This document shows positions 1 through 36,483 of a DNA stretch of 36,483 nt, one piece after another. Location: assembly GCA_016845305.1 (NCBI GenBank), contig JAERSW010000110.1, positions 1 to 36,483 of the forward strand, in the 5' to 3' direction. The notes under the pieces were generated by a model that was given only the letters and a program-made list of their open reading frames with translations, was not told the DNA's origin and did no database searches. Position 1 is the stretch's first letter, and each line of letters opens with the position of its first letter. The translations under genes and the position numbers were made by a program. Origin of the DNA: Acidimicrobiales bacterium (GTDB taxonomy: Bacteria; Actinomycetota; Acidimicrobiia; Acidimicrobiales; MedAcidi-G1).

Positions 1-297
1 GGCTACGCGGCGGCCAAGGGCGGGCTGCACAACCTGACGCGGGAACTGGCCGTCCAGTGGGCGCGGAAGGGCATCCGGGTGAACGCCATCGCTCCGGCGT
101 GGTTCGAGACCGAGATGAACGCCGACGCCATGTTCCACACCGACGCCGGCCGGACCTACGTCGAGTCCGGGACGCCGATGGGGCGGGGTGGCCGGGCCCA
201 CGAGCTGGACGGCGCCCTGCTGCTGCTGGCGTCGGACGCCGGGTCGTACCTCACGGGGACCGTCCTGTACGTCGACGGCGGCTGGACCGCGGTCTGA
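1..297 (+). CDS. SDR-family oxidoreductase, 3' end only
   Basis: This is the C-terminal 98 residues of a short-chain dehydrogenase/reductase, open at the left edge of the window. Residues 2-6 read YAAAK, the catalytic Tyr-x3-Lys of the family. They are followed by the usual helix and the segment [16 protein letters not shown], which corresponds to the conserved strand and cofactor-contact loop (commonly VNAIAPG, with Ala-Trp here). The end, [15 protein letters not shown], is the standard SDR C-terminus. The Rossmann glycine motif lies outside the window, so neither cofactor nor substrate can be read. It is followed 59 bases later by the amidase in the same direction. The family is certain; the substrate is unknown. 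Confidence 0.93.
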
Positions 298-356
298 CCC
301 GAGCGGTGTCAGCCCGAACCCGGCACCCCTGATCCGGCAGCCCTGACCCAATCACC

Positions 357-1856
357 ATGACCGATCCCCTCCTCAACCACGACGCACTGGGCCTCGCCGG
401 GCTGCTGCGGGCCGGCGAGGTCACGCCGGTCGAACTCCTGGACGCCTCCCTGGCCCGGGTGGAGGCCCTCGACGGCAGCCTCAACGCCGTCATCACCGAC
501 TGCGCCGATCGGGCCCGCGAACGTGCCGCGGCCATCGACCCGGCGACCGCGCCGGGATCGTTCGTGGGCGTTCCCACCTTCCTCAAGGACCTCGTCGACC
601 TCGAGGGCGTTCGTCGCACCGACGGATCGACGTCCATGCTGAACCGCATCAGCGACGCCTCGCCCGACTGGGTACACGCCGCCGAGGCCGCCGGGCTGGT
701 GATGGCCGGCAAGACCAACACCCCGGAGTTCGCCTCCCTGCCGGTGACCGACAACGAGGCCTTCGGGCCGACCCGGAACCCGTGGAACCCCGAGCTGTCG
801 TCGGGTGGGTCCAGCGGCGGCTCGGCCGTCGCCGTGGCCGCCGGCTACGCGCCGCTGGTCCACGGCACCGACGGCGGCGGGTCCAACCGGATCCCGGCCT
901 CGTGGTGCGGGGTGTTCGGCGTCAAGCCCAGCCGGCGACGTCTGGCCTCCGGCGAACTGGACGGCAGCCACGAGGTCTTCAAGACCCACCTGGCCCTCGG
1001 CCGATCCGTCCGCGACGTGGCCGCGTTGTTCCTGGCCACGCAGAACCGAGCGTCCGGCGACCACGCCAACCCGTTCCCACTGGTCGACGGCCTGCCCGCC
1101 TTCGCCCAGCCCACGGCCGGGGCCACTGCCGGGACCACCGCCGGACGGGTCGGCGGGTCCGCATCCGGCAGAGGCGGAGGTCGGCGGCTGCGCATCGCAC
1201 TGACGCTCGACTGTCCGTTCGGCACGTCGCCCGACCCGGCGATCGCCGCGGCGATCGAGGACACGGCCCGCCTCTGCGAGGACCTCGGCCACGAGGTCGT
1301 GCCCGTCGACAACCCGATCGACGGCGACGAGTTCTTCGAGGCCTACCGGGGGTTCTTCCTCAGCCGCACCGTCGGCCTCATTCCCATGCTGGAGCAGGCC
1401 AGCGGGCTGTCCATCGACGAGTCGGGCCTGTTGTCGCGCTGCACCATCGACATGGTCCGCGAGGGGGAACGCCTGCCGCCGGATGCCGGCCAGCGGGCCA
1501 CGGCGACCTTCGACCGCCTGACGGCCACCATGGACGCCTTCTTCGCCGACCACGACGCCTGGCTCACGCCGGTCACCAATGCCATGCCCCTGCCGGTCGG
1601 CACCCCGTCGCCGTCCGAACCCCGCGACGGCCGCCTCTCGGAGCTCCTGCTGGCCCACCTCGCCCCCACCAACGCCCACGGTGGTGCCGCCATGTCGGTC
1701 CCCCTGTGGTGGGATCCGGCCTCCGGCCTGCCCATCGGCAGCCACTTCTCATTCCCGCCGGGCGGCGACGAGGTGCTGTTCGGCCTGGCCGGCCAGCTCG
1801 AGGACGCCCGCCCGTGGGCGCACCGCTGGGCACCCGTGTCGGCCCGGACCACCTGA
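357..1856 (+). CDS. Amidase (amidase-signature family)
   Basis: A 499-residue amidase-signature hydrolase, which hydrolyses an amide bond through a Ser-cisSer-Lys triad. Visible residues are the Lys in FLKDL (about K77), the Gly/Ser-rich stretch [10 protein letters not shown] (about 148-157, cis-Ser about S152) and the nucleophile in [13 protein letters not shown] (about S176). Length is typical of the family. A Gly/Ala/Thr-rich low-complexity linker, roughly residues 248-275, sits between the catalytic core and the C-terminal region. No signal peptide is seen, so it is probably cytoplasmic. The ATG was chosen because homology starts immediately and no upstream in-frame alternative is needed. 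Substrate specificity (GatA-like, aryl or aliphatic amides) cannot be inferred; gatB and gatC are not adjacent, so a tRNA amidotransferase role is unlikely. Confidence 0.93.
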
Positions 1857-1870
1857 CCGGAACCGCCCTC

Positions 1871-1908
1871 AGCGGGATCCGCCCGCTCCTCGGGTCGCGG
1901 CTCGCGAC
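1871..1908. terminator. Candidate bidirectional terminator, two adjacent hairpins
   Basis: The 52-base gap between two convergent genes holds two perfect stems. AGCGGG (1871-1876) pairs with CCCGCT (1882-1887) across a five-base loop, and GTCGCG (1894-1899) pairs with CGCGAC (1903-1908) across GCT. There is no U-tract, as is common for GC-rich actinobacterial terminators. Function is inferred from position and structure only. Confidence 0.5.
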
Positions 1909-4143
1909 TCAGGGCGTGCCGCCCTCCTCAGGAAGCGCCTCCATGCCGAGGGCCTCGGCGAGGAAGTCGAGCTGGAGGCGGAGCAGGTTCTCGGCCACGG
2001 CCTCCTGCGGGGTCATGTGGGTCACCCCCGACAGGGGCAGCACCCGGTGGGGCCGGCCGGCCTCCAGCAGGGCCCGCGACAGGGCCAGGGTGTGGGCGAC
2101 GACCACGTTGTCGTCGGCCAGGCCGTGGACCAGCAGCAGCGGCCTGTCTGGGTGGCCGCCGCCCGGGTGGCCGTCCGGGGCCCCGTCGGGCCGACCGACG
2201 GCGCGCTCGGCCCAGGTGCCCGGATCGCACAGGCCGCTGCGACGGTAGGCGTCGGCCTCCCCATCAGGGTGCCCGAGGTAGCGCTCGGTGTAGTGGGTGT
2301 CGTAGAGGCGCCAGTCGGTGACCGGCGCGCCGGCCACCGCGGCGTGGAACACGTCGGGGCGCCGCAGCACGGCCATCGCCGCCAGGTAGCCGCCGAACGA
2401 CCAGCCCCGGATGCCCACCCGGGACAGGTCCAGCCGGGGATCGGCGGCGGCCAGGGCGTGGAGGGCGTCGACCTGGTCGTCGAGCACCGGCCCGGCCAGG
2501 TCGCCCTTCACCGCCCGGTCCCAGTCCGGCCCGCGGCCCGGCGTGCCCCGGCCGTCGACGACGACCACGGCGAAGCCCCGGTCCGCGAACCACTGCGAGG
2601 TCAGGTACTGGCCCCGGGCCCGCTGCACCCGCTGGGCGTGCGGCCCCCCGTACGGGTCGAGGAGCACGGGCAGCGGGCCGTCGGACGGCGCATGGCCGGT
2701 CGGGACGAGCACCGCGGCGTGCAGGCCACGATCGCCGACCACGTGGAACTCCGGACGGGGGTCGACCAGCGGTTCCTCGGACCGGTCGCCGAGGACATGC
2801 CCGGTCGGGAGCACCCGGGTAGAGGATCCGTCGAGGGTGGCCGAGCGCACCGTGACGGTGCCGCCGCCCACCGCCGCGCCGTGGACGCCCCCACCCGAGG
2901 CGATCGGGGTGACGGTCCCGTCGGGAGCCACCCGCACGACGTCGACGTCGAGGGGGTCGTCGGAGGCCGACACCACCAGGTTCCCGTCGTCGTCGGCGCC
3001 GACCACCGACCGGACCTGGAGGCCCGGCGGCGATACCGGCACCCCATCGCGGCACAGCCGGTTCGTCCCGTCGTGGGCCTCGACGGTGGCCAGCGACGAG
3101 CCCCAGGCCACGGGCGTGCCGGGCACCAGGTCGACCCAGTCGGGGTCGGTGATCCGGTGGCGCTCCGACGTCGAGCCGTCGGACGGATCCACCTCGAGCA
3201 CGGCGAGCGTGCGTTGGTCGCGGGTCTGGACGGCCAGCAGCGGACCCCCTACCCCCCCATCTGGGGACATCGCCGGCCAGGCCACGTGGGCCAGGTACTC
3301 GAACTCGCCGTCCCGGCTCCAGTCCACGGCCACCGTCCGTGCCTCCGGGTCGTCGGCCGCCGGGTCGACCAGGAACAGGCCCACCTCGGCGTTGGTCGTC
3401 CCCGCCGCCGGATAGCGCACCGCCCGCGGCGCCGTCGACGGGTCCACCGGCGAGGCGATCCACCACTCGGCCACCGGCGCCACGTCCACCCGGGTGGCCA
3501 GCAGCCGCCTCCCGTCCGGCGACCACCAGTGGCCCCGACCCCGGCCCATCTCCTCGGCGGCCACGAACTCGGCCGACCCCCAGGACACGTGGCTCCCCGA
3601 CGACCCGGCGCTCCCGATCACCCGCCGGTCGCCACCGGCCCCGGTCATCCGCAGGGTCGGGCCCGACACGTAGGCCACCGAGGTGCCGTCGGGGCTGAGG
3701 CGGGGATCGAAGGCGTCGCCCGACGACGGCAGCTCGACGACCCGGCCGGGTTGTCCCACCTCGGCCAGATGGACACGGCCGTCCAGGACGAAGCAGGCCC
3801 GGGACAGGTCGTCCGAGGCGTCGTAGGCCACGATCCCCGACCCCGACTCCCGGGTCCGCTCCCGACGGGCCAGCTCCTCCGGGGGGACCAGGCCCCCGTC
3901 CCCGTTGCCCGACCCGTGGGCGGCCGCCAACGCCGGATCCCGCGGGTCGGCGACGACCCGCTCGACGCCCGACGCCACGTCCAGGCACCACAGGGCGTGG
4001 ACCGGGTCGTCGCCCGCCGACGAGCGCAGGAACAGCACCCGGCTCCCGTCGTCGGACACCCGCACGTCGCGGGGCGCCCCGCAGGTGAACCGTCGCGTCC
4101 GGGCGTGCTGGCGGGGAAAGCTCTCGGCGGGCACGCTCGACAC
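1909..4143 (-). CDS. S9-family (dipeptidyl peptidase IV/prolyl oligopeptidase-type) serine peptidase
   Basis: About 744 residues from the GTG at 4143. The N-terminal ~480 residues look like the beta-propeller of DPP-IV-type S9 peptidases, with repeats such as LSPDGTSVAYV and WSPDGRRLLAT. The C-terminal part is an alpha/beta hydrolase. The catalytic triad is visible: Ser582 in GWSFGG, Asp677/678 in HGLADDN and His709 in GVTHMTP. The family cleaves short peptides, often after proline, and no signal peptide is evident. An upstream ATG at 4236 would overlap the divergent gene starting at 4220. The GTG at 4143 fits better because TAGTCT lies seven bases upstream, the leaderless layout seen elsewhere here. 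The gene is convergent with the amidase and divergent from the luciferase-like gene. The family is sure; the start is moderately sure. Confidence 0.92.
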   Translation of the reverse strand: MSSVPAESFPRQHARTRRFTCGAPRDVRVSDDGSRVLFLRSSAGDDPVHALWCLDVASGVERVVADPRDPALAAAHGSGNGDGGLVPPEELARRERTRESGSGIVAYDASDDLSRACFVLDGRVHLAEVGQPGRVVELPSSGDAFDPRLSPDGTSVAYVSGPTLRMTGAGGDRRVIGSAGSSGSHVSWGSAEFVAAEEMGRGRGHWWSPDGRRLLATRVDVAPVAEWWIASPVDPSTAPRAVRYPAAGTTNAEVGLFLVDPAADDPEARTVAVDWSRDGEFEYLAHVAWPAMSPDGGVGGPLLAVQTRDQRTLAVLEVDPSDGSTSERHRITDPDWVDLVPGTPVAWGSSLATVEAHDGTNRLCRDGVPVSPPGLQVRSVVGADDDGNLVVSASDDPLDVDVVRVAPDGTVTPIASGGGVHGAAVGGGTVTVRSATLDGSSTRVLPTGHVLGDRSEEPLVDPRPEFHVVGDRGLHAAVLVPTGHAPSDGPLPVLLDPYGGPHAQRVQRARGQYLTSQWFADRGFAVVVVDGRGTPGRGPDWDRAVKGDLAGPVLDDQVDALHALAAADPRLDLSRVGIRGWSFGGYLAAMAVLRRPDVFHAAVAGAPVTDWRLYDTHYTERYLGHPDGEADAYRRSGLCDPGTWAERAVGRPDGAPDGHPGGGHPDRPLLLVHGLADDNVVVAHTLALSRALLEAGRPHRVLPLSGVTHMTPQEAVAENLLRLQLDFLAEALGMEALPEEGGTP

Positions 4144-4150
4144 GGCCCGG

Positions 4151-4156
4151 AGACTA
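4151..4156 (-). promoter_or_regulatory. -10 hexamer TAGTCT of the S9 peptidase gene
   Basis: On the minus strand TAGTCT is separated by seven bases from the GTG at 4143, placing the expected transcription start at or next to the start codon. No Shine-Dalgarno is present. It supports both leaderless transcription and the shorter start. Confidence 0.55.
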
Positions 4157-4207
4157 CGACGGCCCGCCACCGGGGGCCGCGCCTTGGCGCACCGGGGACA
4201 CCGCTGG

Positions 4208-4213
4208 GACGAT
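4208..4213 (+). promoter_or_regulatory. -10-like hexamer GACGAT before the luciferase-like gene
   Basis: GACGAT followed by six bases and the ATG at 4220. It matches the TAnnnT pattern at the last positions but has G first, so it is the weakest member of the set. No Shine-Dalgarno is visible. Confidence 0.35.
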
Positions 4214-4219
4214 GCCGGC

Positions 4220-5245
4220 ATGGAACTCGGCCTCACCCTCGGCTACTGGGGCGCCCAGCCCCCGGACGGCCTCGCCCCCCTCGTCCAGAACGCCGAGCGG
4301 CTCGGCTACGACGCCGTGTGGACGGCCGAGTCGTGGGGCAGCGACGCCTTCACCCCGCTGGCCTGGTTGGCCGCCCAGACCGAGCGGATCCGCCTCGGCA
4401 CCGGCATCGTCCAGATGTCGGCCCGCACCCCGACGGCGACGGCCATGCACGCCGTCACCCTCGACCACCTGTCGAACGGCCGCCTGATCCTCGGACTGGG
4501 CGTGTCCGGACCCCAGGTCGTCGAGGGCTGGTACGGGCGCCCGTCGAACCGTCCCCTGGCCCGGACCCGCGAGTACGTCGAGGTCCTGCGGCGGGCCTTC
4601 CGGCGCGAGGAGCACCTGGCCTTCGACGGCGAGTTCCACCAGCACCCCTACGTCGGCGACGGGTCGACCGGCCTCGGCAAGCCGCTGAAGGTGATGGTCC
4701 ACCCGCTGCGGTCCGATCTCCCCATCTTCATCGGGGCCGAGGGTCCGAAGAACGTGGCCCAGACGGCCGAGATCGCCGACGGCTGGCTGCCCCTCTACTA
4801 CTCGCCGTACCGCCAGGACGTCTACGCCGACCAGTTGGCGCACGCCCCCGACCACTTCCAGGTCGCCCTGAACGTGGCCGTCACCGAGACCGACGACGAC
4901 TCGCCGGAGGCCATCGCCGCGGCCCTGGCCCCGGTGCAGGCCACCCTCGGGTTCTACGTGGGCGGCATGGGCGCCAAGGGCCAGAACTACCACACGAAGC
5001 TGATGGCGAGGATGGGGTTCGAGGCCGAGGCGCTCCGGGTCCAGGACCTGTTCCTGGAGGGGCGGCGCGACGAGGCCATCGCCTCGGTCCCCCTCGAGTT
5101 CGCCGACGAGATCTCGCTCGTCGGGACGCCGGACCGCATCCGGGACCGCCTGGCCGCCTTCGAGGACAGCCCGGTGACCATGCTCAACGTGGCCCCCCGG
5201 TCACCCGGACAGCTCCGCCGCACCGCCGAGTTGCTGCTCGCCTGA
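4220..5245 (+). CDS. LLM-class (luciferase-like) flavin/F420-dependent oxidoreductase
   Basis: A 341-residue TIM-barrel luciferase-like oxidoreductase. The N-terminus MELGLTLGYWG, the strand GYDAVWTAESWGSDAF and the segment IRLGTGIVQMSARTP are typical of F420-binding actinobacterial members, as are HLSNGRLILGLGVSGPQVVEGWYG and the C-terminal LVGTPDRIRDRL. The family uses F420 or FMN to oxidise or reduce small organic compounds; the substrate is not readable. ATG 4220 was chosen because homology begins there, while the longer upstream reading frame overlaps the divergent peptidase promoter. The next gene starts 110 bases downstream with its own promoter, so this is probably a single-gene transcript. 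F420 preference is inferred from family resemblance. Confidence 0.9.
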   Translation: MELGLTLGYWGAQPPDGLAPLVQNAERLGYDAVWTAESWGSDAFTPLAWLAAQTERIRLGTGIVQMSARTPTATAMHAVTLDHLSNGRLILGLGVSGPQVVEGWYGRPSNRPLARTREYVEVLRRAFRREEHLAFDGEFHQHPYVGDGSTGLGKPLKVMVHPLRSDLPIFIGAEGPKNVAQTAEIADGWLPLYYSPYRQDVYADQLAHAPDHFQVALNVAVTETDDDSPEAIAAALAPVQATLGFYVGGMGAKGQNYHTKLMARMGFEAEALRVQDLFLEGRRDEAIASVPLEFADEISLVGTPDRIRDRLAAFEDSPVTMLNVAPRSPGQLRRTAELLLA

Positions 5246-5343
5246 TCCGGGGCTCCCACCCCACGGGAACCCTGCCCGGACACCTTGCTGGGCACCCGAC
5301 GGGACACCCGACTGGACACCTGTTCAACCGGTCCCGGCGGGTG
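5246..5343. other. Intergenic segment with imperfect direct repeats
   Basis: Between the luciferase-like gene and the alcohol dehydrogenase. It contains several imperfect copies of a GGACACC/GGCACCC-type unit at about 5276-5321. No gene is seen. The only regulatory element I can support is the -10 hexamer just downstream. Confidence 0.4.
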
Positions 5344-5349
5344 TAGTTT
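5344..5349 (+). promoter_or_regulatory. -10 hexamer TAGTTT of the 5356-13788 operon
   Basis: TAGTTT, six bases, then the GTG at 5356. No Shine-Dalgarno precedes the GTG. This is one of the best examples of the leaderless layout and the likely main promoter for the six-gene operon. Confidence 0.6.
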
Positions 5350-5355
5350 CCGCCC

Positions 5356-6591
5356 GTGCCGACGGGCCCCGGGGTCACCATCCGTGCGGCGGTGAGCCGA
5401 GGTGTCGGCCTACCGCCCAGCATCGAACGGCTCCACCTCGACGCGCCCGGGCCCGACGAGGTCCGCGTCCGGGTGGCCGCCTGCGCCGTCTGCCACTCGG
5501 ACCTCAGCTACCTCGACGGCACCTGGGCCACCGAGTTCCCCCTGGTGCTCGGCCACGAGGCCGCCGGCCACGTCGTCGAGATCGGGCCCTCCCCCGGGGA
5601 GGACGCGGCCCCCGCAGACGACCCTGTCCCCGGCAACGCCGCCCCGGAACTCCGCGTGGGCGACCCGGTGGTCGTCACGCTGGTCCGCACCTGCGGCGAC
5701 TGCCGGGCGTGTCGGCGCGGCCACGACGTGGCCTGCTCCGGTCGGCTCCCGATCTCCGAACGCAGCCCGCTGGCCGACGCGGACGGCGTCCGCATCCCCC
5801 AGGGCCTCAACGTGGCCGGGTTCGCCGAGCAGGTGGTCGTGCACCGCTCCCAGGTCGTCCGCCTCCCCGACGACGTCGACCTGCTGGCCGCCTCGCTGCT
5901 GGGCTGCGGGGTGCTGACCGGCGCCGGGGCGGTCACGAACACCGCAGGCGTGGCGGCCGGTGACGCCGTGGTGGTCATCGGCTGCGGCGGCGTCGGCAAC
6001 GGCGCCGTCCAGGCGGCCCGCATCGCCGGCGCCGATCCGATCGTGGCCGTCGACCCGTCGGCCGACAAGCGGGCCGCGGCCCTCGGCTTCGGCGCCACCC
6101 ACGCCGTGGACCCCGCAGTCGACAACCTCCCCCACTCCATCGGCGCGGCCACCGGTGGCCGGCTCGCCGACCACGTCCTGGTCACCACCGGGGCCCCGGC
6201 CGCCCTCGACGGCGCCATCGACCTGCTGGCCCCCATGGGCAACCTCGTCATCGTCGGCATGGCCGGCGACGACGTGACCATGGAGGTGGCCCCCAGCTGG
6301 CTGGCCGCCGCCAACAAGTCGATCCTCGGCTCCAAGATGGGCACCATCCGCGTCGCCGAGGACGTCCCGGCGCTCGTCGAGCACCACCGGGCCGGACGGC
6401 TCGACCTGCACGGCATGGTGTCGAGCACCCACGACCTCGACGACATCGCCGAGGCGTTCGACGAGGTGTGGCGGGGCGAGGCCCTGCGCACCGTGGTCCT
6501 CCCCAACGGCAGCCCGGCGCCCACCACCGCCGAGCAGCCCATCACCGCCGAGCAGCCCATCACCTCCGAGAAGGAGGCGGCGACGTGCTGA
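5356..6591 (+). CDS. Zinc-dependent alcohol dehydrogenase (MDR family)
   Basis: A 411-residue medium-chain dehydrogenase that oxidises an alcohol or reduces an aldehyde with NAD(P). Catalytic-zinc residues are C46 (in AVCHSD, with H47) and H67-E68 in LGHEAAG. The structural-zinc loop is C113-x2-C116-x2-C119-x7-C127. The Rossmann motif VVVIGCGGVGNGAVQ is near residue 210. It resembles class III/mycothiol-type enzymes, so a role in handling formaldehyde or another aldehyde from demethylation is possible but unproven. The GTG start has TAGTTT six bases upstream. The C-terminal tail carries a tandem 18-base repeat (TTAEQP/ITAEQP/ITSE) absent from the family core. The gene overlaps the next start by seven bases. 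Confidence 0.92.
   Translation: MPTGPGVTIRAAVSRGVGLPPSIERLHLDAPGPDEVRVRVAACAVCHSDLSYLDGTWATEFPLVLGHEAAGHVVEIGPSPGEDAAPADDPVPGNAAPELRVGDPVVVTLVRTCGDCRACRRGHDVACSGRLPISERSPLADADGVRIPQGLNVAGFAEQVVVHRSQVVRLPDDVDLLAASLLGCGVLTGAGAVTNTAGVAAGDAVVVIGCGGVGNGAVQAARIAGADPIVAVDPSADKRAAALGFGATHAVDPAVDNLPHSIGAATGGRLADHVLVTTGAPAALDGAIDLLAPMGNLVIVGMAGDDVTMEVAPSWLAAANKSILGSKMGTIRVAEDVPALVEHHRAGRLDLHGMVSSTHDLDDIAEAFDEVWRGEALRTVVLPNGSPAPTTAEQPITAEQPITSEKEAATC
6523..6570 (+). repeat. 18-base tandem repeat at the 3' end of the alcohol dehydrogenase gene
   Basis: Unit ACCACCGCCGAGCAGCCC at 6523-6540, repeated with one change at 6541-6558, and a 12-base partial third copy at 6559-6570. It is in frame and adds a TTAEQP-type extension to the protein tail. 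Confidence 0.85.
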
Positions 6592-7883
6592 TCGCCGACG
6601 TCGAGACGTTCGTGGTCGGCAACCCGCCGCCGCGCCACGGCGGCCGGTACTTCATCTTCGTCAAGCTGACCACCGACGACGGGATCGACGGGATCGGCGA
6701 GGCCTACGTGGCCACCGTCGGGCCCCACCTGGTGGCCGACATGATCGTCGACGTGGCCGAACGCCACCTCGTCGGCCACCGGCCCTTCGACGTCGAGTCG
6801 TTCTGGCGGCGGGCCTACGGCAGCGGCTACGCCCTGCGCCCCGATCCGACCCTGTGCGGCGTGATGAGCGCCCTGGAGATGGCCTGCTGGGACATCGTCG
6901 GCAAGGCCACCGGTCGACCCGTGTACGACCTCCTGGGCGGCCGCGTCCACGAGGGCCTGCGCTCCTACACGTACCTGTATCCCGACGACGCCGACGCCTA
7001 CGACACGCCACTGGGCTCGAATGGGCCCGGAGGCTCCGCCTCCGGTGAGAAACCCGCCCCGAACCTGTACACCGACCCCGACCTGGCCGCCGAGGCCGCG
7101 GTGCGGGCCGTCGAGCTGGGCTTCACCGCCGTCAAGTTCGACCCGGCCGGCCCGTACACCGTCTACGACGGCCGCCAGCCGTCACTGGAACGCCTGGACC
7201 TGTCGGAGCGCTACACCCGGGCCATCCGCGAGGCGGTCGGCGACCGGGCCGACCTGCTGTTCGGCACGCACGGACAGTTCACCCCGTCGGGGGCGCTGCG
7301 CCTGGCCCGCCGGATCGAGAAGTACGACCCCCTGTGGTTCGAGGAGCCGGTGCCCACCGACGACCTCGAGGGCATGGCCCGCGTGGCGGCCGGCACCACC
7401 ATCCCGGTGGCCACCGGCGAACGCCTCACCACCGTCACCGAGTTCGCCGCGGTGCTCCGTGCCGGGGCGGCGTCGATCCTGCAGCCCGACCTGGGCCGTA
7501 GCGGCGGGATCCTCCAGGGCAAGAAGATCGCCAGCCTCGGCGAGGTCCACCAGGCACTGCTGGCCCCCCACTGCTACTGCGGACCGGTCGTGGCCGCCGC
7601 CAACATCGCCCTGGCCACCTGCAGCCCCAACTTCCTGGTCCTCGAGTCGATCGACCGCTTCGACGGCTTCCACGCCGAGCTGCTGGAGACGCCCATCCGG
7701 TGGGAGGACGGCATGGTCGTCCCGTCGACCGAGCCGGGCCTCGGCGTGGTGCTCGACGAGGCGGTGGCCCGCGCCCACCCGTACACCGGCGACGACCTGC
7801 ACCTGACCCCCGAGGAGGCACCCATGGGCTTCGCAGAGGGGCTCGACCCCGCACCGACCGAGTGGTGGGACCGCCCCCGATGA
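6585..7883 (+). CDS. Mandelate racemase/muconate lactonizing enzyme-family protein (enolase superfamily)
   Basis: 432 residues from the GTG at 6585, which has AAGGAGG seven bases upstream and overlaps the previous stop by seven bases. The capping domain (1-130) is followed by the barrel: AVKFDPAG (K184) after strand 2, FEEP (E253/E254), TGER (E279), and APHC (H329), the usual general acid/base His of dehydratases and racemases. At the first metal-ligand strand, where Asp is normal, the sequence reads FGTHGQ (G227-H229), so the canonical Asp is not obvious. An insertion, about residues 140-160, is Gly/Ser/Pro-rich. The reaction is proton abstraction alpha to a carboxylate (dehydratase, racemase or epimerase), with substrate unknown. 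Neighbours suggest a betaine or other osmolyte carboxylate, which is inference only. Confidence 0.88.
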   Translation: MLIADVETFVVGNPPPRHGGRYFIFVKLTTDDGIDGIGEAYVATVGPHLVADMIVDVAERHLVGHRPFDVESFWRRAYGSGYALRPDPTLCGVMSALEMACWDIVGKATGRPVYDLLGGRVHEGLRSYTYLYPDDADAYDTPLGSNGPGGSASGEKPAPNLYTDPDLAAEAAVRAVELGFTAVKFDPAGPYTVYDGRQPSLERLDLSERYTRAIREAVGDRADLLFGTHGQFTPSGALRLARRIEKYDPLWFEEPVPTDDLEGMARVAAGTTIPVATGERLTTVTEFAAVLRAGAASILQPDLGRSGGILQGKKIASLGEVHQALLAPHCYCGPVVAAANIALATCSPNFLVLESIDRFDGFHAELLETPIRWEDGMVVPSTEPGLGVVLDEAVARAHPYTGDDLHLTPEEAPMGFAEGLDPAPTEWWDRPR

Positions 7884-9412
7884 GCGACGCCCGCCGGGGT
7901 CGCCGCAGCGGCCGGTCCAAGGTCCGCGACGTCGCCGCCGAACAGCCGCCGTGGGGCCAGCCGCGCCTGCGGTTCGAGCCCCTGCGAGCCGTGTCCGACG
8001 ACGAGCTGGAGGCCATCCACCAGGCGTCGCTGCGGGTCCTGTCCGAGACCGGCATCGACTTCCTCGACGAGACGGCCCGCCAACAGCTGGCCGACGCCGG
8101 CTGCGACGTGGACGGCGACCGCGTCCGCTTCGACCCCGAGCTGGTGCTGGACCTCGTGGCCACGGCCCCCGCCGAGTTCACCCTGCACGCCCCCAACCCC
8201 GAGCGCGACCTCCACCTCGGCGGCGACGTGCTCACCTACACCAGCGTGGCCAGCCCCCCGTTCGTGACCGGCCTGGGGCGCGACCGCCGCGACGGCAACC
8301 GCGACGACTACCGCGACCTCCTGAAGCTGGGCCAGGTGCTCAACCCGGTCCACACCGTGGCCGGCTACCCGGTCGAGCCCATGGACATCCACCCGTCGGT
8401 CCGCCACCTGCACGCCACCCACGACATGCTGACGCTGTCGGACAAGGTGCCGTTCGTCTACAGCCTGAGCCGGCAGCGCAACCTCGACGCCATCGAGATG
8501 ACCCGCATCGCCCGCGGCGTCGACGATGCCACCATCGCCGAACAGCCGTCGCTCTACTCGGTCATCAACGCCAGCACCCCGCTGCGCTACGACACCGTGA
8601 TGCTGCACGGCATCCAGGAGATGTCGGCCCGCAACCAGTGCATCGTCATCACCCCGTTCACCCTCGCCGGGGCGATGGCCCCGGTGACCGTCATCGGCGC
8701 CCTGGTCCTGCAGAACGCCGAGGCACTGGCCGGCATCGCCTACACCCAGGTGGTCCGCCCCGGCTCGCCGGTCATCTACGGCGGCTTCACCTCGAACGTC
8801 GACATGCGCTCCGGGTCGCCGGCCTTCGGCACCCCCGAGTACTGGAAGGCCTGCCTCATCGGCGGCCAGCTGGCCCGTCGCTACCGGGTGCCGTACCGGT
8901 CGTCGAACGTGAACGCGTCGAACAGCGTCGACTCGCAGTCGGCCACCGAGAGCGCCCTGGCCGTGTGGGGCGCGGTGATGGGCGGCGTGAACCTGCTGCT
9001 GCACGGCGCCGGCTGGCTGGAGGGCGGCCTGCTGACCTCGTTCGAGAAGATGGTGATCGACGCCGACCTGCTGAACATGGTGTCGGCCATGCTCGAGCCG
9101 ATCACCGTGGACGACGCCGCCCTGGCCGTCGAGGCCATCGCCGAGGTCGGACCGGCCGGGCACTTCTTCGGCACCCAGCACACCCAGGACCGCTACGCCA
9201 CCGAGCACTTCCAACCCATGGTGTCGTCGTGGACCAACTTCGAGACGTGGGACGAGGGCGGACGCCTCGAGTCGCACCAGCGGGCCGAGACGCTGGCCCG
9301 CACCCTCATCGACGGCCACGTCGAGCCGCCCATGGCCGCCGACCGACGGGCCGCCCTCGACGAGTTCGTGGCCCGCCGCGTCGCCGAGGGCGGCGTCGAG
9401 ACGGACTACTAG
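7880..9412 (+). CDS. MttB-family (trimethylamine/glycine betaine-type) methyltransferase, non-pyrrolysine
   Basis: 510 residues. The ATG overlaps the previous stop as ATGA. Recognisable MttB-family segments are the N-terminal IHQASLRVLSETGIDF, VGFDP-like VRFDPELVLDLV, the central SGSPAFGTPEYWKACLIGGQLARRYRVPYR and SATESALAVWGAVMGGVNLLLHGAGWLEGGL. Classical MttB demethylates trimethylamine with a UAG-encoded pyrrolysine; homologues without it, such as MtgB, act on quaternary amines like glycine betaine or proline betaine. The frame is continuous with no internal TAG, so this belongs to the second group. Known members pass the methyl group to a corrinoid protein, and none is encoded in the window. 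The next gene, a dimethylglycine dehydrogenase homologue, would act on the demethylated product. The family is sure; the substrate is inferred. Confidence 0.9.
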   Translation: MSDARRGRRSGRSKVRDVAAEQPPWGQPRLRFEPLRAVSDDELEAIHQASLRVLSETGIDFLDETARQQLADAGCDVDGDRVRFDPELVLDLVATAPAEFTLHAPNPERDLHLGGDVLTYTSVASPPFVTGLGRDRRDGNRDDYRDLLKLGQVLNPVHTVAGYPVEPMDIHPSVRHLHATHDMLTLSDKVPFVYSLSRQRNLDAIEMTRIARGVDDATIAEQPSLYSVINASTPLRYDTVMLHGIQEMSARNQCIVITPFTLAGAMAPVTVIGALVLQNAEALAGIAYTQVVRPGSPVIYGGFTSNVDMRSGSPAFGTPEYWKACLIGGQLARRYRVPYRSSNVNASNSVDSQSATESALAVWGAVMGGVNLLLHGAGWLEGGLLTSFEKMVIDADLLNMVSAMLEPITVDDAALAVEAIAEVGPAGHFFGTQHTQDRYATEHFQPMVSSWTNFETWDEGGRLESHQRAETLARTLIDGHVEPPMAADRRAALDEFVARRVAEGGVETDY

Positions 9413-9449
9413 GCACGCAACCGAAGCCCGAGACCGGAGACCAGTCACC

Positions 9450-11984
9450 ATGCCCGACCTTCCCGACAGCACCCGGGTCGTCGTCGTCGGCGGCGGCGTG
9501 GTGGGGGCCAGCGTGCTCTACCACCTCACGAAGGCCGGCTGGACCGACGTCGTCCTGCTGGAACGCCGCGAGCTGACCGCCGGATCCACCTGGCACGCGG
9601 CGGGCGGCATGCACACCATCAACGGCGACCCCAACGTGGCCGCCCTGCAGCGCTACACCGTCCAGCTCTACGAGGACCTGGAACGGGAGTCCGGCGTGGC
9701 CTGCGGCCTGCACCTGACCGGCGAGGTCATGCTGGCCGACTCCGAGGACCGCATGGACTGGCTGCGCATGGCCCACGCCCGCGGTCGCTACCTGGGCATG
9801 CAGACCGAGCTGATCTCGGTGGCCGAGGCGAAGGAGAAGATCCCGTTCCTGGTCGAGGACCACTTCGTGGGCGCCCTGTGGGACCCGGTGGGCGGCCACG
9901 TCGACCCGTCGGGCGTCACCCACGCGTACGCCACCGCGGCCCGCATGGCCGGCGCGCAGGTCCACCGCAACACGTGGGCGCACGACATCGTCCAGCGGCC
10001 CGACGGCCTGTGGGACGTCGTCACCGAACGGGGCACCATCACGTGCGAGCACGTCGTCAACTGCGGCGGCCTGTGGGCCCGCGAGGTGGGCCGCATGTGC
10101 GGCATCGAGCTGCCGATCCTGGCCATGGAGCACATGTACCTGCTCACCGAGGAGCTCCCCGAGATCCAGCCGTGGCTGGACGCCACCGGGGGCCACGGCA
10201 TCGGCGCCATCGACTTCGGCGGCGAGATCTACACCCGGGCCGAGGCCGGCGGCCTGCTGCTGGGCACCTACGAGAAGGCGTGCGTCCCGTGGTCGGTGCG
10301 CGAGACGCCGTGGGAGTTCGGCGCCCAGTTGCTGACTCCCGACCTGGAGCGCATCGCCCCGTCGTTGGCCGTCGGCTTCGAGCACTTCCCCATCTACGCC
10401 GATGCCGGCATCCGCCAGGTCATCAACGGTCCGTTCACGTTCGCGTCGGACGGCAACCCGCTGATCGGCCCCATCCGCGGCCAGCGGGGCCACTGGGTGG
10501 CGTGCGGCGTGATGGCCGGCCTCAGCCAGGGCGGCGGCGTGGGCCTGGCCATGGCCAACTGGATAACCACCGGTGATCCCGGCTTCGACGTGTGGGGCAT
10601 GGACGTCGCCCGCTACGGCGACTGGACGACGAGGTCGTACACGAAGGCCAAGGTCATGGAGAACTACAGCCGCCGGTTCTCCATCTCGTTCCCCAACGAG
10701 GAGCTCCCGGCGGGCCGCCCGCTGCACACGTCGCCCATCCACGGCCGCCTCGACGCCGCCAACGCCGTGTGGGGGTCGTCGTACGGCCTGGAGACGGCGC
10801 TGTGGTTCCAGCGGCCGGGTGCCGAGCCGGTCGAGGAGGTCACCTTCCACCGGTCCAACGCCTTCGACGTGGTCGCCGACGAGGTCCGGGCCGTACGCAC
10901 CGGCGTCGGCCTCTTCGAGACCACCGGGTTCGCCAAGCACGAGTTCACCGGTCCGGGCGCCCGCGTCCTGCTCGAGCGGGTCCTCGCCAACCGGATACCA
11001 CCGCCGGGACGCATGGCGCTCGCTCCCATGCTCGACCACGGTGGCCGCCTCATCGGCGACTTCACCGTGGCCACGCTGGCCGACCCGTTCGACGGTGCCG
11101 AGACCTTCCTGGTCCTGGGCTCCGGCGTGGCCGAGGGCTACCACCAGCGGTGGTTCCTGGACCGGATCGCCGAGGACGCCGCCTCGGGCGGGGCCCGGGT
11201 CGCCTACCGGCCGCTGGGCCACGAGCTGGCCGGCCTGTCGCTGGCCGGCCCCGCCGCCCGCGACGTGCTGGCCGCGGTGGCCGGGGATGCCGACGTGTCG
11301 ACCGGGGCGTTCCGCTTCCGGGACGTCCGTCGGATGGACCTGGGCATGGTCGAGGCCATCGTGGGACGCATCACCTTCACCGGCGACCTCGGCTACGAGA
11401 TGTGGGTCCCGGCATCCCTCCAGCAACGCCTGTTCGACCTCCTGGTCGAGGCCGGCGAACCCCACGGCCTCCGCCCGTTCGGGCTGCGGGCGCTGGACTC
11501 CATGCGGTTCGACAAGGGGTTCGGGGCGTGGGCCAGCGAGTACCGGCCCATCTACACGCCCGGCGAGGCCGGCATGGACCCGTTCGTGGCCCTGACGGCC
11601 GCCGACGGCTCCGACCGGGACTTCATCGGCCGCGACGCCGTGATCGCCGAACGGGCGGCCGGCCCGCAGCGCCGGCTGTGCCTGTTCACCCTCGACGACG
11701 GCGGTGTGCCCGCCGGCCGCCGGACTGCTGGAGATGGGGCCGGGACCGACGTGCTGGGCGACGAGCCCATCTGGCACGACGGCGAGGTGGTCGGCTGGGC
11801 CACGTCGGGCGGCTACGCCCACTGGTCGGAGGCGTCGTGCGCCCTGGGCTACGTGCCCGCCGCCGTCGCCGACCCGGCCACGCCGGCCGACGGCTTCGAG
11901 ATCGAGGTGCTCGGCGTGCGACGGGCCGCGACGCGCCGCGATGAGCCGCTGTTCGACCCCTCGGGGTCCCGGATGAGGGGGTAG
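9450..11984 (+). CDS. Dimethylglycine/sarcosine dehydrogenase-like FAD oxidoreductase with C-terminal GcvT domain
   Basis: 844 residues. The N-terminal FAD domain begins VVVVGGGVVGAS (G14-x-G16-x2-G19), with E38 as ribose contact. STWHAAG contains H49, the position of the covalent flavin-linking His in mammalian DMGDH. The DAO-type substrate domain runs to about residue 400. From about 430 onward it is an aminomethyltransferase/GcvT fold (VGLFETTGFAKHEFTGPGARVLLERV, DLGYEMWVP, FGLRALDSMR), which in DMGDH and sarcosine dehydrogenase binds tetrahydrofolate and captures the methyl carbon. The likely reaction is oxidative N-demethylation giving 5,10-methylene-THF or formaldehyde. The gene follows the MttB homologue by 37 bases. 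The exact amine cannot be read. Confidence 0.93.
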   Translation: MPDLPDSTRVVVVGGGVVGASVLYHLTKAGWTDVVLLERRELTAGSTWHAAGGMHTINGDPNVAALQRYTVQLYEDLERESGVACGLHLTGEVMLADSEDRMDWLRMAHARGRYLGMQTELISVAEAKEKIPFLVEDHFVGALWDPVGGHVDPSGVTHAYATAARMAGAQVHRNTWAHDIVQRPDGLWDVVTERGTITCEHVVNCGGLWAREVGRMCGIELPILAMEHMYLLTEELPEIQPWLDATGGHGIGAIDFGGEIYTRAEAGGLLLGTYEKACVPWSVRETPWEFGAQLLTPDLERIAPSLAVGFEHFPIYADAGIRQVINGPFTFASDGNPLIGPIRGQRGHWVACGVMAGLSQGGGVGLAMANWITTGDPGFDVWGMDVARYGDWTTRSYTKAKVMENYSRRFSISFPNEELPAGRPLHTSPIHGRLDAANAVWGSSYGLETALWFQRPGAEPVEEVTFHRSNAFDVVADEVRAVRTGVGLFETTGFAKHEFTGPGARVLLERVLANRIPPPGRMALAPMLDHGGRLIGDFTVATLADPFDGAETFLVLGSGVAEGYHQRWFLDRIAEDAASGGARVAYRPLGHELAGLSLAGPAARDVLAAVAGDADVSTGAFRFRDVRRMDLGMVEAIVGRITFTGDLGYEMWVPASLQQRLFDLLVEAGEPHGLRPFGLRALDSMRFDKGFGAWASEYRPIYTPGEAGMDPFVALTAADGSDRDFIGRDAVIAERAAGPQRRLCLFTLDDGGVPAGRRTAGDGAGTDVLGDEPIWHDGEVVGWATSGGYAHWSEASCALGYVPAAVADPATPADGFEIEVLGVRRAATRRDEPLFDPSGSRMRG

Positions 11985-11987
11985 CAG

Positions 11988-12017
11988 CCAGTGGCAGGAC
12001 ACCCAGTGCCAGGACAC
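11988..12017 (+). repeat. 15-base tandem duplication carrying two in-frame GTG starts
   Basis: CCAGTGGCAGGACAC (11988-12002) and CCAGTGCCAGGACAC (12003-12017) differ at one base. Each contains a GTG in the frame of the downstream M24 gene (11991 and 12006), so the duplication also duplicates the start codon. Confidence 0.85.
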
Positions 12018-13322
12018 AGGGCCCTCGGGGACGACCCGGACGATCCGCTGGTGCGGCGGGCGGCGACCGTCGGCCACCGGATGGTGATGGGGCCGGGCGA
12101 GCCGGCGCTGTCGGAGTGGGCGGCGGCCGGCCTCGAGCTGCCCGACGAGCAGGCCATGATGCGCGACCGCCTCGACCGGACCGTGGCGCAGCTGGCGGCC
12201 GACGGCCTCGACGGGATCCTCCTGTTCGACCCCATGAACGTCATGTACGTGACCTACGCCCCGAACATGCAGGTCTGGCTGCTCCACAACCAGGCCCGCT
12301 ACGCCTTCGTCGGCGCCGACGGCACGCTGGTCCTGTTCGACTACCCGGGTTGCGAGTTCCTGTCGGCCCACAACCCGTTCGTGTCCGAGAGACGGACCGC
12401 CCAGGGCTTCACCTACTTCCTGGCCGGGGATCGGGCCGACGAGCACGCCAAGGGCTTCGCCCAGGAGGTGGCCGACCTGGCCCGCACCCACGGCGGCGGC
12501 ACCCGGCGCATCGCCGTCGACTCGTCGACCACGCTGGGCATCACGTCGCTGCTCGGCGAGGGCCTGGAGCTGGTCGACGGCACCCGGGTGATGGAGGAGG
12601 CCCGCAAGGTCAAGGGCCCCGACGAGGTGAAGGCCATGCGCTGCTCGGTGCAGGGCACGCTCACCTCGTCCCGCCTCATGTTCGAGGCCATGCGGCCGGG
12701 CATGACCGAGAACCAGATCTGGGGCGTGCTGTGGGCCGAGATGCTGGCCCGCCACGGCGAGTGGATGGAGTGCCGGCTGCTGGCGGCCGGCCCCCGCACC
12801 AACCCGTGGTTCCAGGAGTGCAGCAGCTACCAGGTGGCCGACGGCGACGTGGTGGCCTTCGACACCGACCTGGTGGGCGCCTACGGGATGATGACGGACA
12901 TCTCGCGGACCTGGGTGTGCGGCGACGCCCCGCCCACGCCGGAGGCCCGCCACGCCCACGAGCTGGCCGTCGAGCAGCTGGCCCGCAACATCGAGCTGCT
13001 GGAGCCCGGCGCCACCTTCCACGACCTGACCCATCGGGCGTGGTTCCCGCCCGAGGAGGAGTACCGCCACTACTCGTGCCTGTTCCACGGGGTGGGCCAG
13101 TGCGACGAGTACCCGTCCATCGTGTTCCCCAGCGCCTGGGAGGCGTCGGGCTACGACGGGGTGCTGGAACCCGGCATGGTGGTCACCGTGGAGGCCTACG
13201 TGGGGGCCCGCTCCGGCGGCCAGGGCGTGAAGCTGGAGGACCAGGTACTCATCACCGAGGACGGGTATGAGAACCTGAGCCCGTGGACGCTGGACCTGGA
13301 CCGCTTCGAGCCCCTGGCGTGA
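11991..13322 (+). CDS. dddP: DddP-like DMSP lyase candidate (M24 metallopeptidase fold)
   Basis: 443 residues from the GTG at 11991 (another in-frame GTG lies at 12006). The fold is M24/creatinase, but the pattern is that of DddP, which splits dimethylsulfoniopropionate into DMS and acrylate rather than cleaving peptides. Metal ligands line up as D291, D293 (FDTD), D303 (TDISR), H366 (HGVG), E401 (VEA) and E416 (KLEDQ). D372 in HGVGQCD sits six residues after the metal His, where DddP has its catalytic Asp, and Y361 matches a reported active-site Tyr. Numbering is offset from the Ruegeria enzyme by a constant 4-5 residues. The N-terminal segments GPGEPALSEWAAAGLELPD and PNMQVW also resemble DddP. 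Comparison is from memory. Alternatives are a creatinase-like or Xaa-Pro peptidase role. It follows the DMGDH homologue by six bases and precedes a thioesterase. Confidence 0.68.
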   Translation: MAGHPVPGHRALGDDPDDPLVRRAATVGHRMVMGPGEPALSEWAAAGLELPDEQAMMRDRLDRTVAQLAADGLDGILLFDPMNVMYVTYAPNMQVWLLHNQARYAFVGADGTLVLFDYPGCEFLSAHNPFVSERRTAQGFTYFLAGDRADEHAKGFAQEVADLARTHGGGTRRIAVDSSTTLGITSLLGEGLELVDGTRVMEEARKVKGPDEVKAMRCSVQGTLTSSRLMFEAMRPGMTENQIWGVLWAEMLARHGEWMECRLLAAGPRTNPWFQECSSYQVADGDVVAFDTDLVGAYGMMTDISRTWVCGDAPPTPEARHAHELAVEQLARNIELLEPGATFHDLTHRAWFPPEEEYRHYSCLFHGVGQCDEYPSIVFPSAWEASGYDGVLEPGMVVTVEAYVGARSGGQGVKLEDQVLITEDGYENLSPWTLDLDRFEPLA

Positions 13323-13341
13323 GCCGGCAGGCCACCCGACC

Positions 13342-13788
13342 GTGACCGACGATCCTCCGGCGGACCGGTCCGAGCGGGAACGGGCCGCGGAATACACCGC
13401 GCTGATCCGCCGGATCATGCCGTTCTGCGACGTGCTCGGCCTGACGGTGGTGTCGGCCTCGCCGGAACGGGTGGAGGCCACCGTCGAGTGGACCGAGGAG
13501 CGCACCACCGTGTTCGGCGGCCTGCACGGTGGCTACGTGATGGCCGTCGCCGACTCGGCCGGGGCGCTGTGCGCGGCCCAGAACCTGGCCGAGGGGGCGG
13601 GCACGTCGACCATCGAGTCCAAGACGAACTTCCTCCGACCGATCAAGGAGGGCACCGCCACCATCGTGTCGACGCCGGTCCACGTGGGTCGGACCACCAT
13701 CGTGGTCCAGACCGAGGTGCTCCGGGCCGACGGCAAGCGGGCGGCGATCACCACCCAGACCCAGGCGGTGCACCCGGGCCAGTCCTGA
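13342..13788 (+). CDS. PaaI-type hotdog-fold acyl-CoA thioesterase
   Basis: 148 residues from a GTG 19 bases after the previous stop. The hotdog helix motif GGLHGGYVMAVADSAGALCA (about residues 55-74) is the PaaI/YbgC-type active-site region, with the conserved His-Gly-Gly and Asp. The segment STIESKTNFLRPIKEGTATIVSTPVHVGRTT is the typical second strand set. It hydrolyses an acyl-CoA thioester. As the last gene of the operon it could release a product (for example after acrylate or 3-hydroxypropionate activation) or serve as housekeeping; substrate is unknown. The stop codon lies inside a 15-base tandem repeat. Confidence 0.87.
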   Translation: MTDDPPADRSERERAAEYTALIRRIMPFCDVLGLTVVSASPERVEATVEWTEERTTVFGGLHGGYVMAVADSAGALCAAQNLAEGAGTSTIESKTNFLRPIKEGTATIVSTPVHVGRTTIVVQTEVLRADGKRAAITTQTQAVHPGQS

Positions 13789-13822
13789 GGAACGGGGTCC
13801 TGAGGAACGGGGTCCTGAGGGG
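13783..13822 (+). repeat. 15-base tandem repeat spanning the thioesterase stop codon
   Basis: TCCTGAGGAACGGGG at 13783-13797 and again at 13798-13812, then a partial copy TCCTGAGGGG to 13822. The TGA stop at 13786-13788 is inside the first copy, and each copy repeats a TGA. Confidence 0.85.
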
Positions 13823-13865
13823 AGCCGGTTCCCGACGGGGCAGCGATCCCGAGCCGCCCTCCGGG

Positions 13866-14711
13866 TCAGCGCCCCTTGAACTCGGGGGCGCGCTTCTCGA
13901 TCCAGGCCCGACCGGCTTCCCGGGGGTCCTCGGAACCGAAGTTGGCCGCCTGCGACGCCGCCTCGGCCTCCAGCGCCTGCGACATGGACGTCTCCACGCC
14001 GTGGTTCAACAGCGCCTTGCTCATCGAGAGGGCCAGCGGCGGGCCGGCGACGATGCGGGCCACCACGTCGTCCACGTGGGCGTCCAGCTCGTCATCGGGC
14101 AGCACCCGGTTCACCAGGCCGATCCGGTCGGCCTCGGCGGCGTCGATGACCTCGGCCAGCAGCGCCAGCTCCTTGGCCCGGTGCAGGCCGATGCGTCGGG
14201 GCAGGACCCACGAGCCGCCGAAGTCCAGGCTGATGCCCCGTCGGGCGAAGATCTCCGAGAAGCGGGCGTCGGCGGAGGCGTAGACGAGGTCGCAGCCCAG
14301 CGCCAGGTTCAGGCCGGCGCCCACGGCGATGCCCCGCACCTTGGCCACAACCGGGTGCTGGCACTCGTGCAGGGCCTGGGCCGAGGCCTTGATCATCCGC
14401 AGGTTGCGCAGGGCCGGCCTCGCCTCCACGGCCCCCGTGGCCCGCTTCGACTGCGCCCCGACGTCGGCACCCGAGCAGAAGTTCCCGCCCGCTCCCGTGA
14501 CGACCACGCAGCGCACGGTGTCATCGGCGTTGAGGTCGCGGAAGATGCGTCCGAATTCGGCGAACATCGTGCCGGTCATGGCGTTCATGACCTCGGGTCG
14601 GTCGATGGTGACGGTGACGACGACGCCGTCACGTGTCACGACGAGGCCGTCGGCCCCCACGTGCTCCCGGTCCCCTGACTGCTGCTCTCCCATGGCCTGC
14701 TGCTCTCCCAT
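13866..14711 (-). CDS. Enoyl-CoA hydratase/isomerase family protein
   Basis: 281 residues from the ATG at 14711, chosen because TAGCGT lies eight bases upstream; a longer frame from 14786 adds a non-homologous leader. Crotonase motifs are DRPEVMNAM, the oxyanion-hole CSGADVGA and VRGIAVGAGLNLALGCDL. The two Glu of classical hydratases are not present: the first is replaced in AGLNLALG, the second in the FARRGISLDFGGSW region. The Asp in LDFGGSWVLPRRIG is the arrangement of PaaG-type isomerases, so an isomerase or other crotonase reaction is more likely than hydration. The protein begins with a duplicated MGEQQ stretch. It is convergent with the thioesterase and divergent from the acyl-CoA dehydrogenase pair. 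Confidence 0.88.
   Translation of the reverse strand: MGEQQAMGEQQSGDREHVGADGLVVTRDGVVVTVTIDRPEVMNAMTGTMFAEFGRIFRDLNADDTVRCVVVTGAGGNFCSGADVGAQSKRATGAVEARPALRNLRMIKASAQALHECQHPVVAKVRGIAVGAGLNLALGCDLVYASADARFSEIFARRGISLDFGGSWVLPRRIGLHRAKELALLAEVIDAAEADRIGLVNRVLPDDELDAHVDDVVARIVAGPPLALSMSKALLNHGVETSMSQALEAEAASQAANFGSEDPREAGRAWIEKRAPEFKGR
14679..14711 (-). repeat. 18-base tandem repeat duplicating the start codon
   Basis: On the minus strand ATGGGAGAGCAGCAG occurs at 14711-14697 and again at 14693-14679, separated by GCC. Both copies begin with an in-frame ATG and encode MGEQQ twice. Confidence 0.85.
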
Positions 14712-14719
14712 GGCTGGCG

Positions 14720-14725
14720 ACGCTA
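14720..14725 (-). promoter_or_regulatory. -10 hexamer TAGCGT of the enoyl-CoA hydratase/isomerase gene
   Basis: Minus-strand TAGCGT, eight bases before the ATG at 14711. No Shine-Dalgarno is present. It supports the internal start over the longer open frame. Confidence 0.5.
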
Positions 14726-14793
14726 GGCGGGATGATCCGTGGGATCCGCGTCGGGTCTCGTCCGGCGGATCGTCGGGTCCGGCCACCCGTCGG

Positions 14794-14799
14794 TAGGGT
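14794..14799 (+). promoter_or_regulatory. -10 hexamer TAGGGT of the acyl-CoA dehydrogenase pair
   Basis: TAGGGT, six bases, then the GTG at 14806. Without a Shine-Dalgarno this predicts a leaderless transcript for the two-gene operon. Confidence 0.6.
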
Positions 14800-14805
14800 C
14801 CGGCC

Positions 14806-15894
14806 GTGGACCTGAATCTGACGGAGGATCAGGAAACGATCCGGGAGGTGTTCGCCGCCTTCTTCGACGGCGAGACCGGCCCCGAGCGGGCCCGTGCCGC
14901 CGAGCCGATCGGGTTCGACACCGCGGCCTGGGATCGCCTGCTGGAGACCGGCGCCCCGGCCATGGGCGTGCCCGAGGCCGCCGGCGGCGGCGGTGCGTCG
15001 CTGGCTGACCTCGCCGTGGTCGCCGCCGAGGCCGGCGCCCGCATCGCCCCCCTCCCCCTCGTCGACCACGCCGTGGCCGCCCGCCTGCTGGCCGATCTCG
15101 GGGACCCCTCGGCCTGCGACGACGGCATCCTGGCCGGGACCACCATCGTCGGCCTCGCCGTGCGGCCGGCCGTCGACGGCGTGGCCCGCGTCGTGCCGTC
15201 CGGAGCGGTGGCCCACCGGGTCGTGGCCCTCGACGGCGACCGCCTCGTGCTCGACCGGCCGGAGTCCGCCGGGGCCCCCGACGGGCCCGGTGCCGGCCAC
15301 CTGCCCAACCACGGCTGCCTGCCGCTGGCCCACCGCGACCTCGCTGGCGCCGAGGTCCTGGCCACCGGTCCCGACGCGGTGGCCGCCCACGCCCGGGCCG
15401 TCGACGAGTGGCGGACCCTCACCGCGGCGACCCTCGTCGGCATCGCCCGCACCTCCGTCGACCTCGGCGTGGCCTACGTGATGGAACGCGAGCAGTTCGG
15501 CCGGCCCGTCGGAAGCTTCCAGGCCGTCCAGCACCTGCTGGCCGACCTCCCCGGCCTCGTCGACGGCGCCCACCTGCTGGCCGCCAAGGCCGCCTGGGCC
15601 GGTGACCGGGCCTCGGCCGGCATCGACGGCGTCCTCGACGTCGACCACAACGACGTCACCGACTTCCCCGCCCTGGCCGCCATGGCCCTCGTGGCCGCCG
15701 GCGAGGCGGCGACCATCGCGTCGGACCGCAGCCTCCACGTCCACGGCGGCTACGGGTTCAGCGAGGAGTACGACGTCCAGCTGTACTACCGACGGGCCCG
15801 TGCCCTGGCCTACGTCCTCGACGACCCGGCCCGTGAGTGCCGCCGCCTGGCCCGGATGCTGCCGGCACCCGGTGCCGGGAGGGGGGCCGCCTGA
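14806..15894 (+). CDS. Acyl-CoA dehydrogenase family protein, probable non-catalytic partner subunit
   Basis: 362 residues. The N-terminus LTEDQETIREVFAAFFDGE, the middle YVMEREQFGRPVGSFQAVQHLLADL and the end HVHGGYGFSEEYDVQLYYRRARAL are acyl-CoA dehydrogenase hallmarks. It is shorter than usual, and the beta-barrel segment is degenerate. At the position of the catalytic base, where most long-chain-type enzymes have Glu-Arg, this protein reads DEWRTL. The next gene is a second, complete dehydrogenase overlapping by one base. This pairing resembles the FadE28-FadE29-type heterotetramers of mycobacteria that oxidise steroid side-chain CoA esters, where only one subunit is catalytic. Substrate is unknown. 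The GTG start has TAGGGT six bases upstream. Confidence 0.88.
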   Translation: MDLNLTEDQETIREVFAAFFDGETGPERARAAEPIGFDTAAWDRLLETGAPAMGVPEAAGGGGASLADLAVVAAEAGARIAPLPLVDHAVAARLLADLGDPSACDDGILAGTTIVGLAVRPAVDGVARVVPSGAVAHRVVALDGDRLVLDRPESAGAPDGPGAGHLPNHGCLPLAHRDLAGAEVLATGPDAVAAHARAVDEWRTLTAATLVGIARTSVDLGVAYVMEREQFGRPVGSFQAVQHLLADLPGLVDGAHLLAAKAAWAGDRASAGIDGVLDVDHNDVTDFPALAAMALVAAGEAATIASDRSLHVHGGYGFSEEYDVQLYYRRARALAYVLDDPARECRRLARMLPAPGAGRGAA

Positions 15895-17054
15895 TGGACT
15901 TCTCCCTGGGCGAACGGGCCGAGGCCTTCCGAGACGAGGTCCGGGCCTTCCTCGACGAACACCTGACCACCGACGTCGTCGAGCGGATGCACGCCACCGG
16001 CACGTTCAACGACAAGGACTTCAACGGGGCCATGGCCGAGGCGGGCCTCCTGGCCGGCGCGGTGCCCGGCTACGGCGACCGTGACCCCATCGAGCTCTAC
16101 GTGCTGTTCAACGAGCTGGAGAAGGCCGGGGCCCCGTATGACGGCCTGGCCGTCACCATGCTGGTGGCCGGCGTCGTCAACGCCGTGGGCACCGACGTCC
16201 TCCGGGAGGCCGTGCTCCCGCGGCTGCTGTCGGGGCGGTCCAACTGCTGCCTCGGCTACAGCGAGCCGGACCACGGTTCCGACGTGGCCGCCATCACCAC
16301 GAGGGCGGTCCGCGACGGCGACGAGTGGGTGGTCGACGGCCAGAAGATGTGGACCACCATGGCCCATGAGGCCGAGTGGGTGATCCTGCTGACCCGCACC
16401 GACCCGGACGTGCCCAAGCACAAGGGCCTGACCATGTTCCTGGTCCCCATGGACACCCCGGGCATCGAGGTCCAGCCCGTGCCGACCATGGCCAGCGAGC
16501 GCACCAACGCCACGTTCTACGACGGCGTGCGGGTCCACGACCGCTGGCGCCTCGGCGAGGTCGACGGCGGTTGGGCCGTGATGGGCGTGGCCCTGGCCTT
16601 CGAACGGGGCGTCATGGGCGGCACCAACCCGGCCGTCCCGCTGCTGCGCCACGTGCGTTCCTGGGCGGCGGAGGCCCCGTCGCCGGACGGCGGCACCATG
16701 GCCGACGACCCGCTGCTGCTGGAGCGCACCGCCCGCACGGCGATGGCCAACCAGGTGTCGCAGCTGCTGACCCTTCGGGCGGCGTGGATCGCCGCCACCG
16801 GGGGCCTGCCCGGCCTGGAGGGCTCGATGGCCAAGTTGTACGCCACCGAGCGGTACCAGCAGGCGGTGGGCTGGTTCCAGCAGATGGCCGGCGCCGAGGG
16901 GCTGCTGTCGTTCGGCGTGGACGGGGCCGCCGCCGACGGCTGGATCGACTACGACGGCCGCCACTCGCCGGTGACCACCATCTACGGCGGCACCACCGAG
17001 ATCAACCGCAACAACGTGGCCGAGCGGCACCTGGGGCTCCCCCGCGCCCGCTGA
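15894..17054 (+). CDS. Acyl-CoA dehydrogenase, probable catalytic subunit of the pair
   Basis: 386 residues. The ATG overlaps the previous stop by one base (TGATG). FAD/substrate segments are CCLGYSEPDHGSDVAAITTRA and WVVDGQKMWTT. LAFERG is the ER motif that holds the catalytic Glu in long-chain/isovaleryl-type enzymes, and TIYGGTTEINRNNVAERHLGLPR is the C-terminal FAD-contact motif. Length is normal. The protein oxidises an acyl-CoA to the enoyl-CoA, passing electrons to ETF. Tight coupling with the gene upstream indicates a two-subunit enzyme. Neighbouring crotonase genes could take the next step. Confidence 0.92.
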   Translation: MDFSLGERAEAFRDEVRAFLDEHLTTDVVERMHATGTFNDKDFNGAMAEAGLLAGAVPGYGDRDPIELYVLFNELEKAGAPYDGLAVTMLVAGVVNAVGTDVLREAVLPRLLSGRSNCCLGYSEPDHGSDVAAITTRAVRDGDEWVVDGQKMWTTMAHEAEWVILLTRTDPDVPKHKGLTMFLVPMDTPGIEVQPVPTMASERTNATFYDGVRVHDRWRLGEVDGGWAVMGVALAFERGVMGGTNPAVPLLRHVRSWAAEAPSPDGGTMADDPLLLERTARTAMANQVSQLLTLRAAWIAATGGLPGLEGSMAKLYATERYQQAVGWFQQMAGAEGLLSFGVDGAAADGWIDYDGRHSPVTTIYGGTTEINRNNVAERHLGLPRAR

Positions 17055-17064
17055 GCGCCTCGCC

Positions 17065-17080
17065 CCCGCCGGCCTGCGGG
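17065..17080. terminator. Weak terminator hairpin between convergent genes
   Basis: CCCGC (17065-17069) pairs with GCGGG (17076-17080) across CGGCCT in the 48-base gap after the acyl-CoA dehydrogenase and before the tyrosine phosphatase end. The stem is short and there is no U-tract. Confidence 0.35.
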
Positions 17081-17102
17081 CGGGTTCGGGCCACGGACCC
17101 CG

Positions 17103-17900
17103 TCAGTCCAGCAACGACTCCCGGAGACGGGCGATCCACCCGTCGTCGACGCCGAAGCCGTCGCGGAACATGGCCTCCGGCCCACCCCAGTGGTCGTCGA
17201 CGGCGGCCATCTGGGCGGCCACGGCCTCCGGCGACACCTCAATGAAGGGCCGCATCAGCTCGACCGCGGCCGGCGTGGCCCACCCGGCCTCGACCAGGCC
17301 GGCGACGCGCCGCTCCGCCCCCCGGTTGCTCTCCAGGTAGTGCGCCACCACGGCGCTCCGCTCCACCCCCAGCAGCAGGAGCAGCGCCGTGCCCACCCAG
17401 CCGGCCCGGTCCTTGCCGGCCGAGCAGTGCCAGACCAGCGGCCAGTTGTCGGGATCGCCGACCACGGAGAACACCTCGGCGAAGGTGGCGACCCGGCCCG
17501 GCTCGGTCACCATCATCGCCGCGCCCCGGACCGCGATGTCCAGGGCCCGACCGTCCGACCACACGGCGCGCATCTCGTCCTCGTCGCCGCGCCCGATCAT
17601 GGCCCGGATGTCGGCGCCCGCCCCGGCGTCATCGGGGATGGGGACCGGTCGGCCGACCACGCCGTCGGGCAGGCGGTCGGGCCCGTCGGCGGCGATGTCG
17701 TCCTCGGTCCGCAGGTCGACCACCGTGCGCACGGCGAGCGCCTCCAGGCGGGACCGGTCGACGTCGGTGGCCGCCGCCAGGTGGCCGGACCGCCACAGCA
17801 GGCCACCCACCGTGGTGCGACCGTCGACGGTCGGCAGGCCGCCGATCCCCCGGAAGTTCGAGATGCGCTCCATCGTGGGCGAGGGATCCTGTCCGGGCAT
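17103..17900 (-). CDS. Tyrosine-protein phosphatase (Y_phosphatase3/PtpB-like)
   Basis: 265 residues from the ATG at 17900. The P-loop HCSAGKDRAGWVGTALLL has the CX5R signature with nucleophile C159 and R165. The N-terminal ISNFRGIGGLPTVDGRTTVGGLLWRSGHL and TVVDLRTEDDI are typical of actinobacterial/firmicute tyrosine phosphatases such as mycobacterial PtpB. It dephosphorylates phosphotyrosine and possibly phosphoinositides in this subfamily. No signal peptide is seen. It is transcribed alone, divergent from the enoyl-CoA hydratase at 17946. Physiological substrate is unknown. Confidence 0.9.
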   Translation of the reverse strand: MPGQDPSPTMERISNFRGIGGLPTVDGRTTVGGLLWRSGHLAAATDVDRSRLEALAVRTVVDLRTEDDIAADGPDRLPDGVVGRPVPIPDDAGAGADIRAMIGRGDEDEMRAVWSDGRALDIAVRGAAMMVTEPGRVATFAEVFSVVGDPDNWPLVWHCSAGKDRAGWVGTALLLLLGVERSAVVAHYLESNRGAERRVAGLVEAGWATPAAVELMRPFIEVSPEAVAAQMAAVDDHWGGPEAMFRDGFGVDDGWIARLRESLLD

Positions 17901-17932
17901 CCGTGCATGCTGGCACCCCTCCCGTGGCCACC

Positions 17933-17938
17933 TACGAT
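17933..17938 (+). promoter_or_regulatory. -10 hexamer TACGAT of the enoyl-CoA hydratase gene
   Basis: TACGAT, seven bases, then the GTG at 17946. There is no Shine-Dalgarno, consistent with a leaderless transcript, and it supports the GTG start. Confidence 0.55.
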
Positions 17939-17945
17939 CCGGCAC

Positions 17946-18770
17946 GTGGCCGAGCACCCCGCCCAGCACCCCTCGGGGAACCCCGCAGAGAATCTCCTCG
18001 TGGACGACCCACGGCCCGGGGTCCGGCGCCTCACCCTCAACCGTCCGGAGAAGCGCAACGCGCTCGACAACGCGCTGCGGACGGCGTTGTTCGAGGCACT
18101 GCGGGCCTCGGACGTGGACGACGCCGTGCACGTCACGATCCTGCGGGGCGCCGGCCCGTGCTTCTCGTCGGGCTACGACCTCGGTTCGGACCTGTCGGCC
18201 GATCGACCCACCTACACCGCGGGCGGCGACGGCTCGTGGCCACGCCAGGCCACCGAGGGCTGGCTCTCGCTGTGGGACCTCGCCAAGCCCGTCATCGCCC
18301 AGGTGCACGGCTACGCCATGGCCGGCGGTTCGGAGCTGGCCGCGGCCTGCGACCTCGTCTACCTGGCCGACGACGCCACCATCTCGCACCCCGTCCTCCG
18401 GGTGGCCGGCACCCCCGACTTCGCCGTCCACCCGTGGCTGGTGGGGCTCCGCAACGCCATGGAGATGGTCCTGACCGGTGACGCGGTGACCGCCGACGAG
18501 GCGGTCCGGGTGGGCTACGCCAACAGGGCCTACCCGGCCGACGAACTCGACGACGCCGTACTGGCCGTGGCCGAACGCATGGCGGCCATTCCCCACGAGC
18601 TGCTGCAGCTCAACAAGCGGTGGGTCTACCGAGCCATGGACGCCATGGGTGCCCGCACGGCCATCCGCTCGGCGGTCGACCTCGGCTCGCTGGCCCAGAA
18701 GGCACCCGGCGTGCAGGCCAACCTGGCCGACCTGCGGAACCGGATCCGGGGAGCGGCCTCCGGCGACTGA
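17946..18770 (+). CDS. Enoyl-CoA hydratase/isomerase family protein
   Basis: 274 residues from the GTG at 17946. The open frame extends far upstream, but that part is antisense to the phosphatase gene. Crotonase motifs are LNRPEKRNALDNAL, CFSSGYDLGSDL (oxyanion hole) and VHGYAMAGGSELAAACDLVY, with the first catalytic Glu present in GGSEL. The second Glu of hydratases is not at the usual P-E site (the region reads SHPVLRVAGTPDFAVHPW), so the reaction may differ from simple hydration. The N-terminal 20 residues are Pro/His-rich and unconserved. It ends at a strong hairpin. Substrate is unknown. Confidence 0.88.
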   Translation: MAEHPAQHPSGNPAENLLVDDPRPGVRRLTLNRPEKRNALDNALRTALFEALRASDVDDAVHVTILRGAGPCFSSGYDLGSDLSADRPTYTAGGDGSWPRQATEGWLSLWDLAKPVIAQVHGYAMAGGSELAAACDLVYLADDATISHPVLRVAGTPDFAVHPWLVGLRNAMEMVLTGDAVTADEAVRVGYANRAYPADELDDAVLAVAERMAAIPHELLQLNKRWVYRAMDAMGARTAIRSAVDLGSLAQKAPGVQANLADLRNRIRGAASGD

Positions 18771-18778
18771 CCCGGTCC

Positions 18779-18798
18779 CCCGGGCGTGAACGCCCGGG
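18779..18798. terminator. Strong bidirectional terminator hairpin
   Basis: CCCGGGCG (18779-18786) pairs perfectly with CGCCCGGG (18791-18798) across a TGAA tetraloop, eight bases after the hydratase stop and 33 bases before the end of the convergent desaturase gene. This is the clearest hairpin between genes in the window. Confidence 0.68.
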
Positions 18799-18831
18799 AC
18801 GGGTTGGAGGGCGGGATGGGGGGAACGCGTG

Positions 18832-19749
18832 TCAGGCGTTGGCGCGGGCGCCCCGCCTGGCCAGACGGGCCTCGAAGGCCTCGGCCTGGGCCACCAGGGC
18901 ATCGGGGATGGCCAGGATCTTCTCCTGCAACTCTGACGCCCGAGCATCGGGGCCGTCCATGTCCTCGATCCGCCAGTGTCGGAGCAGCGGACGGACCACC
19001 TGCTCGGCGTGGATCCGCAGGTTGTAGATCCCTGCCTTGGCGATGGACACCGCCCGCCGGTTGAAGTTCGGGATGCCCGTCCCCGGCATCTTGAAGTCGG
19101 CCAGGACCCGGTGGATGGCTTCCAGCACCAGCGTCGGGGCCTCGCGCAGCATGGCGGTGGTGACGCCCCGGTAGAAGAGGAAGTGGTGGTTCTCGTCGGC
19201 GGCCACCCGGCTCATGACCTCGTGGGCGATCTCGCAGTCGGCCTTCACCCCGGCGTTGCGGTGGCTGATCCTCGTGGCCAGCTCCTGGGCCGACGTGTAG
19301 GCGAAGACCTCCACCGGGCACGGCGAGTCGTACCGCCAGCCCTTGGTCACCGTGGCCACCCGTTCGTCCTCCAGGTTGGCCGGATCGCAGTTGCGGGTGG
19401 CAAGGAGGTAGTTGCGGATGGCGATGGAGTGCTGGCCCTCCTCGGCGGTCCACAGCCGGGACCACTCCACCATCGGCGAGTCCTCGGCGAACGAGCCCGA
19501 GATCTTGGCGTGGTAGTAGGGCAGGTTGTCCTCGGTCAGCAGGTTGAGCTGCAGGGCGGTGCGGACCTCGGGCGACAGGGTGGCCTGGGACTCGTCCCAC
19601 GGCTCGTCCCGGAAGCTGCGACCCATCTCCCACGGCACCACCTCGTGGGCGTACCAGTGCTGGCGACGCTCCCGATGCTCGGCCATGAGCCGGGAGACCT
19701 CCGGCTCGACGGTGGTCACCAGCTCGAACGACTCGGCGGTGGCGGTCAC
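18832..19749 (-). CDS. Acyl-ACP desaturase (DesA-like, di-iron)
   Basis: 305 residues from the GTG at 19749. The di-iron ligands of soluble acyl-ACP desaturases are visible: E73 (LLTEDNLPYYH), E104/H107 (WTAEEGQHS), E156 (SAQELATRISHRN) and E186/H189 (ADENHH). NLLTEDNLPYYH and ELATRISHRN closely match mycobacterial DesA1/DesA2. The enzyme inserts a double bond into an acyl chain on acyl carrier protein, using O2 and ferredoxin. The GTG was chosen because the DesA family starts just before ESFELVTTVEPE and GGAG lies five bases upstream. An ATG at 19830 would add 27 unconserved, Arg/Pro-rich residues. It is transcribed alone. Confidence 0.92.
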   Translation of the reverse strand: MTATAESFELVTTVEPEVSRLMAEHRERRQHWYAHEVVPWEMGRSFRDEPWDESQATLSPEVRTALQLNLLTEDNLPYYHAKISGSFAEDSPMVEWSRLWTAEEGQHSIAIRNYLLATRNCDPANLEDERVATVTKGWRYDSPCPVEVFAYTSAQELATRISHRNAGVKADCEIAHEVMSRVAADENHHFLFYRGVTTAMLREAPTLVLEAIHRVLADFKMPGTGIPNFNRRAVSIAKAGIYNLRIHAEQVVRPLLRHWRIEDMDGPDARASELQEKILAIPDALVAQAEAFEARLARRGARANA

Positions 19750-19902
19750 GGGTCTCCGTTCCGGGAGGGGCCTGGCGTGGTCGCCGGAGCGGGCTCCGGG
19801 TCGACGCTCGGCTGATGGGCGTACGGACATGCTACGGCCCCCGGCGCCCCGCCGTTCGGGCGGGCCTCCGGGGGCCGAGCAGTGGTTCGGTGGACGACCG
19901 GG

Positions 19903-22701
19903 TCAGGCCGCGGCGGGCTCCAGGTCGTCGTAGGTCTTGTTCCTCCGGAACTCCAGGAGGATCTTCTTCGATGTCACCGCCAGGATCGCCCCGGCGAACA
20001 TGGTGAGGAAGGCTCCCGCCCCTGTCACCACGTTCAGGTCGGAGACCCTTGCCAGGCTGGCCACCCAGATGATGCCGATGAGCGCAAGGCCGCCGCCGGC
20101 CGCGGCCACGGCCGCGCTCCACCTCCAGCGTCGTTGTTCGTCGAGCCCGAGCAGGCCCGAGGCTGGCACGGTCAGGGCTGCGCCGAGGACCGACACCACC
20201 AGGGCCAGCTTGCCCAGCCCGGCGCCCTGGTCGGTGTAGCCGTCGGTGATGACCTTGGCCTGACGGCGGAACTTGTTCCGCAGCGACGTCACCTTGCTGG
20301 TGTTGGTGGCGGCCAGCGCCGGATTCGCCTTGGCCTCCTCGCGCAGGCGATCCATCTCGTCGATGATCTCCTGCGGGAGCTCCGAGGCGACCCGCTCGTC
20401 GAACGTCCAGCCGGAGTAGCCGCCGACCACCACGAGGACCACGGCGAGGGCGCCGGTGCCCATGCGACCCCAGCCGATCAGGCGCTGCAACGGCCGGAAG
20501 GCCGTGTAGGGGGCCGTCTGCAGGGCGAGGACGGCGCCGACGAGCATCACGGCACTGGCCACGATGGCCACGGTCACGCCCGATCCGTGGACGTAGCCCT
20601 CCACGTCGCGGTGCGGTGCGGCCAGCCGGTACACGAGACCGGCCATGAGCATGCAGGACGAGACGATGAGCATCGAGTCGGCACCGAACCACCGGGAACC
20701 CGTCCGGATCGTGACGGCGACCACCGCCCCGATGGCCAGGGTGGCCAGGATCTGCGTGTCCAGGAAGATGGCCGAGTCGCCGCTGCCGATGCTGCCCAGC
20801 ACCAGCCAACGGACGGCCACGCCGACCACCAGGGCCACGACGAGGGCTCGGTTCCGGTCCATGGCCACGCCGACCACCCGCAGCACGGCAGCCGCCGTGG
20901 CCAGGGCCACGATGTCCTTGACGTCCAGGGCGCTGGTCACCGGCTGCACGGCCAGGCCCACCAGGGCCACGACCAGGCCGGCGCCCATGGCGTTCCAGGT
21001 GGTGCGGGTGGCGTCCAACAGGTTCGTCCGACCGAGGGACCCCACGACCGCGGCGGCCAGGGCGGCCACGATGATGGCGACCACCTCGCCGTCGAGGCCC
21101 AGCGGCGTCTCGAAGTAGTAGCCGAGGATGCCGACCGTGGACGCCCAGACGCCCACCGACCGCCAGCTCATCGGCACGGACACCCGGGCCAGGCCCAGGA
21201 CGAGGCCGAGAACGGCCGGGATGGTGATGGTCTCGATGGCCACCGCCCACACCGCCTGGGCCTCGTGGCCCTGCAGGTTGGCCAGCGTGGTGAACCCGTC
21301 GAACTGGCCGAGGATCGGGAAGGCGTAGATCGCCGCGAAGGCACCGACGGCCACGGCCACCAGCCCCCCGGGGCCCCTCAGGCGCCCGATGCCGCCCGTC
21401 CAGAACAGGCAGGACCCCGCCGCCATGACGGCGAAGAAGCCGAGGAACAGGATGATGATGCCCGACCAGCTCCCGCCCGAGGCCACGTAGCCGTTGAACG
21501 ACTGCCCGGCCATGTCGATGTCGGTGGCCCGCGAGTGGCTGGAGAAGAGCCCGGCGTTGCTTCCCCAGGTCATCAGCGTCGACAGGACGGCGACGATGCC
21601 GCCCACGCCGACGATGGCCATGCCGAGGCGCTCGCGCCCGGAGGCCACGACCTCGTGCTCGACGTGCTCGACCTTGAGCGCCTTCTGCTCGTCGGTCTCG
21701 GCGGCCTCCACCTTCTTGAGGAGCTCCTCCGGGTCACGGCGGTTGGCCATGGCCTCGCGGATGCGCGACAGCAGGGTGCCCCCGCCGTCCTCCTCGGGCT
21801 GGGACAGGCGGTCGAGGACGACGGCCACGGTCCACAGGGCGAGACCGGACGAGATGCCGAGGCCCACGTCCAGGTTTTGGACGGCCCGGAAGACCAGGAG
21901 GCCGAGGCCCGAGGCGCCCATGATGGCGGCGATGCCGACCATGGCGATGGCCAGCATCAGCGTCTGGTTGAGGCCGGCCATGATCGACGGCTTGGCCAGC
22001 GGCAGCTGGACGTCGGTCAGGACCCGGAGCTCGGTGGCGCCGTAGGCCCGGCTGGCCTCGACCACGTCCTCGGGGACGTGTCTGATGCCCAGGTTCACCA
22101 TGCGCACCAGGGGTGGCAGGGCGTAGATCATCGTCACCATGGTCGCCGGGACGACGCCGATGCTGAAGAAGAACACGAACGGCACCATGTAGACGAAGGT
22201 GTGCACCGTCTGCATGGCGTCCAGGACCGGCCTGGTCACGTTCCAGGCCGAGTCCACCCGGGCACAGAACACCCCCAGTGGGATGCCGATCAGGGCACAC
22301 AACCCGACGGCCACGAGCACCATGCCGATGGTCCGCATGGTCTCCAGCCAGTACATGGCGCCCAGCAGGCCGCACATGGTGAGGCCGGCACCGGCCATGA
22401 TGCCGATCTTCGGCGTCCGGATGAGGGCACCGAGGATGACGGTGAAGATCACCACCTGGTACCACGGCAGGGTCAGGAGGAACTCGTTGACGAAGTTCTC
22501 CAGCAGGAAGTCGAACGGCCACTTGATGGCGTCGAGGAACCACTGGGCGTTGAGGTCCAGCCAGTCGACCATCTGGTCGAACCAGTAGCCGATCGGCAGC
22601 TGGAACTGGTCCAGCACCTTGGTCTCGGACAGGCCGACGCCCTCGGCGCGGCCGGTCCACTCGCCGGTCTCGGCGGCGGCGATCCAGGTCGCAGCGCTCA
22701 C
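19903..22701 (-). CDS. Glycine betaine/carnitine-type ABC transporter permease (ProW-like) with a ~570-residue C-terminal membrane extension
   Basis: 932 residues from the GTG at 22701, which overlaps the stop of the ATPase gene (GTGA). Residues 1 to about 295 are a ProW/OpuAB-type permease: aromatic-rich N-terminus (FLDAIKWPFDFLLENFVNEFL), several membrane helices, and the EAA loop EASRAYGATELRVLTDVQLPLA (215-236) that docks the ATPase. A charged linker, about 300-357, follows. Then comes a region with about 16 predicted hydrophobic helices, interrupted near residues 800-850 by a charged, coiled-coil-prone segment (IDEMDRLREEAKANP). Ordinary ProW is about 350 residues, so the extension is unusual; I do not recognise its family. 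It contains no obvious periplasmic binding domain, and no binding-protein gene lies nearby. Confidence 0.86.
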   Translation of the reverse strand: MSAATWIAAAETGEWTGRAEGVGLSETKVLDQFQLPIGYWFDQMVDWLDLNAQWFLDAIKWPFDFLLENFVNEFLLTLPWYQVVIFTVILGALIRTPKIGIMAGAGLTMCGLLGAMYWLETMRTIGMVLVAVGLCALIGIPLGVFCARVDSAWNVTRPVLDAMQTVHTFVYMVPFVFFFSIGVVPATMVTMIYALPPLVRMVNLGIRHVPEDVVEASRAYGATELRVLTDVQLPLAKPSIMAGLNQTLMLAIAMVGIAAIMGASGLGLLVFRAVQNLDVGLGISSGLALWTVAVVLDRLSQPEEDGGGTLLSRIREAMANRRDPEELLKKVEAAETDEQKALKVEHVEHEVVASGRERLGMAIVGVGGIVAVLSTLMTWGSNAGLFSSHSRATDIDMAGQSFNGYVASGGSWSGIIILFLGFFAVMAAGSCLFWTGGIGRLRGPGGLVAVAVGAFAAIYAFPILGQFDGFTTLANLQGHEAQAVWAVAIETITIPAVLGLVLGLARVSVPMSWRSVGVWASTVGILGYYFETPLGLDGEVVAIIVAALAAAVVGSLGRTNLLDATRTTWNAMGAGLVVALVGLAVQPVTSALDVKDIVALATAAAVLRVVGVAMDRNRALVVALVVGVAVRWLVLGSIGSGDSAIFLDTQILATLAIGAVVAVTIRTGSRWFGADSMLIVSSCMLMAGLVYRLAAPHRDVEGYVHGSGVTVAIVASAVMLVGAVLALQTAPYTAFRPLQRLIGWGRMGTGALAVVLVVVGGYSGWTFDERVASELPQEIIDEMDRLREEAKANPALAATNTSKVTSLRNKFRRQAKVITDGYTDQGAGLGKLALVVSVLGAALTVPASGLLGLDEQRRWRWSAAVAAAGGGLALIGIIWVASLARVSDLNVVTGAGAFLTMFAGAILAVTSKKILLEFRRNKTYDDLEPAAA

Positions 22702-23918
22702 AGGAACACCTCCCGCTCGAAGCCGTCTACCAACTGCTCCACTCGGCCCATCTCCTCCATGATCTCCCGTGGCTCCAGCTCGCCGACCAGGCGTCCGCTG
22801 TCGTCGCACACGGCGATGGGCAACCCTCGTCCGGCCGCCGCGTAGTTGTCGTTGAACCGCGCCTCGGGCGAGGTGGTGTCGAAGTCGGACCGCAGCACCG
22901 ACGCCAGGTCGGTGGTGCCGTGGGCGAGGGCCGACGCGGCGTCGGTGACGGCCAGCAGCCCGGTGGGCCGCCCGTCGGCGTCGCACACGAAGCCGCCCCG
23001 GCGGTCCCCGAGGCGATCCACGCACTCGGTGAGCGTCTGCGACGTGTCGATGATCACCGGGGCCTGCATGACCTTGTCGACCTCGATGACCCGGCCCTGG
23101 TCGACGTCCTGGACGAACTCGGCCACGTAGCCGTCGGCCGGCTCGGTGAGGATCTCCTCCGGGGTGCCGATCTGGATGACCTTGCCGTCGCGCAGGATGC
23201 ACACCCGGTTGCCGATGCGCAGCGCCTCGTTGAGGTCGTGGGTGATGAACAGGATCGTCTTGTGGAGCCGTGACTGGATGGTCATCAGCTCGTCCTGCAT
23301 CTGGCGCCGGATCAGCGGGTCCAGCGCGCTGAACGCCTCGTCCATGAGCAGGATGTCGGGGTTGGAGCACAGCGCCCGGGCCAGGCCGACGCGCTGCTGC
23401 ATGCCGCCCGACAGCTCACGGGGCGAGTTGAAGGCGTAGGCCTCGAGGCCGACCATGGCGAGGGCCTCGATGGCCGCCTCGTGGCGCTCCTTCTTCTCGA
23501 CGCCCTGGACCTTCAGGCCGTAGGCGGTGTTGTCGATGACGTTCCGGTGCGGGAACAGCGCGAAGTGCTGGAACACCATCGACAGCTTCTCGCGGCGGAA
23601 CGACTGCAGGGCCGCCCCGGTCAGGTCCTGGACGTTGGTGCCCTCGACCATGACCCGGCCGTGGGTGACGTCGTGGAGCTTGTTGACCGTCCGGATGGCC
23701 GTGGACTTGCCCGACCCGGACAGGCCCATGACCACGAAGATCTCGCCCTTCTGCACCTCGAAGGAGATGTCGCGCATGCCGACCACGTGGCCGGTCTGGC
23801 GCTGGACCTCGTCCTTGCCCACGCCCGAGGAGCACAGGTCGAAGGCCCGCCCCCTGGGGTTGGGTCCGAAGATCTTGTAGACGTTCTCGAGTGCGATGAT
23901 CGGCTCGGCGTCCGACAT
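22698..23918 (-). CDS. proV: Glycine betaine/carnitine/proline-type ABC transporter ATPase (ProV-like) with CBS domains
   Basis: 406 residues. Motifs are Walker A GLSGSGKST (65-73), signature LSGGMQQ (169-175), Walker B ILLMDE (189-194) and the switch His in ITHD. The C-terminal ~120 residues (VIIDTSQTLTECVDRL, GFVCDADGRPTGLLAVTDA, PIAVCDDSGRLVGELEPREIMEE) form a CBS pair, which in OpuA/ProV senses ionic strength. The start has a strong AGGAGGGG site (about 23924-23931), and the gene overlaps the permease by four bases. It energises uptake of compatible solutes. An insert (about 20-46, LCSSGVGKDEVQRQTGH) near the N-terminus is typical of this subfamily. Substrate preference is inferred from the catabolic genes around it. 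Confidence 0.93.
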   Translation of the reverse strand: MSDAEPIIALENVYKIFGPNPRGRAFDLCSSGVGKDEVQRQTGHVVGMRDISFEVQKGEIFVVMGLSGSGKSTAIRTVNKLHDVTHGRVMVEGTNVQDLTGAALQSFRREKLSMVFQHFALFPHRNVIDNTAYGLKVQGVEKKERHEAAIEALAMVGLEAYAFNSPRELSGGMQQRVGLARALCSNPDILLMDEAFSALDPLIRRQMQDELMTIQSRLHKTILFITHDLNEALRIGNRVCILRDGKVIQIGTPEEILTEPADGYVAEFVQDVDQGRVIEVDKVMQAPVIIDTSQTLTECVDRLGDRRGGFVCDADGRPTGLLAVTDAASALAHGTTDLASVLRSDFDTTSPEARFNDNYAAAGRGLPIAVCDDSGRLVGELEPREIMEEMGRVEQLVDGFEREVFL

Positions 23919-24140
23919 GCATCCCCCTCCTGGCTGGTCGTCCCCCGACGGGCCGGCCCACCCGGTGGGCAGGCCCCGTCAGGGCCGGAAACTAGCAGGG
24001 CCCTCCGATGGTCGCTGAAGGTCCCCGACCGGGTTCGAACACGTCACCCCTCCCGGCCGGGGTGAACCCTATACAAACGTTCAGTCGCCCGGAAGGGTCC
24101 GCGCGCTTGTCGGCCCACGGGCCGACTGGACCCAGGGGCC
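23919..24140. other. Divergent intergenic region with an AT-rich island
   Basis: 235 bases separate the ATPase gene from the methyltransferase. A short AT-rich patch (about 24065-24083) stands out from the GC-rich surroundings. On the minus strand it contains TAGGGT (24066-24071), the same hexamer used at other genes here, which would give the transporter operon a 5' leader of about 140 bases. GC-rich inverted segments at about 23945-23990 could fold in that leader. No gene is seen. Confidence 0.45.
24066..24071 (-). promoter_or_regulatory. Candidate -10 (TAGGGT) for the ABC transporter operon
   Basis: Minus-strand TAGGGT inside the only AT-rich patch upstream of the ATPase gene. No clear -35 hexamer is seen. 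Unlike the leaderless genes, this one has a good Shine-Dalgarno, so a leader is expected. Confidence 0.4.
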
Positions 24141-24146
24141 TAGGGT
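24141..24146 (+). promoter_or_regulatory. -10 hexamer TAGGGT of the methyltransferase gene
   Basis: TAGGGT, seven bases, then the GTG at 24154. No Shine-Dalgarno is present, so a leaderless transcript is predicted. Confidence 0.6.
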
Positions 24147-24153
24147 CTCACCC

Positions 24154-24822
24154 GTGACCGACGAGCCACACGGACCGGATCCGTCGGACGGGGTGGGGAT
24201 GATCGCCGCCGCCTACGGGCTGGAGACCAGCGAGCAGGCCCTCGCCCACTACGAGGCCTGGGCCGACACCTACGACCGGGAGGTCGGCGAGGACCTCGGC
24301 TATGCCCAGCCCGCCCGGTGCGCGGCGGCCCTGGCGGCGGTGGTCCGGGCGGGCGGGGGCATCCCCGGCGGCCGACTGCTCGACGTGGGCTGTGGAACCG
24401 GGCTATCCGGCCTGGCCTTCCGGGAGGCCGGCTTCGTGGACCAGGACGGCTGTGACTTCTCGCCGCCGATGCTCGAGAAGGCGGCGGCCACCGGCGTCTA
24501 CCGGCGGCTCTTCCGGGCGGACCTCAACCAGGGCCTCGACGCTGCCGATGGCGCCTACGACCACGCGGCGGCCGTCGGCGTCTACTCCTTCGGGCACGTG
24601 GCGCCGTCCACCCTCCGCGAGGTCCTCCGGGTGGTCCGCCCCGGCGGGACGGTCGTCATCGGGCTGAACGACCACTACTGGGACGACAGCACCTTCCCGG
24701 CCGAACTGGACGCCGCCGCGGCCGAAGGGCTGGCCGAGGTCGCCTTCCGGGAGCACGGCGACCACCTGCCCGGAGCCGACATCGGCGGCTGGGTGGTGGT
24801 GCTGGTCACGGCGGCCGCCTGA
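24154..24822 (+). CDS. Class I SAM-dependent methyltransferase
   Basis: 222 residues. SAM-binding motif I is RLLDVGCGTGLSG (about 74-86). DGCDFSPPMLEKAAATGVYRRLFRADL follows as motif II, and LREVLRVVRPGGTVVIGLNDHYW is the post-motif III region. The N-terminal HYEAWADTYDREVGEDLGYAQP resembles the METTL27/WBSCR27 group. The target is unknown and could be a small molecule. It is a single-gene unit, divergent from the transporter and convergent with the formate dehydrogenase operon. There is no sequence evidence tying it to osmolyte methylation. Confidence 0.88.
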   Translation: MTDEPHGPDPSDGVGMIAAAYGLETSEQALAHYEAWADTYDREVGEDLGYAQPARCAAALAAVVRAGGGIPGGRLLDVGCGTGLSGLAFREAGFVDQDGCDFSPPMLEKAAATGVYRRLFRADLNQGLDAADGAYDHAAAVGVYSFGHVAPSTLREVLRVVRPGGTVVIGLNDHYWDDSTFPAELDAAAAEGLAEVAFREHGDHLPGADIGGWVVVLVTAAA

Positions 24823-24860
24823 CGGCGACCGGCCCGGTCACCCCGGTGGGTGCCCGTCGG

Positions 24861-25721
24861 TCACGCGTGGGCGTGCTGCCAGCCGAACCGGCCCTTGATG
24901 CACAGGTGGCCGTGGGTCACCGAGTGGTCGGCCGGTGAGGTGACCTTCACGATCCGCTCGTCCTGGACGTGCAGTTCCAGGTTGCAGCCCACCCCGCAGA
25001 ACGAGCACACCGTGGTGGCCACCGACTGGCGGGACTCGTCCCAGGTGCCGGCCTCGCGCATGTCGTGCTCGGTCTTGAAGGCCAGTGCCCCGGTCGGGCA
25101 CACCCCGATGCAGTTGCCGCAGTACACGCAGGCCGAGTCGGGCAGCGACACGTCGTGCTCGGTCGAGATGTGGGCGTCGAACCCCCGGCCGGCCGTGGCG
25201 ATGGCGTAGGTGTGCTGGGCGTCGTCGCCGCACGCCTCGACGCACTTGTAGCAGAGGATGCAGCGCTCGTAGTCACGGACGTACAGGTCGTCCTGGACCT
25301 TCACCGGCTGCGCCTGCGTGGCGATCTCGGAGCGGTCGCCCATCCGTTCGGGGCGGGCCCCGTAGTGGTCCATCCACGCCTGCACCTCGGGGGCGGCCCG
25401 GTCCATCTCCACCGACGAGGCCAGAAGCTCGTAGACCATGCGCCGGCTGGTCCGCACCCGCTCGGTGTCGGTGGCGACGACCATCCCCTCCTCGACCTTG
25501 CGGGAACACGAGGGGACGAGCACCCGGGAGCCCTCGACCTCGACCACGCACACCCGGCACACGTTCACCGGGGTCAGGTTCTCGGCCCAGCACAGCGTGG
25601 GGGTGTCGATGCCCTCCCGCCGACAGGCGTCGAGGATGGTCGAGCCCTCGGGCACCCGGACCGATTCGCCGTCGAGGGTGAGCTCGACCATGGTCGACAC
25701 GCTGACCGCCGTCTCGTTCAT
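24861..25721 (-). CDS. Formate dehydrogenase alpha subunit, N-terminal iron-sulfur part (split gene)
   Basis: 286 residues. The ATG overlaps the preceding stop (ATGA). It has a [2Fe-2S] ferredoxin domain (C44, C55, C58, C72) and two [4Fe-4S] clusters (C154/157/160/164 and C198/201/204/208). The last part, CSFCGVGCNLELHV...HLCIKGRFGW (C239, C242, C246, C274, with K276), is the cluster segment that normally opens the molybdopterin domain of FdhA/FdsA. The protein stops just after that Lys-Gly, exactly where the remaining molybdopterin domains begin in intact homologues; those are encoded separately at 27576-29534. The His-Cys3 cluster of NuoG/FdsA-type proteins is not seen. It likely wires the active site to the NADH module. 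The split is direct observation; assembly into one complex is inference. Confidence 0.88.
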   Translation of the reverse strand: MNETAVSVSTMVELTLDGESVRVPEGSTILDACRREGIDTPTLCWAENLTPVNVCRVCVVEVEGSRVLVPSCSRKVEEGMVVATDTERVRTSRRMVYELLASSVEMDRAAPEVQAWMDHYGARPERMGDRSEIATQAQPVKVQDDLYVRDYERCILCYKCVEACGDDAQHTYAIATAGRGFDAHISTEHDVSLPDSACVYCGNCIGVCPTGALAFKTEHDMREAGTWDESRQSVATTVCSFCGVGCNLELHVQDERIVKVTSPADHSVTHGHLCIKGRFGWQHAHA

Positions 25722-27583
25722 CGGGACCCCTCCCCCTCGCCACCACCGGCGGCACCCATGCCGTCCAGGAGGCCCAGCTCGATGGCGCTGCGGATCGCTC
25801 CCGACGCCGTCTGGCCGAGGCCGCAGATCGAGGCGTCGCGCATGACGGTCGCCAGGTCGTCCAGCAGGTCGCGTTCGTCGTCGATGGTGGACCCCCGGCC
25901 GAGCCGGACCAGGACCTCCTCCTGGCGGACGGTGCCCACCCGGCACGGCACGCACTGGCCGCACGACTCGTCGCGGAAGAACTCGGCGATGCGGCGCACC
26001 GTGTCGACCATGTCGTCGTTCTGGTCGAAGACCATGATGACGCCCGAGCCGAGCGAGGCGCCGGCCGCCCGGGTGTCCTCCAGCGTCAGGGGCATGTCGA
26101 GCGCCTCGGGCCCGACGAAGCTGCCCGCCGCGCCACCCAGCATCACGGCCCGCATCTCGCTGCCGTCGACCAGGCCACCGGCCAGGTCGACGAGGTCGCG
26201 CAGCGTGGCGCCGAACTCCACCTCGTAGGTGCCGGGGCGGTTCACCCGCCCGCTGAGGCAGAAGAGCTTGGTGCCCGGGGAGCGTTCGGTCCCCTCCGCC
26301 GCGTAGGCCTCGCCACCCATCTGCACGATGGGAAGGACGTTGACCAGGGTCTCCACGTTGTTGATGGCCGTCGGCTCGCCGAACAGGCCGTACGTGGTCG
26401 GGAAGGGCGGCTTGTTGCGGGGCTCGCCCCGCTTGCCCTCCAGCGAGTTGAACAGCGCCGTCTCCTCGCCGCAGATGTAGGCGCCGGCGCCGTTGCGAAG
26501 CATCAGGTCGAAGCGGAGGCCCGAGCCGGCCACGTCGTCGCCCAGCAGGCCCGCGGCGTAGGCCTCGTCGATGGCGTGGTGGAGGCGGGCGGTGGCCACC
26601 GGGTACTCGCCACGGATGTACAGCCAGCCCTGTTCGGCACCGATGGCCGTGCCGGCCACCGTCATGGCCTCGACGAGGGAGAACGGATCGCCCTCCATCA
26701 CCACCCGGTCCTTGAAGGTGCCGGGCTCGGACTCGTCGGCATTGCAGACCAGGTGTCGGGGCCGGCCCTCCTGGTCGGCCACGCCCCGCCACTTGACGCC
26801 GGTCGGGAAGGCCGCGCCGCCGCGACCGGACAGGCCCGAGGCGGTCACCTCGGCGATGACCCGGTCGCCGCCCATGGCCAGGGCGGCCTCGAGCGCCCGG
26901 TACCCGCCGTGGGCCCGGTAGTCCTCGAGGCTGGCCGGGTCGACGACGCCGACGCGGGCCAGCAGGCGCAGGCCGTCGGAGCCGGCCTGGGGCCCAGCCT
27001 GAGGCCCAGCCTGGGGAAGGGTGACCGACGGGGTCGAGGTCGCCGTGTCGATGGCGACGGCCACCTCGGCGGTGGTGACGGGCCCGCCGTCCACGGCGGT
27101 CACCGTCAGGTCGTCCCGGCCGGTCCGCTGGACCATGACCGCCGGACCGCGCTCGCACTGGCCGAGGCACGGGCTGGCCTTCACGTGGTGGCCCTCGGAC
27201 CGCAGGTCGTCGATCAGGTCCACGGCACCGAACAGGCGGCAGGCCACGTCGTCGCAGACGTGCACCGTGTCGTCGGCCGTCGGCGGCTCGTGGGTGAACA
27301 GGTGGTAGAAGGTGGCCACGCCGTACGCCTCGGCGGGCGGGACCTCCAACTCGCCGCACACGTGGTCGAGGCCGCCGGGGCTGATCCACCCCGAGGCCCG
27401 CTGCAGCGCGTGCAGGGCGGGGAGCAGCAGGTGGCGTCGCTCCATGGTCCGGGCGCGACCGGCGTGGACGAGGCGTTCCGACTCGCGGACCACCACGGGA
27501 CCGAAGCCGGCGATGGCCTCGGCCACCGCGGCCCGCTCGGCATCGGTGGCCTCGTCGGTCGCCCCGAAGTAGAGGTCAGGCAC
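25718..27583 (-). CDS. NAD-linked formate dehydrogenase diaphorase subunit, NuoE-NuoF fusion
   Basis: About 621 residues from the GTG at 27583, which overlaps the catalytic gene by eight bases. Residues 1-165 are NuoE/FdsG-like with a [2Fe-2S] site at C110, C115, C139 and C143. A short linker containing PQAG repeats leads into a NuoF/FdsB-like domain with GLSGRGGAAFPTGVKW (NADH/FMN), CNADESEPGTFKDR, YICGEETALFNSLEG, and the [4Fe-4S] segment ESCGQCVPCR with a later Cys in SICGLGQ. The protein passes electrons from formate to NAD. In FdsABG-type enzymes E and F are usually separate genes; here they are fused. An earlier ATG at 27649 would add 22 residues inside the upstream gene and is less likely. 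Confidence 0.92.
   Translation of the reverse strand: MPDLYFGATDEATDAERAAVAEAIAGFGPVVVRESERLVHAGRARTMERRHLLLPALHALQRASGWISPGGLDHVCGELEVPPAEAYGVATFYHLFTHEPPTADDTVHVCDDVACRLFGAVDLIDDLRSEGHHVKASPCLGQCERGPAVMVQRTGRDDLTVTAVDGGPVTTAEVAVAIDTATSTPSVTLPQAGPQAGPQAGSDGLRLLARVGVVDPASLEDYRAHGGYRALEAALAMGGDRVIAEVTASGLSGRGGAAFPTGVKWRGVADQEGRPRHLVCNADESEPGTFKDRVVMEGDPFSLVEAMTVAGTAIGAEQGWLYIRGEYPVATARLHHAIDEAYAAGLLGDDVAGSGLRFDLMLRNGAGAYICGEETALFNSLEGKRGEPRNKPPFPTTYGLFGEPTAINNVETLVNVLPIVQMGGEAYAAEGTERSPGTKLFCLSGRVNRPGTYEVEFGATLRDLVDLAGGLVDGSEMRAVMLGGAAGSFVGPEALDMPLTLEDTRAAGASLGSGVIMVFDQNDDMVDTVRRIAEFFRDESCGQCVPCRVGTVRQEEVLVRLGRGSTIDDERDLLDDLATVMRDASICGLGQTASGAIRSAIELGLLDGMGAAGGGEGEGSR
26986..27017 (+). repeat. 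12-base tandem repeat encoding PQAG in the NuoE-NuoF linker
   Basis: Given on the plus strand: CCTGGGGCCCAG (26986-26997), CCTGAGGCCCAG (26998-27009) and a partial third copy to 27017. It encodes a flexible linker between the two fused domains. Confidence 0.8.
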
Positions 27584-29534
27584 GGTCCCCCACCAGCTCG
27601 CCGTCGGGCAGGCCCTCGCCGGACCCGCCCTCGCCGGGCAGCCCCTCACTCGACAACTTGTCGACCCGGATGGCCGCCGCCTTGAACTCGGCCGTCCCGG
27701 CCTTGGGGTCCACCGCGTCGCTGGTGATCTGGTTGATGTCGGTGGTCTCCGGGAAGTGGAAGGTGGTGTGGCACAGGCCGACGGCCAGGTGTTCCTCCAC
27801 CTCCACGGTCATGTGGATCGAACCCCGTCGGGACGACACGGCGACCCGTTCGCCGTCCACCACGCCGAGGGCCTCGGCGTCGGCCACCGAGAGGGACAGG
27901 GCCTCGCCGGTCCGGATCGGCGAGTTGAAGTGCTCGGTCTGCACCCCGGTGTTGTAGGAGTCCAGCGCCCGCACCGTGGTGAGGCGCAGCGGGAACTCGT
28001 CGGTCAGCTCGTCGAGCGGGGGCTGGTCCTCCACGCAGGAGAAGGGCGCCCGTCGGCCACCGACCGGACGCTCCCAGAGCCGGCCGTGGAGGAACGGGCT
28101 GCCGGGATGGTCCTCGGTGGGGCACGGCCACTGGACGCCGCCCTCGGCCTCGAGTCGGGCCCACGACATGCCGCCGTGCATGGGCGACACGGTGCGGAGT
28201 TCCTCCCAGAGGTCCTCGGGGGTCGGGTTTCCCCACCCGTCGTCGCCCATGGCCGCGGCGAGGTCGTTGATGATCTCGACCTCCTGGCGGGCCTGGCCGG
28301 GTGGCGGCACCGCGGCCCGCATCCGTTGGACGCGCCGCTCGCTGTTGGTGGCCGTGCCGTCGGACTCGGCCCATCCGAGGGCGGCCGGGAAGACCACGTC
28401 GGCCATCTCCGCCGTCCGGGTCATGAAGACGTCCTGGACGACCAGGCAGTCGAGGCGTTCCAGCATGGCCCGGGCGTGCTTGGCGTCGGCCTCGGAGTCC
28501 ACCGGGTTCTCGCCGATGCAGTAGACGGCCTTGAGCTCGTCGCGTTCCATGGCCTCGAACATCTGGGTCAGGTTCCAGCCGATGGCGGGCGGGATGGTGC
28601 AGTCCCACGCCGCCTCGAACTTCGCCCTCGCCTCGTCGTCCTCGACGTCCTGGAAGCCGGTCAGCTTGTTGGGCAGGGCACCCATGTCACCGCCGCCCTG
28701 CACGTTGTTCTGGCCCCGCAGGGGCACCAGGCCCGAACCCCACCGACCGACGTGTCCGGTGAGCAGCGACAGGTTGCACAACGACTGGACGTTGTCGACG
28801 CCGGTGTGGTGCTCGGTGATGCCGAGCGTCCAGCAGATCTGGGCCTTGTCGGCCGTGGCGTAGGCGTGGGCCAGGTCGCGGATGGCCTCGGCCGGCACGC
28901 CGGTCACCTCGGACGTGTGCTCCAGCGTCCAGGGCTCGACGAAGGCGACGAACTCGTCGTAGCCGGAGGTGGCGTTCTCGATGAACTCGTCGTCGGTCAG
29001 GCCGGCGGCGATGATCTCTCGGGCCACCCCGTGGGCCAGGCCGATGTCGGTGCCGACGTTCAGGCCCAGCCAGTGGTCGGCGAACTTGGCCGTGCCGGTG
29101 CGCCGGGGGTCGACGGTCCACATGCGCGCGCCGTTGGCCACGCCACGTAGGGCGTGGTGGAAGAAGATGGGGTGCGCGTTGCGCGCGTTGGACCCCCACA
29201 TGACGATGACGTCGGCCTCCTCGATCTCCACGTAGGACGAGGTGCCGCCGCCTGCTCCGAAGACCGTCGCCAGACCGACGACGCTGGGAGCGTGTCAAGT
29301 TCGATTGCAGCTGTCGATGTTGTTCGAGCCGATGACCCGTCGGGCGAACCGCTGGGCGGCGTAGTTCACCTCGTTGGTGGTCTTCGAGCAGCTGAACATC
29401 CCGAAGGCGGTCGGGCCGTGGGCGTCCACCGCGGAACGGAACCCGGAGGCGGCCCGTTCGATGGCCTCCTCCCAGGTCGCCTCGCGGAGCCCACCGGCGT
29501 CCCGGACCATCGGGGTCGTCAGGCGCTTGCTCAT
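27576..29534 (-). CDS. fdhA: Formate dehydrogenase catalytic (molybdopterin) subunit, selenocysteine-containing, read through TGA at 29295-29297
   Basis: 652 residues if the in-frame TGA is decoded as selenocysteine (residue 80). Before the TGA the protein reads GSNNIDSCNRT, and after it HAPSVVGLATVFGAGG. E. coli FdhF has NNVDCCARV, Sec, HGPSVAGL at the same site, with the catalytic His directly after Sec, as here. The frame is unbroken on both sides, and the downstream part is a complete molybdopterin oxidoreductase (VIVMWGSNARNAHPIFF, PLRGQNNVQGGGDMGA, RALDSYNTGVQTEHFNSP). Taken as a stop, it would leave an 79-residue piece and a 551-residue headless protein. A SECIS-like hairpin follows at the expected distance. 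The protein lacks the N-terminal iron-sulfur part, which is encoded at 24861-25721. It oxidises formate to CO2. A GGGGAG site precedes the ATG. Confidence 0.92.
29265..29283 (-). promoter_or_regulatory. SECIS-like hairpin for selenocysteine insertion
   Basis: On the minus strand the 11 bases CACGCTCCCAG separate the TGA from the stem CGTCG (29283-29279). This pairs with CGACG (29269-29265); the nine-base apex TCGGTCTGG includes GGTCT closed by a C-G pair. E. coli fdhF has the same 11-base spacing and an apical GGUCU. Such hairpins bind SelB. Confidence 0.8.
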
Positions 29535-29694
29535 GTCTCCCCTGTCGCCTCTCGGCGGTCGACCCGTCGCCTGTCGACGGCGGGTGGTGGAGGCCGGACG
29601 TCGGTGTCCGACCCGGGCGGTCGGGCCACGGGGCCCGGCCGACCGGCCCGGAATCTAGCGCAGATTCCGAGCCCCGGGATTTCCCATGAGTAGA
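29535..29694. other. Intergenic region upstream of the formate dehydrogenase operon
   Basis: 160 bases between the end of the caiD-like gene and the start of fdhA, both on the minus strand. It holds the perfect inverted repeat described separately and GC-rich self-complementary segments (about 29600-29650) that may act as terminator or leader structure. No gene is seen. Confidence 0.45.
29650..29668. promoter_or_regulatory. Perfect inverted repeat overlapping a candidate fdh promoter
   Basis: GGAATCT (29650-29656) and AGATTCC (29662-29668) are exact complements separated by AGCGC. On the minus strand TAGATT (29657-29652) within it matches the local TAnnnT -10 pattern and would start a leader of about 110 bases before fdhA. 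It could be an operator, or part of the terminator of the upstream operon. Confidence 0.5.
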
Positions 29695-30495
29695 TCAGCG
29701 CCCCTGCCAGTGGGGGTCCCGTTTCTCGGCGAAGGCCCTCGGCCCCTCCTGCGCGTCGTCGGACGCCAGCATCCGCTCGTACTCCGCCAGATCACCCGAC
29801 CGGAGGTGGGCGAAGGCGTCGTCCAGGGACCGGTGTCCGGTGGCCCGGTCGATGGCCATCACCGCCTCGACGGCCAACGGGGCCGCGGCGGCGATCCGGT
29901 CGGCCAGTTCCCGTGCCGCCTCCATCAGCCCGTCGGCGGGGACCACCCGGTTGACCAGGCCCCACCGTTCGGCCTCGGTGGCGTCGAGCCGGCGACCGCC
30001 GTACAGGACCTCGTTGGCCACCACCGCGGGCAGCGTCCGCGGGAGCCTGATGGCCCCGGCGTCCGGGATGATCCCCAGCCCGGTCTCGGGCAGGAAGAAG
30101 GAGGCGTGGTCGGCGGCGACCACGAACTCGGCGGCCATGGCCAACTCGAAGCCGCCACCCACGGCCATGCCGTTCACCGCGCACACCACCGGCTTGTTGC
30201 GGCCCGGGAGCTCACAGAAGCCGCCGAAGCCGCCCTCGCCGTAGTCGGCCTCGAACGCCTCGCCGTCGGCCGCCGCACCCAGGTCCCAGCCGGCCGAGAA
30301 GAACCGTTCGCCGGCACCCGTGAACACGGCCACCCGCAGGGCCGGGTCGTCGCGGAAGGCCGCGAAGACGCGGGACAGCTCCCGACTGGTCGCCGCGTCG
30401 ATGGCGTTGGCCTTCGGGCGGTCGAGGACCACCTCCAGCACCGGGCCGTCGACGGCGGTCCGCACCGCCCCCGTACCCGGGTGATCCGTCGCCAT
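29695..30495 (-). CDS. caiD: Carnitinyl-CoA dehydratase-like enoyl-CoA hydratase (CaiD-like)
   Basis: 266 residues, close to CaiD (261). Shared CaiD-type segments include LDRPKANAIDAATS, FRDDPALRVAVFTGAGERFFSAGWDLGAA, GGGFELAMAAEF, AERWGLVNRVV, LRSGDL and the C-terminus AFAEKRDPHWQGR, all recalled as nearly identical in E. coli CaiD. Both catalytic Glu are present, E117 and E137, with the same 20-residue spacing as in CaiD. The reaction is hydration of crotonobetainyl-CoA to L-carnitinyl-CoA, or the reverse. It is the last gene of the operon with the acyl-CoA synthetase (17-base gap), acyl-CoA dehydrogenase and carnitine dehydrogenase, which supports the specific assignment. Confidence 0.86.
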   Translation of the reverse strand: MATDHPGTGAVRTAVDGPVLEVVLDRPKANAIDAATSRELSRVFAAFRDDPALRVAVFTGAGERFFSAGWDLGAAADGEAFEADYGEGGFGGFCELPGRNKPVVCAVNGMAVGGGFELAMAAEFVVAADHASFFLPETGLGIIPDAGAIRLPRTLPAVVANEVLYGGRRLDATEAERWGLVNRVVPADGLMEAARELADRIAAAAPLAVEAVMAIDRATGHRSLDDAFAHLRSGDLAEYERMLASDDAQEGPRAFAEKRDPHWQGR

Positions 30496-30512
30496 GCCAG
30501 TACCCCCTTGGC

Positions 30513-32588
30513 TCACGTCGCCCCGTCCGGACCCGCGAGGGTCGCCAACACGTCCACCACCGTGGCACCTCCCGGGCCGGCCAGCAACGGGTTGACCTCG
30601 AGCTCGACCAGGTCGTCGACGGCCGTGGCCGCACGGGCGATGTCCCCGATGGCGCCGACCACCGCGTCGAGGTCGACGCCGGGTCGACCGCGGTGGCCGT
30701 CCAGCAGGGGCCGCACGGCGAGCGACCGGAGCGCTCCGACCACCTCGTCGGACGTGGCCGGCAGCAGCAGGCACGCCGTGTCGCGCAGCACCTCGACGAG
30801 GGTGCCGCCGGCGCCGACGGTCAGCAGCCACCCCACCGGGTCCTCGCGACGGACGGTGACCAGCAGCTCGGCCACGGCGTCGTCCACCTGCGCCTCGACC
30901 AGCACGTGGAGGCCGTCGCCGGCGGCGGCCACCGCCGGCGCAGCGGCGGTCACTGCCGCGGCAGAGCCGAGGCCGACGACCACGCCGCCGACGTCGCTCT
31001 TGTGGGCCACGCCGACGGCCTTGAGCACCACCGGGAAGCCGATCGCGTCGGCCATCCGGGCCGCGTCGGCCACCGGGACCACGCTGCCGACGGGGACCGG
31101 CACCCCGTGGTCGGCCAGCAGGCCCTTGGCCGTGGCCTCGTCGAGGATCCGCAACGGACCGGCCACCGGCGCGGCCGCCAGCGGGGCGGAGCGGCGCACC
31201 CGCCGACCCCACCAGGCCGCCGCCTCGAGCGCCCCCAGCGCCTCGTCGATGCCGCGGACCGGGACGAGGCCGTGGCCCATCGCGGCCTCCTCGACGGCGG
31301 CGGGCAGGTTCTCGGCCATGGAGGCGGCCACCACCCCGGCCACCCCGGCCGTGGCCACCGCCTCGCCGAAGGCCTCCAACGTGGGCCACCAGCTGCGGTC
31401 GTCCAAGCCGTCGCCCGGGAAGTCGAGCACCAGGAGCCCCGCATCGGGCTCGACGTCCCCACCCGGAACGAGGGAGGCGGTGAAGGTGGCCACCAGGCGT
31501 TCCCGGTCGTCCCAGATGAAGGTGTGGTAGTCGAACGGGTTGGACACCGACACCAGCGCGGCCTTGTCGGGGTCCCCGAGGGCGGTCCGGATCCGCGTCA
31601 CCCGCTCGGGTCCGAAGGCCGGCAGTTCCAGGGCCAGGCCGTCGCACCGGTCGGCCACGATCGACGCCTCGCCCCCCGAACAGCTCAGGCTGACCAGCCG
31701 GTCGCCGCCCAGGCCGCCGAGGCCGACGAGCACGTGGAGCACGTCGAGCAGCTCGGGGATGGACCGCACCCGGCGGACGGCCAGGCGCTCGAACAACGCC
31801 TCGTAGGCGGCGTCGCTGCCCACCAGGGACGAGGTGTGCGAGGCGGCGATCTCGGCACCGCGGGCCGACGAGCCGGTCTTGAGCGCCACCACCGGCTTGC
31901 CCAGGTCCGACGCCGCCTGACACGCCGCGGCGAACCGCTCCACGTCGTGCAGGGCCTCGACGTGGAGGCCCACCGCGGTGACCGTCGGATCGGCAACCAG
32001 GGCCTCGAGGCACTCCTCGACGCCCACGTCGGACTGGTTGCCCAGGGTGAGCAGGTGGGCGATGGGCAGGGGCCGGGTCTGCAGGGACAGGTCGAGGCCG
32101 ATGTTGCCGCTCTGGGTCACCAGGGCCACGCCCCGCTCGACCCGTCGCAGGCCCTGCTGGTCGGGCCACAGGGCGGCCCCGACCACCGCCGAGACCGTGC
32201 CGTAGCAGTTGGGGCCGACCACCGGCATCGGACCGGCCGCCTCGTCCAACGCCCGCTGCAGCGCGTCGCCGTCGGGCCCCGCCTCGGCGAAGCCCGAGGC
32301 GTAGCAGACCGCCGCCCCGGCACCCATGGCCGCCAGGCGACCCACCACGTCGACGGTGGCCCGCCGGTTCACGGCCACCAGGACGGCGTCGGGCACCCCG
32401 GGCAGGTCGTCGACGGTCGGGACGCACGACACGCCCGCCACCTGGTCCCGGCTCGGATGCACGGCCCAGAGCTCACCGTCGAACCCGAGCCGTCGACACT
32501 GCTCGATGGCCAGCGCGGCCGGTCGACCACCCACCACGGCCACCGACCGGGGCCGCAGCAATCGGTCCAGGCGGCTCACCGTCCGCAC
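30513..32588 (-). CDS. NDP-forming acyl-CoA synthetase (acetyl-CoA synthetase/ADP-forming family)
   Basis: 691 residues from a GTG at 32588 (a GTG at 32579 is equally possible). The N-terminal CoA-binding domain starts LLRPRSVAVVGG and is followed by succinyl-CoA synthetase-like domains (VTQSGNIGLDLSL). The phospho-His is H251 in ASHTSSLVGSD. The C-terminal ATP-grasp domain contains GFPVVLKAVGVAHKSDVGGVV and LLTVGAGGTLVEVLRDTA. It makes an acyl-CoA from acid, CoA and ATP, giving ADP, and can be reversible. In this operon it would replace CaiC or the CaiB CoA transferase, activating gamma-butyrobetaine, crotonobetaine or carnitine. That role is inference from position; the family is clear. Confidence 0.9.
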   Translation of the reverse strand: MRTVSRLDRLLRPRSVAVVGGRPAALAIEQCRRLGFDGELWAVHPSRDQVAGVSCVPTVDDLPGVPDAVLVAVNRRATVDVVGRLAAMGAGAAVCYASGFAEAGPDGDALQRALDEAAGPMPVVGPNCYGTVSAVVGAALWPDQQGLRRVERGVALVTQSGNIGLDLSLQTRPLPIAHLLTLGNQSDVGVEECLEALVADPTVTAVGLHVEALHDVERFAAACQAASDLGKPVVALKTGSSARGAEIAASHTSSLVGSDAAYEALFERLAVRRVRSIPELLDVLHVLVGLGGLGGDRLVSLSCSGGEASIVADRCDGLALELPAFGPERVTRIRTALGDPDKAALVSVSNPFDYHTFIWDDRERLVATFTASLVPGGDVEPDAGLLVLDFPGDGLDDRSWWPTLEAFGEAVATAGVAGVVAASMAENLPAAVEEAAMGHGLVPVRGIDEALGALEAAAWWGRRVRRSAPLAAAPVAGPLRILDEATAKGLLADHGVPVPVGSVVPVADAARMADAIGFPVVLKAVGVAHKSDVGGVVVGLGSAAAVTAAAPAVAAAGDGLHVLVEAQVDDAVAELLVTVRREDPVGWLLTVGAGGTLVEVLRDTACLLLPATSDEVVGALRSLAVRPLLDGHRGRPGVDLDAVVGAIGDIARAATAVDDLVELEVNPLLAGPGGATVVDVLATLAGPDGAT

Positions 32589-32631
32589 TCCACGACGCCC
32601 ACCGGAGACGGCTCGGTCCGGGACCGTCGGG

Positions 32632-33792
32632 TCAGGCGCCGAGGGGCCGCAGCATCTCGCGGCTCACGATGTGGCGCTGGATCTCGCTGGTGCCGTCCCA
32701 GATCCGGTCGACCCGGGCGTCCCGCCAGATCCGCTCCAGCGGCAACTCGTCCATGAGGCCCATGCCCCCCAGGATCTGGATGGCCTCGTCGGACACGAAC
32801 TGGAGCATCTCCGTGGACGAGACCTTGGCCATGGCCGCGTCGCCGTCGGCCATCTCGTCGCGGTCCATCAGCCAGGCCGCCCGGTAGGTCATGAGCTCGG
32901 CCTCGACCAACCGGGTGCGCATGTCGGCCAGCTTGAACGAGACGCCCTGGAACTTGCCGATCTTCTGGCCGAACTGCTCCCGCGATGCCGCCCAGTCCAG
33001 CGCCACCGACAGCGCCCGGTCGGCCCGACCCAGGCACACGGCGGCCACCTGGAGCCGGGTGGCGCCCAGCCACTCGTTGGCCACGTCGAAGCCCCGGTGC
33101 TCCTCGCCGAGGACCTTCGACGCCGGCACCCGGCAGTCGTCGAAGTTGAGGATGCAGTTGTGGTAGCCGCGGTTGGACACCGACCGGTAGCCCTCGGCCA
33201 CCTCGAGGCCCGGCGTGTCGTGGTCGACCAGGAACGACGTGATGAGCTTCTTGGGGCCCCGGGGCGTGTCCTCCTCGCCGGTGGCCGCGAACAGGATCGT
33301 GTAGTCGGCCAGGTCGGCGTGGCTGATGAAGTGCTTGGTGCCGTTGATGACGTAGTCGTCGCCGTCGCGCACGGCCCGGCACGTCATGCCCCGGACGTCG
33401 GAGCCGGCGTCGGGCTCGCTCATGGCCAGGCAGTCGACCCGCTCGCCGCGGATGGTGGGCAGCAGGTACTCCTCGACCTGGTCACCGACGCAGGCCTGGA
33501 GGATGTTGGACGGCCGGGCCACCACGTAGTGCAGGGCGTACTGGGTCCATCCGAAGGCCCGGTCGACCAGCGCCATGGTCAGGTTGTCGAGGCCGCCGCC
33601 CCCCATCTCGGCAGGCATGTTGGCGGCGTAGATCCCGGCGGCCAGCGAACGGTCGCGGATCTGGGCGACCAGCTCGGGCGGCACGTCGCCGAGGCGTTCC
33701 ACCTCGTCCTCGTGCGGCACCAGCTCCTTGTCGACGAAGGCGCGAACGGTGTCGACGACCATCTCCTGTTCGTCGGTCAGGGCGAAGTCCAT
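32632..33792 (-). CDS. Acyl-CoA dehydrogenase, candidate gamma-butyrobetainyl-CoA dehydrogenase
   Basis: 386 residues. The ATG has GAGGAGGG four bases upstream. Motifs are CLAMSEPDAGSDVRGMTCRA, YVINGTKHFISHA, SREQFGQKIGKFQGVSFKLADM, IQILGGMGLMDELPLERIWRDARV and RIWDGTSEIQRHIV. In short-chain enzymes the last motif usually reads YEGTSEI with catalytic Glu; here the residue is D366, so the base is a conservative substitution or lies elsewhere. The enzyme would form an enoyl-CoA and reduce ETF. Between carnitine dehydrogenase and the CaiD-like hydratase, the obvious substrate is gamma-butyrobetainyl-CoA, giving crotonobetainyl-CoA. This is inferred from context. Confidence 0.9.
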   Translation of the reverse strand: MDFALTDEQEMVVDTVRAFVDKELVPHEDEVERLGDVPPELVAQIRDRSLAAGIYAANMPAEMGGGGLDNLTMALVDRAFGWTQYALHYVVARPSNILQACVGDQVEEYLLPTIRGERVDCLAMSEPDAGSDVRGMTCRAVRDGDDYVINGTKHFISHADLADYTILFAATGEEDTPRGPKKLITSFLVDHDTPGLEVAEGYRSVSNRGYHNCILNFDDCRVPASKVLGEEHRGFDVANEWLGATRLQVAAVCLGRADRALSVALDWAASREQFGQKIGKFQGVSFKLADMRTRLVEAELMTYRAAWLMDRDEMADGDAAMAKVSSTEMLQFVSDEAIQILGGMGLMDELPLERIWRDARVDRIWDGTSEIQRHIVSREMLRPLGA

Positions 33793-33816
33793 GGGTCCCT
33801 CCTCGGGGCGGGCGGT

Positions 33817-35319
33817 CTAGCGGGAGATGGCCATGACCCGACCCACCTGGGGCGGGACGGGCAGGCCGGCGTGGGCCTCGGCGATGGCGGCCAGCGCCGC
33901 GGCGGGGCCCGGCAGGATCGGCGCCACCGACCCCGAACCCGTGTCCACGTGGAGCAGCATCTGCTCGGTCGTGCACAGCAGGTCGTCGCCCGAGTACATC
34001 CCGTGGAAGAAGTGCAGGCGCTTGGCGTCGACGCCGAGGACCTGCGTGGTGAAGCGCAACGGCTGGCCGAGCGAGGCCTCCTTCACGTAGTTGAGGTGGG
34101 TCTCGACGGTGAAGAAGGTGTGGCCGGCGTCCCGGTACTCCTCGTCGATCCCGACGTAGCGGAAGAGCTTGTCGCTGGCCCAGCCGAAGGCGGTCAGGAA
34201 CGCCCACTCGGACATGTGGTCGTTGTAGTCCACCCAGTCCGGCTCCACGACGGTCTCGTAGAGGGCCAGAGGCGCCGCCACCTCGTCGCCCGGCGACCAG
34301 CGGCCGCTGCCCACGGCGGCCAGGCCGGCCTCGTGGATGCGGGCCTCCCGTTCGGCCACGAGTCGCCCGGCGCCCAGGTCGAGGGGGCGCAGGGACCGCA
34401 TCACGTTGATGACGTAGTCGTCGCGGAGGCGCTCCAGCTCGGCGATGGACCGTCCCTCGGCCTGCTCCTCACAGCCGTCGGCCATGGCCTCGATCAGGTC
34501 CTCGGTGAGCTCGGGCGCCTCGAGCTTCGTCCACGGCAACTTCAGGGCCGGGCCGAACTGGCGGAGCATGTGGCGCATCCCCTGCTCGCCACCGGCCAGG
34601 TGGAAGGTGAGGTTGGTGCCCATGCCGGCCCAGCGCAGGCCGGGCCCGTAGTTGACGGCGTCGTCGAGCTCGCGGGTGGTGGCCACGCCGTCGTTGACCA
34701 GATGCAGGACCTCCCGCCACAGCGCCTCCTGGAGGCGGTCGGACAGGTAGCCCTCGATCTCGGTGCGGACCACGAGCGGGTGCATGACGAGGTCGTCGTA
34801 GTGGGCGATGGCCGCGTCGACGGTCGCCTCGGCGGTCTGTTCGCCGGCGACCACCTCGACCAGCGGCAGCAGGTACACCGGGTTGAAGGGGTGCCCGATG
34901 AGGATCCGCTCCGGGTGGTCGCAGCCCTCCTGGAGGCGGGTGGGCAGCAGGCCCGACGAGCTCGAGGCGATGACCACCTCGGCCCTCGAGTGGGCGGCCA
35001 GCGTGGCCAGCAGGGGGCGCTTGACCTCCTCGTTCTCGGGGGCGCTCTCCTGGATCCAGTCGACGCGGCCGGCCAGGTCCTCGGCAGTGTCGGCCCAGGC
35101 CAGGCGGGCCGGATCGGCACCGGGGAAGAGGCCCAGCTTCGTGGCCGACGGCCAGGCCCGGTCCACGGCGGACCGGAGCCGGTCCTCGGCGCCCGGGGCC
35201 GGGTCCCAGGCGACCACGTCGAGGCCGCGGGCCAGGGCCCGGACGGCCCAACCGGCCCCGATGACGCCCGTGCCGACGACGCCGACCGTCCTGTCCCCCC
35301 CGGGGGTGTCACCAGTCAT
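33817..35319 (-). CDS. lcdH: L-carnitine dehydrogenase fused to a betainyl-CoA thioesterase-type domain
   Basis: 500 residues from the ATG at 35319, with GGAGGG upstream; the frame is open to 35352, but that leader lacks homology. Residues 1 to about 320 match L-carnitine 3-dehydrogenase of the 3-hydroxyacyl-CoA dehydrogenase superfamily. They include NAD motif VGTGVIGAG (G16-x-G18-x2-G21), RGLDVVAWDPAPGAE, H143 in GHPFNPVYLLPLVEVV, ALWREVLHLVNDGVATT and GPGLRWAGMGTNLTFHLAGGEQGMRHMLRQFGPALKLPWT. These are very close to Pseudomonas LcdH as I recall it. From about residue 355 a hotdog domain follows, with VDYNDHMSE (D364/D367/H368). Such fusions are known for carnitine catabolism, the second domain hydrolysing betainyl-CoA to glycine betaine. 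It is first in the operon. Confidence 0.92.
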   Translation of the reverse strand: MTGDTPGGDRTVGVVGTGVIGAGWAVRALARGLDVVAWDPAPGAEDRLRSAVDRAWPSATKLGLFPGADPARLAWADTAEDLAGRVDWIQESAPENEEVKRPLLATLAAHSRAEVVIASSSSGLLPTRLQEGCDHPERILIGHPFNPVYLLPLVEVVAGEQTAEATVDAAIAHYDDLVMHPLVVRTEIEGYLSDRLQEALWREVLHLVNDGVATTRELDDAVNYGPGLRWAGMGTNLTFHLAGGEQGMRHMLRQFGPALKLPWTKLEAPELTEDLIEAMADGCEEQAEGRSIAELERLRDDYVINVMRSLRPLDLGAGRLVAEREARIHEAGLAAVGSGRWSPGDEVAAPLALYETVVEPDWVDYNDHMSEWAFLTAFGWASDKLFRYVGIDEEYRDAGHTFFTVETHLNYVKEASLGQPLRFTTQVLGVDAKRLHFFHGMYSGDDLLCTTEQMLLHVDTGSGSVAPILPGPAAALAAIAEAHAGLPVPPQVGRVMAISR

Positions 35320-35389
35320 CACGCCCTCCGCTCCGTTGCGATCAGCACGCATTCTCGAATGGTTGTCCCGAAGCGTTCCAGCATGTGGA

Positions 35390-35395
35390 ACGCTA
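35390..35395 (-). promoter_or_regulatory. Candidate -10 TAGCGT for the carnitine operon
   Basis: Minus-strand TAGCGT, the same hexamer as at 14720-14725, lying inside the inverted repeat. It would give a leader of about 60 bases before the ATG at 35319, which has a Shine-Dalgarno. Confidence 0.45.
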
Positions 35396-35401
35396 GTTCC
35401 G

Positions 35402-35407
35402 TATACT
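35402..35407 (+). promoter_or_regulatory. -10 TATACT for the IclR gene
   Basis: TATACT is near-consensus and sits at the edge of the operator. The leader to the ATG at 35475 would be about 60 bases. No convincing -35 is seen at the standard spacing. Confidence 0.55.
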
Positions 35408-35474
35408 GGATCAGCGTAGAGGGGCGCGGCCGACGCGGCAAGGGACCGCAGCGGGGAACGGAGCGGGCACGACC

Positions 35475-36224
35475 ATGGCCATCCAGTCGGTGGAACGGGC
35501 CTTCGCCGTGGTCGGCGTCCTGGCCGGCGCCGATCCCGGGGAGGTCCCGCTGGCCGGCATCGCCGAGGCCACCGACCTCCCCAAGAGCACGGTGAGCCGG
35601 ATCCTGTCCACCCTCGGCGACCTCGGCGTGGCCGCCGCCGGCGAGTCCGACGGCAGCTACCGCCTCGGACCCGGCGCCCGGGTGTTCGCCGGGCGCGACC
35701 CCGTCGAGGCGGAGCTGGTCCGGACCGCCCACCCGGTGCTCGTCCGGGCCGTCGGGCGCCTCGACGAGGACCTCGGTCTGGCCGTCGCCGACGGCGACCA
35801 CGTCCGCTACGTCGACCAGGTCCGGAGCCAGCGGGCCGTCCGCATCCGCGTCTACGTGGGCGAGCGGACGCCGCTGCACACCACGGCGGCCGGGCTCGTC
35901 GCCCTGGCCGACCTGGCCGACGACGACCTGGACGCCCACCTGGCCGCCCCCCTCGCGCCCTGGGGCCGCGGCACCTCGATCGATCCGGACGACCTGCGGG
36001 CGACCGTCGAGTCGGTCCGCGCCGACGGCGTGGCCTGGACCAGCGAGGCGTGGGCCGACGGCGTCAACGGTGCCGCGGTCCCCGTCCGGGATTCCGACGG
36101 CACCCTGGTCGCCGTGCTCAACGCCTTCGGTCCGTCCTACCGATTCCCCGCCGAACAGGGGCAGACCGAGGCCGCCCGCTGCCTGCTCAACGCCGCCGAG
36201 GAGATCGCCGAACTGCTCCGATGA
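35475..36224 (+). CDS. IclR-family transcriptional regulator
   Basis: 249 residues. The N-terminal winged helix is at about 5-65, with helix-turn-helix LAGIAEATDLPKSTVSRILSTL (26-47) and the wing YRLGPGARVF. The C-terminal ligand-binding IclR domain includes LVRTAHPVLVRAVGRL, YVDQVRSQRAVRIRVYVGERTPLHTTAAGLVALA and the late segment VNGAAVPVRDSDGTLVAVLNAFGPSYRF. It is divergent from the carnitine operon and the two share an operator-like inverted repeat, so it probably controls that operon and itself in response to a carnitine-pathway intermediate. Whether it represses or activates cannot be told from sequence. The following lipoprotein gene overlaps its stop by four bases. Confidence 0.92.
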   Translation: MAIQSVERAFAVVGVLAGADPGEVPLAGIAEATDLPKSTVSRILSTLGDLGVAAAGESDGSYRLGPGARVFAGRDPVEAELVRTAHPVLVRAVGRLDEDLGLAVADGDHVRYVDQVRSQRAVRIRVYVGERTPLHTTAAGLVALADLADDDLDAHLAAPLAPWGRGTSIDPDDLRATVESVRADGVAWTSEAWADGVNGAAVPVRDSDGTLVAVLNAFGPSYRFPAEQGQTEAARCLLNAAEEIAELLR

Positions 36225-36483
36225 GGAACCCGTCCGCCCGCACCGCGTCCCTCCTGGCGGCCGTGCTGCTCGTCGGGTGCGGTGGAGCGGCGACCGACGC
36301 GCCCTCCGGGGCGGCATCCTCCGCGTCGGGAGGCCCGACCGGGACGGCCACCGTCGTTTCGACCACCTCGGCCCCGGTCGACACCACGGCACCCCCGCAG
36401 GCCACCACCGAACCCCCCGCCACGACGTCGACCGCCGGACCCACCACCGCGCCCATCCGACCTGAGGCCGCAGAGCCCGAGGC
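36221..36483 (+). CDS. Lipoprotein, N-terminal part, cut by the window edge
   Basis: The ATG overlaps the IclR stop (ATGA). The first residues, MRNPSARTASLLAAVLLVGCGG, are a lipoprotein signal peptide: positive N-region, hydrophobic core and lipobox LVGC, with lipidated Cys at residue 20. They are followed by about 65 residues of Ala/Thr/Ser/Pro-rich linker of the kind that tethers actinobacterial surface domains. The frame is open to the end of the window (87 codons). The functional domain lies outside, so it could be a solute-binding protein, enzyme or other. Translational coupling to the regulator suggests co-expression. Confidence 0.8.
   Translation, partial: MRNPSARTASLLAAVLLVGCGGAATDAPSGAASSASGGPTGTATVVSTTSAPVDTTAPPQATTEPPATTSTAGPTTAPIRPEAAEPE

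Follow-up and report, generated by a model that had tools for sequence, protein, structure and literature searches.

The window, the whole 36,483-nucleotide stretch analyzed here, is one entire contig from the genome of an uncultured, marine-type member of the Acidimicrobiales (2.92 Mb in 136 contigs, 98% complete, 1.13% contamination). An uninterrupted open reading frame with a GTG start at positions 11991–13322 of the plus strand encodes a DddP-like M24-fold protein of 443 aa (Pfam Creatinase_N and Peptidase_M24), hereafter the query, and its GC content by codon position (0.71/0.46/0.97) was coding-like. As the earlier note had described, genes for an MttB-superfamily methyltransferase (non-Pyl; 7880–9412, plus strand; PF06253, 615.8 bits) and a DMGDH–GcvT fusion (9450–11984, plus strand) lie upstream, the latter stopping 6 bases ahead of the query start. 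The MttB belongs to a DddP-linked subfamily; its best PDB match was 4yyc, followed by glycine betaine methyltransferase (9yce/2qne), and it matched the superfamily model PF06253 and scored 291.6 bits with the trimethylamine methyltransferase model TIGR02369, below the cut-off of 525. The fusion joins an FAD oxidoreductase to a folate-binding GcvT part; its best PDB match was dimethylglycine dehydrogenase, and it matched this enzyme (4p9s, 5l46) over the full length with the domain order DAO–FAO_M–GCV_T–GCV_T_C. Judged from its sequence, it is a putative dimethylglycine-type demethylase, in a genome with 13 GcvT-type and 7 MttB-superfamily matches.

A zinc alcohol dehydrogenase family gene (MDR; 5356–6591, plus strand) and an enolase-superfamily gene of the mandelate racemase type (Pfam MR_MLE; longest open reading frame 6468–7883, plus strand) precede the MttB gene, and both were kept beside the DddP-like gene in the query's subclade. 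By profile and Pfam comparison, the alcohol dehydrogenase was nearest to NDMA-dependent alcohol dehydrogenase and mycothiol-dependent formaldehyde dehydrogenase, with scores under both cut-offs. Its assignment as AcuI was rejected (TIGR02823, 36.3 bits; cut-off, 297). The best PDB matches of the enolase-superfamily protein (4e5t, 4e4u, 3t4w, 3rcy, and 4j3z) carried generic names only, and the alignment began at residue 42; the true start of the gene is probably near 6590.

The minus strand encodes a glycine betaine/proline/choline-type ABC transporter ATPase (ProV-like; 22698–23918; TIGR01186, 362.8 bits; cut-off, 326.6), a probable NAD-linked formate dehydrogenase with NuoEF-like and alpha-type subunits (25718–29231; PRK13596 NuoF, 389.5 bits, cut-off 389; Fdh-alpha TIGR01591, 506.3 bits, below the cut-off of 666), and a long-form L-carnitine dehydrogenase (33817–35352; NF005471, 419.6 bits, cut-off 414; NF005716, 516.4 of 592 bits). 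This gene neighborhood points to the breakdown of methylated osmolytes. The carnitine dehydrogenase gene stands in an adjacent minus-strand row with genes for an acyl-CoA dehydrogenase (32632–33792) and an NDP-forming acyl-CoA ligase (30513–32588), and the row (30513–35352) is perhaps a carnitine catabolic run. DddX was rejected as an assignment for the ligase, whose match to acetate–CoA ligase was weak (211.7 of 1200 bits; E limit used, 1e-60).

The closest named relatives of the query were Acidimicrobiales, Acidimicrobiaceae, or Microthrix MAGs (63–81% identity), which bore out its earlier description as actinobacterial. The protein was matched (E 1e-90) in 8 of 396 sampled genomes of the phylum: its own, two from the same order, and five from two other families. 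Its own genome encodes three further DddP-like M24 proteins (263–308 bits with NF043017), all without the W96/Y298/Y361/D372 set described below. One DddP-like paralog of this genome (L010; G000:C18) adjoins another relative of DMGDH (33%), which is encoded on the opposite strand. Plasmid records with relatives of the query (P0001) numbered 181, all below 60% identity and mostly from Rhizobium and Sinorhizobium; among the 40 records listed, some (Oceanisphaera, Paracoccus yeei, and Loktanella) were annotated as DddP and others as Xaa-Pro peptidase family protein.

Fold, profile scores, and position in the DddP tree

Homology to DddP spanned residues 28–434 of the query (NF043017, E 1.1e-134; PDB ID: 4rzy, E 2.3e-112), and the best PDB sequence matches were 4rzy and 4b28. 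Identity was 45% to RlDddP/RdDddP-type DddPs and 41–48% to 37 canonical-clade rows. With NF043017, the NCBIfam equivalog model of DddP, the query scored 449.6 bits (449.1 in the genome scan) against a cut-off of 600. Six of nine proteobacterial genomes reached this cut-off, among them Roseovarius (891 bits), Oceanimonas (629), Psychrobacter (617), and Pseudomonas caricapapayae (601); Labrenzia (516; L081), Denitromonas (514), and Roseibium (482; L102) fell below it.

An AlphaFold2 model based on 43 aligned sequences of proteins from the window and the loci (pLDDT 89, pTM 0.87) had the M24 pita-bread fold with the Creatinase_N domain that DddP membership calls for. Four DddP entries headed the comparison of the model with the PDB (Z 47.5–47.7, rmsd 1.6–1.7 Å), with RdDddP (4b28) giving a Z of 47.7 and an rmsd of 1.6 Å across 409 residues. 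The next families were Xaa-Pro dipeptidase (Z 34.2), creatinase (32.0), and ectoine hydrolase (31.9). Eight other NCBIfam models, covering peptidases, prolidase, methionyl aminopeptidase, and ectoine hydrolase, gave 28–50 bits against cut-offs of 171–850, and the query lay far outside the equivalogs Xaa-Pro aminopeptidase (50.2 of 465 bits) and ectoine hydrolase (48.2 of 575 bits). Profile scores, residues, and structural Z argue against an identity as a peptidase or creatinase.

The careful tree comprised 70 rows with RlDddP and RdDddP as the verified references, the fungal DddPs and O. doudoroffii DddP1 and DddP2 being absent. The M24 rows, initially 138, were reduced to 111 by dropping identical ones. 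The 70-row tree divided the DddP-signature proteins into two sides. One held a canonical clade of 21 rows including RlDddP, RdDddP, and Oceanimonas (support 100/100), to which the Roseibium-type proteins were sister (96/85). The second side was a clade of 32 rows (100/94) composed of the query, other Acidimicrobiia, a few Gammaproteobacteria, Denitromonas, one Nitriliruptorales row, and one Chloroflexi row. A larger quick tree, from which nine near-duplicates and short pieces of L153, L155, L158, and L159 had been removed, recovered the canonical and query clades and left the Roseibium-type position unsettled.

The phylogeny that the earlier note had proposed as a check thus did not group the query with RlDddP and RdDddP in their clade, which is the first of the two outcomes that the note had named together as refuting its proposal. 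Because it missed the NF043017 cut-off and fell in a separate clade, the query is a sister of verified DddP and no member by the stricter tests. Of the earlier designation as a candidate DddP, the DddP fold and the active-site set stood; a score of 449.6 of 600 bits and a sister clade outside RlDddP/RdDddP spoke against it. Compared with the DddP DMSP lyases RlDddP (4rzy/4s00/4s01) and RdDddP (4b28), the query was alike in fold, length, six metal ligands, and the equivalents of W95, Y366, and D377, but it was 45% identical, scored below the cut-off, belonged to a sister clade with another gene context, and differed from RlDddP at R84, T90, H252, N255, L375, C305, and C404. The Roseibium/Labrenzia-type DddP-like proteins (L081, L102, and L103) shared with the query the same residues, the same MttB–DMGDH–DddP-like gene order, and, for L081 and L102, a score under the NF043017 cut-off, but were nearer to the canonical clade (96/85); to our knowledge, no functional test of them exists.

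Active-site residues and subclade-specific changes

Alignment to RlDddP paired its W95, D295, D297, and D307 with W96 (codon 12276–12278), D291, D293, and D303 (12861–12899) of the query, and its Y366, H371, D377, E406, and E421 with Y361, H366, and D372 (13071–13106) and E401 and E416 (13191–13238; all plus strand). The eight of these residues that the earlier note had listed (D291, D293, D303, H366, E401, E416, D372, and Y361) were therefore present, with an offset to RlDddP that was 4 through D303 and 5 from Y361 onward instead of constant as it had stated. According to the available part of PMC4108388 (the sources below are likewise cited from the parts available), there are six metal ligands, at which alanine mutants of RnDddP were inactive, and Tyr366 and Asp377 are invariant candidates for the base; D372 is the proposed catalytic base of the query. 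A conserved Trp, whose number is not given, and a Tyr hold the sulfur of DMSP according to PMC5395565, which is second-hand for the mechanism; we infer that this Trp is W95 of RlDddP.

Residues were counted in a 113-row alignment with 98 DddP-clade and 14 paralog rows, the distant M24 row L009_181 being excluded from the groups. The six metal ligands were complete in 97 of the 98 DddP-clade rows and also in 13 of the 14 neighboring M24 paralog rows, so that they are not diagnostic of DddP. By comparison, W96, Y298, Y361, and D372 were complete in 98/98 DddP-clade rows versus 0/14 paralogs, and this set separates DddP from M24 paralogs. The invariance of D372 is partly built in for 80 loci, since these were fetched with patterns containing NPW or CDE motifs. 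The set was also present in all 18 same-order genomes found without patterns and was missing from the next-ranked proteins of that search (G006 and G138). L058, L059, and L033 formed a distinct DddP-like group with intact metal ligands and the replacements W96Y, Y298G, Y361N, and D372N, perhaps with another activity.

Row counts revealed further changes in the query's subclade, namely M85 and P91 (codons 85–91; 12243–12263, plus strand), which are specific to it, and W248 and M251 (12732–12743, plus strand). The position of RlDddP R84 was Met in 13/13 rows of the subclade and Arg in 99/99 others, paralogs included, and that of T90 was Pro in this subclade only and never among the 99 other counted rows. 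At the positions of H252 and N255, the subclade had Trp and Met, and every canonical (37), Roseibium-type (10), and acB (25) row had His and Asn; these positions varied in acC (Trp at H252 in 4/7) and mixed rows. The query's subclade shared its changes at L375, C305, and C404 with acB. Since positions 84–90 precede W95, the changes at R84 and T90 may touch the onium pocket, and the pocket of the query's subclade may differ from that of DddP.

Gene order and co-occurrence with MttB

We surveyed gene order at 99 loci, at many of which the contig ended inside the scanned stretch. Two of the 13 loci of the query's subclade (acA), L041 and L066, had an identical MttB and appear to come from one genome, leaving 12 distinct loci. 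Both MttB and DMGDH genes were near the DddP-like gene in 12/13 loci of this subclade (11/12 without the duplicate), 8/10 Roseibium-type, 3/6 mixed, 4/25 acB, and 2/7 acC loci, and in none of the 36 canonical or two outgroup loci. The same-strand order MttB–DMGDH–DddP-like gene was found in Acidimicrobiia, in Roseibium and Mesorhizobium (Alphaproteobacteria), and in Gammaproteobacteria (L114, L123, and L124), and in ten distinct relatives (63–81% identity) the alcohol dehydrogenase, enolase-superfamily, MttB, and DMGDH genes preceded the DddP-like gene in the same order as in the window. The occurrence of the MttB–DMGDH–DddP-like order across phyla is new here; a literature search with most subscription journals outside its range found no description of such an operon.

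Variations of this order were seen at several loci. In a close relative (L061), MttB and DMGDH were missing, the enolase and alcohol dehydrogenase genes were kept, and the DddP-like gene directly followed the enolase gene, as if the two had been lost. Two acC loci (L056 and L057) had space for one gene between MttB and DMGDH, occupied in L056 by a Rieske oxygenase. MttB alone lay near 6/36 canonical genes, on the opposite strand in all but one case; at one of these loci (L100), sarcosine oxidase SoxA was encoded with SoxG beside it. An assignment of the 28% GcvT-like matches near canonical DddP in Gammaproteobacteria as DmdA was rejected, the match at L100, the locus scanned, being SoxA. The dddP neighbors in Oceanimonas were a LysR regulator, an MFS transporter, and a BCCT transporter. 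GMC enzymes were encoded at two loci, one resembling choline dehydrogenase near L124 and a second near L108. The latter locus, in Leucothrix, had a 58% relative of the window's enolase-superfamily gene directly after a canonical-clade dddP, followed by the GMC oxidoreductase gene. A scan of 10 neighboring proteins from eight loci, most of them without MttB, revealed no common theme beyond the GMC oxidoreductase of L108 and a type III CoA-transferase at L054.

A quick tree of MttB proteins was built from 45 rows, with three short rows dropped and L170 and L171 of the query's own genome absent. Of the 37 MttB rows near DddP-like genes, 33 (32 without the duplicate) fell in one branch with the window MttB and its own duplicate record. 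This DddP-linked branch of 35 rows (SH-aLRT 99, a support that needs care because long branches are present) stood apart from 9yce, 4yyc, and four other own-genome copies; L111, L123, L128, and the second copy in L114 were outside it.

At the genome level, the linked MttB was defined by at least 55% identity, a threshold chosen after a gap down to 48% had been seen. Among 148 genomes of the same order, 18 in seven families (f1, f17, f18, f28, f35, f43, and f59) encoded a DddP-signature protein, and the linked MttB was present in 18/18 of these and in 5/130 of those without one (G004, G064, G070, G102, and G138; Fisher p 5e-19, ignoring kinship). In 7 of these 18 genomes the two genes lay close together, and in the remaining 11 they were apart. 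Where a linked MttB stood without a DddP-signature gene (16 loci), DMGDH adjoined it in 8, namely in 5/11 genomes with a DddP-signature protein and 3/5 without. The gene order is thus common but loose, and the co-occurrence at the genome level is tighter. The genomes of Oceanimonas, Psychrobacter, P. caricapapayae, and Denitromonas, the last from the query's wider clade, showed no match to the linked MttB at E 1e-60, and from the first three it follows that verified-type DddPs do without it.

Aerobic marine bacteria demethylate glycine betaine by MtgBCD, which combines an MttB relative with a separate corrinoid protein (PMC12478193). The locus resembles this system of Ruegeria pomeroyi (9yce, 2qne) in having an MttB-superfamily enzyme, a probably aerobic host, and a dimethylglycine-type demethylase next to it. 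It differs in that the window MttB is on another branch than 9yce (SH-aLRT 99 in the quick tree with long branches, in which the R. pomeroyi enzyme was not included), that the window's contig had no corrinoid match, and that a DddP-like protein is added. In the genome, five of six matches to corrinoid (B12)-binding domains exceeded the cut-off, all six on other contigs.

Possible function of the DddP-like protein

We propose that the query is an onium β-lyase co-encoded with quaternary-amine demethylation, with DMSP as the likeliest single substrate, a reading to which we assign a probability of roughly 45%. The DddP-like gene would be the last in a co-transcribed run whose two preceding genes would strip methyls from a quaternary amine. 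MttB would hand a methyl group to a corrinoid protein whose gene lies elsewhere in the genome; DMGDH–GcvT would oxidize N-methyl groups onto tetrahydrofolate. The DddP-like enzyme, on its M24 pita-bread fold, would be a di-metal lyase, probably with iron and probably dimeric, that would β-eliminate the onium leaving group from an onium-propionate: one metal would bind the carboxylate, W96 and Y361 would hold the onium head, D372 would take the alpha proton, and acrylate would leave, so that DMSP would give DMS. Such an operon might serve two osmolytes arriving together, MttB–DMGDH acting on the nitrogen one and the DddP-like lyase on DMSP. Among single substrates DMSP appears the likeliest, since the organism would encounter it together with glycine betaine. 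We describe the query as a DddP-like lyase that belongs to a sister clade and is encoded within a conserved module for osmolyte demethylation; the name DddP is not yet earned.

The DMSP reading is favored by the residue set, the Z of 47.7, the 41–48% identity to canonical-clade rows, the betaine-type ABC ATPase, the corrinoid domains, and two further proteins of the genome. One is DmdA-like (L172; G000:C125:16-915, at a contig end), with 327 bits over 298 of 369 positions against a cut-off of 410 and a best PDB match to 3tfh of 239.5 bits (next, 115.4). The other is a YhdH/AcuI-type acrylyl-CoA reductase (422 bits; cut-off, 297), a model also passed by 2 of 14 control genomes. By eye, the frame that L172 adjoins resembled a DNA cytosine methyltransferase. 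Against the DMSP reading stand the NF043017 miss, the clade position, the changes at R84, T90, H252, and N255, the action of MttB and DMGDH on nitrogen compounds in the characterized relatives found, and the lack of a match to the linked MttB in genomes with canonical DddP such as Oceanimonas. DMSP lyases in the literature include a fungal DddP with just 32% identity to RdDddP (PMC4108388). The DddP of a scallop symbiont, nearest to O. doudoroffii DddP2 at 55% identity, is active (PMC10989825), so that a divergent sequence may still be active. Mutation of dddL in Labrenzia aggregata removed ~97% of the DMSOP lyase activity (PMC10686828), and any DddP-like protein there therefore did little.

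Given the subclade-specific changes and the co-occurrence, a nitrogen substrate is nearly as likely as DMSP. The protein would then be a DddP-fold lyase or hydrolase that natively acts on an N-onium compound or on an MttB/DMGDH pathway intermediate and cleaves DMSP incidentally or not at all; β-alanine betaine, for example, might yield trimethylamine and acrylate. The same-strand order shared by Acidimicrobiia, Roseibium/Mesorhizobium, and Gammaproteobacteria, the mostly single linked MttB subfamily (33/37 rows), and the 18/18 co-occurrence in the order all fit this explanation, as do the Rieske oxygenase at L056, SoxA/SoxG at L100, the GMC enzymes near L124 and L108, the carnitine dehydrogenase in the window, the changes near the pocket, and the Km of verified DddPs for DMSP, 14–17 mM (PMC5395565). 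However, the query retains the residues to which DMSP binding and deprotonation are attributed, our analysis points to no particular nitrogen substrate, and MttB is adjacent in only 7/18 genomes of the order, so that its tie to the query may only reflect the use of DMSP and glycine betaine by the same organisms.

The query might instead be a metallopeptidase or amidohydrolase of the Xaa-Pro, creatinase, or ectoine hydrolase kind that merely sits in the operon. It has the same fold as these enzymes, and creatinase-type enzymes elsewhere feed sarcosine-type pathways. Nevertheless, we consider this improbable in light of the scores of the other models (28–50 bits versus 171–850), the structural Z (at most 34.2 versus 47.7), and the Asp–Glu pair of the query at the site where M24 peptidases presumably have a hydrophobic residue and His; moreover, RlDddP was without measurable activity on Val-Pro in the available part of PMC5395565. 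That a mis-binned or broken gene or a chance neighbor produced the association is conceivable for a 136-contig assembly, but highly improbable given the intact frame, the order kept in ten relatives, and the completeness and contamination of 98% and 1.13%. A broader evolutionary proposal, which we regard as unlikely, would make the older role of DddP that of an onium lyase of the MttB–DMGDH osmolyte-demethylation module, which would occur in several phyla; the query's subclade would have kept this role with a non-DMSP, e.g., nitrogen-onium, substrate, and the canonical marine clade would have left the module to become a stand-alone DMSP lyase.

The query is a close sister of an enzyme that releases the climate gas DMS from algal DMSP. 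The earlier note's view of DddP as a protein found chiefly in marine Alphaproteobacteria and a few fungi is outdated, as published predictions of dddP include Acidimicrobiia MAGs (PMC7494906, PMC13280387). The former source reported dddP in 69 MAGs, Acidimicrobiia among them, with a criterion of 40% identity and 70% coverage, and its DddP groups III and IV include Actinobacteria. Metagenome surveys with such loose cut-offs list these proteins as DMSP lyases and so attribute DMS production to Acidimicrobiia; their counts are too high if the substrate of the sister clade is another compound. If DMSP is cleaved, the query is a candidate DMSP lyase in Actinomycetota, for which the available part of a 2018 study described Ddd+ isolates and, among the sequenced genomes of Actinobacteria, none with a known functional ddd gene (PMC6309047). 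The DddP-like gene would not explain those isolates, since they were Microbacterium, Agrococcus, and others, and a dddD-like gene alone was reported from the two sequenced. The millimolar Km of the DddP family is unexplained, and with either substrate the tie to one MttB subfamily offers a testable route to the native one.
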